A stretch of DNA of 64,000 nucleotides. Source: Halorubrum salinum. Its GTDB lineage: Archaea > Halobacteriota > Halobacteria > Halobacteriales > Haloferacaceae. The stretch covers positions 1 through 64,000 of the forward strand of contig NZ_JANHDO010000006.1 of the NCBI RefSeq assembly GCF_024494575.1, in the 5' to 3' direction. The notes below the pieces were generated by a model. The model had not been told where the DNA came from. It ran no database searches and was given only the letters and a program-made list of their open reading frames with translations. The position numbers and the translations under genes are program-made. Of this stretch, positions 1 through 64,000 are shown in pieces. Positions within the stretch are counted from its first letter, which is position 1. Every line of letters starts with the position of its first letter.

Positions 1-534
1 ACCCAAGCCTTCGGTCTCGCCGAGTTTTTGATATACCCGCCAAGTGCCACTCTCGTCGTGCAAGCGCGACAACCGCTGGAAGGACGTCCTGAGCGTTCCG
101 GCGCCGTTTTTCCGGGCCAGCGACTCGATGTATCGGGACATGAGAATCAGCACCAACTTCTCTGTGTCCGATGCCGGGAATCCACGGAGCTGGAAGATTG
201 TCCCTGAAAGTTCCATGATAATGTCTGGCGGATCGACATTTTCTAAGGGTTCGGTTCCCGTCCGGTAGAAATCTCCGTTAACCATCAACAGCCCGTCTTT
301 GAGATCCTCGAGCGGGGAGGTCTCGACAACCTCGCCGTCGCGTAACAGTAGTACAATATCGTCGTCGGTGCCTGAGAGCTGCTTCTCGCTCATGTCCGTC
401 GAGAGTCCGTCGAACAGGTTCTGAAGCATATTACGCATCGGTTCTGGGTCGGTTCGGTTGACGACCTGAACCGACCAGCCAGAATCTGCCCGCCCCTCAA
501 AGAATCGTGTCAGCGGTGTTACTGGCTCAGACAT
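1..534 (-). CDS. DICT-domain sensory protein (3' end outside window)
   Basis: The gene reads leftward from an ATG at 534-532 and stays open for 178 codons to the window edge, so it is partial. From about residue 55 the protein matches what I know of the haloarchaeal DICT sensory domain: a DGEVVETSPL stretch, then MVNGDFYRTGT, an LRGFPAS stretch, and the GTLRTSFQRLSRLHDESGT block near the C-terminus. DICT domains are found fused to, or beside, two-component and transcription regulators and are thought to be ligand or redox sensors. The gene is divergent from the globin-coupled transducer at 694, with 159 bases between them holding both promoters. It could be a stand-alone sensor or the N-terminal part of a longer regulator; the missing end decides this. 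Confidence 0.75.
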   Translation of the reverse strand, partial: MSEPVTPLTRFFEGRADSGWSVQVVNRTDPEPMRNMLQNLFDGLSTDMSEKQLSGTDDDIVLLLRDGEVVETSPLEDLKDGLLMVNGDFYRTGTEPLENVDPPDIIMELSGTIFQLRGFPASDTEKLVLILMSRYIESLARKNGAGTLRTSFQRLSRLHDESGTWRVYQKLGETEGLG

Positions 535-693
535 ACTGTTTTTAATAGGCTCGGAGTCATTTATAATTCCGGTAGCGTCGATCGGTGCACCGTGTTCCGT
601 CTGTACTGATCCGAGGGTCTCGTCCACATAATCTGTTACTACATCTGATAATTGGTGGAGGTGTTTCTTATGTTAGTCTATCTTTAACAAGGT

Positions 694-2289
694 ATGGCTA
701 ATCGACAACCATCGGACGAATTCAAGGTTAACGATCAAAATAGACGGACGGTAGACGGGGGCCGGCTTACAGAGCAGATCGGCATCGACAGTCGGGAAAT
801 TGAGTGGCGGAAAGACTTTACGCGGTTCGACTCAGATGACGTTGAGCGGCTGAACAGGCTTGAACCGCTGCTCAACGACATCGCGGACGACCTCGTCGAG
901 GACTTTTACGCACACCTCCAGAACTACTCCGAGTCGATGGCGATTATTGACTCGTCGACGAAGTCAGTCGAGGCGTTAAAACGGAGTCAAGCCGAGTATC
1001 TCAAAGACCTCGGACGCGGGCAGTACGATCAGTCGTACTTCGACAGCCGCGCTCGGATCGGAAAGATCCACGATATGCTCGATTTGGGTCCGAGAGTGTA
1101 CTTCGGGGCGTATTCGATCTACTACGAAGGCATTTTTGAGGCTATCGCCGAGGACATCAAGGACCGAGCTGTCCAGACTGATGGGGGTGCTGTTGCCCGC
1201 GATGGGTCGGCAGCCCGCCCGGCTGAGGGGTCACCCTCTGAGAGTTCAGACGACGGTGCGCCGATAACGTCTGTAGAGGCGGCCGTCGACGAGACCATCG
1301 AGCAGGCGCTATCGGCACTCAAGATCATTAACCTCGACCAGCAGGTCGCGATGGATACGTACATCCAGTCGTACAGCTCGCAAATTGAGTCGGAACTGGA
1401 GCGGCAGCGATCGGTCGCTGGGAACGTGGATTCATCCGTCGAGGAACTGCGCAACTCGACGAATCAGGTCGCGGAGAGTACTCAAGAGATCACCGACATC
1501 GCGACCGAACAGGTCGAAAATATGGAACAGGTCGCAAGTGAGGTGTCTAATCTAAGTGCGACTGTCGAAGAGGTCGCCTCAACCGCCGACGAAGTGGCAT
1601 CTACGAGTGCCGAAGCTGAATCCCATGCCATCGATGGGCGAGACTCGGCTGAGGAGGCGATGGATACCATGGAGGATGTCGCCGCCGCTACCAAGGCCGT
1701 CGCCGACGATGTCGACCAGCTCCAGGAGCGGATCGACGAGATCGACAACATCGTCGAGATCATCGACGATATCGCCGATCAAACCAACTTACTTGCGCTG
1801 AACGCATCTATTGAAGCCGCCCGGGCGGGCGACGCCGGATCTGGGTTCGCCGTCGTTGCCGATGAAGTAAAGTCTCTAGCAGAAGAATCGCAGGAGCAGG
1901 CCGGCCAGATCGAAAACACGGTGAGCACTATCCAAGCCGATACGAAGGAAACGGTGTCGAGCCTGAATGAGGTAACCGATCAGGTGGACGACGGCGTTGA
2001 GAGCGTTGACTCTGCGATGAACAACCTCGAAGAAATTGCCGACGCTGTCACAGATGCCGCCCAAGGAATCGATGAGGTCGCCAGAGCAACCGATGACCAA
2101 GCGGCCAGTACCGAAGAGGTTTCACAGATGGTCGATGACACACTCGTGCAGTCCCGTGAAGTCAGTACTGAGATTGCGGATGTCGCAGCAGCCAACGAAC
2201 GTCAGGCAGAGCGGGTCGAAGAGATCTCTGTCACTGTGGAAGACCTCGTTGAAAACGGAATGGAAACGCGAACAGGTGCGGACCGATGA
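694..2289 (+). CDS. HemAT-like globin-coupled methyl-accepting transducer
   Basis: This 531-residue soluble aerotaxis-type receptor should bind haem and oxygen and signal to CheA. Residues about 35-160 form a sensor globin: the [23 protein letters not shown] block gives a proximal histidine at about residue 126, and a globin-like helix pattern precedes it. An acidic linker (about 160-200) leads to a long coiled-coil signalling domain. Its conserved hairpin tip, with the [14 protein letters not shown] motif, lies at about residues 365-385. There is no transmembrane segment, as expected for HemAT. The stop codon overlaps the ATG of the next gene (ATGA at 2286), so the two are translationally coupled. 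The ATG sits close to the expected transcription start and no Shine-Dalgarno is visible, so the message is probably leaderless. A decayed relative lies at 16105-16712. Confidence 0.88.
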
Positions 2290-2549
2290 GCGGTCATCCA
2301 CTGCGTGGCGAGCTCGCAGCTGCTTTTGACCGGGCGTCCTATCCACTCGTGTCTCCATTCGACCTAATTCCTGCGCTGCCAGACGGCCCAGAAACAGTGT
2401 TCGAAGCCGACGGTATCCGGGTTCCGGCGGTTGACATCGGACTTGTCCACGGCCACCACCTCGCCTTTCCTTACCGGTCAGCGGATGCACTGGTTGACGA
2501 TGTCATGGCGGCGCTGCGTGCGGATAACGTTCTTCCTTCCAGGGCCTGA
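2286..2549 (+). CDS. MTH865-family small protein
   Basis: This 87-residue protein starts at the ATGA overlap with the globin-coupled transducer. It shows the pattern I associate with the MTH865 family (PF07747): an [15 protein letters not shown] helix, a P[19 protein letters not shown] block and a C-terminal [18 protein letters not shown] helix. The family's biochemical role is unknown. In haloarchaea, members often sit as short single-domain genes. The translational overlap suggests it is made together with the oxygen sensor, but a functional link is inference only. The length matches the family. Confidence 0.7.
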
Positions 2550-2712
2550 ATACGTCTCCTATCGGCTATTTTGTGAGAAGTCGCGTGCCTATTTGAAGTA
2601 ACATCTTCGCTGCGATCGATGTTTGAGCCCCCAATATCTCACTCACGTCAGCGATCCTTTGGACTGGAGGTCCAACCGGGTATATTATCAGATTGCATAT
2701 TTGGGCCTATGG

Positions 2713-2723
2713 TTATATATATA
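2713..2723 (+). promoter_or_regulatory. TATA box for the kinase-KaiC operon
   Basis: The AT-rich run TTATATATATA stands out from its surroundings. It lies about 50 bases upstream of the in-frame ATG at 2769, so transcription starting some 25-30 bases downstream would give a leader of about 20-30 bases. It falls inside the longest possible reading frame from 2619, which argues that the first 50 codons of that frame are not translated. Confidence 0.5.
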
Positions 2724-2768
2724 CTCGTCTATAATTATGAATGTCTACCACGTAATGTGGGACCATTT

Positions 2769-5114
2769 ATGAATAGACTTCCTCCGACAAGGCGTAATTC
2801 GGAAGCATCCATAGCGTCTCAGTCGGATTCCGTGCAGATTGGGCTACTTCTCGCTCAGCAAGCCAATAATGCGCGCTTGACCGACTGGTTATCTTCAGTA
2901 TATGATGTCGTTCAAGTAGATAGCCAGTCCCTCGTTCAGTCGAACTGTGACCTTTATATTGTAGATGAACTAATGCTGGAAAGACATTACTCCCGGCTCC
3001 GTCAACTCAAAGACAAATCGAACTCGGTCTTTCTCCCTTACCTTTTGCTTTCGACTACCTCGGATTCTCATCCGAATAATCAAGCGGTGTGGGATCTTGT
3101 GGATGAGATTATTTCTATGCCGACTCAAAAGCGGGCACTCTCCCATCGGCTTGTTAATCTCCTCCAACGACGCGACCTCTCGGTGGACCTTTCAACGGAG
3201 GCGGAACAGCAGCGTGATTTGTTCCGCAATATGTTTGAGTCTTCGAATGACGCAGTTTTTATTATTGATCCTGAATCCGAAGAGATCCGCGAATGTAATC
3301 CTCAAGCCTGTGAACTGCTTGGATATTCCAAAGACGAACTCCGTTCGTCTTCTCCGGATCTCATTCACCCTGACGTGAAATCAGAATTTTGGACGTTCGT
3401 CGACAGTGTTATTGAAAATGGTCGTGGGTATACCACAGAATTAACTTGCCGAACCAAAGGCGATAAGCAAATCAGGGCTGAAATCTCTGCCTCTGCGCTC
3501 CATGTCGATGGGCAGCCTCATTTCCTCGCCAGTGTTCGCGACGTCACGACCCGCTACGAGCAGCGACAGGTGCTCAAGCGGCTCCCTACCGTGACAGCTG
3601 ACATGATGGAGGCTCCGACAAAACATGAGGTTGCGGAGGTAGCGGTAGCCGCCGCAAAACACGTCTTCGGATACAATATCGCAGGTGTCCGGCTTTTAAA
3701 TACGGAGTCGACGCCAGAAACCCTCGATCTCGTGGCTGCAACCTCCGAAACATTCGAACTCTTAGAGGCCACACCAACCGTCTATGAACGTGGTGAGAGC
3801 GTAGTTGGGGGGGTCTTCGAGAGGCAAGAATCGATTTCTCTCAGTAATATTCAATCGAGTGAGACGCCATTCGGATACAAGCCTATACGGAGCGTGATGT
3901 GTTTTCCTCTCGGTGCTCACGGCGTGGTGAGTATCGGAGCAACAGAGTCTGCTGCATTCCGCGATGCGGATGTCGAATTGATGGGACTCTTGGCTGCGAC
4001 CACGACCGCCGCACTCACACGAGCCGAGCGTGAAGAATCACTGAGCGAACAGACAGAGTATTTCAGGGCCCTCTTTGAGAACGCGACTGATGCTATTGCG
4101 GATGTCAAATTTGAGAATGGTGGTCCCTATATTCAAGATGTTAATCCGGAATTTGAACGGGTATTCGGCTGTGAGAGGGCTACTGTCCGTGGAAACTCAC
4201 TCACTGAGCTCGTTGCCCCACCAAATGAGGAGGGGGCATCTCAGTCGCTTATCGCTCGCGCGTTTGTAGACGGGCGTACTACTGTCGACACTGAAGGGCG
4301 TCGTGAGACAGCAACCGGCCAGCGAGACTTCCTCATCCGTGTCGTTCCGATTCAACAGAACGACGAACACCTTGGTGCCTACGTCGTATATACGGATATC
4401 ACTGAGCAGAAACGGCGTGACCAGCAGCTCCAGGTCCTCAATCGTGTTCTTCGACACAACATTCGGAACAAACTGAATATTGTCCGTGGAGCCGTTGAGT
4501 GGTCACTTGATCATGAGCGCAATGTGCCAACGCCTCTCGCAGAGAGCGGGTTGGACGCTATAAACGAACTCCTTGATTTAAGCGAATCAGCTCGGACCCT
4601 TTTGAGCAAGACCAATTCGGAACAGAATCTCAAACCCGTCCCGATTGTCGATCTGATCGAGCGACCGGTGAGGTCACTTCGAGAACAGTATCCAGATGCA
4701 GACATCTCGACGGCGATTGAGACCGACGAGTGGCTGTCCGGCTCCGTTCAATTAGACCGTGCGCTGAAGGAGCTATGTGAAAACGCTATCACACATTCCA
4801 CTCAGGCGTCACCTGTAGTGGCCATTACAGCAGAACCAATAAAAAACAGAACAGATTGGGTGGAAATTACTGTCGAAGATAACGGTCCAGGGATCCCTGA
4901 CGCACAGCAAGCTGTGCTCCAGAAAGGAGAAGAGACTCAACTCCAGCACGGAAACGGACTGGGCCTCTGGACTGTTCACTGGATCGTCACCACCGCCGGT
5001 GGGGATCTCACGCTCTCGAACCGTGACGGTCCAGGAGCAACTGTAACGCTCAGGCTGCCTACTGTCGGCCCAGACTACTGTCTACAAGACGATCATTCGG
5101 AGACACCAGTATGA
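2769..5114 (+). CDS. Sensor histidine kinase: pseudo-receiver, PAS, GAF, PAS, kinase
   Basis: This 781-residue cytosolic kinase is the first gene of a chained operon. Domains in order: a receiver-like fold at about 20-130, PAS at 150-265, GAF at 280-410, PAS at 425-540, the phosphoacceptor helix with RVLRHNIRNKLNIV (histidine near residue 563), and an ATPase domain with ELCENAITHS (N box), DNGPGIP and GNGLGLW. The receiver-like part lacks the acidic pair and the switch lysine, so it is probably not phosphorylated. The frame stays open back to 2619, but those extra 50 codons contain the TATA box and have atypical composition, so I start at 2769. The stop overlaps the regulator start as ATGA. 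The sensed signal is unknown. Confidence 0.85.
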   Translation: MNRLPPTRRNSEASIASQSDSVQIGLLLAQQANNARLTDWLSSVYDVVQVDSQSLVQSNCDLYIVDELMLERHYSRLRQLKDKSNSVFLPYLLLSTTSDSHPNNQAVWDLVDEIISMPTQKRALSHRLVNLLQRRDLSVDLSTEAEQQRDLFRNMFESSNDAVFIIDPESEEIRECNPQACELLGYSKDELRSSSPDLIHPDVKSEFWTFVDSVIENGRGYTTELTCRTKGDKQIRAEISASALHVDGQPHFLASVRDVTTRYEQRQVLKRLPTVTADMMEAPTKHEVAEVAVAAAKHVFGYNIAGVRLLNTESTPETLDLVAATSETFELLEATPTVYERGESVVGGVFERQESISLSNIQSSETPFGYKPIRSVMCFPLGAHGVVSIGATESAAFRDADVELMGLLAATTTAALTRAEREESLSEQTEYFRALFENATDAIADVKFENGGPYIQDVNPEFERVFGCERATVRGNSLTELVAPPNEEGASQSLIARAFVDGRTTVDTEGRRETATGQRDFLIRVVPIQQNDEHLGAYVVYTDITEQKRRDQQLQVLNRVLRHNIRNKLNIVRGAVEWSLDHERNVPTPLAESGLDAINELLDLSESARTLLSKTNSEQNLKPVPIVDLIERPVRSLREQYPDADISTAIETDEWLSGSVQLDRALKELCENAITHSTQASPVVAITAEPIKNRTDWVEITVEDNGPGIPDAQQAVLQKGEETQLQHGNGLGLWTVHWIVTTAGGDLTLSNRDGPGATVTLRLPTVGPDYCLQDDHSETPV

Positions 5115-5713
5115 CAGAACTGAGTCAGACGCCGGAACGCGAACCGCCCACAATCCTTGTCGTTGAGGACGAGCGAGGATTGGCTGACCTATTTGCTCTC
5201 TATCTCGAAGATGAGTATACCACCCGAGTTGCATACGGTGGTGAAGAGGCCCTTGACCTCATCGACGGCGACGTAGATGCTGTGTTACTTGACCGGCGGA
5301 TGCCGGGACTTTCTGGTGATGAGACACTCGCTACACTTCGTGAGCGTGGACATGACCAACCCATTTCGATGCTTACCGCCGTTGATCCAGAAGAGGATAT
5401 CATCGGGCTAGATATTGACGAATATTTAATAAAACCGATTTCCGAGGTACAGCTTCAAGAGGCCGCCGAAGCACTCCTTGCGCGAAGACGGTACGATAAA
5501 GAGTTCCGCGAATACTTCGCCGCGATCTCAAAGAAGGCTGCTCTGGATGCCTCTATGAGCGAACAGGAACGCGCATCAAGTGACGCATATAACACATTAG
5601 AGGAGGAGGTGACGGAGGCAACAGATACAGCCGATTCTACGCTCACGGAGATGATGGCGACAGACGCGTTCGCCGGATCCCGATTCGCTGATATTTCAGA
5701 CCAACACTTATGA
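5111..5713 (+). CDS. HalX-type response regulator
   Basis: This 200-residue protein has an N-terminal receiver with the acidic pair at E19-D20, a phosphoacceptor aspartate at about residue 61 (VLLDRRMPG) and a switch lysine near 108 (EYLIKPIS). The C-terminal 75 residues, starting with RRRYDKEFREYFAAISKKAAL, match the haloarchaeal HalX helical domain, which accompanies receivers that lack a DNA-binding domain. It starts at an ATGA overlap with the upstream kinase, which is its likely phosphodonor, and ends at an ATGA overlap with a 28-codon micro-ORF. Output probably passes through protein contacts with the HalOD1 or KaiC-like products of the same operon; that is inference. Confidence 0.88.
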   Translation: MTELSQTPEREPPTILVVEDERGLADLFALYLEDEYTTRVAYGGEEALDLIDGDVDAVLLDRRMPGLSGDETLATLRERGHDQPISMLTAVDPEEDIIGLDIDEYLIKPISEVQLQEAAEALLARRRYDKEFREYFAAISKKAALDASMSEQERASSDAYNTLEEEVTEATDTADSTLTEMMATDAFAGSRFADISDQHL

Positions 5714-5796
5714 CAACTAACGCTACAACTCAGCCGAGAGCGAGCAACTCTGGGCGTACTCGACAGTGGACGACACAGTGGGACAGCGCCGTATGA
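5710..5796 (+). CDS. 28-residue micro-ORF linking response regulator and HalOD1 gene
   Basis: An ATG at 5710 overlaps the response-regulator stop (ATGA). The frame runs 28 codons and stops at a TGA overlapping the only ATG of the HalOD1 gene (ATGA at 5793). The predicted peptide is polar and Thr/Arg rich with two tryptophans near its end (RQWTTQW). I recognise no family. Every other junction in this operon is also ATGA, which makes the micro-ORF a plausible translated coupling peptide. Its main role may be to carry ribosomes across the 79-base gap. It could instead be a relic of a longer HalOD1 N-terminus. Confidence 0.45.
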   Translation: MTTNATTQPRASNSGRTRQWTTQWDSAV

Positions 5797-6167
5797 ACGA
5801 CAGTCTCTCTATTCTTAGTAGTGATTTTGGTCCGGATTCGACGATTGACGTGCCACAGGGGAAAATTAAATACGACTCGTCACTGGAGGCGTATCGGCTC
5901 AAACACGACTGGTCGACGCACGATTCGCTCAGTGTCTCGGTATTTGCGGTCATAGAAGCCGCATCGACGGGTTCGACAGACGAACTGCCGCCGTTGCTCG
6001 AACGTATCGACCCGGATGCACTGGACTGCCTTTTTGCCCCGACCACGTCGGGGGCGTCGAGAGTGCACGGACAGATAGCATTCCCATACGCAGGCTTCCA
6101 TGTGACTATTGCTGCGGACGGAACGATCACAGTCCAACAGAGTACCACAGCGGATGACACTTCATGA
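5793..6167 (+). CDS. HalOD1 output-domain protein
   Basis: This 124-residue protein has a single HalOD1 domain at about residues 30-105, recognised by the run of helix then VIEAASTGSTDELPPLLERI, the DPDALDCLF turn, and the strand pair VHGQIAFPYAGFHVTIAADGTITV. HalOD1 is a haloarchaeal output domain of unknown activity that is usually found near two-component genes. An alternative GTG at 5766 would add nine residues. The ATG at 5793 is preferred because it overlaps the micro-ORF stop and already gives a complete domain. The TGA overlaps the KaiC-like ATG at 6164. Confidence 0.78.
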   Translation: MNDSLSILSSDFGPDSTIDVPQGKIKYDSSLEAYRLKHDWSTHDSLSVSVFAVIEAASTGSTDELPPLLERIDPDALDCLFAPTTSGASRVHGQIAFPYAGFHVTIAADGTITVQQSTTADDTS

Positions 6168-7666
6168 CAGACAATTCAGAACCAGACTCAATACCAGAGA
6201 CCGTACAGACCTTTGACCGTATTTCAACCGGTATTCGTGGCCTCGATACCATTCTGAATGGTGGGCTTATTCCCGAACGAAGTTATCTCGTTCGAGGGCG
6301 GCCAGGCACCGGCAAGACAATTCTGGGATTGCATTATCTCACGCAAGGAACAGAACAGAGCGAAACATCGTTGTTCATCAATCTTGAGGAAACAACGGCG
6401 GATATCGAACAGAATGCAGCCGCCCTTGGCTTCGATGTCGAGAACGTTCATTTTCTCGATCTGAGCCCAAAGTCGGAGTTTTTCGCCGCCGATCAGGGTT
6501 ACGATATCTTCGAATCTAGCGAGGTCGAACGCGATCCGCTCGTGGAAAAAATCACCGAACAGGTATCGACAATTGAACCGGATCGCGTGTTTGTCGATCC
6601 GATCAGCCAGCTCCGATACCTCTCGACCGATCAGTACCAGTTCCGCAAGCAGGCACTCTCCTTTATGCGACTACTGGGCGAGGCAGGTGCGACCGTCCTG
6701 TTCACGACGCAGGCCACCGAGGATGCTCCGGACGACGATCTGCAGTTTATGAGTGACGGAATGATAGAACTCGGATACGCGTCGACTGGTCGATCGATCA
6801 GCGTACCGAAATTCCGCGGTTCAGCGACTCGGAGCGGGGACCACGCGGTGAAGATCACTGATACCGGACTCGCCGTGTATCCAGAACTCGCTCCAGGAGA
6901 CTACGAACAGGAATTCGTGGATGAACCCATCTCCGCAGGTGTTCCAGAAGTCGACCAACTACTTAATGGTGGGCTGGATCGGGGTACAGTGACCGTTATC
7001 TCCGGGCCAACTGGGGTCGGGAAGACGACGACCGGCACGCAGTTCATGAAAGAAGCAGCGGGCCGAGGCGAACGTTCAGTGATGTATCTCTTCGAGGAAA
7101 CGACGGGCACCTTTATGCGGCGATCTGAGGCAGTCAATATCCCCGTCGCGGAGATGCGGGACCGAGGGACACTCACTGTCGAAGAGATCGAGGCTTTAGA
7201 GATCTCACCCCAGGAGTTCGCCAATATGGTCCGCCAGGAAGTCGAAGAACAAGGGGCTGAAATTGTGATGATCGATGGGATCGCGGGCTACAAGCTTGCC
7301 TTAGAAGGCGAAGAAGGCGAGCTTGTTTCTCATCTCCACTCTCTCGGTCGGTATCTTAAAAATATGGGTGTGACTGTTATTATGATCGAAGAGATTACTA
7401 ATATCACAGGAGAATTTCAGGCGACTGATGTTGGGATAAGCTACCTCGCAGACAATATTGTCTTTCTTCGGCATCTCGAAGTTCAGGGTGAGATGCGAAA
7501 AGTTATTGGCGTCCTGAAAATGCGTACCAGCGACTTCGAACGGACATTACGGGGGTTCAAAATCACCGAGCACGGAATTACAGTCGGCGAACCACTAACA
7601 CAGCTCCGAGGGATTCTCAGTGGCACGCCGGAATGGACTGATGAGTCAGACACGACTGACCAATAA
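6164..7666 (+). CDS. KaiC/RAD55-like double ATPase
   Basis: This 500-residue protein has two RecA-fold KaiC domains in tandem. The first has a Walker A motif GRPGTGKT at about 45-52, the paired catalytic glutamates in FINLEETT near 76-77, and a Walker B-like segment RVFVDPISQ. The second has GPTGVGKT at about 281-288, YLFEETTG, and a Walker B IVMIDGIAGY. The size is close to that of cyanobacterial KaiC (about 520). No kaiA or kaiB is visible. In archaea such proteins are thought to act as ATP-dependent signalling switches rather than a full clock. The gene is coupled by ATGA to HalOD1 and followed after about ten bases by another kinase, so the operon encodes kinase, regulator, output domain, ATPase and kinase together. 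Confidence 0.88.
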   Translation: MTDNSEPDSIPETVQTFDRISTGIRGLDTILNGGLIPERSYLVRGRPGTGKTILGLHYLTQGTEQSETSLFINLEETTADIEQNAAALGFDVENVHFLDLSPKSEFFAADQGYDIFESSEVERDPLVEKITEQVSTIEPDRVFVDPISQLRYLSTDQYQFRKQALSFMRLLGEAGATVLFTTQATEDAPDDDLQFMSDGMIELGYASTGRSISVPKFRGSATRSGDHAVKITDTGLAVYPELAPGDYEQEFVDEPISAGVPEVDQLLNGGLDRGTVTVISGPTGVGKTTTGTQFMKEAAGRGERSVMYLFEETTGTFMRRSEAVNIPVAEMRDRGTLTVEEIEALEISPQEFANMVRQEVEEQGAEIVMIDGIAGYKLALEGEEGELVSHLHSLGRYLKNMGVTVIMIEEITNITGEFQATDVGISYLADNIVFLRHLEVQGEMRKVIGVLKMRTSDFERTLRGFKITEHGITVGEPLTQLRGILSGTPEWTDESDTTDQ

Positions 7667-7677
7667 TTCCCACCGTG

Positions 7678-9096
7678 ATGGAATCTTCGAACAAAGACCA
7701 CGATCACCGACCGACACTCCTCCTGCTGATCCAAAGCGACCGGAATCGCGAATTACTTGCTGAGCAGCTTGAGCCGGAATACACCGTTCAGACTCACACC
7801 GATACACCGTTTGCAGATTCCGACTTCGATCTGTGTCTGGTCGATACTCGCTCGTTCGAGAGATTTGAGGACGAGCTTCAAAAAGTGCAAACTGTAACTG
7901 CACCGACGTTCTTACCGGTGCTTTTGCTTACTGGTGACAGGTCACCGGATCAGTTCACCGGTACCACTTGGGATATTGTTGATGAACTGATTCAACGACC
8001 GGTCAGTAGGGCCGAATTAAACGCACGGATCGATAACCTTCTGCAACGCCGCCAGTTGTCGCTCGAACTCACACGGCAGAAAGAGCAGAGTGACAGGCGA
8101 TTTGAATCGCTATTCCAGTCCACCCCGGATCCAGTTGTGGTAGTGAAACCGGATGGAACAGTCACCGAGGCAAACGATGCTTTTGTCGAGGCGTTCGGCT
8201 TCGACACCGAATCATTAGCAGATCGACCAATCTCTGACTTCGAATTCACGCCATCAGAGCTACTGGAGCGGGTTCTCGTAAAAATCGATGACGATGATAC
8301 GACGACAACAGTTCAGTGGCAACGCGATGGGGAGAACCCCCAAGTGATGGAATTAAACACAGAAGCTATTTCCGGGCTTGGTAAAGCTGCCGAGCGAATC
8401 GGGATATTCAGAGACGTCACGGAGAGGGCGAAACGCGAAGAGGAACTCGCAGGACAGAACGAACGGCTTCAGGAATTCGCCGGCACGGTTGCTCACGACC
8501 TACGGAACCCGCTCAACGTCGCGACTGGCCGGCTTGAACTGGCACGAAAGACAGGGGATGTCGAACATTTCGAAGCGATCGACCAGTCTCACGAGCGCAT
8601 GAAAGAAATGATCGATGAACTCCTGTCGCTCGCGAAACAAGGGCAAGCAGTTCTTGATCCGAACGCAGTCACGCTCTCTGAGATTACCACACAAGCGTGG
8701 GAGCACGTTGAAACAGCAGATGCCACGCTCGAAATTGATGTCGACACGTCGGTTGTCATACTAGCGGACGAAGGACGATTGTGTGAACTCTTCGAGAATC
8801 TCTTTCGAAATGCGATTGAACATAGTAAGGAGCGTGTCACCGTTACTTTCGGTACTCTTGACGATGACACGGGGTTCTACGTGGAAGACGACGGGCCCGG
8901 GATAGCTGCTAACGAACGTGACGAGGTGTTTGAAGTGGGATACACTGATGCCGAGGAGGGTACCGGATTCGGACTCTCGATTGTCCAACAGATTGTTGAT
9001 GGACACGAATGGGAAATCGCTATCACAGAGGGGACTAGGGACGGAGCACGATTTGAGATTCGCAACGTTGATATCGACCGCATCCCGCAAGAATAG
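7678..9096 (+). CDS. Sensor histidine kinase: pseudo-receiver, PAS, kinase
   Basis: This 472-residue cytosolic kinase closes the KaiC operon. A receiver-like fold at about 10-125 resembles that of the kinase at 2769 (shared TWDIVDE/VWDLVDE and NLLQRR motifs) and lacks the switch lysine (QRPVS instead of KP). A PAS domain at 135-245 and a HisKA domain with VAHDLRNPLNVA follow (histidine near residue 272). The ATPase domain carries LFENLFRNAIEHS, DDGPGIA and GTGFGLSIV. A GTG at 7675 directly precedes the ATG at 7678, and either could initiate. The lysine loss suggests the domain is a protein-interaction module, perhaps for the neighbouring KaiC-like protein. Confidence 0.85.
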   Translation: MESSNKDHDHRPTLLLLIQSDRNRELLAEQLEPEYTVQTHTDTPFADSDFDLCLVDTRSFERFEDELQKVQTVTAPTFLPVLLLTGDRSPDQFTGTTWDIVDELIQRPVSRAELNARIDNLLQRRQLSLELTRQKEQSDRRFESLFQSTPDPVVVVKPDGTVTEANDAFVEAFGFDTESLADRPISDFEFTPSELLERVLVKIDDDDTTTTVQWQRDGENPQVMELNTEAISGLGKAAERIGIFRDVTERAKREEELAGQNERLQEFAGTVAHDLRNPLNVATGRLELARKTGDVEHFEAIDQSHERMKEMIDELLSLAKQGQAVLDPNAVTLSEITTQAWEHVETADATLEIDVDTSVVILADEGRLCELFENLFRNAIEHSKERVTVTFGTLDDDTGFYVEDDGPGIAANERDEVFEVGYTDAEEGTGFGLSIVQQIVDGHEWEIAITEGTRDGARFEIRNVDIDRIPQE

Positions 9097-9274
9097 AAGT
9101 CAGCTCGACACTATATTGTGCTGATCCTTGAGAAGAGACAGTAACTGTAGTCCGCATATTTTTGAGACACCGATCAATACGCATCGGGTTCCGCTCCCCT
9201 ACGTGGCAGCCGAACCTCGATAATTCTGGTCCCGAATGTTAGGTTGTCGAATCGGGGCACTACGGAAACTCAAA

Positions 9275-9290
9275 AAAGGCCTACGCCTTT
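9275..9290 (+). terminator. Short hairpin after the KaiC operon
   Basis: AAAGGC, the four-base loop CTAC, then GCCTTT form a perfect six-base stem. Slightly wider arms of A5GG and CCT5 (about 9274-9305) could form an alternative pairing. It lies in the 268-base gap between the operon end and the next kinase. It could end the operon transcript or act in the next promoter region. The rest of the gap shows no gene. Confidence 0.35.
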
Positions 9291-9364
9291 GGAGAGGACC
9301 TTTTTGACTCTTCGTAAAATTGCCTCCACCCTTCACCATCCTTATTTGTATGCTATACCTCCAC

Positions 9365-11152
9365 ATGGGTATGTCTGTTACAGATGCCGACGGTCTCTTT
9401 CGTCGGATTCAGGATATCGCTGATATCGGTATCTGGGAGTATAATCCACAGTCTGACTCTCTCCGTTGGTCTGATGGTCTGTATCAAATACACAACGTTG
9501 AGAAAGGGTACGAGCCGACCTTGGAGGACGCAATCGGATTTTACCATCCGGATGACCGCGATGAACTCAAAAATATTGTGAATCGAGCGATTGAGCAGGG
9601 AGAACCCTATGATCGTGAACTTCAGATCGTTCGCTCAGACGGCACCGTTCGAGATGTCCGTGCCCAAGGAGAAGTTACTACCGACGAAACCGGGGAAACC
9701 ACACTTCTTCGCGGCGTGTTGCGTGATATTACTGAGCGCAAACAGCGGGACCGAGAACTCCGCCAATTCAAAGAAGCAGTTGAGCAGGCCGCTCACGCCA
9801 TCTATATTACTGATACCGACGGGACAATTGAATACGTCAATCCAGCATTTGAGAAGATCACGGGATACACTGCCGAAGAAACACTCGGTGAAACTCCTGC
9901 TATTCTTAATTCAGGGGCATACGACGAGAGCTTCTATGCGAACCTTTGGGAGACCATTCTTGCAGGAAACGATTGGGAACACGAAATGATAGACGAACGG
10001 AAGAACGGCGAGAAGATCATTCTTGCTCAGACAATTGCACCAATCGAGACTGACGATGGCAACGTAGAGGGATTCGTCGCAATCAATCGGGACATCACCG
10101 AGCGGAAAGAGCAGGAAAAACAACTGCAGATCTATGAGTATGCCTGTAACTCAGCATTTAGTGGGATTGCGATTGCCAGTCTGGAGGGCGAACTACGGTC
10201 GGTGAATCCTGCATTCTGTGAGATGTGGGGCTATGCCGATCGTGAGACCGTGCGTGGGAGATCAGTTACCGAGTTTTGGAATGATCCGGGAGCCGCCGCA
10301 GAGGTCGTTGCCGCGATTCGAGAAACCGGTAGCTGGGAAGGGGAACTCGAGGCCGTTCGCCAAGACGGGTCGACGTTTCTCGCTTACTGTTCGGCTAGCT
10401 ATGTGAAAACTGATGGTGGCGAACCGACCGCATTAATGTCCTCGTTCGTCGACATCACCGAGCGGAAGAAACACGAACGGCAATTGAAACAGGCGAATGA
10501 AGAACTCGAGATGTTGAATCGCGTCGTTCGCCACGATATTCGCAACGACATGGCAGTGATTCTCGGGTGGGCCGAATTTCTTGAGGAGCACGTCGACGAG
10601 ACTGGAACGGATCATCTCAAAAAAATTCTCAGCAGTGGTGAGCATATCGTTGAACTCACAGAAATTGCTCGTGATTATGTCGAGACAGTTACGAGTGAGG
10701 AAACGGTTGAACTCAAACCGACACCGTTACGCTCTGTTCTGGACACAGAACTCACCCTCCGACAAGAGTCCTATCCAGATGCAGATATTAGCACTATTGG
10801 CTCGATCCCGGATGTTGAACTGCAGGCCAACGAGATGCTGTCATCCGTATTCCGAAACCTGTTGAACAACGCTGTCCAGCACAACGACAAAGACCGGCCT
10901 GTTGTCGAGATAATGGCTGAAGAATACGCCGACAACGTGGAAATTACAATTAGAGACAACGGTCCGGGCGTCCCTGAGAGTCAGCAAGAGACAATTTTCG
11001 GGAAAGGAGCGCAAAGTCTTGAGAGTAGTGGGACAGGGATCGGACTCTATCTCGTTCAGATGATCGTTGCACAATATGGTGGCGACGTCGCGGTACGGAA
11101 TACCGATACAGGAGGAGCAGTATTTACTCTGCGGCTCCCCAAAGTGAGTTGA
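9365..11152 (+). CDS. PAS-PAS-PAS sensor histidine kinase
   Basis: This soluble kinase is about 595 residues. Three PAS modules sit at about 8-130, 137-255 and 262-380, each ending in the DITERK linker motif typical of PAS/PAC. The phosphoacceptor motif RVVRHDIRNDMAVILGWAEF has its histidine near residue 390. The ATPase domain has VFRNLLNNAVQHN, DNGPGVP and GTGIGLYLV. The open frame begins at 9320, but ATG codons at 9365 and 9371 fit better with a TATA-like stretch about 20-25 bases upstream (leaderless). No response regulator is adjacent. The IS200/IS605 element begins just past its 3' end. Confidence 0.85.
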   Translation: MGMSVTDADGLFRRIQDIADIGIWEYNPQSDSLRWSDGLYQIHNVEKGYEPTLEDAIGFYHPDDRDELKNIVNRAIEQGEPYDRELQIVRSDGTVRDVRAQGEVTTDETGETTLLRGVLRDITERKQRDRELRQFKEAVEQAAHAIYITDTDGTIEYVNPAFEKITGYTAEETLGETPAILNSGAYDESFYANLWETILAGNDWEHEMIDERKNGEKIILAQTIAPIETDDGNVEGFVAINRDITERKEQEKQLQIYEYACNSAFSGIAIASLEGELRSVNPAFCEMWGYADRETVRGRSVTEFWNDPGAAAEVVAAIRETGSWEGELEAVRQDGSTFLAYCSASYVKTDGGEPTALMSSFVDITERKKHERQLKQANEELEMLNRVVRHDIRNDMAVILGWAEFLEEHVDETGTDHLKKILSSGEHIVELTEIARDYVETVTSEETVELKPTPLRSVLDTELTLRQESYPDADISTIGSIPDVELQANEMLSSVFRNLLNNAVQHNDKDRPVVEIMAEEYADNVEITIRDNGPGVPESQQETIFGKGAQSLESSGTGIGLYLVQMIVAQYGGDVAVRNTDTGGAVFTLRLPKVS

Positions 11153-11178
11153 CCGCATAGCCTGCTGTGTGAACTACC

Positions 11179-12423
11179 CTACTCGCTCACGGCTGACGCC
11201 GTTCGCTCCTTGAGGGTAGGGCTTCCTGTTTCCACGACGCGCTTTACAGACACCGAATCGGTGTCCGTAGGGAGCGCAGTCTCCACAGGCGTTGATTCGG
11301 AGTGTCCCACTCCTATGTCTTCGAGACCGCGAGAAAGGATGTTCCACGCCGCGTTCGCGTCCCTGTCCGCCTCAAACCCGCAGGCGGGACAGGAGTGTTC
11401 ACAGACCCACAACGGCTTCTCCGTCAAAACACCACACGACGCGCACTCTTTCGTCGTACCGCGCGGATCCACGGCGACGAAGTACGTTCCCTCTCGCTTG
11501 CACTTGTACTCGAGCAACGAGAGGAACGTCCGCCATGCTGCCGACGCGGTGTTGCGGCTGTTCGACGGCGACTCCATCATCCCCTTCACGTTCAGGTCTT
11601 CGACCGCCACGAGGTCGTACTCCCGAGCGTAGTAGTTCGAGAGTTTATGGAGAAAATCACGGCGCTTCCGTCGGAGATCGGCGTGACACTCTGCGACGCG
11701 ACGCCGTTGCTTCTCGTAGTTGTTCGACCCGTGTTGCTTCCGCGAGAGTTTCCGTTGCTCACGCTCCAAGCGTTCACGCTCGTCGGAGAGATCGAGCGAC
11801 TCGACCGCCGTGCCGTCGGTGTCGTGGGCGTACTTGAGAATCCCCACGTCAATTCCGACGCACTTCTCGGGATTTTCGGTGGGTTCGGACGGTTCACGGT
11901 CGATTTGGACGCCGAACGTGGCGAACCACTCGCCCGTCGGCTCCTTCTTGACCGTGACCTGCTTGAGGTTGGCGTCGTCGGGGATGTTGCGGTGGAGTCG
12001 CATCGGAATGTCCGCGAGTTTCGAGAGTGACAGCACAGTCTGACCGCCCTTCTTGTCGAGCTTGAAGCCAGACTGGTTGTACGTGAAACTCCGGAACTCC
12101 CGTGGCGGCTTCCACTTGAGTTGACCGACGCCGTAGCCGTTCTCCTTGAGCGTGGAGAGGCTGTTGAGGTTGTCGAACAGCCGTTCCACGACGGTTTGGA
12201 GCACCTTCGAGTACACGTCGGAGAGGTCGTCCCACCACTCCTTGAGGGTGGGGAGTTCTGACCGAAGCGTGGTCATGGACGGCAGTTCGGCGTGTTCATC
12301 TTGGTACTCGTTAAGCCGATAGAGCGTGTGATTGTACAGTTGCCGACAAATATCGCGGTGGCGGTCCAACTCCTCACGGTGGGCGTCGGACGGCTTGAGG
12401 CGATACTTGTAGGCGTAGTACAT
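11179..12423 (-). CDS. tnpB: TnpB RNA-guided nuclease of IS200/IS605 element
   Basis: This 414-residue protein is of normal TnpB length. The RuvC-like active site is complete: the first aspartate in CVGIDVGILKYA, the glutamate in VAVEDLNVKGM, and the last aspartate in EADRDANAAWNIL. The zinc finger CASCGVLTEKPLWVCEHSCPAC supplies paired CxxC motifs. The N-terminus YKYRLKPSDAHREEL is the usual HTH entry of the family. The start is the ATG at 12423, overlapping the tnpA stop as TGATG; the longer upstream reading belongs to tnpA. TnpB proteins use an RNA from the element's right end to cut the donor or empty site and aid retention. Here that RNA would overlap the tnpB 3' end. Confidence 0.9.
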   Translation of the reverse strand: MYYAYKYRLKPSDAHREELDRHRDICRQLYNHTLYRLNEYQDEHAELPSMTTLRSELPTLKEWWDDLSDVYSKVLQTVVERLFDNLNSLSTLKENGYGVGQLKWKPPREFRSFTYNQSGFKLDKKGGQTVLSLSKLADIPMRLHRNIPDDANLKQVTVKKEPTGEWFATFGVQIDREPSEPTENPEKCVGIDVGILKYAHDTDGTAVESLDLSDERERLEREQRKLSRKQHGSNNYEKQRRRVAECHADLRRKRRDFLHKLSNYYAREYDLVAVEDLNVKGMMESPSNSRNTASAAWRTFLSLLEYKCKREGTYFVAVDPRGTTKECASCGVLTEKPLWVCEHSCPACGFEADRDANAAWNILSRGLEDIGVGHSESTPVETALPTDTDSVSVKRVVETGSPTLKERTASAVSE

Positions 12424-12839
12424 CAGCTCTCCCGCTGGTCTTCGACATACTGTTTCAGCACATCCAGCGACACCTGCCCCGTCGAAATGAGGCAGTAGGA
12501 GTCGTTCCAGAACGAGTCGCCCCACAGTTCGGTCTTCAGCTCATCCTCGTACTCGTTGCGGATACGGCGAGCAGTCGCGCCCTTGACTGTATTAATGAAC
12601 TTCACGAGGTCCGTGGTTGGTTTCGCTCGGAACAGGATGTGTACGTGGTCGTCCTCTCCGTCGAGGTTCGTCAGTTCGACGCCGTAGTTGTCCGTGAACC
12701 CGCTGATGACCTCGTGAATGAATTGGGTTCGCTCCTCGGTTAGCACTCCGCGCCGATACTTCGTGGTGAGTATCAGGTGGTAGTGTAGGGAATACGTCGA
12801 GTGCGCTCCCGAATCGAGGTCGTACTCCATTAGGTTCAT
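12423..12839 (-). CDS. tnpA: TnpA Y1 HUH transposase of IS200/IS605 element
   Basis: This 138-residue protein has the IS200-type transposase pattern: the strand HYHLILTTKYRR, the metal-binding HUH motif as DHVHILF, and a C-terminal helix LKQYVEDQ that carries the catalytic tyrosine. It acts as a single-strand DNA nickase that recognises the subterminal hairpins. The ATG at 12839 is used because the longer open frame begins with TTG. The gene overlaps tnpB by one base at the stop-start junction, as is common in haloarchaeal members. Confidence 0.9.
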   Translation of the reverse strand: MNLMEYDLDSGAHSTYSLHYHLILTTKYRRGVLTEERTQFIHEVISGFTDNYGVELTNLDGEDDHVHILFRAKPTTDLVKFINTVKGATARRIRNEYEDELKTELWGDSFWNDSYCLISTGQVSLDVLKQYVEDQRES

Positions 12840-12934
12840 ACTGTAATACAATATCCAAATGTAAAATCATTACGACGGCGTTGGCCTGCGGGCCTGTAAC
12901 CGTATCGCCATATGAACAGGTGATGACGGCGTTG

Positions 12935-13039
12935 ACGAGACGCTCCGCGTCTCGTTCGCACACCAGAAATCTTCGATTTCTGGGGACGCTGTATCCCCAC
13001 CCTACTCCGCTCCCTTCAGTCGCTCCGTTGAGGGTGGGG
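12935..13039. repeat. Three stacked hairpins at the IS left end
   Basis: Upstream of tnpA lie three perfect inverted repeats in a row. ACGAGACGC with loop TCC spans 12935-12955. CCAGAAATC with loop TTC spans 12963-12983. A nine-base stem, CCCCACCCT and AGGGTGGGG, spans 12995-13039. The outermost resembles the hairpin at the right end and is the likely TnpA recognition site. The two inner ones could be folded in single-stranded DNA or in the tnpA leader. The rest of the gap to the kinase stop at 13184 holds only a 12-base palindrome, GCGCAGCTGCGC, at 13106-13117. Confidence 0.75.
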
Positions 13040-13183
13040 GCTTAGCGCCTATATCAAGCTAACCGTGCGTAGTTGTGCGTAATCGTCGACAGCAAACAGC
13101 CGGTGGCGCAGCTGCGCTTTGTCGCCTACACTCCACCACTAGGATATTCACGCTGTTAGCCTTCGGATACTCAGACAGAAAAA

Positions 13184-16108
13184 CTAGCTCTCAGGAAGCC
13201 GAATAATTACGTCCGCTCCCCCCGAGTCATTTGTGTCCAACGACAGCGTCCCATTCGAACGACGAACAACTTGCTTGACGAACCAGAGGCCGAGTCCTGT
13301 TCCGTGACTTAATGGATTGATTTCGCTGTCCGCCATCAGCACGCTCCATTCCTGCTCGGGAATTCCTGGGCCATCGTCTCGTACCGTCAGTTCTGCCATC
13401 CCATCCACGACGTGGAGTTCGATATCAACGATCGGGTGTTCTCGATCGGAATGAATGATCGCATTCACCACTAATTCTCGAATCGCTTTGTCGATCCCAC
13501 GAGGGGCACTCACCCAACATTCAGCAGCCAGATCTGTCTGTACTGTTGCCGCAGGGTACTCCGCTTGGACGTCCGAGATAATCTGTTGAATTCTCTGAAA
13601 TAAATTTGTATCGACAATTTCAGTACTGCCGGTGAGAAGGTCGATAATTCGCTGGTTATTCTTCGACATCTCAACGAATTTTTCACTTCTTTTGAGTATT
13701 TTTCGGGTACTTGACAATACTGTATCTGGCCCTTGCTGTTCGATGAGTTCGGCATGCCCTTGGATAATATTCATATCATTCTTTACATTATGTCGGAATA
13801 CACGGCTGAGAACTTGCAGTTGCTCGTGGTTTGCTTGCTCCTCAGAAACATCAATTATGTGTACCACATATCCACCGGTGTCGCCGTTCTGGGTTGGAAG
13901 CGGCAAAACCCCTGTCTCACCGGGGAAGATTTGTCCCGACTTTTTTTGATAATCGAGAAGTAATGCTTCTTGAGAACTCTCCGTTATCTTAAACAACTGC
14001 TCCACATCTGTACTCTCGTCTGTAATCGTGCTGAGATTATTTCCCTCAATTTCGCCGCTCTCGTACCCGAACATATCGACAAAGCCCGGATTACAGGTTG
14101 TAATCGTGCCACCGAGATCTGTGACTACCACCGCACCGCGGACGTTTTCAAATAACGACTCGTACCGCTCTTTCTGTGCGCGTATCTCGCGGGTTTGCTG
14201 GACCTGTTCTGTAATGTCTCGGACGACGCCGATACCGCTCTTTGGTTCTCCGTCACACCCGAATTCAACCTCGGCCGTTTCCTGCACCCATCGTGTCTTA
14301 CCATCTACCACGATCCGATGCTCGATGTCATAGCCACCTTCTTTTAATGCTTCACTCCATGCTTCATCAACTTTCTCACGATCTTCGGGATGAACCATCT
14401 CTAGGAACCATTTATACGTCATCGGCGTTCCCGGGTCCAGGCCGAATATCCGATAACATTCGTCCGACCACTGCAGGTCGTTGGTATCGATATTCAGATG
14501 CCAGCTCCCGACGTGCCCGACCTTCTGAGCTTGCTCCAGATGCGTCTGGATTTCTTCCTCTTTCTGCCTGCGCGTGGTAACGTCCCTCGAAATGACCGCG
14601 ACGCCCCGTTCACCACCGTAGAGTTTCACCGGGACAAGTCGTTGCTCGACACAAACCTCCCCGACCGATTCCAAGAAGAGGTCGAATTCGAGGCTTAACG
14701 TCTCTGACCCGTCGGGCTCTTGAACCCACTCGCCGACATCAGGTTCCTCATTTTCTAAGACCGCGGTGATCGCGTCTACAAACCGTTGAGGATCTTCATC
14801 AGGGGCAGCCATTTCTTCGGTGACCGACTCAATTGGGATGCCCTTGATTGCCTCCAGAGACACATCTGCATAATCGAGTGCCGCGTCGTTGGCAAACTGG
14901 ATTCGCTTGTCCTCGTTGACCAAGAATGCGACTTCATTCATCGCCTGCACAATGAGTTCGTGCGTTTGCAGGCGTCGTTCGCGTTCCTTCTGGTCGGTGA
15001 TATCATCGTAGATTGCGACGAAGTGGGTCACGTCTCCAGAGTCGTCCATCACCGGCGCAATCGTATGGTTGGCGACGAACCGTGTTCCATCCTTGCGTTC
15101 GTTCACGATCTCACCGGTCCAGACGTCCCCGTCCAAAACAGTCTCCCACAGGGCGGCGAAAAACGAATCGTCGTGTTCGCCGGAACTAAGCAACTGGGGC
15201 GTTTCTCCGAGTGCATCAGCAGCGGCATATCCGGTCAACTCCTCGAATGCTGGATTCACGTACTCGATCTGCCCACTCACATCAGTAAAGAAGACAGCGT
15301 GCCCGGTGTGCTCAATCATCTGTTCGAATTTCTGTAGACGTTGTTCGCGCTCTTTTCGTTCTGTGATGTTTCGCGTTGAGCCGACGATTTGCGTCACCTC
15401 GTCATCGACGAGTACCGGTGCGAGTCTCGTTTCCCACCACGACCCACTGTCGAATGCTGAGAGGTATTCTTCGTACTCAATAGACGTTCGTCTCTGTACA
15501 CACTCTTTGTATTTCTCGCGGATCGCATCACCGTCCGTTTTGTTAGTGATTTCGCGGATCGTTTTTCCCTGGAGTTCGCCAGCTGGAGTGTCTGAAAATG
15601 TCTCGTATGCCGGGTTGACCTGATTGACGCGAAACGTCTCTCCACCGTCTTCGACGTTGATAACGAACAATCCTTCCTGCGCGTTCTGGAACAACGTATC
15701 TGCACGCTCTAGGTCGTACAGTCGTTCCTTTTTTTTAGTGATATCGTTGAAGCAAACAGTAGCACCCGTGTCGTCGGGATGGACCCTGACTTCCCACCAC
15801 GTTTCGAAGTTCTCGTTATACCGCTCGAAAGACGTCGTTTGTCCGGTTTCGATAGCTCGCTCGATCGCGTCCTGTGCTTTGGTTCCCTCAGTATTGGGAA
15901 AGCGATCCCAAATGTGCTCGCCGAGAAGTGACTCAGCGTCGGTATCGAGGAACTCCGTCGCTTGTCTATTAACATACGTGTACCGGAGTTCGTGGTTGAG
16001 AGACACTACGCCATCTGAGACGCGTTCTAGTGCGTTGCTTCGTGCCTGTTTTTGCTCTGGAAACCCGGTATTGGAGCGGTCTAAGGAGCTTATATCGATT
16101 TTCTTCAT
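13184..16108 (-). CDS. Sensor histidine kinase with about six PAS domains
   Basis: This 974-residue soluble kinase reads leftward. About six PAS modules occupy roughly 25-755, most ending with PAC-like DIT motifs. One (about 510-630) is of the PAS_3 type (QWSDECYRIFGLDPG). The phosphoacceptor motif FRHNVKNDMNIIQGHAEL places the histidine near residue 773. The ATPase domain has ELVVNAIIHSD, DDGPGIP and GTGLGLWFV. The ATG at 16108 overlaps the stop of the decayed transducer upstream (ATGA), so this kinase was once translationally coupled to a HemAT-like gene and may now need its own initiation. The IS200/IS605 left end lies just downstream. Confidence 0.85.
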   Translation of the reverse strand: MKKIDISSLDRSNTGFPEQKQARSNALERVSDGVVSLNHELRYTYVNRQATEFLDTDAESLLGEHIWDRFPNTEGTKAQDAIERAIETGQTTSFERYNENFETWWEVRVHPDDTGATVCFNDITKKKERLYDLERADTLFQNAQEGLFVINVEDGGETFRVNQVNPAYETFSDTPAGELQGKTIREITNKTDGDAIREKYKECVQRRTSIEYEEYLSAFDSGSWWETRLAPVLVDDEVTQIVGSTRNITERKEREQRLQKFEQMIEHTGHAVFFTDVSGQIEYVNPAFEELTGYAAADALGETPQLLSSGEHDDSFFAALWETVLDGDVWTGEIVNERKDGTRFVANHTIAPVMDDSGDVTHFVAIYDDITDQKERERRLQTHELIVQAMNEVAFLVNEDKRIQFANDAALDYADVSLEAIKGIPIESVTEEMAAPDEDPQRFVDAITAVLENEEPDVGEWVQEPDGSETLSLEFDLFLESVGEVCVEQRLVPVKLYGGERGVAVISRDVTTRRQKEEEIQTHLEQAQKVGHVGSWHLNIDTNDLQWSDECYRIFGLDPGTPMTYKWFLEMVHPEDREKVDEAWSEALKEGGYDIEHRIVVDGKTRWVQETAEVEFGCDGEPKSGIGVVRDITEQVQQTREIRAQKERYESLFENVRGAVVVTDLGGTITTCNPGFVDMFGYESGEIEGNNLSTITDESTDVEQLFKITESSQEALLLDYQKKSGQIFPGETGVLPLPTQNGDTGGYVVHIIDVSEEQANHEQLQVLSRVFRHNVKNDMNIIQGHAELIEQQGPDTVLSSTRKILKRSEKFVEMSKNNQRIIDLLTGSTEIVDTNLFQRIQQIISDVQAEYPAATVQTDLAAECWVSAPRGIDKAIRELVVNAIIHSDREHPIVDIELHVVDGMAELTVRDDGPGIPEQEWSVLMADSEINPLSHGTGLGLWFVKQVVRRSNGTLSLDTNDSGGADVIIRLPES

Positions 16109-16712
16109 TTTATCACCCGGACCGTGTTGTTGATCTGTTTCACGCCCTCTGCCTGTTTTTCCTTAGCGGAATGAACATCTTTGATTTTGTCGACGACGGT
16201 GTTCGCCTGTTCGACTGACTCATCAATCATCCTGGCAACTTCTTTTCTACTGGCGGGCTGACCATCAGTCACGTCCGAAACTTCACGAATTCCCCATGAT
16301 GTTTCTTGGACGGATTGAGCAATATCTTGCAGTGTGTTCTTCGCTTCGATACCCTGTGTGATACTCTTCGACTTCCTCGATAGTTTGCTCAATACTGGAG
16401 ACAGTCTCTCCAGTGTCTTCTTTGACACCTGTCGCTGCTGTTCGAGCTGGGTTTCGAATTGCCGGCAGTAGCAACGGATGGCGGTGACCATAGCCACCTG
16501 CTGGTCAGGGTTCATCACCTTCAGCATCGATCGAGTGCGGTCGACAAGCGTATCCAGCGCTTCATCGGGGTCAAGGTGTCGTTGTGCCGTATTTCCACAC
16601 TGCCGTCTGACTGTGCCGAGTCCGATTTTAGGTCTTCGTCTACTGGGTCAATAAGGTGCTCGTAGAAGACGCCGGAGGCACTAGGATGGATTTTTAACCC
16701 GAGATCAAGCAT
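16105..16712 (-). pseudogene. Decayed HemAT-like transducer
   Basis: Two overlapping frames carry pieces in the same order as the intact transducer at 694. Frame one (16712-16521) begins at MLDLG, matching the globin segment after the haem histidine, with YEHLIDPVDEDLKSD in place of [14 protein letters not shown]. Frame two (16527-16105) gives PDQQVAMVTAIRCY against [14 protein letters not shown], and ends with a recognisable C-terminal coiled coil (PASRKEVARMIDESVEQAN). A third frame near 16400 holds KEDTGETVSSIEQ. The haem histidine region and the whole signalling hairpin tip are missing, so it cannot signal. Its stop still overlaps the downstream kinase start. Confidence 0.8.
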
Positions 16713-17228
16713 ATTGTGGAATTTGATTACTGTTTGACTGAGACATACGTCTATGACAGCATACGAATATATAATAATAACCCTCAGCCGAGAGGACGGC
16801 TATCAAAAGTAGAGCGTAGTCTTGTGGAGAGCGCCAAAAGCTGTGAGCCACGATCCGGTTGAGCTGGCAGTGCTGTGAAAGGGAAATCGGTGGTAAAAGC
16901 GTCTGGTTCGATATTCGAAGATCCCAAACTGGGCTTCGATGAGTGACCGATTTCTCAACGTCTCACGCTCACACTCGCAGTCTAAGAATTCAAGTGGCCA
17001 GTCGTACTAGGGCTCGCGGTCAACCTGCATCAGCGGGCGACCGCTGTCATACAATCGTGCTGCTGGCTCAGCAGCGCTTCACGCGGCGACGCCGGCTGCA
17101 AAATCGCGGATTTGGTCACGGGGATGGATCGAGGGAATGGTCTGTTAGCCGCTCGCGGCCCTCGTTGTCATAGCAGGTGGTCACTATCCATCCCGCGTCT
17201 AACAGTTTGTTCCTGGGGGTCCATCTCC
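16713..17228. other. 516-base gap without recognisable gene
   Basis: This stretch between the dead transducer and the next kinase contains an AT-rich promoter-like patch near 16770 (ATATAATAATAA) and a 76-codon arginine-rich frame on the plus strand that I do not believe is a gene. No match to a transposase, RNA or repeat was recognised. It may be decayed coding sequence. Confidence 0.4.
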
Positions 17229-19148
17229 TCACGCTCTCACTAGTGAATCGGATTGGGTGTTTGAAATTTCGAATCGGGCTCCACCGTCAGTGCCTTCGAT
17301 GATTTTAATTTCCCACCCGTGGGCCTCGACGATCCGTTTGACGATCGCGAGCCCGAACCCAGTCCCGTCTGGATTGGTCGTGTACCCGCTCTCAAAAACC
17401 TCATCGCGTTCGTCTGCCGGAATACCCGGTCCGGTATCTTCGACGTAAAACCCGCCATCGAGAGCGCCCACGCGAATCATGATCTCGTCGCCACCATGTT
17501 CGATTGCATTCCGATATAAATTTTCGAACACCTGGATGAGCCGACTTTGGTCTGCATCGATCTGGACGCTCGACTCGATTTTGAGTGAGGCAGGTTCTGT
17601 TGAGACGTTGTTCCAGGCCTGGTTAGCGACTGCACGAACCGCGACCAGCTGCGTCTCGCCGACGGCATCGCCCTCACGAGCCAGTGTCAACATATCTTCG
17701 ATGAGCCGGTCTATCCGATTCAGCGACCGATCGATGGGCTCGACGTGCTCTAGTTCGCCAGTCCTCTGGATGAGCTCTAACCGACCCTGGGCGACGCTCA
17801 AAGGGTTCCGGAGGTCGTGCGAGAGGATGTTAGCGAACTCCTCGAATCGGTCGCGTTCACGTCGAATAGTCGATTCGGCCTCGACACGCTGGAGGGCTGT
17901 CGTGACGTGTGTCACGAGCATCTCGGCGACCTCTTCATCGCGGTCGGAGAACGCCGCTGGTTCGTGTGCAACCGCCTGCACCACTCCGTACTTCCCGAGC
18001 GGGATGCTCAACAGCGCTCGTGGTTCAGCTTGGTCCACGTCTGGCTGTGACCTGTCGTCTTGGAGTGGAGACTGTGTTGCCGAGCGCGTATCAGTTAGGT
18101 CATCCAATCGGAGTACGTTACCCGACTGGAAGCTCCGCCCCACACAGCCGAGAGTTGCGGATACGGGCTGACACCCCTCGAGGGAGTGGTGGTCCGAACT
18201 GGCGGTTGGGACGAGCTGGTCGCCATCCGCGATCGCGACAAGGGCCACATCTGCTGGGAAAACGTCTACAACCCCGTTCGCAGTACGTTGATACACCTGC
18301 TCGCTGGAATCTGCGCCCGTAATTTTGGTTGCGACTGCGTGTAACTGAGTGACTTTCGAGGTGTGGGAGCGGAGCTGCTCCTCTGCGGCTTTTCGGTCCG
18401 AGATGTCCTGAATGACGCCCGTAAAAAGATGGTCATCGCCAACGACATATTCGCCAAAACTGACCTCCACAGGGAATTCATCTCCGTCGGCGTGCATACC
18501 GGCCAATTCGAGGGCATCCCAGTCGACAGTTTGGCGGCCGTCGGTGAGGTTGTGCGACAGCGTCTCCCGAAATCGAGGGGGCATCAGCATGGTAAGCGGC
18601 TTGCCCACAAGTTCGGTTGTGGAATAGCCGAAGAGGTCCTCAGTCGCATCGTTCGCGTACCGAATCGTACTCGTGTCATCAATTGAAATGACCGCGAACG
18701 ACGAGTTCTCTGTGAGCGCCCGGAAGCGGTTTTCCGAGAGTTCGAGCTGGTGTTCCCGTGCTTGTAGCCCCGTTGCATAGTAGCCGAGAAGCACGCCAGC
18801 GGCCATGAAGATGGCAGCGCGATTGAGATTCAACACGACCAGTTCGCCGGCTGGGAGCTGTTCCAGCGAAATAAGGAACAGAAACCAGACGTTGACGGCG
18901 ACGCCGACGATGGCCCCACCCAGCGACCACATCGAAAGCTGTCTGATACGGGTTGGTGGAACCGTTCTGGCGAGCCAGAGGCCACCGAGAATGAGTCCGA
19001 TGCTGACGACGAACGGGAGGATGACTTCGATGAAGTTGATAAGGTGGTCGTCAGGGTCCATAGCGGCTCGGGCAAGTGTGGTCAAAAGAAGTGCAACTCC
19101 GAGGAGTGCTACCGACCATTGATTTACCGCCCGAGACCAATCCCTCAT
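17229..19148 (-). CDS. Membrane sensor histidine kinase with PAS and GAF
   Basis: This 639-residue protein begins with about four transmembrane helices in residues 1-127 (for example LLGVALLLTTLARAA, VVSIGLILGGLWLA and AAIFMAAGVLLGYYA). PAS follows at about 140-250 and GAF at about 262-420. The HisKA motif LSHDLRNPLSVAQG has its histidine near 444. The ATPase domain shows FENLYRNAIEHGG, DTGPGIP and GTGFGLAIV. Its C-terminal half is very similar to the kinases at 30819, 41682 and 62013, so these are paralogues. No regulator is adjacent. The 288-base gap to the next gene holds no visible gene. Confidence 0.85.
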   Translation of the reverse strand: MRDWSRAVNQWSVALLGVALLLTTLARAAMDPDDHLINFIEVILPFVVSIGLILGGLWLARTVPPTRIRQLSMWSLGGAIVGVAVNVWFLFLISLEQLPAGELVVLNLNRAAIFMAAGVLLGYYATGLQAREHQLELSENRFRALTENSSFAVISIDDTSTIRYANDATEDLFGYSTTELVGKPLTMLMPPRFRETLSHNLTDGRQTVDWDALELAGMHADGDEFPVEVSFGEYVVGDDHLFTGVIQDISDRKAAEEQLRSHTSKVTQLHAVATKITGADSSEQVYQRTANGVVDVFPADVALVAIADGDQLVPTASSDHHSLEGCQPVSATLGCVGRSFQSGNVLRLDDLTDTRSATQSPLQDDRSQPDVDQAEPRALLSIPLGKYGVVQAVAHEPAAFSDRDEEVAEMLVTHVTTALQRVEAESTIRRERDRFEEFANILSHDLRNPLSVAQGRLELIQRTGELEHVEPIDRSLNRIDRLIEDMLTLAREGDAVGETQLVAVRAVANQAWNNVSTEPASLKIESSVQIDADQSRLIQVFENLYRNAIEHGGDEIMIRVGALDGGFYVEDTGPGIPADERDEVFESGYTTNPDGTGFGLAIVKRIVEAHGWEIKIIEGTDGGARFEISNTQSDSLVRA

Positions 19149-19436
19149 TCACAGGAGATAGCAGGTTCTAGGCTCATAATGTTCCTGATTGAGATATGCT
19201 GTGGCTGCCTGCTCGTCGTCGTCGGGTTTTGTTCTGCAAACTAGTTTGGAAGCTGTACGTCCGACCGCCGTCGATATCCCGAACATGATCCGGGGTTCCC
19301 GGGCTTACAACTCGTAGTTACCTCACCAACGCGTTTTTTTTATCAGCGACCAGCGTATCGTTCGCGTGTCGTATACGCTCTTTGACTCTTTTTAAAAATA
19401 CTCGATAGATGTGGCAAATTATTAGACTCGCAGAAA

Positions 19437-20188
19437 TTACTTGTCGCTCCCGGATTCCAAGTCGGTAGATTCAGACACAGCGATCAGCAACCTCCCATCG
19501 TCCATCGCAGTCACCATCTTGGATTCAATAAACGTCGTATTGTCTTCCCGAAGCCCTTTACTCCGACCGGTCCACTCTCCACCACTCCGGACGACAGGGA
19601 GTACATGTGTCCGGATGTGTTTCACTTCTTCTTCGGGGTGTAGTTCGGTCCAGTGTTTCCCCTCGATCTCCTCTGCAGTATACCCATATAATGAGGCATA
19701 GGTTTCGTCAGCCTCCTTGAAGTGTTCGTCTGCTCCAACAACACCGACTCCATCAAGCTCAGTCTCTGCTTCAGGGTCAAATTGACCATCTGATTCGATA
19801 GCGTGACTGACGCGGCGAATCAACATCGTGTACTGGTCGGTTCCAAAACCCTTTCGTAAATAGTCCGTAACCCCTGCTTGGATGATCTCTGCGGCTATAT
19901 CTGCGGTTTCCTCGCCAAAAAAAGGAGAACTGGCAGTTTGGGGCAAGATGAACGAACTGCACTGAGAAACTCGATGCCGTTCATTTGCGGCATATTGTAG
20001 TCGCTGATAATACAATCAAACGCAGACTCAGCGGAGGCGAGAAGTTCTAATGCCTTCTCGGGGTCGCGTTCAGCTGTAACTGAACAGTCGATACCGCTAG
20101 ATTCACGCTCTAAGTATGTTTTCACGAGCGCCCCTAATTCAGGATCGTCATCGACGTGAAGGATTGATAGACGATTGAGCTCTTCCAT
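19437..20188 (-). pseudogene. Receiver-PAS protein broken by a one-base frameshift
   Basis: The first frame (20188-19895) encodes a receiver with HVDDD and the phosphoacceptor D63 in CIISDYNMP, then runs off after PVLLF into a short false tail. The other frame continues exactly where a receiver should (FGEETADIAAEIIQAGVTDYLRKGFGTDQY), with a switch-region lysine, and then encodes a PAS domain ending at 19437. The switch falls in a run of seven T (minus-strand reading; A run at 19917-19923); one more T would restore a single 250-residue frame. The restored protein would match the receiver-PAS protein at 28711. It could be a real mutation, phase variation or a sequencing error. Confidence 0.75.
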
Positions 20189-20297
20189 TATTCTTGAGAA
20201 GGATATTGACGGTTATGAATATGGCGGCAGGAGTGTTTGTCGCGCATGATTTTTGCTTACAATACAAAACCGCAGAAGTAACTGGACCGGACGCGAC

Positions 20298-21899
20298 TCA
20301 GGACCCACTCCCGGAAACTGTCCGGTCGTCTCCACCCGTATTGCCCGTGCTGTCGACTGCGGTCACGACGATCCGGTATTCGTCGACGCGGTCGCCACCG
20401 GCTGCGGTGAGTCGCTCAGCCGCGCTGTCGGACCCGCCACCCACGCTCGCTGTTACCGAATCGATGACTGTTCCTGTGTCCGGGTCCCGAAGTGCAAACT
20501 CGATGCGATCGAGGTCGTCGTCTGGGTCGATCGCGTCGACGCTTACCTGGAAGCGATCCTGTGCGCCCGCCGTGTTCGCGTCGACGTTCGTGATCGTCAC
20601 CGTTGGAGCCGTCCCGTTTCCGCTGCCGTTACTTCCGGACCCATCGATATCCATCACGCGAACTGAGAAGGTGACTTCCTGTCGTGGTTGTCCCCCGCCG
20701 CCGAAGGCAAGCGTCGCGGTCACGTCTTGGCTCTCGTCGACAGTTTCGGGAGCCTCGTACACGAAGGTTGCCTGACCGCCGGTGCCGGTGGTGGCGTCAA
20801 CGGGGCGAAGACTGCCATCACCGTCCACGCTTCCAGTGACCGTGACCCCGCTGACGGGGTTATCGAAGCGATCGCGAGCTTGGACGACGAGTTTCTGACT
20901 CCCGGTTTCGGGGATCGCAGTCGCGTTCCCTGCGATGTCGGTGAGATACGTCGCGGGGGGTTCGGGAACCCCGCCGGCAACAGCGACGGCAGCAAGCTGG
21001 AGTTCGTACGTCGCGCCCGGCTCGAGCGTGAGTGTGAGCCGGCCACACGGCGCCGGCGGTGCCTGTGTGCAGTCGATGCTCGTCACGTACCGATCGTTGT
21101 CCGGGTCGCCGGCCGGATCGAGTTCCGCGGCGAGGAGGTCCTCCCACTCGTCTTCGGTGAGTTCCGTCGGAATCGTTATGCGCATCGGGTCGCCGTCGGC
21201 TCGAACGGTTACCGTGCGGGCCGGCGCACTCGTCGGTTCGATCCCAATCGAGAGGCGGTCCGTTCGGGACGTGGTGCGTTCTCCACGAAGCGTCGTCAGC
21301 GTGAGGCGGCGACCATCGACGAGATCTTGCTCGGTGACTGCCAGTCGAGCGTCCTCGAAGCGGTTGTACACGACCCACGGTTCGACGACCGTGTCCGGGG
21401 CGTTGGCGTACTCGTTGTAGCTCGGCGCGTACACGACCGCCCGCGTCTCAAACGACGTCCCCGACCCGTCCCAGTAGTCGGCCGTCTCACCCGTCGCGCG
21501 GGCGTTGTCGATCTCGATGGTCGCGGTGTCGGTCGTCCGGACGGTCCCGCTGGCAGGCGGCGGATTGATGAAGAACATTCGCGGCGGGTAGCGGAGCCCG
21601 GCGCTGACCGACGCCGTTTCATCGGACCCCGTCGCCGCGACCCCCTCGATGACCGTGGCGAGGTCGGCCATCTCGTCTTGAGCCTGCTCGTTGTGCTGGA
21701 ATTCGAGCTGTTCGTTGAGTGCGGGCACCGCCGTCGTCTGGAGGATGGCCAGCAACGCGAGCACTAAAGCGAACATCAGGATTGCGCCGATAACCGGTGA
21801 GACGGCACGGTCGGCAGCCCGGAGTGTCCGACGGTCGGTGCGACAATTCGTAGACCGTGGTGGCTGCGAGCGCCGAGGTGAAGTGGATGAGTCAGACAT
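20298..21899 (-). CDS. Large pilin-like surface protein with Ig-like domains
   Basis: This 533-residue protein carries the archaeal type IV pilin signal at about residues 28-60: a charged segment, AVSPVIGAILM, then a hydrophobic helix (FALVLALLAILQTTAVPAL). A following stretch, YPPRMFFINPPPASG, recalls a haloarchaeal pilin-associated family. Most pilins are 120-200 residues, so this is unusually long. Residues about 320-420 look like a Big_1-type Ig fold (LVVQARDRFDNPVSGVTVTG). The last 110 residues resemble another Ig-like or cadherin-like strand repeat with a Gly/Ser-rich linker (GSGSNGSGNG). It starts two bases after pilC stops, so it is the third gene of the operon. It is probably a pilus tip or adhesin. 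Confidence 0.75.
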   Translation of the reverse strand: MSDSSTSPRRSQPPRSTNCRTDRRTLRAADRAVSPVIGAILMFALVLALLAILQTTAVPALNEQLEFQHNEQAQDEMADLATVIEGVAATGSDETASVSAGLRYPPRMFFINPPPASGTVRTTDTATIEIDNARATGETADYWDGSGTSFETRAVVYAPSYNEYANAPDTVVEPWVVYNRFEDARLAVTEQDLVDGRRLTLTTLRGERTTSRTDRLSIGIEPTSAPARTVTVRADGDPMRITIPTELTEDEWEDLLAAELDPAGDPDNDRYVTSIDCTQAPPAPCGRLTLTLEPGATYELQLAAVAVAGGVPEPPATYLTDIAGNATAIPETGSQKLVVQARDRFDNPVSGVTVTGSVDGDGSLRPVDATTGTGGQATFVYEAPETVDESQDVTATLAFGGGGQPRQEVTFSVRVMDIDGSGSNGSGNGTAPTVTITNVDANTAGAQDRFQVSVDAIDPDDDLDRIEFALRDPDTGTVIDSVTASVGGGSDSAAERLTAAGGDRVDEYRIVVTAVDSTGNTGGDDRTVSGSGS

Positions 21900-21901
21900 G
21901 G

Positions 21902-24130
21902 TTACACCAGGAGGAAGAACACCACGATCGTGAGCAGGACAAGTGCCAATCCGTATTTTAGCCCGCTAAGAGCGTCATTTTCGGCGAGTTTCCCCGCGAT
22001 GAGCCCGCTCCCGAAGCCCTGGATCAGTGCCGAATGCAGGAACAACAGTCGATAGGTCTCGACCGGAATTGCCCCCAGCGACACCGCTCCCTGCCCGCCA
22101 CTGCCCTCGGAGCTGGCTGCGATCTCGGCGATCGGCGCGAGGTAACTCGCACTCACCATGACGATGACCAGCAGGTAGACGAGAAACCCGACGACGACGA
22201 TGGCGACGTACGAGCCGACTTCACGGCGGCGGGCCCGGGCCAACTTCTCTCGGGATCGCGTATCGGTGGCCGCGATCTCAACCAGGCCGGCGATATCGCC
22301 GCTCGACCGACTCCCCTCGGCAATCAGCGTCATCGTCCGGCTCAGCTGTGGCACGTTCAGTCGGTCGGCGAAATCCAGGAGTGCCCGTGTCAGATCGTGG
22401 TTCCAGGCGATGTCGTTTCGAACCTTCTCGAGTTCGGTGGCGAGCGTCCCGCTGGCCCACCGTGTCACCAACTCGAAGGCGTCGACGATGTCGACGCCCA
22501 TCTGGTTCGCACTCGCAAGGATGTTCAACACATCGGGGAACCGCTCGGTGATTGTCTGTGTTCGGCGGCGTTCGCGCTCGTGGAGTACCATCACCGGTGC
22601 CGTCGTTGCGATCAGCGGTCCGACGACGAGCCCGACCGTCGTCCGAAGCGGCGTGGCGAGGAATCCCGAGACACTGGGTGACACAATTCCCGTCCAGATG
22701 GCGACCCCCACGACTGCGCCACCGAGCGGGATCGTGATCCCAAGCGAGAGCGAGGGTCGCCGCCGGATCGCCCGGAAGGGATCGGCCAGAAACGCCCGGA
22801 AGGGATCGGCCAGAAACGCCCGGAGTCCGGTCTCCCGTTTCGTCCGCTGGTAGGCCGGGAAGCGGGGATCGTCCGCGACTTGCTCGGTGGCAATCATCCG
22901 CTCGTCCTCGATCGATAGGTTCGCAGTCGGTTCCTCGTAGGGGCGCGAGAGCAGGTCGACGACGAGTAGGAAGCCGCCCATCGCCAGCGGGAAGACGAGA
23001 TACACGAGCGCGGCGATGATGTCGACGGTGTCGGCGCCGAGAAAGCTCACGACCATCAACACGACGATGAGAAACAGCGGTGCGGCGACGAACCCGATGA
23101 CGAACACCTCGCTCAGCCCGCCGAGCGTGTCGATGAACGACTCCTGTTCTTCGAGTGCGCTGTCGAGGTATTCCTCGGCTTCCTCCTCGAGGAACGTCTC
23201 GAGATCACCGCCGGATTCGAGCACCCCGAGGAGGTCGTCGAGGAACCGCCGCAGGTCGTCGCTCGGCGTCAGCTGTCGGAGGTTACTGAGCGCCTGCAAG
23301 AGGTCGTTGCCGAACAGGTCGATTTCTCGGACAACGACATCGAACTCGTTGGCAACCTCGCCGTACACTTGGTCGTTGTCGCCGAGCCGTCGACAGATCT
23401 CGTCAAAGGTCATCCCACCGCTGGAGAGGGCGTACATAAACGTGATCGCATACGGCAGGTTCAGCGAGATACTTCGCCGGCGAGCGGCGACGACGCTCCG
23501 TGGATAGTAGTAGTTGCGTCCCGCCCAGACAACTCCGGCGGTGGTGAGGGAAAACAACAATGGCACGAGGAGCGCGGCACCAATCAGCGGGTTGGCAACA
23601 ACAACGCCCCGAAGCGGTCCTGTGGCACCCAAGAGTGGTTCGAGGACGTCGAGTCCCGTTGTCAGCGCGATCCCTGCCACGAGGGCGTTAGCGACGATCC
23701 CTGCGACGAACCCAGCGACCACCGCAGCTTTGATGCTATCTGTCAGGTACTCGTCGTAGGTGTCCCTGACACGCGCCTGTTTGAGGCGTCGCTGGAGGCC
23801 TCGATAGCGGGTGGGCCGGGCTTTGAAAAACGCCCTGACGTATCCGTAGGCCTCACGGAGCGTCGCCTGTTCAGCCTCGCCGAGCTCGCGCTCTTCGGTG
23901 AGTGGGTCGCTGATCGCTTCTTCCGGCTCCGGTTCTGGTTCGGACTCTGCAGTGTCATCTGTCTCCTCTTGGGCGGTGTCGGTCGCGGGTTTGGCGGCGT
24001 CGTGGCTTCCGTCGTCGAAGGCATCGTCGATAACGGCTTCAGCGGTCGCCTCGTCGAGTCCAGGCTCACGGAAGGCTGGGTCGGTGGCCTCGGGCGAGGA
24101 GTCAGTCTCCGAACGGTCGTGTCCGGTCAC
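21902..24130 (-). CDS. pilC: PilC/TadC-like pilus membrane platform protein
   Basis: This 742-residue integral membrane protein has two type II secretion F (T2SSF) domains. The first centres on the helical segment ALSSGGMTFDEICRRLGD at about residue 235 and the second on SANQMGVDIVDAFELVTRW at about 545. Each is followed by hydrophobic helices (for example FVIGFVAAPLFLIVVLMVV and YVAIVVVGFLVYLLVIVMV). An acidic N-terminus of about 110 residues is cytoplasmic. Between the two halves is a tandem 24-bp duplication that repeats FRAFLADP. The gene lies three bases after pilB, and the pilin gene follows after two bases, so it is an operon for archaeal type IV pilus assembly. Confidence 0.88.
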   Translation of the reverse strand: MTGHDRSETDSSPEATDPAFREPGLDEATAEAVIDDAFDDGSHDAAKPATDTAQEETDDTAESEPEPEPEEAISDPLTEERELGEAEQATLREAYGYVRAFFKARPTRYRGLQRRLKQARVRDTYDEYLTDSIKAAVVAGFVAGIVANALVAGIALTTGLDVLEPLLGATGPLRGVVVANPLIGAALLVPLLFSLTTAGVVWAGRNYYYPRSVVAARRRSISLNLPYAITFMYALSSGGMTFDEICRRLGDNDQVYGEVANEFDVVVREIDLFGNDLLQALSNLRQLTPSDDLRRFLDDLLGVLESGGDLETFLEEEAEEYLDSALEEQESFIDTLGGLSEVFVIGFVAAPLFLIVVLMVVSFLGADTVDIIAALVYLVFPLAMGGFLLVVDLLSRPYEEPTANLSIEDERMIATEQVADDPRFPAYQRTKRETGLRAFLADPFRAFLADPFRAIRRRPSLSLGITIPLGGAVVGVAIWTGIVSPSVSGFLATPLRTTVGLVVGPLIATTAPVMVLHERERRRTQTITERFPDVLNILASANQMGVDIVDAFELVTRWASGTLATELEKVRNDIAWNHDLTRALLDFADRLNVPQLSRTMTLIAEGSRSSGDIAGLVEIAATDTRSREKLARARRREVGSYVAIVVVGFLVYLLVIVMVSASYLAPIAEIAASSEGSGGQGAVSLGAIPVETYRLLFLHSALIQGFGSGLIAGKLAENDALSGLKYGLALVLLTIVVFFLLV
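22771..22818. repeat. 24-bp tandem duplication inside pilC
   Basis: Two perfect 24-bp units (22771-22794 and 22795-22818) are followed by six bases of a third. The unit is in frame and duplicates an eight-residue FRAFLADP segment in the loop between the two membrane domains. Because it is a multiple of three it keeps the gene open, and the unit number could vary by slippage. Confidence 0.9.
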
Positions 24131-24133
24131 GGC

Positions 24134-25966
24134 TCAATCGTCGTCCTCCATAACCGCGATATCGTCAGGATCGAGTTCCCCAGCCCGCACCTCGTCAAGA
24201 ATATACTGTCGATCTCGAATGAATCCCTGTATCACCTGGGCGACGTCCTCGTAGGCGGTGATCTCCTCTGTGAGAAGATAGTCGAGTACCTCTTCGCGTC
24301 GGTCCAGCGCGGTTTCGATTCGCCCCGGCGTCCAGCCCCGCTCGTCGGCAATCTGCCCGAGGACGTTCGAGCTGTTCTCCTGGCTGAACGTGTCCGTGCT
24401 CGGGTCTCGACGGAACACGTCGTGTGTTTTGACGCTGGTCGGGTCGTCGGGATCACGGGCTAACTCAACGAGTCCCCGGTTCCGTCGGACGCGCGTCCCG
24501 TCTTGGGTCGTCTGTTGCTGGATCGAGACGATATCGAGATTGCTCAGCATCTGTGCCGGGACGTTCAACGGTTCGTTCTCCAGTCGGCTCAACAGCCCTT
24601 GGACCGAGTCAGCGTGGAATGTGGTGTAGGCTGTGTGCCCGGTCGCAATCGACTGGAAGAACGTGAGTGCAACTTCGGGTTCCGTGCGGATTTCACCGAC
24701 GACGAGGTATTCGGGACGCTGGCGCAGCGCCGATTGCAGGAGATCGAACATCCCGACCGAGCCGCGGCCGCCGGCCGTCACGCCTTCGCGAGTCACGTTC
24801 TGGATCCAGTTGTCGTGCGGGAGCGTGATCTCGGGGGTGTCCTCGATGGAGACGACCTTGCTCTCCGGCGGGACGAACATCGAGACTGCGTTGAGACTCG
24901 TCGTCTTGCCCGATCCGGTGCCGCCAGCGAACAACAGCGAGGCGTTGTTTTCGACGGCGACCCAGAGATACGCCATCTGTTCGAGCGAGAACGTCCCCCA
25001 GTTGATGAGGTCGATAGGCGTGAACGGCACCTCCGCGAACTTCCGCACCGTGAAGTTCGATCCCTTTGTCGTGACTTCCCCGCCGAGCGTTAACTGCACG
25101 CGGGATCCGTCTGGGAGCGACGCGTCGACGAGCGGGTCGGCGACTGAGAGGTGTTTGCCAGCCCGCTGGGCTAGTCGGACGACGTACGCACTCAGGCGCT
25201 CTTCGCTGAAGGTGAGGTTCGTCCGCAGGTCGCGGTAGCCGTGATGGTAGACGAACACCGGCATCCCCGTGCCGTCACAGGAGATGTCCTCGATGTGGCG
25301 ATCGCGCATAATCGGGTCGATCTTGCCGTAGTTCACGAAGTCGCGTCGCAGATAGTAGAGCAACTGCTGGAGAGAGCCGTCCGCGATCGTCGCGGCGTGC
25401 TCCTCCATCACGCGGGGCACCTCCGCGTCAAAGACGGCTGCGCGATCGCTGGTGTCCTCGAACTCCTTGTACATCAGATCGCTTCGGAGGGCCCGGATGA
25501 GATCCTCGCGGACGTACTCCTCGAACTCGTCGAGGTCGGGTTCGATCACATGGTAGCGGTTCGTGTTGGTGTCCTCGTCGTAGAGAATCGTGGCGTACGC
25601 AAACGGTCGGTTCACCCAGTACCGCTCGACCTCCTCGTACTCGTCGAGATAGCTAAAATCGAAAAATTCCTGATCGATGAATTCCTCGGATGGGCGCCCC
25701 GGATAGGCGTCCTCGGCAAGCTGCTCAAACGAGGTTTTGACCGCCTCAAGAATCGCATCGCGAATCTCCCCTTTCGAGTCGGGTTCGGTCGGGGCGATTG
25801 CTGACGACTGTTCGGTCGCGTCGTCCGCCTCAACTGGCTCGACACTACTCTCCTGAGCAGTCGCCGTCTTCGGGTCAGTCGAGAGCGAGGTAGTTTCGTC
25901 GTCGGCATCAGGGACGATGGACTCCATTGCCTCGCCTTGATGTCCCGGATCCTGACTGTCACGCAT
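24134..25966 (-). CDS. pilB: PilB/TadA-like pilus assembly ATPase
   Basis: This 610-residue hexameric secretion ATPase of the VirB11/GspE class energises pilus assembly from the cytoplasm. The Walker A motif AGGTGSGKTTS lies near residues 346-355 and the Walker B-type motif EYLVVGEIRTEPE near 420. The His-box TTFHADS follows, then FQSIATGHTAYT. The acidic N-terminal 130 residues are variable, as in haloarchaeal PilB paralogues. An in-frame ATG at 25927 is an alternative start. It is the first gene of a minus-strand trio, with pilC three bases downstream. The prepilin peptidase is not in this window. Confidence 0.9.
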   Translation of the reverse strand: MRDSQDPGHQGEAMESIVPDADDETTSLSTDPKTATAQESSVEPVEADDATEQSSAIAPTEPDSKGEIRDAILEAVKTSFEQLAEDAYPGRPSEEFIDQEFFDFSYLDEYEEVERYWVNRPFAYATILYDEDTNTNRYHVIEPDLDEFEEYVREDLIRALRSDLMYKEFEDTSDRAAVFDAEVPRVMEEHAATIADGSLQQLLYYLRRDFVNYGKIDPIMRDRHIEDISCDGTGMPVFVYHHGYRDLRTNLTFSEERLSAYVVRLAQRAGKHLSVADPLVDASLPDGSRVQLTLGGEVTTKGSNFTVRKFAEVPFTPIDLINWGTFSLEQMAYLWVAVENNASLLFAGGTGSGKTTSLNAVSMFVPPESKVVSIEDTPEITLPHDNWIQNVTREGVTAGGRGSVGMFDLLQSALRQRPEYLVVGEIRTEPEVALTFFQSIATGHTAYTTFHADSVQGLLSRLENEPLNVPAQMLSNLDIVSIQQQTTQDGTRVRRNRGLVELARDPDDPTSVKTHDVFRRDPSTDTFSQENSSNVLGQIADERGWTPGRIETALDRREEVLDYLLTEEITAYEDVAQVIQGFIRDRQYILDEVRAGELDPDDIAVMEDDD

Positions 25967-26462
25967 CGGATAGTTATTGGGGTTAATACTGCCGTTGGTA
26001 AAGTAGCTTGGTCCGTGTCTCGTCAGATTGGGTCCTAGATGAGCTAAGAGATCCGCCAGCTCCTGTTTTGTCAGGGGTATGTCTCCTAGTACTGGCTAGA
26101 ATCACTGCTGAGACCCCCGAGCTGGTGTCAATTTATCGACAGACAAGGCGGATACCCCGAGGCTTGACCCTGAGACGGTTTACCGGGACATGTGTTCTGG
26201 AAGCTTGCTTTTCGGTTTAAAATTGCTTGAGACGTACTAGATCGCGCTTAGAGTACTGGTCGTCTCGTGATGCGATTGAACGTAGCCCATCCCTGTTCAA
26301 ATCTGTTATCGTCGCCCGCTGTTGTACACTCAGTGGCGATAGCAGCCACTGGTTATCGCCGCCGACGCGGAAGCCGACGTACTCTATCAGTACATACAAC
26401 CTGAGTTATCACATATAATATCTTGAACTTAACGTTCATATGTATGTCTTATTATTTGACGT
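25967..26462. other. Divergent intergenic region with alternative hairpins
   Basis: The 496 bases separate the pil operon from the plus-strand transducer. Near 26331-26360 two mutually exclusive stems are possible: CAGTGG with CCACTG, or GGCGATA with TATCGCC. A short frame at 26008-26220 gives no recognisable protein. A TATA box for the transducer lies at 26413. Otherwise I see no gene. Confidence 0.45.
26413..26420 (+). promoter_or_regulatory. TATA box for the methyl-accepting transducer
   Basis: ATATAATA lies about 50 bases before the ATG at 26463. It is followed by an imperfect dyad, TGAAC and GTTCA with a five-base spacer (about 26424-26440), close to the expected transcription start. 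The dyad may be a regulator site or chance. Confidence 0.45.
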
Positions 26463-28640
26463 ATGAGCATGCTTGACAACGTTCGCATACGCAGCGTAGA
26501 TCTCCGACCGAAAATCATACTTGCTTTTGTCATTATCTCCGTTCTAGTTGCCGCTACCGGGGCGATCGGCTACACTTCGGTTGCCGCCGTTGACGAGGAA
26601 GCACACCTCATAGCGGAAGATGGACAGAAAATGGACGCGAGTGCGGAGATGATTGTTGCTATCGAACAGCAGCGTGGTGCGATACAGGCCGCCCAACTTG
26701 GTGATGCAAACGCGCAGCAGCAGTTTGAGGAAGCTAGTCAACAGTTCAACGAAGAGGCACAACATCTCGAAGAAGCGGAGTTGAGCCCTCAACAGGAAGA
26801 GCGGTTCTCAACCCTCATATCTCAACATGAGGAGTATAATGCGCTCGGAAATGAGTTCTTTGAAGCGCAACAAGAAGGTGACACTGAATTAGCCACTCAG
26901 ACGGCCGACGAAATGGAGTCGTTGAGAACCCCGATGGAAGACCAGGCACACGCAATCGAGGAATCAGCTCAGGCTGATCTGGAATCTCAAGTAGCGATTG
27001 CTGATAGCACGACCCAAACGGCACAGATGGGGATTCTCGGACTCACAATCGGGGCGTTTGTCGTAGCAATTACAATCGGATTATTCGTCGCTAAGCGGAT
27101 CACATCTCCAGTCTCTCAACTCACTGAGGCCACCGTTGCCGCCAGCAACGGCGATTTCAGTACCGACATCGACGACCACGTCGAAAACGACGAGCTCGGT
27201 CGTATGATCGATTCTTTCCGAGAAATGCAGGCGAACCTCAAAAAGGTGTTCGAAGAAGTCGATACGTTCAGTACTGATCTGGCAACCGGCGACGATGGAC
27301 TTCGCACCCGCGAGCGGAAGACGAACTTTCCGGGGCTGTACGGCGAGATTATGACTAATCTGGATCGCGGTGCCAATCAAGTCGTCGCCGGATTCGAAGA
27401 AATAAGGATCGCCAGCGAGAACCTGCAGGAAGGTCACCTCAATCAGGACATCGACACGGATCTGCCCGGCTACTATGGCCAAATCCTCGTGTCACTCGAC
27501 GCTGGAATCGGCCAACTCAACGAGAGTCTTGTGGCTGTCCAGCGGATCACCGACGAGGTCGCAGCGGCCAGCGAGGAGACAGCATCGACCGCGGCAGAGC
27601 TTGACGAGGCGAGTGCCGAAGTCGCGACTTCCGTCGATGAACTCCAGCAAGCAAGCGAAGATGTCGCACGATCGGTTCAGGAGATCAGCGCCGGAGCCAA
27701 CGAACAAAGTGACGACCTCCAAAGTGTGGCTAACGAAATGAGCGATCTGTCGGCAGCTGTCGAGGAAGTCGCTTCGTCGGCTGAAGAAGTAAGTATGACC
27801 GCACAGAACGCTGTCGAGCGCGGTCTCGAGGGGCAAGCGGCGGCCTCCGAGGCAACTGAAGAGATCACTGCGATCGAATCGCAGGCGGCTGAAGCTGCTA
27901 CGCAGGTCAGAACGCTCGATGACAAAATCGCCGAAATAAACGAAATTGTCGACCTCATCACGGATATCGCCGAACAGACGAACCTGCTTGCGCTGAACGC
28001 CTCGATTGAGGCAGCCCGCGCCGGTGAAGCTGGCGAAGGGTTCGCCGTTGTCGCAGACGAAATCAAAACACTCGCCGAGGAAGTGGGAGAGGCCACGACC
28101 GAAATCGAAACCCAGATTGAAGACATCCAATCGACGACGACCGAGACCGTTGAGGGGATGGAGCAGATGACCGAACGCGTCGATCGAGGCGCGGAAACGA
28201 TTGAGGACGCGATCGAGATGTTCGACGAAATCGCACAGGCAGTCGACGAAGCCGAATCTGGTGTCCAAGAGATCAGCAGTGCGACCGACGATCAAGCTGC
28301 TTCGACCGAGGAGGTAGTGTCGACAGTCGAAGAGGTAGCGAGCGTGAGCGATCAAACGGCAAGCGAGGCGAGTACAGTTTCGGCGGCGACCGAAGAGCAA
28401 ACATCGTCTCTGTCGGAGGTGGCGGAAACGGCCGATCATCTATCGACTCTCTCGGACACGTCAACTGCGGAGCAGCTCTCCGTGGCGTCAGAGACGCTCC
28501 GCAAGCAGGTTGCGAAGTTCGAACTCGACACTACAGTAACAACCGACGCGGCAACAACCGGGACACCAAGCGCGACGCGGACGGTCAGTGCGACAGATGG
28601 AGGTGAGGATCAGGAAGTAACACAGAGTGACGGTCAATAA
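26463..28640 (+). CDS. Membrane methyl-accepting chemotaxis transducer
   Basis: This 725-residue Htr-type receptor has transmembrane helix 1 at about 18-42 ([19 protein letters not shown]) and helix 2 at about 188-210 ([19 protein letters not shown]). They flank an extracellular four-helix-bundle sensor rich in Gln and Glu. A HAMP domain follows (about 210-265), with at least one more HAMP-like repeat around 320-350, as in halobacterial transducers. The coiled-coil signalling domain has its hairpin tip at about 508-530 ([19 protein letters not shown]). Ser/Thr-Glu-Glu patterns suit methylation sites. The ligand is unknown. The next gene, 70 bases downstream, is a receiver-PAS protein. Confidence 0.9.
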
Positions 28641-28710
28641 TAGCGAATATAAACACGGTGGTAATTAAAATAAACAGTAATAATATACGTCTCTGGTCAC
28701 AAAAATAAAA

Positions 28711-29625
28711 ATGACAGATATTGGTCCAACACCACCCAACACAAAAACCGAAAATCAGGCACTACAAGACGAATCCGAATTACAGACGGGTGTACTCAAT
28801 AGGGCTAATCAGGTCCATGTGCTTTGTGTAGATGACAACGAAAATCTACTCGATCTGGCTGAAATCTTTCTCGAACAGGAGCATGATTTACTGTCTGTCC
28901 ATACTGAGAGACATGTTGAGGGCGCAGTTGAGTACCTCGCGGCTCATGGTACCGATTGTATCGTTTCCGACTACGATATGCCCGAGTACAACGGTATCGA
29001 ATTTCTCGAGCAGGTACGTGAAATGCATCCGGACCTCCCATTTATCCTCTATACGGCGAGAGGGTCGGAGGAAGTCGCGAGCAAAGCAATCTCTGCCGGT
29101 GTAACCGATTACCTCCAGAAAGAAAGCGGGACGGATCAGTATACTATCTTGGCAAATCGAATCACGAACGTGGTCGAGCAAAATCGGACTCAGCGTGCCC
29201 TCGAAGCGAGCCAAAAACGGCTCTCATTACTAATCGACCAGTCACCGCTCGGCATCTTAGAATTTAATAGTGATCTGAATATCGTCCGTCTGAATGAGAC
29301 GGGCGAAGAAATCCTCGGCTACACGGAGGCAGACCTCGAGGGGGAAACGTGGGAGAAGATTGTCAGTAAAAATAGCTATGAGGATGTGGACAAGGTTACT
29401 GACGCGCTGGCAGCCGCCGAAGGTGGCTATCACAGCGTTGATCAAAACGTCCGCAAAGACGGAGAGCGCATCGTCTGTGAGTTTCATAACAGAATTATCA
29501 CCGACGAAAGCGGTGATGTCGTCTCTGTCCTTTCGCTGTTTAGAGAGATTACCGATCATAAAGAATGCGAACAGCAGCTTCACAAGCCCCAGCGTGCCGA
29601 CGAATCGCCGGTTGACTCGATCTAA
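28711..29625 (+). CDS. Receiver-PAS protein without kinase core
   Basis: This 304-residue protein has a receiver at about 35-160 with VDDNE, the phosphoacceptor near D87 (CIVSDYDMP) and a lysine near 137 (YLQKESG). A PAS/PAC domain spans 170-290 and ends in REITDHKECEQQL. Normally this linker leads into HisKA, but here the protein ends 16 residues later, so there is no kinase or output domain. It resembles the frameshifted gene at 19437. It may be a complete small signalling adaptor for the adjacent transducer, or the stump of a longer kinase. Confidence 0.8.
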   Translation: MTDIGPTPPNTKTENQALQDESELQTGVLNRANQVHVLCVDDNENLLDLAEIFLEQEHDLLSVHTERHVEGAVEYLAAHGTDCIVSDYDMPEYNGIEFLEQVREMHPDLPFILYTARGSEEVASKAISAGVTDYLQKESGTDQYTILANRITNVVEQNRTQRALEASQKRLSLLIDQSPLGILEFNSDLNIVRLNETGEEILGYTEADLEGETWEKIVSKNSYEDVDKVTDALAAAEGGYHSVDQNVRKDGERIVCEFHNRIITDESGDVVSVLSLFREITDHKECEQQLHKPQRADESPVDSI

Positions 29626-29725
29626 ACTGCAAATCGCAACGGTATCATCGAATACACCAAACGAACAACAAAAAAGTAGTAAAATGCTCAGCGGAGGAAG
29701 CGGTTGGCAGATACGCACACATCAA

Positions 29726-30090
29726 TTAGCGCGCGGCGACGTACACGATGCGCGATGGGGCTTCGTACCCACAGTCCGGACAGTCGTACCAGCGCTGTAC
29801 CTTTGCTCCATCAGCTGTCTTCTCGCCGACGAGGACGTCGTCGGTCGGACACTCCGGACAGTTCAGTTCGGGCGCTGGCCCTCCCGAAGTGCATCCCGGA
29901 ACGTCGTCGCCTCCTTCGTCTCGAAGCCTCGCGACCAGATTGGGTAGCCGTCGACGAGGATCGCCCCGCGCCACTTGTACCGGTATGAATTTGGTGCCCG
30001 GTGTAGAACGGCTCGTGCTCCAGTCTCGGTGTTTCGATACGCGAGTGTTGGTGTACGACTCTCCCGGGACCAGTTGGTGATTCTGGGTAT
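29726..30090 (-). pseudogene. Broken zinc-ribbon gene (start lost, frameshift)
   Basis: Reading leftward from about 30090, one frame encodes PRITNWSRESRTPTLAYRNT, RAPNSYRYKWRGAILVDGYP and IWSRGFETKEATTFRDAL, then hits a stop. A second frame continues with PELNCPECPTDDVLVG and CPDCGYEAPSRIVYVAAR to a stop at 29726. Together they match a small haloarchaeal zinc-ribbon family I associate with plasmids (I believe DUF7568). The codon where the start should be reads ATA, and a one-base shift near 29880 splits the frames. Two CxxC pairs remain. It is most likely dead. Confidence 0.65.
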
Positions 30091-30096
30091 TGTCAG

Positions 30097-30603
30097 TCAG
30101 AAGTGGACGTCTGCGGGGACAATCCAGAGTGTCTGGCTGTCTTCCTCTTCCTCGAGGACACGATCGAGCTGATCGCGATGGCGAATCCCCATCGCGTGCT
30201 GGTCGTACATCGGGATTGATGGCCCCTCGTAGGCACCGACCTGGTGGAACGCGTGGCGAGCGAGGTCCTCGTCGCGCATGATCGCCTCGTCGCTGAGCTC
30301 GTCGAGCGCCTCCTTCACGCGGTCGAGATTTCGCTGGAACTCTTCCTTTGTGGCGTTCCAGGCTCGATCGAGCAGTTCACTGCCCTCCTCTGAGTTGACG
30401 GGTGCTGCCGTCGGTAGGTCTCCCCAGCGGGCCTTCCCGGCGACCGTCGTATCCTCTTCGTCAAAGGTTACGAAGTAATCGAAGACGGCACAGGAATGCG
30501 ACTCAACCCCGACTAAGTGATTGAATACCGTCTTCCCAGTAGCCAAAGCTTCGTCTTTTGTCGATGCCTCTACGAGCGCGTAGATGACCATATGCATCTG
30601 CAT
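30097..30603 (-). CDS. Conserved haloarchaeal protein, function unknown
   Basis: This 168-residue protein starts at an ATG-rich cluster at 30603 (MQMHM); a longer frame to 30708 has unlikely arginine-rich content. It is acidic and looks soluble, with an N-terminal alpha/beta part (MVIYALVEASTKDEALATG), a central FDYFVTFDEEDTT strand, a helical RNLDRVKEALDELSDEA segment and a C-terminal MYDQHAMGIRHRDQLDRV helix ending in TLWIVPADVHF. I recognise no enzyme motif. It follows a broken zinc-ribbon gene common on plasmids, and such small genes often travel together. Coding potential is good. Confidence 0.65.
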   Translation of the reverse strand: MQMHMVIYALVEASTKDEALATGKTVFNHLVGVESHSCAVFDYFVTFDEEDTTVAGKARWGDLPTAAPVNSEEGSELLDRAWNATKEEFQRNLDRVKEALDELSDEAIMRDEDLARHAFHQVGAYEGPSIPMYDQHAMGIRHRDQLDRVLEEEEDSQTLWIVPADVHF

Positions 30604-30818
30604 CACTCCGACGCTCGTCGGAGCTGACGACCAGTTCCGACGCGCGCCAGTCTCTCGCCGGCGCGAATAGACAACTAATGGAGACAACAGCAGTTCAATA
30701 AATCTCACGTAGCTGGCCTCACATTCTATGACCGCGGATTCAATTCATACAATACAGAAATATTTGATAGATAATGAAGCGTACTGACCGAATACTTGAC
30801 TGACCGGCTAGTGAATGA

Positions 30819-32456
30819 TTACGATGTACTGTCTTCTCGAATCTCGAATCGAGCACCACCAGTATCGCTCTCGGTGACCCGGATCGTCCACCCGTGGGCA
30901 TCAACGATCTCAGAAACAATTGCAAGCCCGAATCCAGTGCCGTCCGTCGCAGTCGAATACCCGGACTCGAAGACCTGGTCGCGCTCAGTCTCGGCGATTC
31001 CGTCACCGTCATCGGCAACATAGAATCCCGGTCCGTCCTCGAGCGGGCCGAGACGAATCGCAACGGCGTCGCCACCGTGTTCGACCGCGTTCCGAAGGAG
31101 ATTCTCTAGGAGCTGCTGGAGCCGATCTGGATCTGCCGCTACCGTCACATCATCTTCAATACTGAGGGTTGCATCGGCTGTGTCCACCAGTTCCCAACAC
31201 TCGCGGGCGATTGCTGACAGCTGGACTGGTTCTGTCTCCCCGATGGGCTGGCCTTGGCGTGCGAGCGTGAGGATCTCCTCGATCAGCTCTTCGATCCGGG
31301 CATGTGCGTCGGCTATCTTGTCCAGGTGTTCGTTGTCGACTTCCTCCTGGACGAGTTTGAGTCGACCGTCCGCGACGTTGAGAGGGTTCCGGAGGTCGTG
31401 TGACACGGTGTTCGCGAACTGTTCGAGCCGTTCGTTCTGGCGCTCCAGCTCCGCCCGGTACTCCTCTCGGTCCGTGATATCCGTCAGTGTGATCATTTGT
31501 CCCAGCCGAGTTAGATCGGCCGTAAATGGGGTGGATGAGAGCTGATAATACCGCAGCCCGCCGACGCGGTCGACTTCGACGACCCCGTCATCGGCCGCGA
31601 GCCGTTCGGTGAGCTTGGGTACAGCAGTGTCGATCTGCCCGCCCTTTTCCAACGCGGGAAACAGGTCACTCGCGGCCGCGTTATATTCGCGGATGCGGTC
31701 GTCGTCGTCAAGCATGATTACCGGATCCTCGCGTCCTCGAGTCAACTGGACGGCTTGGAACTCCTCCAAGTAGAGATAGAGCACCCCAAGCGCAAACAGC
31801 GCCACACCCAGGGGTTCGTAGGTGATGTCCGGAAGTCGAGGACTCACCGTCCCGACGAGATCGGGGATGATCGGCAGGCCGGTGAGGCCGACCAACACGA
31901 CCAACGGTGTCGCGTCGCTGCCGACCTGCCAGAACAACTCCAAGAGCATAAAGTAGCCGACGGCGGCGAGGACGTACGCGAACCCTACCACAACCCAATG
32001 GAGCAGTCCGTTCTGGACGGCGAGGTGCGGGAACGGTGTGGCGACGACCGTTGCCGTGAAGTAGAGCCCGTGGAGCGGATTCGTGACTTTGACCAGAGCG
32101 ACAGTGACGAAAAGGGCTACGGCGACACGCTGGATCGTCCGGTCTCGATGGAGTGACCGGCCGGTGTACGCCGAACAAAAATACAGCCATGGGCCGATCG
32201 TACTGAACCCAACAATAAGCCCGACGACGTAGGTCGCGGTTTTAAGCTCCTGAGACGGGACGACTAGGAAGACGGCCTGGATGAACGCCCACCCGCCGCT
32301 CGTCACGAGGAGCGCCACGAGTCCCCAACGCGTGTCCGGGTCTTCGATGTGGCGGGCACGGCGGACGCTCACAAAGCAAGCGACCGACGCAGCGATGAAG
32401 ACGGAGACGAGCCCAGCAAAAAGTGGTGTCATCGTCGCGAAAGGAGCCGACATCAT
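30819..32456 (-). CDS. 7TM sensor histidine kinase with PAS domain
   Basis: This protein is about 545 residues. Residues 1-225 form seven hydrophobic helices in the pattern of the HisKA_7TM sensor module (PLFAGLVSVFIAASVACFV, WGLVALLVTSGGWAFIQAV, then a GPWLYFCSAYTG segment). A PAS domain spans about 235-330 (DPVIMLDDDDRIREYN). The HisKA motif VSHDLRNPLNVADG places the histidine near 353. The ATPase domain carries LLENLLRNAVEHGG, DDGDGIA and GTGFGLAIV. The start is one of two tandem ATGs at 32456 and 32453; the longer arginine-rich extension is not credible. It follows another kinase on the same strand after 118 bases. Confidence 0.85.
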   Translation of the reverse strand: MMSAPFATMTPLFAGLVSVFIAASVACFVSVRRARHIEDPDTRWGLVALLVTSGGWAFIQAVFLVVPSQELKTATYVVGLIVGFSTIGPWLYFCSAYTGRSLHRDRTIQRVAVALFVTVALVKVTNPLHGLYFTATVVATPFPHLAVQNGLLHWVVVGFAYVLAAVGYFMLLELFWQVGSDATPLVVLVGLTGLPIIPDLVGTVSPRLPDITYEPLGVALFALGVLYLYLEEFQAVQLTRGREDPVIMLDDDDRIREYNAAASDLFPALEKGGQIDTAVPKLTERLAADDGVVEVDRVGGLRYYQLSSTPFTADLTRLGQMITLTDITDREEYRAELERQNERLEQFANTVSHDLRNPLNVADGRLKLVQEEVDNEHLDKIADAHARIEELIEEILTLARQGQPIGETEPVQLSAIARECWELVDTADATLSIEDDVTVAADPDRLQQLLENLLRNAVEHGGDAVAIRLGPLEDGPGFYVADDGDGIAETERDQVFESGYSTATDGTGFGLAIVSEIVDAHGWTIRVTESDTGGARFEIREDSTS

Positions 32457-32574
32457 GTGGTCCTCGGTGGGGCAGTCCACAGTTTTTCGGCGATGATTGT
32501 CCTCCTCGTGGGGCGAGCATATCGCGTCGCTTCGCGCCCGCTCGGTCGCTCGCCGTCGCACGGATCGTGGTCGC

Positions 32575-34860
32575 TCATTCCGTGTGTGCCTCCGACCGGT
32601 GATCGCGGTCCGTCGCATCGTAGGCGAGGCCTACAGTCCCGAGGAATCTCTCGTCGTCGCCCCGAACCGGCTGGAACCATATCTCGAACACAGCGTCGCC
32701 GACGGTGTTGGTCGCGGTCACCGCGGCCCCGTCGAGTGCCCGCCGAGCCTGCGCTTTGATGTCGGGATGGTCGTCGAAGACATCGAACAGCGAGTCACCG
32801 ACTACCTCACCCGCTTCCAGCCCGAGTTTTGCGAGCGCACCCCCCTGCGAGCGGGTGAACACGCCTTCGTCGTCGGTCGTCCAGAAGACCACCGGTACAT
32901 TCGCAAGAACAGTCTCTAACGCGGTATCGAGTCGCGACAGTTCCTCGATACGCTTGCGGCGTGCCGTGACATCCCGCATCGCCCCGACCAACTTCACGAC
33001 CGCACCGTCGTCGATGACGGGGGTGAGCTTCGTCTCCCAATATCGCTGGTCACCGTCGACTGGAATCTCCTCGGCGTACTGGATCGTCTCCTGGCGGTCG
33101 ACGCACCGGCGGTACTGCGACTCAATAGTGGCACCGATCTCCTCGCCGACGATCTCCTGGGGCGTCTTTCCCTGGATCTTGGTACCCGTGAGTCCCGTCA
33201 GTTCCTCGTAGGCGCTGTTGACGCGCTGGACGCGAAACTCCTCCGGTTCGATGACGTCGATCAGGAAGATCGCGTCTTGAGTGTTCTGGAAGACGGTTTC
33301 GGCCAGTTCGATCTCTTCTTTTCGCTTTTCGCGCTCGGTGACGTCCCGGAGAATCGAGAGGTGTTGCCTGGGGACGACGTTCGGCTTCGCGCTGTACTCG
33401 ACGATCCGCTCGGTTCCGTTTGCGGTGACGATCGGAAACGTCCCACGGTCCCGGTCAGTCGCTTGGAACTCCACCCAGGTCTCGTTAAAGTCGAGATCAT
33501 CGGGGACGAACTCACGGATCGACCGGCCGAGCAGGGACGGTTTCGGGAGTTCGAACAGGTCGGCTGGGCGTTCGTTTACCTCGATATAGCGGCCGTCATC
33601 GTCGGCAATCAAGATCGCGTCGGACGCTTCGTCGAACACCGCTCGGAATTTATTTTGAACGCGCGAGAGAGTTGGCTCGTCGCGTTCGTGCACGTCCTGT
33701 GCGGTGGTAGTCGTGGTTCGGGGCAACTCGATACTCATACAAGTGCCATCGTCGGTAACGGTCGCCTCGATTGTCCCGTCGTGGCTTGTCACGATCCAGT
33801 AGGCCAGCCAGAGACCAAGCCCACTTCCATGTTCGAGCGGCGTCTCAGTCCCCTCGGTCAGCACCTGTTGTTCGATTTCGGCAAGGCCGGCCCCGTTGTC
33901 GTCGATCCGGATCCGCACGGCATTCGGGACCGCTTCCACCGAGACGGTCACAGTGGGGGCCGCTCCCGTATGTTTGGCAGCGTTTTCGATGAGTTCGTAC
34001 AGGGCTCGCTCCAGATCGGGCCGCACGGCGAGCGTCACGTCGTCCGCCTCCTTGAGAGTGATCGATGCGTCCGGAAACTCGGGGCTGACGTCGTGAATCA
34101 CGCGGTCAAGGAGCGACCGGAGACTGGTTTCTTCCCGGTCGAACTCCTCGACGATAACCGATTCGAGCACGCGCGCCTTCTCGCTGAGGTTGAGGAGTCG
34201 GTCGGTTTGGTCGATAAGCGATTGTGTCTCCGGACTGGCCGGAAACTGTTCGGCGATGCGTTCGGCTCGTCCGCGAATCACGGTGAGGCTGTTCCGGAAA
34301 TTGTGGCGAAGGACGCGGTTGAGAACCGTCGCAAGATTCGATTGCCGGGTCAGTTCGTTCTTCTGTTGTCGTCGTTGCAGGTCGTGTTCGAGCGAGCGGG
34401 CGATGAGTGCGGTGAACATCGTTTCAGCCGCTGTGAACGGCTCGCGTGCCGTATCAGAGACGAAACATACCGTCCCGTACGTATCGTTGTCGATGGTGAT
34501 TTCCGTCCCGTGATAGCAGTCGAGCCCGTGGGTCTCGTAGGCGGGGTCATCGCTCCACCCTTGCGCTGGGACGTTATGGAGTGCGATCGACGTGTCCTGC
34601 TGGAGCGTGCGCCGGCAGTATGTGTTCCGGAGATCATATATCTGACCGGCCGCAAGCGGCCCCTCCGCGTCTGTACTGCTGACCGATTCCCAGTAGTTTG
34701 TGTGGGGGTCAATCTTCGTGATGTGCCCGTTATCGACGCCTAAATACGCCTTCCCGAGTTCGAGCGCCTGTTCTGCCTTTTCGACGAATGGCAGCTCACG
34801 ATCCATAATCTCGGAGAGTCGCTGGCGCGCCTCGTCGGGAGTCAAATCACCACCTGTCAT
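32575..34860 (-). CDS. Histidine kinase with kinase core before three PAS domains
   Basis: This 761-residue protein has an unusual order. A GAF domain occupies about 12-160 (CYHGTEI, YGTVCFVSD). The phosphoacceptor RVLRHNFRNSLTVIRG follows, with the histidine near 186. The ATPase domain at about 290-385 has LIENAAKHTG, DNGAGLA and GSGLGLW. Three PAS domains come after it, at about 410-520, 530-650 and 655-755. Normally PAS domains precede the kinase core. The tail ends in a PAS domain with no kinase behind it. The start at 34860 is chosen because the upstream extension has atypical content. It may be a natural C-terminal regulator or a gene fusion. Confidence 0.82.
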   Translation of the reverse strand: MTGGDLTPDEARQRLSEIMDRELPFVEKAEQALELGKAYLGVDNGHITKIDPHTNYWESVSSTDAEGPLAAGQIYDLRNTYCRRTLQQDTSIALHNVPAQGWSDDPAYETHGLDCYHGTEITIDNDTYGTVCFVSDTAREPFTAAETMFTALIARSLEHDLQRRQQKNELTRQSNLATVLNRVLRHNFRNSLTVIRGRAERIAEQFPASPETQSLIDQTDRLLNLSEKARVLESVIVEEFDREETSLRSLLDRVIHDVSPEFPDASITLKEADDVTLAVRPDLERALYELIENAAKHTGAAPTVTVSVEAVPNAVRIRIDDNGAGLAEIEQQVLTEGTETPLEHGSGLGLWLAYWIVTSHDGTIEATVTDDGTCMSIELPRTTTTTAQDVHERDEPTLSRVQNKFRAVFDEASDAILIADDDGRYIEVNERPADLFELPKPSLLGRSIREFVPDDLDFNETWVEFQATDRDRGTFPIVTANGTERIVEYSAKPNVVPRQHLSILRDVTEREKRKEEIELAETVFQNTQDAIFLIDVIEPEEFRVQRVNSAYEELTGLTGTKIQGKTPQEIVGEEIGATIESQYRRCVDRQETIQYAEEIPVDGDQRYWETKLTPVIDDGAVVKLVGAMRDVTARRKRIEELSRLDTALETVLANVPVVFWTTDDEGVFTRSQGGALAKLGLEAGEVVGDSLFDVFDDHPDIKAQARRALDGAAVTATNTVGDAVFEIWFQPVRGDDERFLGTVGLAYDATDRDHRSEAHTE

Positions 34861-35214
34861 TGCCTCACCCTTGAACCCTGCTGTTGGCAGTACGATCGTG
34901 ACTCTCACCCACTGCTGGAAACGACCTTGGGGTCGAATACGACCAGTAACACCAACTGTTATCGAGTAAGGTACAATCTCGAATGGGGGTGATTGGTCGA
35001 TCCGGAGACATAACATAATATTAAAACGCTCACAAACAGAAGTATGTTCGGCTGAAGAATTCGGGACAGATGTTAACACATCATAATATACTAGATTAAT
35101 TCTATATCACAACCATCTAGGAAAACCAACTCACCGGGCGCTGCTTGGCTCTGTCTGCTCGGTGCGCCGGCACCCTTCGCCGGCGCTCGAAAAACTCGCT
35201 TCGCGGGATCGCGG

Positions 35215-35640
35215 TCAGGAATCGTCTGTCCGCTCGACGGTGATCGTCAGATTGCCCGACTCGTAGTCGGCCTCGAAGTCGACGACGAATGCGTCCGCCT
35301 CGTAGGCGGCGTGGTAGGCACGGTGGCGTTCGAGAGAGCATGTCGCCTTGAAGTGGAAGAACGCAGCTGAGGTGTAGGGCTTGCTCTGGGTTTCGACTTG
35401 CGTCTCGAGGGATGCGGGGAGCGCGATTTGCAGCGTGTTCGTGTCGATACTCGCAACGAACGCCGTCGCTTCCTTGACAGTCATTCGCGAATGTGCGAGC
35501 GTCTCACCGGTGAGCACGTTCACCGGGGTTTCCGTCTCGTCGGTGAACAGGACGTCTTCGAAGGTGTGTGTCCCAAGGACCGCCTCGGGATCCAACTCGC
35601 AGTCGTGGAACGGGAGTCGTCTGAGGCCATCGAATCACGA
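35215..35640 (-). pseudogene. 5'-truncated gene of unknown family
   Basis: A coding-like frame runs leftward from just after a stop near 35637 to a stop at 35215. It begins FDGLRRLPFHDCELDPEAVLG and has no ATG near its beginning; only a TTG lies inside (35595). The product (about 140 residues) is acidic with regular strand patterns (TSAAFFHFKATCSLERHRAYHAAYEADAFVVDF in two pieces). I do not recognise the family. The absence of a start and the immediate neighbourhood of another pseudogene suggest a fragment. A TTG start giving 126 residues remains possible. Confidence 0.5.
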
Positions 35641-35839
35641 GCCTACAGCGGGACTCACCCATTCTGGCTCATAAAAATGGCAGCTGCCACAAAACAGATC
35701 GAATTAGCCATATTGGAGTCCTCTACCGATGATAGGATTTAGCAACCGTGCTGTATAGAGGGCGCGAGTCGGTCAGGAGTGAGCGGTGTCGGTCGAGACG
35801 GTTGGTCGTCGACAATTTACAACCGAGTGACCGCAAACA

Positions 35840-36338
35840 GACCTCTGCCACCGTCGCGGGGGCGTCCACCTCCACGGCTCGGTCGCGGTCGAGGAGGGCG
35901 CGCGGGTCCGATCGGCAGCCTACGTCGAGGTGCCGGCACTGATCCACGAGGGCGCCGACGTCGGTCCGAACGCCTAAGTCCGCGGGGCGACCGTGGTGGG
36001 CCCCGTTGCTCACGTCGGCCACTCGATCGAGGTGAAGAACTCGGTACTGACGGCCAGCGCCTCGGTGGGCTCGATCTCGTACGTCGGCGACTCGGTGCTC
36101 GGCCGCGCGGTCAACTTCGGCGCGGGGACGAACGTCGCCAACCTCCGCCACAACGACAAGAACGTCCGGCGGGCATAAAAAGCGGCTGCGTCGACACCGG
36201 GCGCCGCAAACTGGGGTGATCGTCGTCGATGAGGCGAAGACGGGGATCAACGCCGCGCTGAACGCGGGTGACGTACTGCGCGCCGGCGAAACGACGGGGC
36301 CCGGCGAGGCGCTGACGCGCGACCGACGCTCGGAGTAG
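35840..36338 (+). pseudogene. 3' fragment of GlmU-like sugar nucleotidyl/acetyltransferase
   Basis: The plus strand encodes the left-handed beta-helix end of a bifunctional sugar-1-phosphate nucleotidyltransferase/acetyltransferase. Segments in order are GSVAVEEGARVRSAAYVE, IHEGADVGPNA, then a TAA stop, VRGATVVGPVAHVGHSIEVKNS, YVGDSVLGRAVNFGAGTNVAN, NDKNVRRA, VDTGRRKLG, VIVVDEAKTGINAALNAG and TTGPGEALTRDR. The internal stop replaces an expected tyrosine, and at least two frame changes follow 36175. The nucleotidyltransferase half is absent. It is convergent with the glycosidase-like gene whose stop is at 36363. Confidence 0.8.
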
Positions 36339-36362
36339 CGCACGCTCGACGCGGGGTCGGGA

Positions 36363-38654
36363 TCACTCGTCTCGCCGCGCGTACCGCTCGAAGACGTCGC
36401 CGACCGCGTCCGCCGACTCTTTGAGCCGTTCGCTGTACGCCGGGCGCTCCCACGTCGGCGGCTTGAACCCGAGAGAGGATAGCGCGCCGTCCGCGACGCC
36501 CGGAACCGCGTGCGTGAGATTCGTCGGCGCGTCGAGCGGCCGCGCCGTCCCGTCGGCGTCGGCCGGGACGTACGACGCGGCGGCGACATCGATCGACTCG
36601 AACGTCTCGTAGCCGTCGAGTCCCGCTGACCAGAAGTCGCCAAGCCGCCGCCGGCGGCTCGGGTCGGCAACGTTGAGCAGCTGCCACGGGATCCGGAGCT
36701 CGATCGCGTCGCTCGACGGGGCGACGTGGACATCCGCGAGCGAGTCGTAGTCCGACGTCTTGGGATTGCCGTTACCGTAGCGGAGCCGCCCCGTCTCGAC
36801 CGACTCGAAGGGGACGCGCTCGTTTGCTACCGGTACAGTGTAGCCGCGGTTAATCACCAGCCAGAGCGGCGCGAACGCGCCGGGCTCGGGGTCGCGATAC
36901 CGGTCGAGATCGAAGCCAGCTGCCGTGCCGTACTCGTATGCGAAGGCGTCATAACGGGGGTATACCGTCACCCTTGAGTGGTCAGGGCCGCCAAGCCGGA
37001 CGACGAAGTCGGCGGGCGCCGCTGCGCCGACCTCGTACGGGAGCGCCCGCGCGCCGGGGTCGGTGGTCCCGACCGTGAGGAGGTAGTTGGTCGCGTTCCA
37101 GTCCAGTTCGCCGTCAAGTCCCGCGAGTTCAAGCCGGACGTTAAGGTACGCCGCGTCGCTCGTGACCCGGACCGCCGTCAGCTCGCGCGCCGCGTCGGCG
37201 CCGTCGCTGAGGCGGACCGGATCGCGTTGAGGCATCGCGGCGGTTGCGTCCCTCCACGTGCCGGGCGACCCGTCGAGCGGGACGGCGTTCGCCGGGTCGA
37301 AGGCGAGCAGTCCGAACCGCTGTTCCGGCGTCTGGACGTTCGACCAGAACGGCCGACGGTTCGGGTCCGAGAACGGCGCGAGGTTCCACGTCCGCTTGAA
37401 CCACTCGTCGTGCCAGCTGAACACGACCCCGCCCGCGGTTCCAGCCTCCTGGATGTCTTCGTACATCGCGGCGAGGATCTCGCCCTGTTCGGTCTCGGTG
37501 TGCCGGCCCTGATCACGGCCGTGAACGTCGCGCTGAGCGATGCCACGCGAGGACGGCACGCCAAACTCAGCAACGAGCAGCGGGTGGTCGGTCGCGTCGA
37601 CGAGGTCGTTCAGGTAGCCGGCGTAGCTGTTCGGCTCGCCGCGGTGGTCAACGTAGTTCACGTACGCGGGTGTCTCGTTCAACAGCGGCGGATAGTACGG
37701 GTAGACGTGGTAAGCGGCGAACGTCCCGGCATCGTACGCGTCGGTCGCGATGACCGCGTCTGGGTCGACGGAGACCGCGTCCTCGTTCAGGAACGGCTCG
37801 TAGGGGTGTTTGAGGGGGTCGGTCGTCACCCAGTTCGTGAACGCCGCGGGGCGTTGTGCGTTGTACTCGCTCGTCTCGTATGTGACCGCGGCGTCGAGGC
37901 GGGCCGCGAGCCACGCCTCGAACGGAGATCCGTCCGGCGCGGTGAGGAACTCGCCGTCGTAGCCGTCCGGCGCGTTCACCCGGTTCGTCTCGCGGACGAC
38001 CGCCGGCGGCCACTCGATGCCGATGACGTAGCCGAGGACGGCGTCGTTCACGTCCGCATCGTAGGTCCCGCTCGCGTACCCCGGTTCCGGTTCGATCGTC
38101 GTCGCGCCGTGGACGGCGTCGACGACCTGTCGCATCGAGCGGTCGAAGGCGGCCGACAGCGTGGTCGCGTCGCCGGCATCGCGGAGCGTCTCTTCGCCGA
38201 TCCAGTTGCCGTGGAGGACGTAGATGGGCTCAGCGTGCGCGCGGTTGTACGCCGCAAGCGCCCGGTAGAATGCGGGCGGGTGGACGGTGTACACGCGGAC
38301 GACGTTGACGTTCAACTCGCCCATCAGCCCCAGCCAGCGGTCGTACTCTGCCCGAGTGATCGCTGCCTCGCCGGGGAACCGGCCGGGCTTGGCCATCCCG
38401 AGGTTCACGCCGCGGACATTAATGTCGGTGAACGGGTCGTCACCGACCGCGACTTCGAACCCCGATTCACCGATCCGAACGCGACGAGGTCGGTCGTCAA
38501 CCTCTGAGGACGCCGCGTCACCGCGGAATCCACAGCCGGCAGTCCCGACCGCGCCCGCCGCTCCGACACGGCTGAGAAATCGACGTCTGCGCACACCGAG
38601 TCTCACTCGTCGAACGGATATAATGCTGGCCCAGCCGCCTCCACTCGGCTCCAT
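36363..38654 (-). CDS. Tat-exported glycoside-hydrolase-like lipoprotein
   Basis: This 763-residue protein begins with a twin-arginine signal (RRRRFLSRVG) and a lipobox-like GTAGC near residue 41, so it is probably a lipid-anchored extracellular protein. Residues about 75-430 look like a TIM-barrel glycosidase of the GH2/GH5 type: INVRGVNLGMA, NVVRVYTVHPPAFY, IGIEWPP with a candidate acid/base glutamate near 214, and PLLVAEFGVPS with a candidate nucleophile near 363. The C-terminal 300 residues look like beta-sandwich domains. It lies 81 bases downstream of the glycosyltransferase gene, so it probably trims or processes the polysaccharide made there. Exact family and substrate are unknown. 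Confidence 0.72.
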   Translation of the reverse strand: MEPSGGGWASIISVRRVRLGVRRRRFLSRVGAAGAVGTAGCGFRGDAASSEVDDRPRRVRIGESGFEVAVGDDPFTDINVRGVNLGMAKPGRFPGEAAITRAEYDRWLGLMGELNVNVVRVYTVHPPAFYRALAAYNRAHAEPIYVLHGNWIGEETLRDAGDATTLSAAFDRSMRQVVDAVHGATTIEPEPGYASGTYDADVNDAVLGYVIGIEWPPAVVRETNRVNAPDGYDGEFLTAPDGSPFEAWLAARLDAAVTYETSEYNAQRPAAFTNWVTTDPLKHPYEPFLNEDAVSVDPDAVIATDAYDAGTFAAYHVYPYYPPLLNETPAYVNYVDHRGEPNSYAGYLNDLVDATDHPLLVAEFGVPSSRGIAQRDVHGRDQGRHTETEQGEILAAMYEDIQEAGTAGGVVFSWHDEWFKRTWNLAPFSDPNRRPFWSNVQTPEQRFGLLAFDPANAVPLDGSPGTWRDATAAMPQRDPVRLSDGADAARELTAVRVTSDAAYLNVRLELAGLDGELDWNATNYLLTVGTTDPGARALPYEVGAAAPADFVVRLGGPDHSRVTVYPRYDAFAYEYGTAAGFDLDRYRDPEPGAFAPLWLVINRGYTVPVANERVPFESVETGRLRYGNGNPKTSDYDSLADVHVAPSSDAIELRIPWQLLNVADPSRRRRLGDFWSAGLDGYETFESIDVAAASYVPADADGTARPLDAPTNLTHAVPGVADGALSSLGFKPPTWERPAYSERLKESADAVGDVFERYARRDE

Positions 38655-38735
38655 CCCGACTGCGGTACACGGGAGTCACAGAGGAATAACAGGGAACCTC
38701 CGACTTCTGTCGGGGGAGGTTGTCAAAAGACCGCT

Positions 38736-40139
38736 CTACTCTTGTTCGAGTCCCACGCGCGTCATTTCTCCCCACGAGGTGTCACCCCGGAGAAACTGGA
38801 CGAGTCCCTTCCACGCGATGAACGCCTTCCATTGTCTGAACAATACGTTTTCGACCACGCCGTAGAACAAAATTCCGAGGATATCACGCGGGTGGACGTA
38901 TTGCCGGAATCCATACACCTCGCTGAACGCGCTGAGCCACGACATAAGCGTCCCGAGACCGACGGCGACGGCGACAAACAACAAAAAGAAGGGGCCATTA
39001 AGCAGCCCGAGCAGAAACGCGATCGGGACGAGCAGATATCCGAGTCCCTCGATCAGCGGGCCGAAAAACTCGACGAGGACAAAAAAGGGGAGCGCGACGA
39101 GTCCGATGACACCGTACTTTGGCCGGCCGATCATCCTACGATGTAACAGGAGGGATTCGATCAATCCCCGGTACCATCGGCTCCGCTGGCGGCCGAGCAC
39201 TTGTCGGGATTCCGGCACCTCAGTCCAGACAACGGCATCAGGGACGAACTCCACTCGGTACGCCTCGTTGAGGTCGCCAAAATGACGGTGGAGCCGGACG
39301 ACAAGTTCCATATCCTCAGTGATCGTGTCAGTCGAGTAGCCGCCGATTTCGCGGACTGCGTTCGTTCGAAACAGTCCGAATGCGCCCGAAACGATTAGCA
39401 GGCTCTTCATTACACTCAGTCCGATCCGACCGGCAAGGAACGCTCGGAGATACTCCATCGTCTGAAGATTGACCAGCGCTGACCCTGACAGACGGACGCG
39501 TTCGACAACGCCGTCACGGATCGTACAGCCGTTCGCGACCCTGACCGTGCCGCCGGTTGCGATCATCTGCTCAGGATCACGGAGGAATGGCCGGACAATC
39601 TCGATGAGGCCGCTCCGTTCGATCACCGTATCGGCATCGATCGCACAGAACAACGGTTGGTCAGTGAAAAACACGCCAGCGTTGAGCGCGTCTGCCTTCC
39701 CACCGTTTTCCTTGTCGACGACGACGAGATCGGCGTCAGACGCGCGGTAGACATCTCGGATCGGCTCACAGGGGATCTCAACGGGGTACTCAGCGTCGAC
39801 CCGTTCGAGATCGAATGCGTTTCGGAGCTGATCGAGCGTGTCGTCGGTCGACCCATCGTTGACAGCGACGATCTCAAAGTCTGGATACTCAACGCTCAAC
39901 AGCGACCGAACGCTGGACGCGACAACCGGCCCCTCGTTGTACGCCGGCAAGACAATCGCGATCCCCGGAATCACCGGACTTTCGTGGATGTCGTAGGCCG
40001 GGGTGACGCGCTGCTCGCGGCGGTTCTGCCGGATCCCAACGAGCGCCGCGAGGTGTATCAACAAGTAGCTGCCGTTGATCAGGACAAAATAGCTGACGAA
40101 GAACCAGGTGCTCGCCGTGAGGAGCGTGTCTACGACCAT
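38736..40139 (-). CDS. Processive family 2 glycosyltransferase (membrane polysaccharide synthase)
   Basis: This 467-residue protein starts at the ATG at 40139. A transmembrane helix (WFFVSYFVLINGSYLLIHLAA) precedes a GT-A domain. It has GIAIVLPAYNEG, the nucleotide-binding NDGSTDD, the metal-binding DAD in CAIDADTV, TEDMEL (catalytic base region) and QRSRWYRG, the Q/RxxRW motif of processive beta-glycan synthases such as cellulose, chitin and PgaC-type enzymes. Three or four C-terminal helices follow. It overlaps the HEAT-repeat gene by ten bases. The likely product is an extracellular beta-linked polysaccharide; the sugar cannot be read from the sequence. Confidence 0.85.
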   Translation of the reverse strand: MVVDTLLTASTWFFVSYFVLINGSYLLIHLAALVGIRQNRREQRVTPAYDIHESPVIPGIAIVLPAYNEGPVVASSVRSLLSVEYPDFEIVAVNDGSTDDTLDQLRNAFDLERVDAEYPVEIPCEPIRDVYRASDADLVVVDKENGGKADALNAGVFFTDQPLFCAIDADTVIERSGLIEIVRPFLRDPEQMIATGGTVRVANGCTIRDGVVERVRLSGSALVNLQTMEYLRAFLAGRIGLSVMKSLLIVSGAFGLFRTNAVREIGGYSTDTITEDMELVVRLHRHFGDLNEAYRVEFVPDAVVWTEVPESRQVLGRQRSRWYRGLIESLLLHRRMIGRPKYGVIGLVALPFFVLVEFFGPLIEGLGYLLVPIAFLLGLLNGPFFLLFVAVAVGLGTLMSWLSAFSEVYGFRQYVHPRDILGILFYGVVENVLFRQWKAFIAWKGLVQFLRGDTSWGEMTRVGLEQE

Positions 40140-41212
40140 GCAGCGGAAACACCCCACATCCGTCGACGTCGTCCAACCGCCTCGTCGGCGAGCACCCAAT
40201 CAACGAACGGGGCTAACCACGCCGGCGAGTTCGTGACGTCGGTTCGCGGGTGCGACATGTGAGCCCTCGCGAGTGCAAGGCCATCAGTCTCGTCGGCCGT
40301 TGCGATCGCCCAGCGGAGCCACGCCGCGGACCGATCCGTGTTCCACGACGAGAGCAGCAAATAAACGTCGCGGCGGACGGCGACTTCGGAGTCTTCAAGC
40401 AGCGTACCGATATCAATCTGCGACTGATACGCGCCTCGCCAGCCGTGGCGTTCGACAACGCCAACAGCAGCTGCCCTGACCCGCGGTGAGGTGTGAGTGA
40501 GAAGCGGTGGCAGCCAGTCAAGACGGCCGTGTACATCCCCAATATTACAGTATCGAAGGACGATGAGCACTTGGACGAGCAACCCCTCATCCCAGCTGTC
40601 TGCCTCCTCGGCGAGTCTCGTCAGAAGCGGCGTCTCGATCCCGTTGTTGAGTCGATAGAGCGTGTCCAACCCGAACGCTGTAAGCGACTCGCTGTCAACG
40701 ATCAGGTTGGTTCCGATCGCACTCGCGTCCGGATGATCGCTCTCGTAAAGCACCCGCGCGGCGCCAGCTCGGAGTTGAGGCGTCGTCATCCCCGACGAGG
40801 TGAGCCGGTCGGGGTCGACCGGTTCCTTCAGTAGTGCAAGCCACGTGAGCGCGCGGAATGGGTGACGGCCTCGATCGACGTTGCGCATGGCCTGGTCTAA
40901 GATCCCAATCGCTGATGCGAGTTCGCGAAGCCGGCTGTGTTCGGTTCCGCGCAACTTCCGGAGATACTCGTCGAGCAGAACTCTGAGGCGGTCGCGCTCC
41001 ACCCGTGAGAGCGTCACTATCCAGCCATTCCAGTCCGGATCGTCCGCGAACAGCCGCTCAAATAGCTCCAACCGAAGGTCGGTCTGAACGCGTTCGCTAC
41101 GCCCCTGGATGTAGTATATCCAGACGGACGCTCCCAGCGTCAGGACACCGACGCCAATTGCAAGGAGCGCGATCGCTCCGGCGGTCCAAATAAGTACTGT
41201 GTTGGCGATCAT
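40130..41212 (-). CDS. Membrane-anchored HEAT-repeat protein
   Basis: This 360-residue protein has one N-terminal transmembrane helix (WTAGAIALLAIGVGVLTLGAS) and a long cytoplasmic helical-repeat region. HEAT-like repeats are visible from about residue 140, for example LRAGAARVLYE, VLRYCNIGDV, SPRVRAAAVGVVERHG and SEVAVRRDVYLLLSSW. Such solenoids are protein-interaction scaffolds. It overlaps the glycosyltransferase gene and follows a CheY-like regulator by 54 bases, so it may link the regulator to the synthase, much as accessory subunits do in bacterial exopolysaccharide machines. That role is inference. Confidence 0.72.
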   Translation of the reverse strand: MIANTVLIWTAGAIALLAIGVGVLTLGASVWIYYIQGRSERVQTDLRLELFERLFADDPDWNGWIVTLSRVERDRLRVLLDEYLRKLRGTEHSRLRELASAIGILDQAMRNVDRGRHPFRALTWLALLKEPVDPDRLTSSGMTTPQLRAGAARVLYESDHPDASAIGTNLIVDSESLTAFGLDTLYRLNNGIETPLLTRLAEEADSWDEGLLVQVLIVLRYCNIGDVHGRLDWLPPLLTHTSPRVRAAAVGVVERHGWRGAYQSQIDIGTLLEDSEVAVRRDVYLLLSSWNTDRSAAWLRWAIATADETDGLALARAHMSHPRTDVTNSPAWLAPFVDWVLADEAVGRRRRMWGVSAAWS

Positions 41213-41266
41213 CGGGGCTGCCTCATTTGGGTCATTTGTGCGTTCGTCGGGGTCATCGGAACCGAC

Positions 41267-41635
41267 TCATCGGAGTCGGCTGCTGACGCGAGCAACCAAT
41301 TCATTCGGACTGAACGGTTTCGTCATGTAATCGGTCGCACCGCGTTCGAATCCCTCGACGACGTGCTCTTCCCGTCCGCGAGAGGTCAACATAATCACCG
41401 GGACTGACGAAAGGCTGTCGGCCTCACGGACCCGCTCGAGTACCTGCAGTCCCGTGAGTCCGGGCATCATGATATCGAGGACAATCAAGTCCGGGGGGTC
41501 GCTCGATTCAAGATACTCCCAACACTCTCGGCCGTTCTCGAACGCGGTCACAGACCGGTCACCGCCGCTCAGTTTGAACTCAACGATATCCCGGATTGTA
41601 TCATCGTCGTCAGCGATGACGATTTCGTGTGTCAT
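41267..41635 (-). CDS. CheY-like stand-alone response regulator
   Basis: This 122-residue protein is one complete receiver domain: the acidic cluster DDDD at residues 9-12, the phosphoacceptor D54 in IVLDIMMPG, the conserved MLTSRG switch and the lysine near 106 (YMTKPFSP). The start is the ATG at 41635; the longer frame reads into the kinase gene. It lies between a histidine kinase (46 bases upstream) and the HEAT-glycosyltransferase genes (54 bases downstream), all on the same strand, so it probably controls the polysaccharide machinery through protein contact rather than DNA binding. Confidence 0.88.
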   Translation of the reverse strand: MTHEIVIADDDDTIRDIVEFKLSGGDRSVTAFENGRECWEYLESSDPPDLIVLDIMMPGLTGLQVLERVREADSLSSVPVIMLTSRGREEHVVEGFERGATDYMTKPFSPNELVARVSSRLR

Positions 41636-41681
41636 ATCGTTCTCACGACGTATTCGTGAGTATCCGCGTCCACACAATTCA

Positions 41682-43733
41682 TTAACCTTCCGTCTCCGGC
41701 ATGGAGGTAGTCGTTCCCGTCGCTCCGTCGGTTCGGATTTCGAATCGGGCACCGCCTGCCGTGTTCGGGATCGCAAGCTCCCACCCGTGCGCCTCGATGA
41801 TGTCGGTCACGCTGCTTAGGCCGATTCCGGTTCCCTTCGCCGAACGGGTTTTTCCGAGCTTGAGCACGTCGTCGCGCGCACCCTCAGGAAGTCCGGGACC
41901 GTCATCGACGACATAGAACCCACCAGCATCTAGTGGGCCAACCTCCACGTCGACCTCCGACCCGGCGTGTTCGACGCTGTTGCGGAACAGGTTTCCGAAC
42001 AGTTGGAGCAGCCGCGTCTCATCGGCGTCTATTTGTCCGAGGTCGCCGGCGATCGAGAGCGTCGCCTCCGGTGCGTCGACGTACGACCATGCCTCTGTGA
42101 CAACACTTGCTACAGAGAGGGTGCGAGGCTCAACGGCTGTGCGCTGGCCGCGGGCGATATCAAGCAGTTCGTTGATAAGTCCTTGCATCCGGTTGTGGGA
42201 GTTCTTCACCCGGTCAAAATGAGCGCTCTCGTGCGTTTCGCGAGCGATTTCGAGGAATCCGACCGCCCCAGCGAGGGGGTTCCGCAGGTCGTGGGCTACC
42301 AGGTGGGCGAACTCCTCGAGCTGTTTGTTCTGTCGTTGGAGTGCTTCGCCACGCCTCGCGAGCGATTCTTGCTGGTCAACATTAATGAGAGCGTTTGTGA
42401 CGAGCTCGCCAAGGAGTGTGAGACTCTCGATGTCGATGCCTTCGAACGTGCGGGGCTCCGTTGCCCCGTTCACGATCACTCCACGATGGCCAAGCGGGAT
42501 GTGGATCTCTGACCGTAACGGCGTGTCCGGGTTATGTGGGTCCGTCTCATCGGCGAGGTCCTCATACCACCGAACCTCCTTTGTGTCAAAGCTTTCCCAC
42601 ACGAGTGCCTCGCCCCGCTCGAAGACAGGCGTCTCCTCGATAAGCTCGCGGGCGTTCTCCGTCGCTGCCAGCGGCTGGAGTGAGTCCGTCGCCTCATCAT
42701 ACTGCCAGCAGGCCGTTATTGGCAGGTCAAATAGTTCGGCAGCGGCATCAACCGCAATCTGGGCGACTGCTAGCTTTGACTCGGCCAGCATCAGATTCTC
42801 GCTCACCTCGTGAAGTCGACGAAGCACCCGTTCGGTCCGCTGCCGTTCGAGGTTGTGGCCGGCCCAGAGCCCGAGCAACCGAACGAACTCACGTTCATTC
42901 GGTGAAAACGACCGGTCACGGGCATCTGCCGCGGCGAAACAGAACGTTCCATGTAATGCTCCGTTGACCGGGACCTTTGTGCCGATGTAACAGCTGATTC
43001 CGGACTCCACGTACGTTGGGTCATCTGCCCCGAGGTCCGTTTCAGCATCTTGGATCGCCACTGGGTCGTCGCTTGTGACCGTCAGCCGACAGTACGACGA
43101 TTTTAGTGGCATCGATGTATTTTCGAGCCCGTCAAACCCGACAACCCGGTCAAAACGCTGGGTCTCTCCGTCGACAGACGACAAGTAGCCGATCGGGAGA
43201 TCGAGAAACTCACAGCCAACCTCGAGCGCTTGCTCGATTTTCTCTTCGGCACTCAGTTCGGTGTTGACATCAGCTTGGTACAGCCGGTAGAGAGCCACCT
43301 GCTGTCGTTCGAGGGTTTCGAGCGCACGCTCGCGGTCCGTCACGTCACGAACAGTGCCGACAACCCCGTTACCACCACCCGATCCCTGCCGCCCGCAGAG
43401 CCGCAGTTCTAGTTTTGACCCGCTCGTCGTCTCGACTGTCATTCGATACTCGCGTTGTGTGCCCTCGCGGAGGATCTCTAGTGCCTCGACAAATCGATCA
43501 TACTCTCCCGCGTCGATCGCCCGGACATCAACGAGCCGGTCGAATGTCGCGCCAACTAATGTTTCGCGATCGATCCCGACGAACGACTCGATCGCGGCGT
43601 TAACGTACGTGATCGTATCGTCGTCGTTAAGCACGAACACGCCATCGGTCATCGTCTCGACGACCGATTTGAAGCGATCCGATGGAGCTCCGTCCGAGGG
43701 TCCAGCTGCGTCGGCAGACTCTTCGGATGTCAT
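41682..43733 (-). CDS. Sensor histidine kinase: PAS, GAF, GAF, kinase
   Basis: This 683-residue soluble kinase starts at the ATG at 43733; the extension to 43859 is arginine-rich and unlikely. A PAS domain spans about 18-130. GAF domains follow at about 150-300 (with SYCRLTV and ISCYIGTKVPV) and 310-455. The HisKA motif VAHDLRNPLAGAVG has its histidine near 481. The ATPase domain shows LFGNLFRNSVEHAG, DDGPGLP and GTGIGLSSV. It directly precedes a CheY-like regulator, so the pair forms a two-component system placed at the head of the polysaccharide cluster. Confidence 0.87.
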   Translation of the reverse strand: MTSEESADAAGPSDGAPSDRFKSVVETMTDGVFVLNDDDTITYVNAAIESFVGIDRETLVGATFDRLVDVRAIDAGEYDRFVEALEILREGTQREYRMTVETTSGSKLELRLCGRQGSGGGNGVVGTVRDVTDRERALETLERQQVALYRLYQADVNTELSAEEKIEQALEVGCEFLDLPIGYLSSVDGETQRFDRVVGFDGLENTSMPLKSSYCRLTVTSDDPVAIQDAETDLGADDPTYVESGISCYIGTKVPVNGALHGTFCFAAADARDRSFSPNEREFVRLLGLWAGHNLERQRTERVLRRLHEVSENLMLAESKLAVAQIAVDAAAELFDLPITACWQYDEATDSLQPLAATENARELIEETPVFERGEALVWESFDTKEVRWYEDLADETDPHNPDTPLRSEIHIPLGHRGVIVNGATEPRTFEGIDIESLTLLGELVTNALINVDQQESLARRGEALQRQNKQLEEFAHLVAHDLRNPLAGAVGFLEIARETHESAHFDRVKNSHNRMQGLINELLDIARGQRTAVEPRTLSVASVVTEAWSYVDAPEATLSIAGDLGQIDADETRLLQLFGNLFRNSVEHAGSEVDVEVGPLDAGGFYVVDDGPGLPEGARDDVLKLGKTRSAKGTGIGLSSVTDIIEAHGWELAIPNTAGGARFEIRTDGATGTTTSMPETEG

Positions 43734-43982
43734 CGGGCTTGTCTTCCGGCTCTCATCCGCTCGGCGCTCGAAACGTTGGGGAATCGACCTTGATGATTGT
43801 TCACTATGGGCGTGATCACGGACTCTTGGTATAAAATGTGTTGACATATTGACTGACACCTCTTCCGCGTGTATGCGGAGGAGAAGGTCAATCAGAGTGT
43901 CCTACTTCCACATCTTCGAGGTCGTGAGAACGAATGTTTCACCACGACCAGATTAGGCGTTCACATTAAACGTGTATATTGG

Positions 43983-44357
43983 TCAATCAGTAGCTTGAGA
44001 TATCTGGTTGCGACACTCGCGTATGAATCGGGTGAAGTTGCGACCAACATCCTGTTCCATAGAAATAAAGATCAGGCCCTCAGAGGGATAGTGTAACTGG
44101 ACAATAAGGCCTGCCTCCAGCAAGTGGAGACTGGCCTCCGGTTCGCCCATCCCTTCGTCGATTAGCTGGAAGTTGTGTTTAATTTCTTGTGGAGTGCTAA
44201 TGAAGTTATTAAGTATATCACCAGAATACTTTTCATTCAAATCATCGCGGACAAATATCATCTCAATATTGTTGGCTGAGTAGACTCCCACGGCACGTAA
44301 CGAATTACCCAGACGGGTCTGGCAGAACTCAGTCAACCGGGATGCTTGTTTCTTCAT
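43983..44357 (-). CDS. Small haloarchaeal protein of unknown function
   Basis: This 124-residue protein has a helical N-terminus (KKQASRLTEFCQTRLG), a central FVRDDLNEKYSGDILNNFIS segment and a strand-rich C-terminal half (GLIVQLHYPSEGLIFISMEQDVG) ending in a helix with FTRFIRECRNQI. The pattern, with the RDDL motif followed by strands and a Phe-x-x-x-Cys helix, resembles a small haloarchaeal family I believe is DUF7522, often found near signalling genes. No catalytic motif is visible. It stands alone between two kinases on the same strand. Confidence 0.65.
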   Translation of the reverse strand: MKKQASRLTEFCQTRLGNSLRAVGVYSANNIEMIFVRDDLNEKYSGDILNNFISTPQEIKHNFQLIDEGMGEPEASLHLLEAGLIVQLHYPSEGLIFISMEQDVGRNFTRFIRECRNQISQATD

Positions 44358-44461
44358 ACGACATTATCCCGGAGTAACGTGGTAAATCTGTGGTCGGTAT
44401 TGACTGTATTCTGGTCAGATTAGCTGCTCTGGGTTCTACCAGAACCAGTTGAACGCGTTGT

Positions 44462-44503
44462 TCAGAACTCGAATCGTGCGCCACCTTCGGTGCTCTCTGT
44501 CAG
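44462..44503 (-). pseudogene. C-terminal scrap of another histidine kinase
   Basis: Just past the stop of the kinase at 44510, the same strand encodes LTESTEGGARFEF then a stop. This matches the terminal ATPase strand of the HisKA kinases in this window (for example ITEGTRDGARFEI and IIEGTDGGARFEI). The neighbouring kinase belongs to a different subfamily with its own ending. The scrap is therefore probably what remains of a second kinase gene lost by deletion. Confidence 0.6.
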
Positions 44504-44509
44504 GGGAAG

Positions 44510-45709
44510 TCAAGCGTGTGGGAGCTGCATCCGGACAATCGTCCCGGTTGGCTCGTTTGCCTCGAATGACACCGTCCCATCCGAGGCATCGACCACCCAT
44601 TTGATGAACCACAGACCGACGCCCTGTCCGTGGGTGAGCGAGTCCTCCGCGGCTCGCTCGAGCGCTCTGAGTTCAATCTCGGGAATCCCCGGCCCGGTAT
44701 CAGCAACCTCGACGGTGACCCGGTCGGCCGCCGCGTGGACGTTGACACGTACTGTCAATTCGGGGTCGGCGGCGTGGACAAACGCATTATGGAGCACTTC
44801 GACGATAGCCGACCCGATGAGTGGATGTGCCGCGACAGGAGCTGTGTCTGGCATCTCAAGCGTCACCTGATCGGGCGTGGAGACCACGGCGTCGGTGGTA
44901 AGAAACATCCGGATCAAGGCGGCAACGTCGATGGTTGTTGTTTCGGACCCGAACAGCCCCTCCGAATCGAGCTGAATCAGTTTCTCGGTGTGGGTTCGAA
45001 GCCGATCGAGGGCTGCTGTCGCTCGACGGTACCAGTCGCGACTCTGGTCGGTGTCGAGATCTGCTTCGACGAACTCTAGCCCGCCGAGCGCGATGTTCAA
45101 CTCGTTGCGGACGTTGTGCCGTAACACCCGATTGAGGACGCGCAGCCGTTGGTTGAGCTGTCTGGACTGTCGATACTCTGCTTCGAGCGACTGCTGATAG
45201 GTAGCTAATGAATCGAACCCGAAGCCGATCGGGACTCCCACGATCGCCCCGGCACTCATCGCAGCGGAGAACCCGAACAGCCAATCGAAAGTAACCTGCA
45301 GTTCGCCAGCCTCTAAGACCAGCACCAAGGCGACCGTCCCCGTCGCAATAGCCATTAACAAAACCGCCATCAGTACGCCAGCCGCCTGCTTCGCCGCCGG
45401 CCGGGACGCGAGGGTCGTCCAATAGCCACATACTGCAAGGAACACCGCTGTGACCCCTGGAATCACCGCTTGCAGGATCTCAACCCGCGGAGCTCCTGTG
45501 ATTGGAAACTGGATCACAGCCAGCACACCGAACCCGAGTGACAGCGCATACAGGACGACCGGCGCCGGAGCAGGAATCAAGTCGTAGCCAGCGACAAACT
45601 CCTCCAACAGCCGACGTGCGAGGCGCTCCCGGCGTGGCAGGGCTTTATACGATTGCCCTGACTCGGGGCGCGATTGGTCGGACCCCGCAGCCGGATCGTC
45701 TGACCCCAT
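44510..45709 (-). CDS. Membrane histidine kinase without PAS or GAF
   Basis: This 399-residue protein has about five hydrophobic helices in residues 45-165 (VVLYALSLGFGVLAVIQF, VIPGVTAVFLAVCGYW, AAGVLLMAVLLMAIATGTVAL split by charged turns). The phosphoacceptor motif RVLRHNVRNELNIALGG follows, with the histidine near 197. The ATPase domain carries VEVLHNAFVHAAD, DTGPGIP and GQGVGLWFI. The sensor is probably the membrane part itself. No cognate regulator is next to it. Downstream lies a scrap of a different kinase. Confidence 0.85.
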   Translation of the reverse strand: MGSDDPAAGSDQSRPESGQSYKALPRRERLARRLLEEFVAGYDLIPAPAPVVLYALSLGFGVLAVIQFPITGAPRVEILQAVIPGVTAVFLAVCGYWTTLASRPAAKQAAGVLMAVLLMAIATGTVALVLVLEAGELQVTFDWLFGFSAAMSAGAIVGVPIGFGFDSLATYQQSLEAEYRQSRQLNQRLRVLNRVLRHNVRNELNIALGGLEFVEADLDTDQSRDWYRRATAALDRLRTHTEKLIQLDSEGLFGSETTTIDVAALIRMFLTTDAVVSTPDQVTLEMPDTAPVAAHPLIGSAIVEVLHNAFVHAADPELTVRVNVHAAADRVTVEVADTGPGIPEIELRALERAAEDSLTHGQGVGLWFIKWVVDASDGTVSFEANEPTGTIVRMQLPHA

Positions 45710-45775
45710 ACTGTCTTGTCACCAACCCACCCATAAAAGGATGGGCTTGTCGGTGGACTCCCGTTCTAACCGACG

Positions 45776-46215
45776 TTAGTCGTCGGTGGGCGAATAGCCA
45801 CCATTCACGTTCAGCGTCCCCGACTTCAGAGCGAGGTGACTGATCGCCCCTTCGTGTGGAGACTTTTGCCCCGTACGGAGTAGCCGAAATCCGATATTCT
45901 TCGCCGTATTGTAGTCCGCGTTGACCTCGTAGCCGCATTTCACACAACAGAACGTCGCTTGCGACTGGCGGTTCTCGTCCAGCGTCGTCCCGCGCTTTGA
46001 ACACCACGTGGACGTGTACGTTGGGTCTACCACTCGGCTTCGATACGTCCGTTTACCGTGGAGAGTGACACCCGGTCGGCGTGGAACGTCGCACTCCGGT
46101 TGTCGTACCGGACGGAGGGCGTCGACGCTGGCGGCATCGCGGTCCTCGGTGAGTAGCGCTTGCTCGGACTGTGCGTAGTGGGCGTTCGGATCGTTGTCAG
46201 GTCGGCAGCGACTGT
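45776..46215 (-). pseudogene. Internally deleted tnpB of a second IS200/IS605-type element
   Basis: The right part (about 46215-46034, leftward) encodes QSEQALLTEDRDAAS in one frame and RYDNRSATFHADRVSLSTVNG then RIEAEW in another, as in the N-terminal third of a TnpB unlike the one at 11179. It is joined directly to DPTYTSTWCSKRGTTLDENRQ and the zinc-finger end FCCVKCGYEVNADYNTAKNI. The RuvC core is missing, so it cannot be active. It could still be mobilised in trans if its ends survive. Confidence 0.72.
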
Positions 46216-46371
46216 AAATTAAGAATACTGGTAGTGGTAGTTTACAGCCCTCACACGAACAATCTGTTCTATTGGAACTATAGGTGTGGCAGACAACAAT
46301 AATACAAGGATATGGTGGCGGAATTTACTGGCTGTGTATATTTCATGCAGATAGGATACAAGTCCCATACT

Positions 46372-46860
46372 ATGAGATCGGTGGGGAATACAGTTTCAGA
46401 TTTTACCGCGGAGGGGGTGCAGAACGGAGAAATAACTGACATAACGCTATCAGAGTACGGAGATGGACGGTTTATTGTACTGGTGTTTTATGTCCACGAT
46501 TTCAGCCCAGTGTGTGAGACGCAAATGTGCGAGATTAATGACTCAGAGTTTCTCACATTCAACGATAATGTAGCTGTTCTCGGCATCTCAACCGACGGTC
46601 CATACAGCCATAAGAAGTTCAGTGAAGCGAACAGCCTCTCGTATCCACTCGTATACGACGATGATAAAGCGATTTACGAAATGTTCGGGATGATTGAGGA
46701 GACCGAAGAAGGAAAACGGAAACCAAAACGCGGGATCGTTCTGATTGATGAGGAACGTACCATCCGATACTGGTGGCAAGCAGAAGACAACTGGGATGCG
46801 TGGCGGATAGACCCGATCTCAGAGCTTATAGATGTGCTCACCGAGATTATAGCACTCTAA
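46372..46860 (+). CDS. BCP/PrxQ-type peroxiredoxin
   Basis: This 162-residue thiol peroxidase is recognised by VGNTVSDFTAEG, the strand FIVLVFYVHDFSPVCETQMC, LGISTDGPYSHKKF and YPLVYDDDKAIYEMFG. The peroxidatic cysteine is in PVCE; a second cysteine five residues later (C-x4-C) fits the resolving cysteine of BCP/PrxQ enzymes. The usual Pro-x-x-x-Thr/Ser-x-x-Cys motif reads PVC with Ser before it. It should reduce peroxides in the cytoplasm. The ATG at 46372 matches the family start; the longer frame from 46312 adds 20 unlikely residues. The sequence is more AT-rich than that of its neighbours. Confidence 0.82.
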   Translation: MRSVGNTVSDFTAEGVQNGEITDITLSEYGDGRFIVLVFYVHDFSPVCETQMCEINDSEFLTFNDNVAVLGISTDGPYSHKKFSEANSLSYPLVYDDDKAIYEMFGMIEETEEGKRKPKRGIVLIDEERTIRYWWQAEDNWDAWRIDPISELIDVLTEIIAL

Positions 46861-46998
46861 TCACTATAGACAGAGTCATGGATCTTAATCACAAAATTAT
46901 CGATAGCGAGGGTGAGAAATGAAAAGTGAACTTGATATAATCTTGTCTCCTCCTATAAGTTCAGAACACCTCGATCAGCAGTAGATGGTGTAATTCAA

Positions 46999-47223
46999 AT
47001 GCCTACATCACCCCCCGGATTCGTGTTTTTAAACGTTATTCGAAGTATAACAGCAACGACCTCGGTTGCCGCTGCAATCTTTTTGGCAGGATGGTATCCG
47101 TATGGTGAGGCCATCGTTTCCCAAGACCAATTCATAATTGTTTATTTTCTATTTGGGTTTGCTTTCATAGCTGGGTACAGGCCATTATACTTTGCTTATA
47201 AAATTCGGTCCCAACGGGGGTAG
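46999..47223 (+). CDS. Small two-helix membrane protein
   Basis: This 74-residue protein has two hydrophobic helices (ITATTSVAAAIFLAGWYPYG and IIVYFLFGFAFIAGYRPLY). I recognise no family. The AT-rich composition matches the adjacent peroxiredoxin. The arrangement of two helices with a short polar loop and a basic C-terminus is plausible for a real small membrane protein, but there is no independent support. Confidence 0.5.
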   Translation: MPTSPPGFVFLNVIRSITATTSVAAAIFLAGWYPYGEAIVSQDQFIIVYFLFGFAFIAGYRPLYFAYKIRSQRG

Positions 47224-47587
47224 TGTCTATCCACCCTGTTGAATCCGTAGATAGCACGGGGATCAGAGCTGACTATATGGTCAGCAGACGCCGGTGCGAA
47301 CGTATTCTCACACGCGGACTTCGAACGAGCGGATGGTTTTGGAGAGCGAAAGCCGGTTCCAACCGTCCATCAGCTGATAACTCCTGTTCAAACAGCGGAT
47401 GCGAATCTGCCGATCCGTCCGCAGTCATCGGAGTCAAAGAGCTCACAGATGGATTTCGACTTTGCTGGTTCTGTTGAAATCCTTAACAGGAGACATACTC
47501 TGCCGCGGCTGTTGTCTATACACGAGACTTCCAAATCGTCAGTACAGGGGTGCACATACGACTCCCAGAACGATAGTGGGGTGAGCA
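47224..47587. other. 364-base gap without gene
   Basis: No convincing frame. The stretch 47316-47395 has a faint resemblance to the end of a haloarchaeal IS6-type transposase, too weak to call. The left member of an IS-like inverted repeat pair lies at 47467. Confidence 0.4.
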
Positions 47588-48169
47588 TTATTGGGTTTCG
47601 AACGATACTCCATCGGGATAGAGAGTGGCGTGGATAGCAGCGGATTCATCGACAAAGACGGTCGTTTCTCCACCAATATTCGCCTCCTGAGCGGTAATTT
47701 GGATTCGATACTCAGCAGGTTCGTCAAGCGGATACAAGAGCGTCGCCGTTTCCTCGGCTCCAAGCGAGCGGTCTGTACGCATCACCACACGCATATCCGA
47801 CATTCTAGTAATATCGATATTGACCGTTACCCTCTGGTTCAACTCGTTGTTGATCACCAAGTTCGGATCTCCCAACCCCAGACATCCGGCAACTCCCAAG
47901 AGAGACGCTCCAACGGGGACGAGCATCTGTCGCCTAGTAGAGGGCATACAGGCTAATCCAAAACGCATCACTAATCCATTTTGCTTCACACCTCACTAAA
48001 CAGTACTCCGGTGGCGCACAACCATCGTAACCGCTCCGTTCGCAAGCGCTTCACCTCGGCTGATCCGTGATTTAGATTGCGAAAATAATGCAGTTTTCGT
48101 GCTGATTAGATCCTCTGTAGTTGGCACGGTTCCGAGAACATTTCACTGGTTGCGGATTTCAACAGAGCC
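47467..48169. mobile_element. 703-bp segment bounded by IS-like inverted repeats, carrying a lipoprotein gene
   Basis: GGTTCTGTTGAAATCC at 47467-47482 and its inverted partner at 48154-48169 (one mismatch) face inward. The motif and the 703-bp spacing recall IS6-type elements, whose ends start GGxxCTGTTG. The inside has no transposase; it holds a lipoprotein gene. No matching target duplication is visible at the borders. It may be an IS-derived cassette or the trace of two recombined IS copies. Confidence 0.4.
47588..47947 (-). CDS. Small Tat lipoprotein
   Basis: This 119-residue protein starts with a twin-arginine signal (STRRQMLVPVGASLLG) and a lipobox VAGC, so it should be exported folded and lipid-anchored. 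The mature part is a beta-rich domain of about 95 residues (LVINNELNQRVTVNIDITR, TATLLYPLDEPAEYRIQITA). It looks like the small Ig-like haloarchaeal lipoproteins; the function is unknown. The start at 47947 is chosen because the signal begins there; the frame extends 14 codons further. It lies inside the inverted-repeat segment. Confidence 0.72.
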   Translation of the reverse strand: MPSTRRQMLVPVGASLLGVAGCLGLGDPNLVINNELNQRVTVNIDITRMSDMRVVMRTDRSLGAEETATLLYPLDEPAEYRIQITAQEANIGGETTVFVDESAAIHATLYPDGVSFETQ

Positions 48170-48249
48170 CCACAACCATTCTTTGCCACGCTCAGCAGCC
48201 ACAAATATATGAAAATGGAGAGTGAATCATTTCGAAGAAGGTGGTGACA
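47948..48249. other. 302-base gap before the toxin-antitoxin-like locus
   Basis: It holds the right IS-like inverted repeat at 48154 and, shortly before 48250, an AT-rich patch (AAATATATGAAAATG near 48202) that is a likely promoter element for the winged-helix gene. No gene seen. Confidence 0.4.
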
Positions 48250-48822
48250 ATGTCCGGATCGTCACGCAATCGGGAGCGGTCGTGGACCGAGTCAATGAGC
48301 GCCCGGGAACGGATCCAAGCCGTCGCGGCCGCACTTCGTGAACCTCGATCGATCGAGTGGATCAGCGACCAGGCCGATACGGACTGGAAAACAACCGACG
48401 ACGAGATCCGCGGGCTCGCTAGACAGGGCCATCTCGGCCGTATTGAGACCGGCGAGACAACGCGCTTTCATCCAGACTACACGCAGCTGCTTTTCGCAGA
48501 GATCCGCACGCTCATCGCGGAGAACACCCGCGAGGAGCTGCGGACTGAATTGGTCGAAATCGCCGAGGAGATCGAGGAGTGGCAAGCGACCTACGATGTT
48601 GAGACGTGGAACGAACTTGAGCAGTCACTCACTGATGCCGATCTTGCGAGTGAGGAACTCCGCGAACGGCGTGACATCATCGCGTGCTGGCAGGAAAACG
48701 AGGAAGATCGTCGACTCATCAAACACGCACTCGAACTCTACACTGATGTCGAAGCCGCTCGGAGTCAGGAGACCGGCGTGGCTGAGCGGGCCAAGCGCTA
48801 CTCCCCCTCACGGCGGGTTTGA
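48250..48822 (+). CDS. Winged-helix regulator (DUF7342-like)
   Basis: This 190-residue protein has an N-terminal winged helix-turn-helix (IEWISDQADTDWKTTDDE, IRGLARQGHLGRIETGE) and a long helical C-terminal half (LRTELVEIAEEIEEWQATYDV in parts, SEELRERRDIIACWQENEEDRRL). The pattern matches the haloarchaeal DUF7342 family as I know it. A GTG at 48241 is an alternative start. It converges with a toxin-like gene; the two stop ends overlap by 15 bases (48808-48822). A related protein is coupled to that toxin from the other side. It may act as a DNA-binding antitoxin or autoregulator. Confidence 0.75.
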   Translation: MSGSSRNRERSWTESMSARERIQAVAAALREPRSIEWISDQADTDWKTTDDEIRGLARQGHLGRIETGETTRFHPDYTQLLFAEIRTLIAENTREELRTELVEIAEEIEEWQATYDVETWNELEQSLTDADLASEELRERRDIIACWQENEEDRRLIKHALELYTDVEAARSQETGVAERAKRYSPSRRV

Positions 48823-49260
48823 GACGCTATTCAGCAGGTCAACGTCGTCGTCCTCGTATGCTCCTCGCCACATTCCATGGACAGCCCGGGCCACGAGTGA
48901 CACCTCGGCCACGTCGATACAGGACGGTTCGGTGGCCCTCGTGGCAGCCTCGGGTGGCGGGTGGAAATGGGTCTCGGGCGAGTGTGTGTTCGGGTGGCGA
49001 TCGAAACGCCAGTTGACGTCGTCGCTATCGACGTAGTGGAACGAATACATCCCCAGTTCGCTCCACTGGATATCGAGCCGAGCGCTCTCGGCATCGGCGA
49101 GCCCATCGCTGAGACTGATCTGCAGTTCCGTGGGAGCGACGACATCGTCGTACGCTGTGGCGTCAACGAGTGGTTCGAGGTCGAGCCAGAGGTCACGAAT
49201 CCGCTGGAGTGCCGGAAGATAGATCGGCCCGAACTCGCCGGCGCGGTCGTCGTCGCTCAT
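48808..49260 (-). CDS. TumE/DUF6516-like toxin candidate
   Basis: This 150-residue protein starts at the ATG at 49260, overlapping the upstream winged-helix stop as ATGA. The N-terminal helix (YLPALQRIRDLWLDLEPLVD) is followed by strands LDIQWSELGMYSFHYVD and the motif NWRFDRHPNTH with HFHPPPEA. This resembles the YRYDN...HHH region of the TumE (DUF6516) toxin family. The resemblance plus strict coupling to a winged-helix gene suggests a type II-like toxin-antitoxin pair. The activity is unknown and the family call is tentative. Confidence 0.6.
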   Translation of the reverse strand: MSDDDRAGEFGPIYLPALQRIRDLWLDLEPLVDATAYDDVVAPTELQISLSDGLADAESARLDIQWSELGMYSFHYVDSDDVNWRFDRHPNTHSPETHFHPPPEAATRATEPSCIDVAEVSLVARAVHGMWRGAYEDDDVDLLNSVSNPP

Positions 49261-49769
49261 ACAGCGAGCTGGTGGCTGGCCTCGTCGTACGCGAGTGCTG
49301 CTTGCGCGACGGCGAGATTCTGTCGCGTCGTGCGCCACGCGGTGAGGTCATCCCAGCCCTTCGTCTCGCCGGCGTCAAGCTGCTGGGCGAGTTCTTCCGG
49401 GGACACCACATCGTACTGGTCCTCGTAGCGCCGGATCTCGGCCTTCATCTCCTGGATACTGTCCAGCAACTCCGGTCGCGTGACTTCCTCACGTAGCTCG
49501 CGGATCCGGGACATCAACACCCGGTCACTGTTGCGCTTGTACAGCGTCGTTTGACCGTCCGGTTCTGTCTCGGCGAAGCCCGTGTTCACGAGCGACTTGC
49601 AGTGGCGACGCGCTGTCGGCTCGCTCACGAGCGCTCGATCGGCGATCTCGGCCGCCGACTGTCCGTCGTGGGTCTGTTCGACGATTTCGTACACCCGCTC
49701 GAATGGCGTCGTGTCGTCTTTCCAGTCTGCCTTGACCTGCTCGTTGACGTCGTCCCATGTCTCGCTCAT
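49257..49769 (-). CDS. Winged-helix protein coupled to toxin-like gene (DUF7342-like)
   Basis: This 170-residue protein starts at the ATG at 49769. The winged helix is clear: FERVYEIVEQTHDGQSAAEIADRALVSEPTARRHCKSLVNTGF in two parts, then a wing with TTLYKRN. The C-terminal half is a long helical coil (IRELREEVTRPELLDSIQEM, IRRYEDQYDV). It overlaps the toxin-like gene by ATGA. By analogy with toxin-antitoxin operons it is the likely antitoxin and autorepressor. It is paralogous in fold to the product of 48250. Confidence 0.75.
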   Translation of the reverse strand: MSETWDDVNEQVKADWKDDTTPFERVYEIVEQTHDGQSAAEIADRALVSEPTARRHCKSLVNTGFAETEPDGQTTLYKRNSDRVLMSRIRELREEVTRPELLDSIQEMKAEIRRYEDQYDVVSPEELAQQLDAGETKGWDDLTAWRTTRQNLAVAQAALAYDEASHQLAV

Positions 49770-49837
49770 ACTGGGAGCTACGGACTCTAACAACAAATAA
49801 TTTCTCTAGAAAATCATTCTTTTTCAAACCGACCGGA

Positions 49838-50791
49838 TCAGACTATCTGCTCCTCTAAGGTATCTCCATGCGACCGGATGGTCGTTGCAGTGACGCTCGC
49901 CACCTCCGCCACTTCCGCCTGCGTCAGCCACCGTCCCTCTTCGCGACCCGCCTTGTACAAACAGGCCGCTGCGAATCCTGACGGTTTGACACCCGACGCG
50001 GCTCCTGACGATTCTGACTGTTCAGCCAACCTCCGAGCCCGCTGTCGGGTGTCCGCTGGAACATCGAGTTCTGACGCGAGACGGGGGATGAACTCACTCG
50101 GGCGAACTGGCTGAGTCGGGAGCCCAAGTTCTGTATTCAGCGTCTTGTACGCATTTGCGACTCTCGATTGTTCGACGCGTGCTGCGTCGACGACGTCGTC
50201 GAGTAACCGTGTGTGGCCGTTACAGCGACAGGCCCCGTGGACGCTTGCTGACGCAATCGCCTCGATTGATCGGCCTCGAAGTAGGTCTTCGTTCTGAGCG
50301 CTCCGGAACAGCTGACACGCTTGGTCACGGACCGAATCTGAAAGCTCGAGGACGCTAGCAATTCTTTGTACTTCACCCAGCCCGTGTGCGAGGTTTCGCT
50401 CGGCTTTCGACTGGAACCGACCACGATTCTGTTCCCGGCGCATTCGGGACAGTCGCTGGCGCTTTTGCCCAGAGAGTTCGTTCCCGTTCGCATCTTTCCT
50501 GCGACCGATCTCCGTCGACAGCCCTCGGTCGTGACGCGCTGCAGTCAGTGGAGCGCCCGTTCGCTTTCGCTGGTCCTGGTCGTGAGTTCTCCATTCCGGA
50601 CCGCGGTCGATTCGTTGTTCATCGATGACCAGGCCACAGTCCTCACAGATTGTTTCAACGCTATTTGTTCTCACCTCGCCCTTACACTCTGGACACGGCG
50701 TGGTTCCGTCGTTCGATACGTCCTTGTCGAAATCAGTTTCGTAGATGTCTCTCGTCGCTATTGGTAGTTCGCGAGGTGCCTTGTCTTGCAT
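49838..50791 (-). CDS. tfb: Transcription initiation factor TFB
   Basis: This 317-residue general transcription factor has an N-terminal zinc ribbon (CPECKGEV and CEDCGLVIDE), a B-finger/reader region (DRGPEWRTHDQDQRKRTGAPLTAARHD in parts) and two cyclin-like repeats. The first is around 125-210 and the second ends with AEVASVTATTIRSHGDTL, the helix that contacts the BRE. Haloarchaea carry several TFBs that partner with TBPs to select promoters. All zinc cysteines are present. A decayed 5' copy lies at 52799-52909 on the same strand. It probably serves a specialised regulon because it lies in an accessory region. Confidence 0.92.
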   Translation of the reverse strand: MQDKAPRELPIATRDIYETDFDKDVSNDGTTPCPECKGEVRTNSVETICEDCGLVIDEQRIDRGPEWRTHDQDQRKRTGAPLTAARHDRGLSTEIGRRKDANGNELSGQKRQRLSRMRREQNRGRFQSKAERNLAHGLGEVQRIASVLELSDSVRDQACQLFRSAQNEDLLRGRSIEAIASASVHGACRCNGHTRLLDDVVDAARVEQSRVANAYKTLNTELGLPTQPVRPSEFIPRLASELDVPADTRQRARRLAEQSESSGAASGVKPSGFAAACLYKAGREEGRWLTQAEVAEVASVTATTIRSHGDTLEEQIV

Positions 50792-51020
50792 CCCGCACCC
50801 CTCTCAGGGAGAATAAACAACTGCGAGCAGGCTGGTTTGGGCCGGTTGTTAAGTTGAATCCTCGACGACATCCACACTGGGATCCTCAAATGCTGTTCGG
50901 GAATGCACCCTCGAGCAGTTACCATGGATATAGGGAATTCTGTGCCTTCGGCAGGTCGTAATAAGTATTGAGAACTTTGTGGAAATGGTTAAAGAACTGT
51001 AGTCTGATTCAGTCTGTATA

Positions 51021-52706
51021 ATGCAGCATAGTTTCAATCCGGATCCGGTGAAGTGCCGGGATCTGTTTGATGGAGAGGAGGACCTATACCAAATTCCTCG
51101 ATATCAGCGACCGTATAGCTGGGAGAAATCGCATATTGAGCAGTTGATTGATGACCTCTACGACTCGTGGAGTGCGGACCGAAACAGTCCCTACTACTTG
51201 GGCTCGGTTATTTTGGTGAAGGAGGACGGTGATTCTCGTTTTGACATATTGGATGGACAGCAGAGGATGACTTCTCTCATCATTCTCTATGCAATCTTCA
51301 ACGACCATTTTCACGATCACTTGAGCGATATGAACAAGAGAAGGGTCGAGGAAAGAGTCCATGAACAGGCGTTGGAGAGGCCTCGGTTGAGAACCAGTAA
51401 GCAAACTGATCTTGAACAGTCAGTACTCAAATCGATAGACCTAGACGAGAAAAACAGGTACACTGAGGCTGCTGAAATCCTGATAGATTGTCTGGAGACC
51501 AAGTTCGGAGATCGACATGACGAACTCAACGACTTCTTTGAGTTCATCGATCAGAATATCGAACTGATTAGAATCATCAGCGATGATCTTGCACATGCCG
51601 TCAGGCTTTTCCAGACCATCAATACTCGTGGGAAAGATTTGACGGTCTCTGACCTCACCAAGAGCTATCTGCTTAGCAATTTGGAAAATGATGAAGACAA
51701 GGACGATGTAATTGAGGTCTGGCAGGAAATCACTACGAAGGTTGATGATGACTATGATACCTTGGACAGCATCCTTGGAATGTATCGGCTGTATCTTCAA
51801 CAGTCAAAAGCACAGGAAACGAGGTATCAGGAGCTAAAATCCGAGTTTGAAGGACAGAACCCTAAGAAGATTGTCAAAGACATTCGGGACTTCGTGGACA
51901 ACTACAAACAGATCGAAAACTCAGGCTCGAAAGAAATCTTCATCCTGGAAAACTTGTCACATACTCTGTATTGGAAGACGATTCTTATCGGCGCCAAGAA
52001 AGACGGTGTTGACTACTTCGACGAGTTGCGTGACGAGCTTATCGGGTTCTACTATTCGTACTGGATTGGAGACTATACCAGTGAAAAAATCAAGATACCC
52101 TCGATCAAGATTCTGACTCTGCTGCGTGATGAGGCCAGTTTGGAGGTGATCCAGGAGTATATCGAGAGTAAGAGGAAGCGTGATAATATTCCGGAACGGG
52201 TTCGAGACGGACTGTATTCTGATAATGTATATGGAGATGAAAAGTGGCACAAGAGCCTGCTGATTGCTATTGAATACAGCCTGAGTGACTCACAGAAAGT
52301 TGAGCGGATTAAGAAGAGAGGCGGTGGAATGCACATAGAACACGTACTTCCCAAGTCGTACGGTTCTGCAATGGAAAAATACGATTACTGGGAAGACAAT
52401 TTCAGTAGAGAGGAGGCAAGTCAGCTGAGAAACACGCTTGGGAATTTGATTCCTCTACAGTACGATCTCAATGCAAAGGCGGCCCAGAAGCCATTCGATG
52501 AGAAAGCTGCTATCTATCAGGGGAAGCGGGGTAAACCGCGTTCAAGTTTCGACCTAGCACTGCGAGTAGCTCGCGGAGACTATGGTGATTGGTCTCCAGA
52601 AGCAATTGAGGCACACCGCGATTACTTGATTAAGAAGTCTGCTTACTTGTTGAACCTGCCTGCCGATTCAATCCTAGTTGAGGATAATTCAGGGGATTCA
52701 GAGTAG
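51021..52706 (+). CDS. DUF262/DUF1524 GmrSD-like defence nuclease
   Basis: This 561-residue protein has an N-terminal DUF262 (ParB-like) domain: LYQIPRYQRPYSWEKSHIEQ at about 22-42 and ILDGQQRMTSL near 77-87. A helical middle follows. The C-terminal DUF1524 HNH-type nuclease has MHIEHVLPKSYG at about 437-448 and TLGNLIPLQYDLN near 475. This single-chain arrangement is that of GmrSD-type type IV restriction enzymes and related phage-defence proteins (SspE, BrxU class), which use NTP to cut modified DNA. Active-site residues look intact. Base use is clearly more AT-rich than in the signalling genes. The decayed tfb copy lies immediately 3'. Confidence 0.87.
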   Translation: MQHSFNPDPVKCRDLFDGEEDLYQIPRYQRPYSWEKSHIEQLIDDLYDSWSADRNSPYYLGSVILVKEDGDSRFDILDGQQRMTSLIILYAIFNDHFHDHLSDMNKRRVEERVHEQALERPRLRTSKQTDLEQSVLKSIDLDEKNRYTEAAEILIDCLETKFGDRHDELNDFFEFIDQNIELIRIISDDLAHAVRLFQTINTRGKDLTVSDLTKSYLLSNLENDEDKDDVIEVWQEITTKVDDDYDTLDSILGMYRLYLQQSKAQETRYQELKSEFEGQNPKKIVKDIRDFVDNYKQIENSGSKEIFILENLSHTLYWKTILIGAKKDGVDYFDELRDELIGFYYSYWIGDYTSEKIKIPSIKILTLLRDEASLEVIQEYIESKRKRDNIPERVRDGLYSDNVYGDEKWHKSLLIAIEYSLSDSQKVERIKKRGGGMHIEHVLPKSYGSAMEKYDYWEDNFSREEASQLRNTLGNLIPLQYDLNAKAAQKPFDEKAAIYQGKRGKPRSSFDLALRVARGDYGDWSPEAIEAHRDYLIKKSAYLLNLPADSILVEDNSGDSE

Positions 52707-52798
52707 GTTTCCACTCCCGTCTCTACGAGAAAAACGCGAAGACCTGAATCGAATTAGCCATCGTCCTCATCGTACGTTTGCTACCCTGGTCCCTGATC

Positions 52799-52909
52799 GA
52801 TCGATTTTCCTCGATGACCCAGCACAGGCCTCACAGATGGTTTCGACGCTGTTCGTACCCACCTATACCTTACACTCGGGACACGGTGTTTTGTCGTTCG
52901 ATACGTAAC
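52799..52909 (-). pseudogene. Decayed 5' fragment of tfb
   Basis: Read leftward, the strand gives VSNDKTPCPECKV, a stop, then VGTNSVETICEACA and, in another frame, LGHRGKSIDQGPG. These match the intact TFB in order: VSNDGTTPCPECKGEV, TNSVETICEDCG and the RIDRGPEW region. DNA similarity to 50640-50750 is high. The stop and the frame change kill it. It sits just beyond the DUF262 gene, on the far side from the intact tfb. Confidence 0.8.
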
Positions 52910-53000
52910 ATCAGGCGAACCGATGAAGACAAAACGAAGAGGGACCTCAACTGGTCCGCCACCGAAGCCGAACTTCATTAATTGAATACCGGTTCTCGGA

Positions 53001-54737
53001 TTAGTTCTGTTCTTCTATCAGATCAATAATTTCTCGTAACGACGCCGCAGTATCTCTTAATGTGTCTCGGTAAATTTCCCTAAATCCAGTTGAGTCCTCT
53101 GGGTATCCTATTGCTTGGACTGCTCGGCTCCAACCGCCAGTTACTCTCCGATGGCTATCTTCCTGTCTAAAATCATGTACCGAATTAATTGGAGTTAGTA
53201 TTTCATTGGCTTTGTCGGTGTCCGATAATTCTCTTACGAACTCCCACAAAGCCGATTTTTCTCCTTCTATATCATCTTCGTCTACGTCATCCGGTAATTG
53301 AGCTTCCAAATTCCCTTTATCAAGGTTCTCCACTACAACCTCATCGACTTTCGACATTACATCCAACAACGCTTCACGCTCATTTCGCGGCAAAGTCATC
53401 AACCGCTCAGCGTCGAGCTCCTCACCAGTTTCTCTGTAAAGACGTTGGCCGTAGGCTTCTTGGAAAGCAGTATCAAGCTCAGTTACCGCGTTAATCACCG
53501 CTTGTGCAGGAGACTCTGAGTCAACGAATTCTGCCTTGATATAATTAGTAATCATCTCCTCGGGGATTTCACCTCGGGGAGATGTGTTGTGCTGGTACCA
53601 GTGAGGGATCTCCTCGTCGGGTATCTTTGCTAGATCATCGACAATAATCACAATCAGGTCTTCGTCATTCCGATACGCTCGGAGCGACATCTTGTCCAAC
53701 CACTCGATTTGTAGACCTTGTCTGGACCATTCGGAAACCGAGCCCCGGCTATCGGACCTGTACTTTTCCAGTACTTCCGGATCAAAGAATGTCCAACCGA
53801 AGTAGTTCAGAGCCTCATCCACGTCTTCAGCGCCGATCGCGGGTCTTCGATATCCTGCTTCCTCAAACCCGTCTTCCCTCATCGCCTCCTGCTTTGAGAA
53901 CCGGTATCCTTGCTTCGTTTCAAATTTCAGGTTCTCTCTTGATTCCCGAAGCGTTTCTTCATGACTATAAGGAATATCGGAGGGATGAATAGGGCAAAAC
54001 CAGTGTAGTTCGTAGCCCGGCATCGTTCTTCGGACACCACGGGTTGCTTTACCGCCCAGTATTCCGAAACTTTCTCTATCTTCATCAGGGAGCTGGATAT
54101 CTTCCTCTGTAGATTTCACATCCCTTGATTGGAAGTATGCAAGTACCAAGGCACTGCCTCGCTCCTGCAGATAATCCTTGAGGAAGGAAGCTCGCACTTC
54201 CAAACTCAGAATTGTATCATCGAGCCCCCAGTGGTCAGACTGCGAGGAAAGGTAATTCCACTTGTCCGCGGGAAAACGGACCACTTTCTCGTCTGTATCG
54301 TACCTCTCGAAGTTCCGTTTCTCCCTTTCAACGAGTTTATGATATTCGACGAAACCGGTATCTACCAGAGGAGCGTCCTTTGTGAACTTCATCACGAAAC
54401 GCTTGGCTTCTCTACCGTCTATACACTGCGTGAGATCCTCTTCCCAGTACTCCTCTCCTCTACGCGAGCCATACGCCATCGGGTAGAAATCGAATTTAGG
54501 AATCTCTCCATACGGTTCGATACCTGAAAACGCGTCTAAATCCTCCTGATCAACTAAGAAACAGTGAACCCTGAACCCCTGATCGACCACTTCTGATCCC
54601 ACATCTGTAGTTTTATGGCCGGTTCTGTATACCGTGATCCACCCATCGTCAATGGGGTCAAATTGGTCTCTGTCTTCGAAGGCCAGCCACGGGTTTATTT
54701 CTAGGATGTCTCTCGAATCCTCAACCAGGTCGTACAT
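53001..54737 (-). CDS. Unrecognised 578-residue protein in defence island
   Basis: This is a long acidic soluble protein with no membrane segment or family motif I recognise. Strand-rich patches occur near the start (GWITVYRTGHKTTD, GFRVHCFLVDQED). The centre includes YLQERGSALVLAYFQSRDV and MPGYELHWFCPIHPSDIPYSHEE, followed by WLDKMSLRAYRNDEDLIVII. The last 170 residues are mostly helical (EALLDVMSKVDEVVVENL, AASLREIIDLIEEQ). Coding quality is good over the full length. Low GC, plus GmrSD-like and HEPN neighbours, suggest a defence or mobile-element role. No enzymatic claim can be made. Confidence 0.75.
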   Translation of the reverse strand: MYDLVEDSRDILEINPWLAFEDRDQFDPIDDGWITVYRTGHKTTDVGSEVVDQGFRVHCFLVDQEDLDAFSGIEPYGEIPKFDFYPMAYGSRRGEEYWEEDLTQCIDGREAKRFVMKFTKDAPLVDTGFVEYHKLVEREKRNFERYDTDEKVVRFPADKWNYLSSQSDHWGLDDTILSLEVRASFLKDYLQERGSALVLAYFQSRDVKSTEEDIQLPDEDRESFGILGGKATRGVRRTMPGYELHWFCPIHPSDIPYSHEETLRESRENLKFETKQGYRFSKQEAMREDGFEEAGYRRPAIGAEDVDEALNYFGWTFFDPEVLEKYRSDSRGSVSEWSRQGLQIEWLDKMSLRAYRNDEDLIVIIVDDLAKIPDEEIPHWYQHNTSPRGEIPEEMITNYIKAEFVDSESPAQAVINAVTELDTAFQEAYGQRLYRETGEELDAERLMTLPRNEREALLDVMSKVDEVVVENLDKGNLEAQLPDDVDEDDIEGEKSALWEFVRELSDTDKANEILTPINSVHDFRQEDSHRRVTGGWSRAVQAIGYPEDSTGFREIYRDTLRDTAASLREIIDLIEEQN

Positions 54738-54940
54738 TCTTCACATAGATGGTGTCAAAATAGCATCTTAAACGTTTTCAGCAGTTACGTGGTGAGATTG
54801 AAGATCCACAACAAACACCCGCTTCTCAAGCACACAGATATCGAGTTCAATTGGAGAAGTAGACAGCACCAATATCGGGGACTGGAATTAAGCAGCGTTG
54901 GCTACTTCATTTATTTCAGCCTGTATCGAAAAGTGGTGGC

Positions 54941-55681
54941 ATGGCTTCCGTACGCGCAACCACGACGTTGAAGGGCCACCACGCGATACATGCGGAGCTG
55001 TTCCGTGATGAAGCGAGACGTATTGAAGCACTATACGACTCCGTTGACCCCAACACCGGTTCATCCTCCATTCCCAACGACGACAAGACGAAGCATCGCG
55101 CCTTCTGCATGAACTCAATCGTGAGCACAGCTTGCTTCCTAGAGGCCACAGTCAATAGTCTGTACTGGGAGATCTGGGACGACATCCGCCTCATCAATGA
55201 TGGAAAAGACCCGATACACTACCCAGACAAAACGGAATTCCGTCAGAACATCGAGGAAGCAGAACTCAACCCTGAGCAGGGACAAAAGAAACTCACGAAC
55301 CGATTAGATAATGCTGGGATTTTTGCGAAGTACAATATCTTCTTAGACGCCAACAGATTCGACGAATTCGAAAAAGACAGTACTCCCGCTGAACCTGTCG
55401 CTCGCGTTCTAGACATCCGGAATGAACTCGTACATTTTGAGCCGAGACGGATTGAAGGTGGTGAGAAGGACTACACCGAGAACGAGTACGGGATAGAAGA
55501 ACAACTTGACGGTCGGTTCGACCTGAACCCGCTCATACCGAGTGGGAACGCATTCTTCCCCAGCCAGTGTATGAGCTACGGCTGCGCCGAATGGGCGCTT
55601 CGCGTATCAAAAGGATTCGTCCGGCAGTTTTCGATCAGGATCGATCTCCAGATTCACCCCGATCTTCCACTGCCATCCTGA
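54941..55681 (+). CDS. HEPN-like protein
   Basis: This 246-residue soluble protein has a long helical N-terminal half (IHAELFRDEARRIEALYD, SIVSTACFLEATVNSLYWEI) and an RNELVH sequence at about residues 159-164. That matches the RxxxxH ribonuclease motif of HEPN domains, placed at the start of a helix, as in known HEPN nucleases. HEPN proteins act in toxin-antitoxin, abortive infection and RNA-decay systems. No MNT-type partner is directly adjacent. The next plus-strand gene also has a HEPN motif. The start at 54941 gives a complete helical bundle. Confidence 0.65.
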   Translation: MASVRATTTLKGHHAIHAELFRDEARRIEALYDSVDPNTGSSSIPNDDKTKHRAFCMNSIVSTACFLEATVNSLYWEIWDDIRLINDGKDPIHYPDKTEFRQNIEEAELNPEQGQKKLTNRLDNAGIFAKYNIFLDANRFDEFEKDSTPAEPVARVLDIRNELVHFEPRRIEGGEKDYTENEYGIEEQLDGRFDLNPLIPSGNAFFPSQCMSYGCAEWALRVSKGFVRQFSIRIDLQIHPDLPLPS

Positions 55682-55812
55682 ACCCGCGGGACACGAATAT
55701 CGTATTCCGGGTTCCTCCAAACCACAGTGGTCTATGTGAGGATTAACTGAGACGCCTGCAACTCCTCCAGTTTGTCCAGCATTCCCTCCTCATCAACTTC
55801 ACATAACCGCTC

Positions 55813-55929
55813 CTACGCGGAGAGCTGTTCTTCCTGTTCGCTCTGCTGTTCCAGGTTCATCGGCCGACCGCAATTCCGGCATTCGCTGTGTCTCCTCTGG
55901 TTGATGATGCCGTAGAATGGACAACCCAC
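55813..55929 (-). pseudogene. Zinc-ribbon scrap, possible integrase tail
   Basis: The minus strand encodes GCPFYGIINQRRHSECRNCG, then RPMNLEQQSEQEEQLSA and a TAG. After the stop the same frame continues ERLCEVDEEGMLDKLEELQ, then stops. A zinc ribbon followed by an acidic coil of this type ends many haloarchaeal tyrosine recombinases of phages and plasmids. A GTG at 55929 with an upstream GGAGGG could start a 38-residue peptide. I favour a remnant of an integrase with a nonsense mutation. The rest of the gap 55682-56086 holds nothing I recognise. Confidence 0.45.
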
Positions 55930-56086
55930 CGAGTTATCCCTCCTTCTCTGGTTTTGAGGCTACATTCCTCGCGGATCGCTTGGTTCATACCGTCGATTAG
56001 TAGACTTCAATAGAAACAATCCTTCGTAGCTACCGCCGTATCGGTGGTAGCACAGTCTTGAAGACAAATAGGTCACTTCCCCTACT

Positions 56087-57577
56087 ATGGGCAATTCGGG
56101 AAGCGGATTGAAGGAGCGGGTCAGAGGGTGTGTGGATGATTTCGTTGAAACCGTTCGTGAGGAGCAAGATTTCGTCCCTAAACTTCGAATTGCCGCAGGA
56201 GATCGGATGGACAGGAAAGAGAAGATCATTAATGAACCTTCCCGGATTATTACGTTCTATTCTTCACGCCAGCAGGAGTTCTTCGAAGAGACTGCAGAGT
56301 GGATGTATGAGACCGGAAACGGATTTGGTCTTAACGAGCCTGCTGACCCTGATGACGAAGACGTTCTATTTCTCGGCGCACCGGAGGACTACGAGCCCCC
56401 TGAGGAGCCTAATCTATTCTCCTACGTTAACGCGCTTTTCAACTTCGCTGGCACAGTGATGGATTATTCGGGAGGCTACGTGGTCACGGATGGAGGGTTC
56501 GATCGAGCATACGAGGAACACTGGCTTCCGAAGTACGAGACTGGGCTGGAAACCTTCGAGATTATTATTCCACTTCACCTATTCAATATTCCACAAGACG
56601 ACGAGGCAGTTATCGATTTATCGCCAGAATTTGAACTCCGTCGAAGACGTCACAATTACTATCGAGTTGAATCACTTCGGATCTGCCCTATCACTGATTC
56701 AGAAAGGCGGGGTGTCCATACATCCTCCGCAGGTGGAGGAGAACGGTTCAATCTCAACCCTGTTGACGCCTGTGAGTATAAAATCCATGCGGAGATAGCG
56801 GCTCGAGAACCTGAAGCCACTCTCTATGATCCGGGGGAAGAAATTGGAGAGCGGTTAGCGACCGCACTGCGGCTTTTTGACCCCGACCCAGAAACAGGAG
56901 ACTTGATCGTTGGCACATCCTTCCGGCAAGAACCCAATTGGCTTGAATTCAGAGAGGGAATCCCCGACTTCACAGTAATCGGAGACGCACACAAAGACCG
57001 AACGCAACCGCAAGAAGCATACCTACTGTATCCAGATTCCTCTGATGAATTCACTGATTTTTGGGGGCGCCACTGTCGACGAATCCGTCTTGATAGGGAC
57101 GGTCAGTTCACGCGTTCAATTCAGCGTTTTAACGAGATCTGGTCGAAGCGATTTTACGAAGATCAGCTCCTTGACTGTCTGATCGGGCTTGAGGGACTTC
57201 TTCTTCAAGGAGTTGGATCCGGAGGCTCGATTACTTTCCGACTCAAACTACGTGGTGGCCAGATATTGTACGATAGGTTACCCTACAGACGGGAGTACAT
57301 CCAGAAGTTCCTACAGGATATCTACTCACTCAGGGGAGATATTGTGCACGAGAATCAGTATCTTGCCGATGTTCTAGAGCAAAATAGCCGTTTGAAGGTG
57401 TTAGACGAGAAGTTCGACCATCCGAAGGACGTAGTGGCTGAAGCGCGCCGTTTTATGGGTGCTTCTGTCGTCGCTTATATGGACGTGACTGAGCAGACAG
57501 GACTGAGTATCGACGAGATAGGCGAGCTGATGGATGAAGCGGCCCTTGGTGTGGACTCGTCTGAGTTATTCGGCTAA
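56087..57577 (+). CDS. ApeA-like HEPN protein
   Basis: This 496-residue soluble protein has an N-terminal 330 residues with mixed alpha/beta character and no recognised motif. The C-terminal 150 residues look like the ApeA-type HEPN domain: RSIQRFNEIWSKRFYEDQL, LDCLIGLEGLLLQG, ITFRLKLRGGQIL, then LRGDIVHEN with the catalytic RxxxxH at about 416-421. ApeA is an anti-phage abortive-infection RNase; related HEPN proteins share this arrangement. It is the second HEPN gene in the island. Weak promoter-like AT sequence precedes the ATG at 56087. Confidence 0.75.
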   Translation: MGNSGSGLKERVRGCVDDFVETVREEQDFVPKLRIAAGDRMDRKEKIINEPSRIITFYSSRQQEFFEETAEWMYETGNGFGLNEPADPDDEDVLFLGAPEDYEPPEEPNLFSYVNALFNFAGTVMDYSGGYVVTDGGFDRAYEEHWLPKYETGLETFEIIIPLHLFNIPQDDEAVIDLSPEFELRRRRHNYYRVESLRICPITDSERRGVHTSSAGGGERFNLNPVDACEYKIHAEIAAREPEATLYDPGEEIGERLATALRLFDPDPETGDLIVGTSFRQEPNWLEFREGIPDFTVIGDAHKDRTQPQEAYLLYPDSSDEFTDFWGRHCRRIRLDRDGQFTRSIQRFNEIWSKRFYEDQLLDCLIGLEGLLLQGVGSGGSITFRLKLRGGQILYDRLPYRREYIQKFLQDIYSLRGDIVHENQYLADVLEQNSRLKVLDEKFDHPKDVVAEARRFMGASVVAYMDVTEQTGLSIDEIGELMDEAALGVDSSELFG

Positions 57578-57618
57578 CTTTTGGAATTATATGGCGGGAG
57601 TTGAGTCACCACGCCGTA

Positions 57619-57861
57619 TTAGAACTCGATATTCTCATCACTTTGATCTTGGATTTTACATCTGTGTTGCTGGATTCGTTCTGGGACCCCGACCTTCCCA
57701 CAGATTGGACACTCCCGCAGGGGTGTCGGCGGCAGGTCGGTCCAGGCGTCCAGCGCGGCGTCGAGCTGTACTTCCACGATCGACGAGTCGGTCGTGCGGC
57801 GGGCTTCGCGGAGGTGAATGCGAAGCCGTTCACGCGCCGTGAGTGTCGTGTCGTCGGTCAT
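57619..57861 (-). CDS. Small C2HC zinc-finger protein
   Basis: This 80-residue protein starts at the ATG at 57861. A helical N-terminus (LTARERLRIHLREARRTTD) is followed by DAALDAWTDLPPTPL and a zinc finger CPICGKVGVPERIQQHRC (C-x2-C, His, Cys). Haloarchaeal plasmids and proviruses encode many such proteins. It lies 67 bases downstream of the HNH gene's stop on the same strand, so the two may be co-transcribed. A DNA- or RNA-binding role is inferred only. Confidence 0.65.
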   Translation of the reverse strand: MTDDTTLTARERLRIHLREARRTTDSSIVEVQLDAALDAWTDLPPTPLRECPICGKVGVPERIQQHRCKIQDQSDENIEF

Positions 57862-57927
57862 AGTGAGACGGGATAACTGGTGGCCCCGCCACCCATCGCC
57901 GGGGGCGAGCAACACCACCGGACGCGG

Positions 57928-58968
57928 TTAGCGAATATCGGGCTGAAGCGGGGCTAGCTGTTCCCAGAAGCGATGATGTACAGCACAGAGTGTGATCAGA
58001 TTATCTAGCGCGTTCGCCGCCTCAGTGTCATATTGACCGTCCGCATCAACGAATTCACGCCGAGGTCTGATGTGGTGGATATGGAGGTCCTTTCCATAAC
58101 GCGCGTGGTGTTCGGATTGATTGATCTCACACCCGGGCGTCTGGCAGCAGTAGTTGTCACGCTCAAGGACTCGCTGACGCTGTCGGCGCCACCGCGTCTG
58201 GCTCCACTTCTGTCGCTTCCACGCCACTCGCTCGTCTTGTGAGTCACCGTACCCCGCACGGCGTTTCGCCTGGCGCCACGATTCGAAACGGTCGTAGTAG
58301 GTTGCAACGTGATACTGCCCCTCCGAATTCATCTCCTCCACCGTCGGGGCATGGCCGAGTTCTGAAGCAAGCCGATTGATCTCAGCAAGGAGCTCCGGCT
58401 TGGGAATATTCTGCTTGCCAGCGGGTTCAAGGCCCGCTTCAAGTACCGCGTTGCCCCACGACCCAAACCGATCCGCACAGGTTCGTTGTGAGTACGCACC
58501 CCGTTCATCCATCTCTGGTGCAGTCGGCACACGCCCGAGCTCATTAGCTAAGTTGCGGATCGCCTCTATCAAAGCCTCGTCTGGTATGCGGCTTTCCTGG
58601 GCTGGTTTCTGCCCGATCGAGCGGATAGCGTTACTCCACGAACCGAACTCGGTACAGTACGCTGTTGCTGAATACGACCCGTCTGTCTCCATCTCGTCTC
58701 GCGTGGGTGACCGGCCCAGTTGCTTAGTGAGTCGTCGAAGCTCAGTCTTCAGTTCGTCACGCCCGATCGAGGTTTGGCCACCGAGGTGGCCACGATAGGC
58801 TGTAAGCGAGGCGAAGCTCTTACCACACGTCTCGCATTCGTACTCCCCGTACCGGTGTACGGAGGCAACATGACCACCGAGAGCGCTAGCTCTATCGAAC
58901 GTAGCACTACAGTAGTCGCATTCGTACATTTCTGTGTCACTCGCCGGCCTACTTGCGCCGGCATCCAT
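57928..58968 (-). CDS. HNH endonuclease with zinc fingers and HNH-associated repeats
   Basis: This 346-residue protein starts at the ATG at 58968. Two C2H2 fingers open it (YECDYCSATFDRASALGGHV and YECETCGKSFASLTAYRGHL). Three repeats of about 60 residues follow, each with LGRxPTxxEM...Y...FGSW (for example LGRSPTRDEME and LGRVPTAPEMD). These are the homing-endonuclease-associated repeats that bind DNA. The C-terminus is an HNH domain: CCQTPGC, DLHIHHIRPRREF and NALDNLITLCAVHHRFWE. It is probably a site-specific nuclease of a mobile element. The frame runs on to 59118 with atypical arginine-rich content, not included. Confidence 0.82.
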   Translation of the reverse strand: MDAGASRPASDTEMYECDYCSATFDRASALGGHVASVHRYGEYECETCGKSFASLTAYRGHLGGQTSIGRDELKTELRRLTKQLGRSPTRDEMETDGSYSATAYCTEFGSWSNAIRSIGQKPAQESRIPDEALIEAIRNLANELGRVPTAPEMDERGAYSQRTCADRFGSWGNAVLEAGLEPAGKQNIPKPELLAEINRLASELGHAPTVEEMNSEGQYHVATYYDRFESWRQAKRRAGYGDSQDERVAWKRQKWSQTRWRRQRQRVLERDNYCCQTPGCEINQSEHHARYGKDLHIHHIRPRREFVDADGQYDTEAANALDNLITLCAVHHRFWEQLAPLQPDIR

Positions 58969-59105
58969 AGCGGCGCCAGAAAAACTGTCCGAGAGGTTGT
59001 GGCTGCGCGCGCAGCGACCGGAGGGAGCGAGCACGGAGCGGAGGGTGGGGCGGTGGGGCTTGGGCCGGTCCGGCACACAACAAAAAAGCAGGCTGGTCCG
59101 ACTAG

Positions 59106-60005
59106 CTATGCTTCCCACCAGCGGCCGCGCTCCGGGAAGTGGATGGTCGTCCAGCCGGTGACGGCTACGGAGACGCGCCCCTCGTACCAGTTCCGGGCGG
59201 CCCCGTGAATGCGCACGCGTTCACCCTCGACGATCCACGGCGCGTCCGAGGCCTTCCAGATGGTGACCCTGGTTTGGCCACTGTCGTCGGCAACGAGTCC
59301 AACTTGCGCGATGCTTGGATGGGATGGATCCCAGAGGGTCTTGACACGACCCTTAATGCTCACCTCTTTGCGATCGACGTCCTCGAGCTTCCCGATGGGA
59401 ACCACCTGTCCCGGCGCCGTCTGTAGCTCCTCGAACACCTGGACGACCGCACTCGTCAGGTCCCGGCCGTCGACGACCGCTTCGGCCAGGCGTCGACTGA
59501 CCGCCGCACGAGACCAGCCATCCACCCGCGTCGCGAGTCTGTCTGCCTCGGTGTTCACCGTCGCCAGTTCATCCTGGGAAAGTTCCGTGCGAGGATCATC
59601 CCGTTCGGGGTCGGCCATCGGGTCTACGCTCGCGGCCCGCTTCTGGAACTCCAGCCGGCGCTTCGTGCTCCCTTGCGCGGCGACCTCTCGCGTGCGCTGC
59701 TCGCGACCGTCCTGGGTTCCCAGCTCGGCCTGGGCACTGATGCGCTCCAGTTCGGCGTCCCGCGCCCGAATGCGCTCTTCCTGTTCGAGGGTGACACCAT
59801 GGATCCGGTCCTCGCTCGTGTCCGCGATCCCATCCGGGTGGTTCGCATCCACCTTCGCCTGCGTCTCCTGCTCGACTGCCGCCTCGAACGCCGGCGTCTC
59901 GTCGACGACCGGGAAGCCGTCTTCATCGACCGCTTGCTCGTCCGCTTTCTCGAATGCCTGTTCATCCACCGTAACGACCTTGCTACTAGAGCTGTTACTT
60001 GACAT
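59106..60005 (-). CDS. RPA-like OB-fold single-strand DNA-binding protein
   Basis: This 299-residue acidic protein has a long charged N-terminal half of low complexity (EQETQAKVDANHPDGIADTS, EQEERIRARDAELERISAQA), then helices with VDGWSRAAVSRRLAEAVVDG. A C-terminal OB fold lies at about 200-295: KLEDVDRKEVSIKGRVKTLW, AQVGLVADDSGQTRVTIW and GERVRIHGAARNWYEGRVSV. This is the arrangement of the RPA-like DNA-binding proteins common on haloarchaeal plasmids and proviruses. It binds single-stranded DNA during replication or repair. The upstream region carries large inverted repeats. Confidence 0.78.
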   Translation of the reverse strand: MSSNSSSSKVVTVDEQAFEKADEQAVDEDGFPVVDETPAFEAAVEQETQAKVDANHPDGIADTSEDRIHGVTLEQEERIRARDAELERISAQAELGTQDGREQRTREVAAQGSTKRRLEFQKRAASVDPMADPERDDPRTELSQDELATVNTEADRLATRVDGWSRAAVSRRLAEAVVDGRDLTSAVVQVFEELQTAPGQVVPIGKLEDVDRKEVSIKGRVKTLWDPSHPSIAQVGLVADDSGQTRVTIWKASDAPWIVEGERVRIHGAARNWYEGRVSVAVTGWTTIHFPERGRWWEA

Positions 60006-60102
60006 TGGAACTTCACCAAGTTCCGAAGGCGCTCACGCGCCGCCACCGCGATGTCCCAGCATCGCGGTTTTCCGACGATGTCGACGTCCGATAGCACCGA
60101 CT

Positions 60103-60158
60103 GCGCGCTCTCGCTCGCGCCTTCGCGAGCGCCCTCCCGGGCGCGAGCGAGAGCGCGC
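60103..60158. repeat. 19-bp perfect inverted repeat upstream of the RPA-like gene
   Basis: The arms at 60103-60121 and 60140-60158 are perfectly complementary over 19 bases, with an 18-base spacer. Both arms are almost pure GC/CT (CGCGCTCTCGC type). It lies about 100 bases upstream of the RPA-like start. It could be a cruciform, a replication-associated site or a transcript terminator. Confidence 0.85.
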
Positions 60159-60211
60159 CCGAGTGCGGCGACCCCAACCAGCACCGCGCGCCGACCCGCC
60201 CGGAGCGAGCG

Positions 60212-60276
60212 GCCAGCGGAGAAAGCGCGGGGGGTGAGCAGCCACGCCGCGCAACCCCCCGCGCTTTCCCGCTGGC
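60212..60276. repeat. 23-bp inverted repeat with one bulge
   Basis: The left arm 60212-60235 and right arm 60254-60276 pair over 23 bases if one A at 60220 is bulged. The spacer is again 18 bases. The arms contain runs of six G and six C. With the repeat at 60103 it makes a pair of strong hairpins within 180 bases in a 629-base gene-free gap (60006-60634). Confidence 0.85.
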
Positions 60277-60347
60277 GTCGAGGGCACATTCACTTTAGCC
60301 CGGAACGGGCGCGGGTGGTGCGGAGAGCGCCCGCACGCCCGGAATGG

Positions 60348-60396
60348 TCGGTCGCGAGCGACGCGGAGGGCGGCAGCGGCGAGCGGGGCGGGCCGT
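60348..60396. repeat. GC-rich direct repeat, copy 1
   Basis: The last 34 bases (60363-60396) are identical to 61673-61706, on the same strand. The first 18 bases (60348-60365) are identical to 61534-61551. In this copy the two modules touch. Together with copy 2 they bracket the membrane-protein gene at 60635. Confidence 0.9.
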
Positions 60397-60634
60397 TCGA
60401 TGACGTTCTCAGACAGTCCACAGATTCGACGACTACCGATAGGCAGAATTGAAACACCCAGCCACTCACCGTGGCCAAAGGGAGTGCCAACCGCCGTTCA
60501 TGACGATGGATGAGCGGAATCATCGACCCCACAAGCTTCCGGAGGGACCTCTTTCAGGGGACCTCCGTGACTGACGACGGCTAGCGAATCGGGGACCTCT
60601 AATCAAGAGAATGACATTAAGAGCGCCACAGAAA

Positions 60635-61483
60635 CTAGGGGTAGAGCAGCGGCAGGGCGACGACGAGCCCGAAGTACGAGACGACTGCAAGGAACGTCAT
60701 AGCGAGATAGATGTTGATCAGGAACGAGGACATACTAAATTGATCCAAGAGCCGACGTGAGGGGGTCCGAATCGTGTGATACGTAGTGAGCCGCCCTCGG
60801 AGTGTAGGAACCAACCGTTCAAGATCCCGCTGGCGCTTCCAAAGCGGATCTCTGGCATCCTTGTATTTGATTATCGCCATCGAGAACACGTACATCGCCA
60901 GGGACAGCACCATCATCAACACAGGCAGTTCGTTTGACTCTGCTTGTGCGAAAATCGCACCGAAGCCAGCCAGAACTGCTAGAGCAAAATAGGTGCTACG
61001 GTTGATGAGCCGATCACGATAGCGCGCCTCTTTCGAGATCGTTTCGTATTCTGTGAGCATGACCTGAAGCTCGGCCTCGGTCAGATCCTCGCCGGTATTG
61101 AACGAGAGGGAGTGCCCTGCGAGAGGGAACGTTACAGGCCATTCTTCGCGGAGTTCCTCAACCTCGTACACTTGGGCGAGTTGGTCTTGCTCGCCGGAAA
61201 GCCCCGCTTCCACGAAATAGTAACTGATACCGAAGACAATACAGATCGCGGAGAATATCGAGAACAGACCGGGTCGAATCTCAGTCTGCACCCTAGCCAG
61301 CACGAGCACTGCTGGCAGACTGTATAGCACGATGCCAACAGCTGGTTTCAGTAGTTCGGCAAGACCGTTCTTGTACAGGTCGTTGTCGTACGCCGTTTGA
61401 ATCGCAGTCAACGTCGATGAGGATCCCTCCTCTTCGTCGTCATTATCGTGTGGAGATGCGACTGAATTATCTTCGTCACACAT
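60635..61483 (-). CDS. Membrane protein with about five helices, unknown
   Basis: This 282-residue protein has an acidic N-terminal 20 residues, two helices around 45-95 (KPAVGIVLYSLPAVLVLA, IFSAICIVFGISYYFVEA), a soluble loop of about 70 residues, two helices around 165-205 (YFALAVLAGFGAIFAQ, LPVLMMVLSLAMYVFSMAII) and a last helix at the C-terminus (YLAMTFLAVVSYFGLVVALP). I recognise no family. The SLOG/STALD-like or effector-like membrane proteins of defence systems sometimes look similar, but nothing specific supports that. It is bracketed by exact 34-bp direct repeats. Confidence 0.72.
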   Translation of the reverse strand: MCDEDNSVASPHDNDDEEEGSSSTLTAIQTAYDNDLYKNGLAELLKPAVGIVLYSLPAVLVLARVQTEIRPGLFSIFSAICIVFGISYYFVEAGLSGEQDQLAQVYEVEELREEWPVTFPLAGHSLSFNTGEDLTEAELQVMLTEYETISKEARYRDRLINRSTYFALAVLAGFGAIFAQAESNELPVLMMVLSLAMYVFSMAIIKYKDARDPLWKRQRDLERLVPTLRGRLTTYHTIRTPSRRLLDQFSMSSFLINIYLAMTFLAVVSYFGLVVALPLLYP

Positions 61484-62012
61484 GTAACAGGCACTTCCTC
61501 GCGACTACTTTATCTGTCTGGCGACGAATCTTCTCGGTCGCGAGCGACGCGCGGCGCGACCGCAGGAAGCGCCGTGGTGCGAACGGCGACTGGGTGGTCG
61601 AACGGTGTGAGACCACTAATGGGTCGCGCGGCGAAGGCAGTGAGCCGCAAGACCGCAGGGAGCCGTGAGCAAGCGGAGGGCGGCAGCGGCGAGCGGGGCG
61701 GGCCGTCACGCACACACCGAAAAGAGGCTGACTGGCGACCAAGCAGTCCATCCGGAATGCTATCTCCACTAAACCAGTGCCCTACACAGGAGATGCTGGT
61801 AAGTTTTCGGAGCTGCACTTTGGGAACCATCGTAATGGAGGGCTGGTCGCAAGAAGCTGGGCAAATTAGTGCTTACCAGTGGAGCCGATCACACGGACGA
61901 TATTCGATGCCAAGTTGATTCTGAGACTCTGAATTGAGTTGAAATCCAGTCTTGTGGGGTGCACGGAACTATTATGCTTATTTGACTAGAGTCATATCTG
62001 ACGAATAGCATA
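61484..62012. other. 529-base gap with repeat copy 2
   Basis: The first half is GC-rich and contains the split second copy of the direct repeat (61534-61551 and 61673-61706). Between these lies a 121-base insert with a near-duplicate motif (GACCGCAGGAAGC and GACCGCAGGGAGC). The second half (after about 61740) is AT-richer and ends in the promoter region of the kinase at 62013. I see no gene. Confidence 0.55.
61673..61706. repeat. GC-rich direct repeat, copy 2
   Basis: This copy is identical over 34 bases to 60363-60396 and in the same orientation. The distance between copies is about 1.3 kb. Confidence 0.9.
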
Positions 62013-63089
62013 GTGAAGCATAACGAATTCGTTGACAGGCCCCGGTTGGTGGGAGCTAGTATTCTCGCAGTACTCTCCCTCGTTGGCCCCGTTGTTGGGA
62101 TTCGTACGCTGCTCAGTAGTGCCTCTTCGTCGGTGGTATTCGTCGGAGTCGGAACGCTCTTTCCGCCGTTCGTCACGGCCGTCCTTCTGGTCTATACCTC
62201 TCGATATTACAACCATCGGTACGGAGACACATTACTCATCACGAGTTCGACTGGGAGCGTCCTGTTGGCAATGTTGTTTGCACTTACAGCGGCGAGCATC
62301 ATTTGGGGACAGCAAACGCTTGGTGTGACGATGATCGATCCACTGATCCTCATCACTGAGATGATGTTAGGTGGTGCGCTGTTCGGGCTTATCTACGGGC
62401 ATTACTACGGACTGTCTCTTACCCAACGACGTCAGTTACAGCAAAAAACACAGCAGTTACAACAGCAAAACGAGCGTCTTGACGAATTTACCTCGATGGT
62501 CTCTCATGACCTACGGAATCCGCTGAATGTTGCGCAGGGACGGCTCGAATTATTCCAGCGAGACGGAGATCGTGCCCATCTTGCACAGATGAAAGACGCA
62601 CACAATCGAATGGAGGCCCTGATCAGGAATATTCACGAGTTGACACAGACGCAGCAAATCACTGTCGATCGGCAACCCATCGAAATTGAGTCAGTCGTCA
62701 ATCAAAGCTGGGACCATGTCGAAACGGATGAGGGGACGCTTGTTACGAATCTCGACGGAGTAATCGCTGCCGATACCGGGCAGCTCCAACGGCTGTTTGA
62801 AAATTTGTTTCGGAATGCAGTTGAGCATGGTGGGGAAACTGTAACGATAACCGTAGGTGAGCTTGAAAATGGATTCTACGTGGAGGACGACGGCCCGGGT
62901 ATCCCCGAGGAAGATCGTGATGATGTCTTCAAGAGTGGGTTCTCAACAGCGGCTGACAACACCGGCTTTGGGCTTGCCATCGTCGCCAATATCGCTCACG
63001 CCCACGATTGGACAGTTTCCGTTGCTGAAAGTGTTAATGGAGGAGCACGGATTCTGGTGACCGATGTTGAGTGGATAACCCGATCATAG
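62013..63089 (+). CDS. Membrane sensor histidine kinase, short form
   Basis: This 358-residue kinase has about four hydrophobic helices in residues 12-135 (LVGASILAVLSLVGPVVG, VGTLFPPFVTAVLLVYTS, GSVLLAMLFALTAASIIWG, MMLGGALFGLIYGHYYG). A glutamine-rich coil, then HisKA with VSHDLRNPLNVAQG follow (histidine near 165). The ATPase domain shows LFENLFRNAVEHGG, DDGPGIP and NTGFGLAIV. There is no PAS or GAF domain, so the membrane part is the sensor. The frame begins with GTG at 62013. The C-terminal half is closely related to the kinases at 17229 and 30819. Confidence 0.85.
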   Translation: MKHNEFVDRPRLVGASILAVLSLVGPVVGIRTLLSSASSSVVFVGVGTLFPPFVTAVLLVYTSRYYNHRYGDTLLITSSTGSVLLAMLFALTAASIIWGQQTLGVTMIDPLILITEMMLGGALFGLIYGHYYGLSLTQRRQLQQKTQQLQQQNERLDEFTSMVSHDLRNPLNVAQGRLELFQRDGDRAHLAQMKDAHNRMEALIRNIHELTQTQQITVDRQPIEIESVVNQSWDHVETDEGTLVTNLDGVIAADTGQLQRLFENLFRNAVEHGGETVTITVGELENGFYVEDDGPGIPEEDRDDVFKSGFSTAADNTGFGLAIVANIAHAHDWTVSVAESVNGGARILVTDVEWITRS

Positions 63090-63444
63090 CCACAGAAGCA
63101 ATAAGTGCCGGCCATCGTGACAGGATCCGCGTATATCAGCTCCTTTCTGTTCGCTGATCCAGGCACTCTCCTGGCGGACTCAGAAAGGGCGAGGGCGTCT
63201 CGGCCGTCCCCCGACCCCGCAAGCACCGCAGCCACGAGGCGCGCAGCGGCGTCCTCGCGAGCGCAGCGAACGAGGGCCACCGAGACGGAATCTCGCGCGG
63301 TCGCGGGACGTCGAGCGGCCGAGGGCTTCCAAAGTCGGTAACTCACGTATCATACGTTTCGTCCTACTAGGCTAGGCCAGAGAGATCAATACCGTGGTAC
63401 GTAGTAGTACAATCATTTTCACTCAGTGATTTGAATGGTTTCGT
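63090..63444. other. 355-base gap with GC-rich dyads
   Basis: CTCGGCCG at 63199-63206 and CGGCCGAG at 63316-63323 could close a GC-rich structured loop with several smaller palindromes (for example GCGCGCAGCGGCG). This may be the end of the upstream transcript. An AT-rich stretch before 63445 suits a promoter for the last kinase. No gene seen. Confidence 0.4.
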
Positions 63445-64000
63445 ATGAGCGAGGATAGGCTAGAGAACGGACAGCATTCGACTATCCTCGATACTGTCCC
63501 TGATATGGTGTATGTGTTGGATTCTGAACTTCACTTTACGTTCGTCAACGGGGCAATGGCAGACGTCACTGGATACGACCGCGAGGAATTGCTCGGAGCA
63601 CACGCCTCACGCCTCTTCGATGAAGCCGCCATCGAGGGAGGAACGTGGAACCGCGACCAGCTTGAGGCGGGAGAGATCGAATTTGGCTACACAGAAACGG
63701 AACTACAAACCGCCGATAATGAGCACATCCCCTGTGAAATTCGGTGCCAGCTCCTCCCAGAGCATGATGACACTGACCTAGGAGCAGGGACCGCAGGTGT
63801 GATCCGGGATATTTCCGAGCACAAAGAACGGGAACGAGATCTACAGGTCCGATCAACAGCGATGGAGGCCTCCATCGACGGGATGGCAATACTCGACACT
63901 AATGAGGAATACGCGTTTGTGAACCAGGCGCACGCTGATATCTACGGCTACGAGACACCGGATGCGTTCCTCGGTGAGACGTGGCGGATGTGCTACACTG
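63445..64000 (+). CDS. PAS-domain sensor kinase (3' end outside window)
   Basis: The frame opens at the ATG at 63445 and runs to the window edge, 185 codons. The first PAS domain spans about 12-130 (ILDTVPDMVYVLDSELHFTF, VTGYDREELLG) and ends in VIRDISEHKERERDLQ. A second begins at about 138 (AMEASIDGMAILDTNEEYAF, DIYGYETPDAFLG). This layout matches the N-terminus of haloarchaeal multi-PAS histidine kinases; the kinase core must lie beyond the window. Confidence 0.8.
   Translation, partial: MSEDRLENGQHSTILDTVPDMVYVLDSELHFTFVNGAMADVTGYDREELLGAHASRLFDEAAIEGGTWNRDQLEAGEIEFGYTETELQTADNEHIPCEIRCQLLPEHDDTDLGAGTAGVIRDISEHKERERDLQVRSTAMEASIDGMAILDTNEEYAFVNQAHADIYGYETPDAFLGETWRMCYT

Follow-up and report, generated by a model that had tools for sequence, protein, structure and literature searches.

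RpaA is absent from archaea and SasA is found in only two methanogen genera, according to the survey of Schmelling 2017 (PMC5520375), which held that archaeal KaiC must use an output pathway other than the cyanobacterial one. KaiC-like ATPases have been proposed to act as archaeal signalling hubs (Makarova 2017, as cited in PMC5847659); the pairing of KaiC with pseudo-receivers (PsRs) may already have been noted in that 2017 work. The HalX and HalOD1 domains were catalogued by Galperin 2018 (PMC5847659). In Haloferax volcanii, the double-domain KaiC gene cirC lies beside an Orc gene and the sensor-kinase gene fixL (PMC3941300). Mutants of the same species in ddfA (HalOD1) and in cirA (single-domain KaiC-like) are both blind to a density signal (PMC12240190); because cirA encodes a single-domain KaiC, the bearing of this result on the present operon is indirect. 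The PsR of CikA binds KaiB, and a 2025 review knew of no published functional study of any archaeal pseudo-receiver (PMC12632262 for both). The operon described here is a candidate for the missing archaeal KaiC signal output route.

Gene layout and domain content

The window (the whole stretch of DNA that was analysed) covers positions 1 to 64,000 of a 155-kb contig in a haloarchaeal genome of 2.73 Mb. A preliminary description had placed a kinase, a HalX regulator, a HalOD1 protein, a double KaiC and a second kinase on one strand, and ORF and Pfam scans bore out their order, strand and families. The features were as follows.

2712..2723 (+): TATA-box-like run, candidate operon promoter (consensus match only)
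2769..5114 (+): kinase 1, 781 aa; domains PsR-PAS-GAF-PAS-kinase core, RHNIRN histidine box, HATPase (Pfam)
2820..3209 (+): PsR of kinase 1; retains the Asp, lacks the acidic pair and has Met in the Lys position
5111..5713 (+): REC-HalX response regulator (PF00072, 5e-17; PF08663 (HalX), 4.8e-15)
5710..5796 (+): 28-codon ORF between REC-HalX and HalOD1; both ends ATGA (5710, 5793)
5793..6167 (+): stand-alone HalOD1 protein, DdfA-family relative (Pfam, 2.5e-19)
6164..7666 (+): double-domain KaiC-like ATPase (PF06745 twice, 1.7e-78)
7412..7459 (+): KaiC CII loop EFQATDVGISYLADNI (by alignment to Synechococcus KaiC)
7678..9096 (+): kinase 2, 472 aa, PsR-PAS-HisKA-HATPase (Pfam)
7690..8091 (+): PsR of kinase 2; modelled with a receiver fold (pLDDT 93)

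The four ATGA overlaps described earlier are all present (5111, 5710, 5793 and 6164), but only two of them connect members of the five-gene set, at 5111 (kinase 1/REC-HalX) and at 6164 (HalOD1/KaiC). There is no overlap between KaiC and kinase 2: the KaiC stop codon ends at 7666 and kinase 2 starts with GTG at 7675 or ATG at 7678, leaving a gap of 8 or 11 bases. The 28-codon ORF was considered as a sixth gene and rejected; it had no Pfam match, and shuffled gaps in which both ATGA ends were kept reproduced such an ORF in 41% of cases. Judged from its sequence, it is probably not a gene. The TATA-like run is located ca. 45 bases 5' of the kinase 1 start and, because it precedes that gene, a single transcript from the 2712-2723 region that would cover the operon is plausible. 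The start at 2769 is plausible on the strength of the same run and because it yields 781 aa, the length at which the long kinase of Haloplanus GX21 is annotated. A sigma-70 promoter scan was set aside, as it does not apply to archaea.

Both kinases have a histidine box and a HATPase domain, and both open with the same domain of ca. 125 residues. Foldseek matches of its predicted fold were receivers, and profile comparison also matched receivers. Across the kinases the Asp is present in 96%, but neither the acidic pair nor the Lys is conserved, and on that account the domain was classified as a pseudo-receiver. In REC-HalX the residues of a functional receiver are retained: acidic pair, Asp, Thr, Lys. 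In KaiC, each half carries a Walker A motif and a catalytic Glu pair, conserved across 69 sequences. The protein was aligned to solved KaiC over 476 residues, and its T421, S426 and Y427, which are invariant (100% of the 69 sequences), align to T426, S431 and T432 of Synechococcus KaiC; Tyr at the T432 position is also known from some KaiC3 proteins (PMC5520375). The HalOD1 protein scored 69.7 against a Pfam cut-off of 26.3, and 67.8 bits against the DdfA family NF053557 of NCBIfam (cut-off 70). Its predicted structure was of middling confidence (pLDDT 75), and a structural search with this model returned no significant match.

Two sets of neighbouring genes were considered as further members of the module and rejected. 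A HemAT-like protoglobin transducer gene in ATGA overlap with an MTH865-family gene lies upstream (694-2549, +); no counterpart of the pair adjoins KaiC loci, except that the transducer region of HemAT matches other proteins in two of them. A third kinase, at 9359, resembles other KaiC-adjacent kinases over its PAS and kinase domains, but the own-genome search gave it no PsR match. Elsewhere in the window, ORF translations revealed TnpA-like and TnpB-like ORFs of an IS200/IS605-type element (11179-12851, -) ca. 2 kb downstream of the operon. Genes for a PilB3-like ATPase and a type II/IV secretion F protein (20298-25966, -) are probably an archaeal pilus cluster, and a GmrSD-type restriction endonuclease with both domains matched is encoded at 51021-52706 (+). 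A megablast of positions 600-9100 against the plasmid collection gave zero matches.

Association of the pseudo-receiver with double-domain KaiC

The genome contains 54 HATPase matches and two double-domain KaiC genes. A single-sequence search with the kinase 2 PsR, which is free of profile bias, found the domain on only three kinases, all adjoining these KaiC genes: the two kinases of the operon and one next to the second double KaiC. One additional weak match was the REC domain of the window's REC-HalX. In the same genome, a further REC-HalX gene and a gene for a different KaiC-family ATPase lie ca. 0.5 kb apart on opposite strands (G000:C1:135733-137100).

A PsR profile search of 51 genomes yielded 65 matches. 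Of these, 56 were no more than 3.5 kb from a double KaiC and nine lay away from KaiC; 54 of 68 double KaiC genes had a PsR match nearby. These counts are not bias-free, since KaiC neighbours were the source of the profile, which makes further such neighbours easier to recover, and the genomes were mostly picked for their possession of KaiC. A binomial figure for this association takes no account of relatedness. Three of the ten genomes with no KaiC match carried a PsR match. In one (G206), the PsR kinase ends ca. 290 bases from a contig end, so a neighbour may be missing.

Neighbourhoods were then tabulated for 90 double-KaiC loci; three of these are alphaproteobacterial, one is cyanobacterial, and one record enters the count twice. 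Of the 90, 83 had a neighbour with a PsR or receiver-like domain and 65 a PsR kinase; REC-HalX was within 3.5 kb at 16 and HalOD1 at six. At nine loci the sole such neighbour was a stand-alone receiver-like domain. Two haloarchaeal loci had no PsR or receiver-like partner (L013 of Halobellus clavatus, and L084). The cyanobacterial locus, on the Acaryochloris plasmid pMB01, has a KaiC 49.5% identical to that of the window, flanked by two kinases with PsR-like domains; on two Rhizobium plasmids (L115, L119), KaiC overlaps a kinase gene with weak receiver-like matches at both ends.

The gene-order check proposed with the preliminary description was carried out: all five genes also occur together in Haloferax sulfurifontis (L014/L058), in Haloplanus GX21 and in Haloarcula SYNS111. 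These sister operons have the order HalX-HalOD1-KaiC-short kinase-long kinase; the long kinase is thus first in the window and at the 3' end in the others. Kinase 1 is ca. 30% identical to their long kinases over nearly its full length. The earlier suggestion of one complex of all five products was too broad, given the frequencies of HalX (16/90) and HalOD1 (6/90); the stable unit is KaiC plus the PsR kinase, and HalOD1 is an optional, lineage-restricted accessory.

The KaiC-PsR pairing persists across a change of strand, being divergent in the Halorubrum-type clade and co-directional elsewhere. Distances between KaiC proteins correlate with those between PsRs (Mantel r=0.71, n=65, p=0.0002) and less strongly with those between kinase catalytic cores (r=0.58, n=65). 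Within genomes, the PsR was closer to that of the nearest foreign KaiC than to that of the home paralogue in 24 of 24 comparisons, some with small margins and with reciprocal pairs that are not independent. The association of KaiC with the PsR kinase is well supported; adjacency and co-divergence are evidence of shared inheritance, not of binding.

REC-HalX distances follow those of the kinase core (r=0.85, n=16). In two loci from two genomes, REC-HalX adjoins a PsR kinase where KaiC is absent. HalX presence requires at least 11 changes on the KaiC tree. Adjacency and co-divergence suggest that REC-HalX is likely the partner of the kinase. Since ca. 80% of KaiC loci lack a nearby HalX, the output partner would often have to be encoded elsewhere or be a different one.

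Candidate signal flow and its alternatives

The reading preferred here, to which a probability of roughly 0.5 is given, is a KaiC-centred two-component module in which KaiC would bind the PsR and set the output of the kinase to REC-HalX. By analogy, the double KaiC would form a hexamer that hydrolyses ATP and probably autophosphorylates at S426/Y427. The PsRs of kinases 1 and 2 would dock on KaiC and read its nucleotide or phosphorylation state, and kinase 2 (and kinase 1) would hand phosphate to REC-HalX as the output. The operation would be like that of KaiC-SasA-RpaA, with the pseudo-receiver replacing the KaiB-like domain of SasA and with no KaiB; HalOD1 would be an added, lineage-specific regulator.

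The main rival is the reverse direction, in which the PAS/GAF kinases would sense signals and alter the ATPase or autophosphorylation of KaiC via the PsR, so that KaiC is the output and REC-HalX a side branch. The sensory domains on both kinases are in keeping with this flow, and the nine loci with only a stand-alone receiver-like domain would be accounted for by an action of that domain on KaiC. Yet the operon also encodes a REC-HalX that appears competent for phosphorylation and co-diverges with the kinase, and the reverse flow, which seems rather unlikely overall, is compatible with the same KaiC-PsR contact.

The genes might also travel as a mobile signalling cassette on plasmids, co-inherited but with no direct physical pathway among their products. 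Several copies are indeed plasmid-borne, and in the KaiC tree (FastTree, with local support values only) the window copy clusters, at 97, with Haloferax sulfurifontis, Haloplanus GX21 and three loci that lack HalX and HalOD1. The copies closest to it come from another genus and another family, and its nearest relatives are without HalX and HalOD1; the chromosomal KaiC of the same genome groups with Halorubrum. The closest relative, that of Halobellus clavatus L013 (76%), has zero partner genes within 3.5 kb. Against the cassette, the KaiC-PsR pairing is also seen on contigs of chromosome size, holds in different genera and is kept in either orientation, and PsR kinases are seldom found away from KaiC (9/65). 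The cassette is considered improbable.

The least probable account, and a very doubtful one, makes HalOD1 the main output of the KaiC complex in place of REC-HalX, with effects on cell shape and motility like those of DdfA: the ATGA overlap with KaiC here, the adjoining or overlapping position in the sister operons and the unresponsive ddfA and cirA mutants of H. volcanii (PMC12240190) favour it, but HalOD1 shows only a weak excess near KaiC loci (six of 90 within 3.5 kb; p about 0.015, relatedness ignored), HalOD1 together with HalX requires about 3 changes on the KaiC tree, and CirA is of the single-domain, not the double-domain, kind.

Comparison with described systems

Returning to the KaiC-centred module, the cyanobacterial KaiC-SasA-RpaA system likewise combines a response regulator with a kinase that has an adaptor domain at its N-terminus and with a double KaiC in which the catalytic and phosphosite positions are the same. 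It differs in that the adaptor of SasA has a KaiB-like thioredoxin fold at the N-terminus, whereas that of the operon has the receiver fold of a pseudo-receiver; the operon also has REC-HalX instead of RpaA and Tyr at the T432 position. KaiB, a component of the KaiABC circadian clock, was not detected: a search with PF07689 gave zero matches in the genome of the window and 19 relatives, with a control that recovered the Synechococcus protein. CikA likewise carries a pseudo-receiver on a clock-linked kinase, but the PsR of the operon is N-terminal, its Asp is kept and its expected partner is KaiC itself. Among proteins of solved structure, the PsR profile matched the second receiver of PleD best by sequence (2.2e-13). 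That receiver is a degenerate adaptor receiver that serves dimerisation, although PleD itself, unlike the kinases here, is a diguanylate cyclase response regulator.

Among haloarchaeal systems, the cirC-type locus is a close counterpart. A locus of H. sulfurifontis (L121) matches it, with an Orc1/Cdc6-like gene upstream of KaiC and a PsR kinase downstream, and from this gene context we infer that it is the cirC orthologue. Its KaiC is about 48-50% identical to that of the window, and neither HalX nor HalOD1 lies within 3.5 kb. The near-restriction of the PsR to double-KaiC neighbourhoods provides a concrete partner candidate, both for archaeal KaiC output and for archaeal PsR function. We tentatively suggest that haloarchaea, and possibly some bacteria, may use a KaiB-independent KaiC output, with a dedicated pseudo-receiver as the part of histidine kinases that reads KaiC; if true, a KaiC timer or energy sensor would there be linked to two-component signalling by a means other than that of SasA. 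The PsR candidate probably covers the cirC locus of H. volcanii as well, for which cirC deletion strains exist (PMC3941300).
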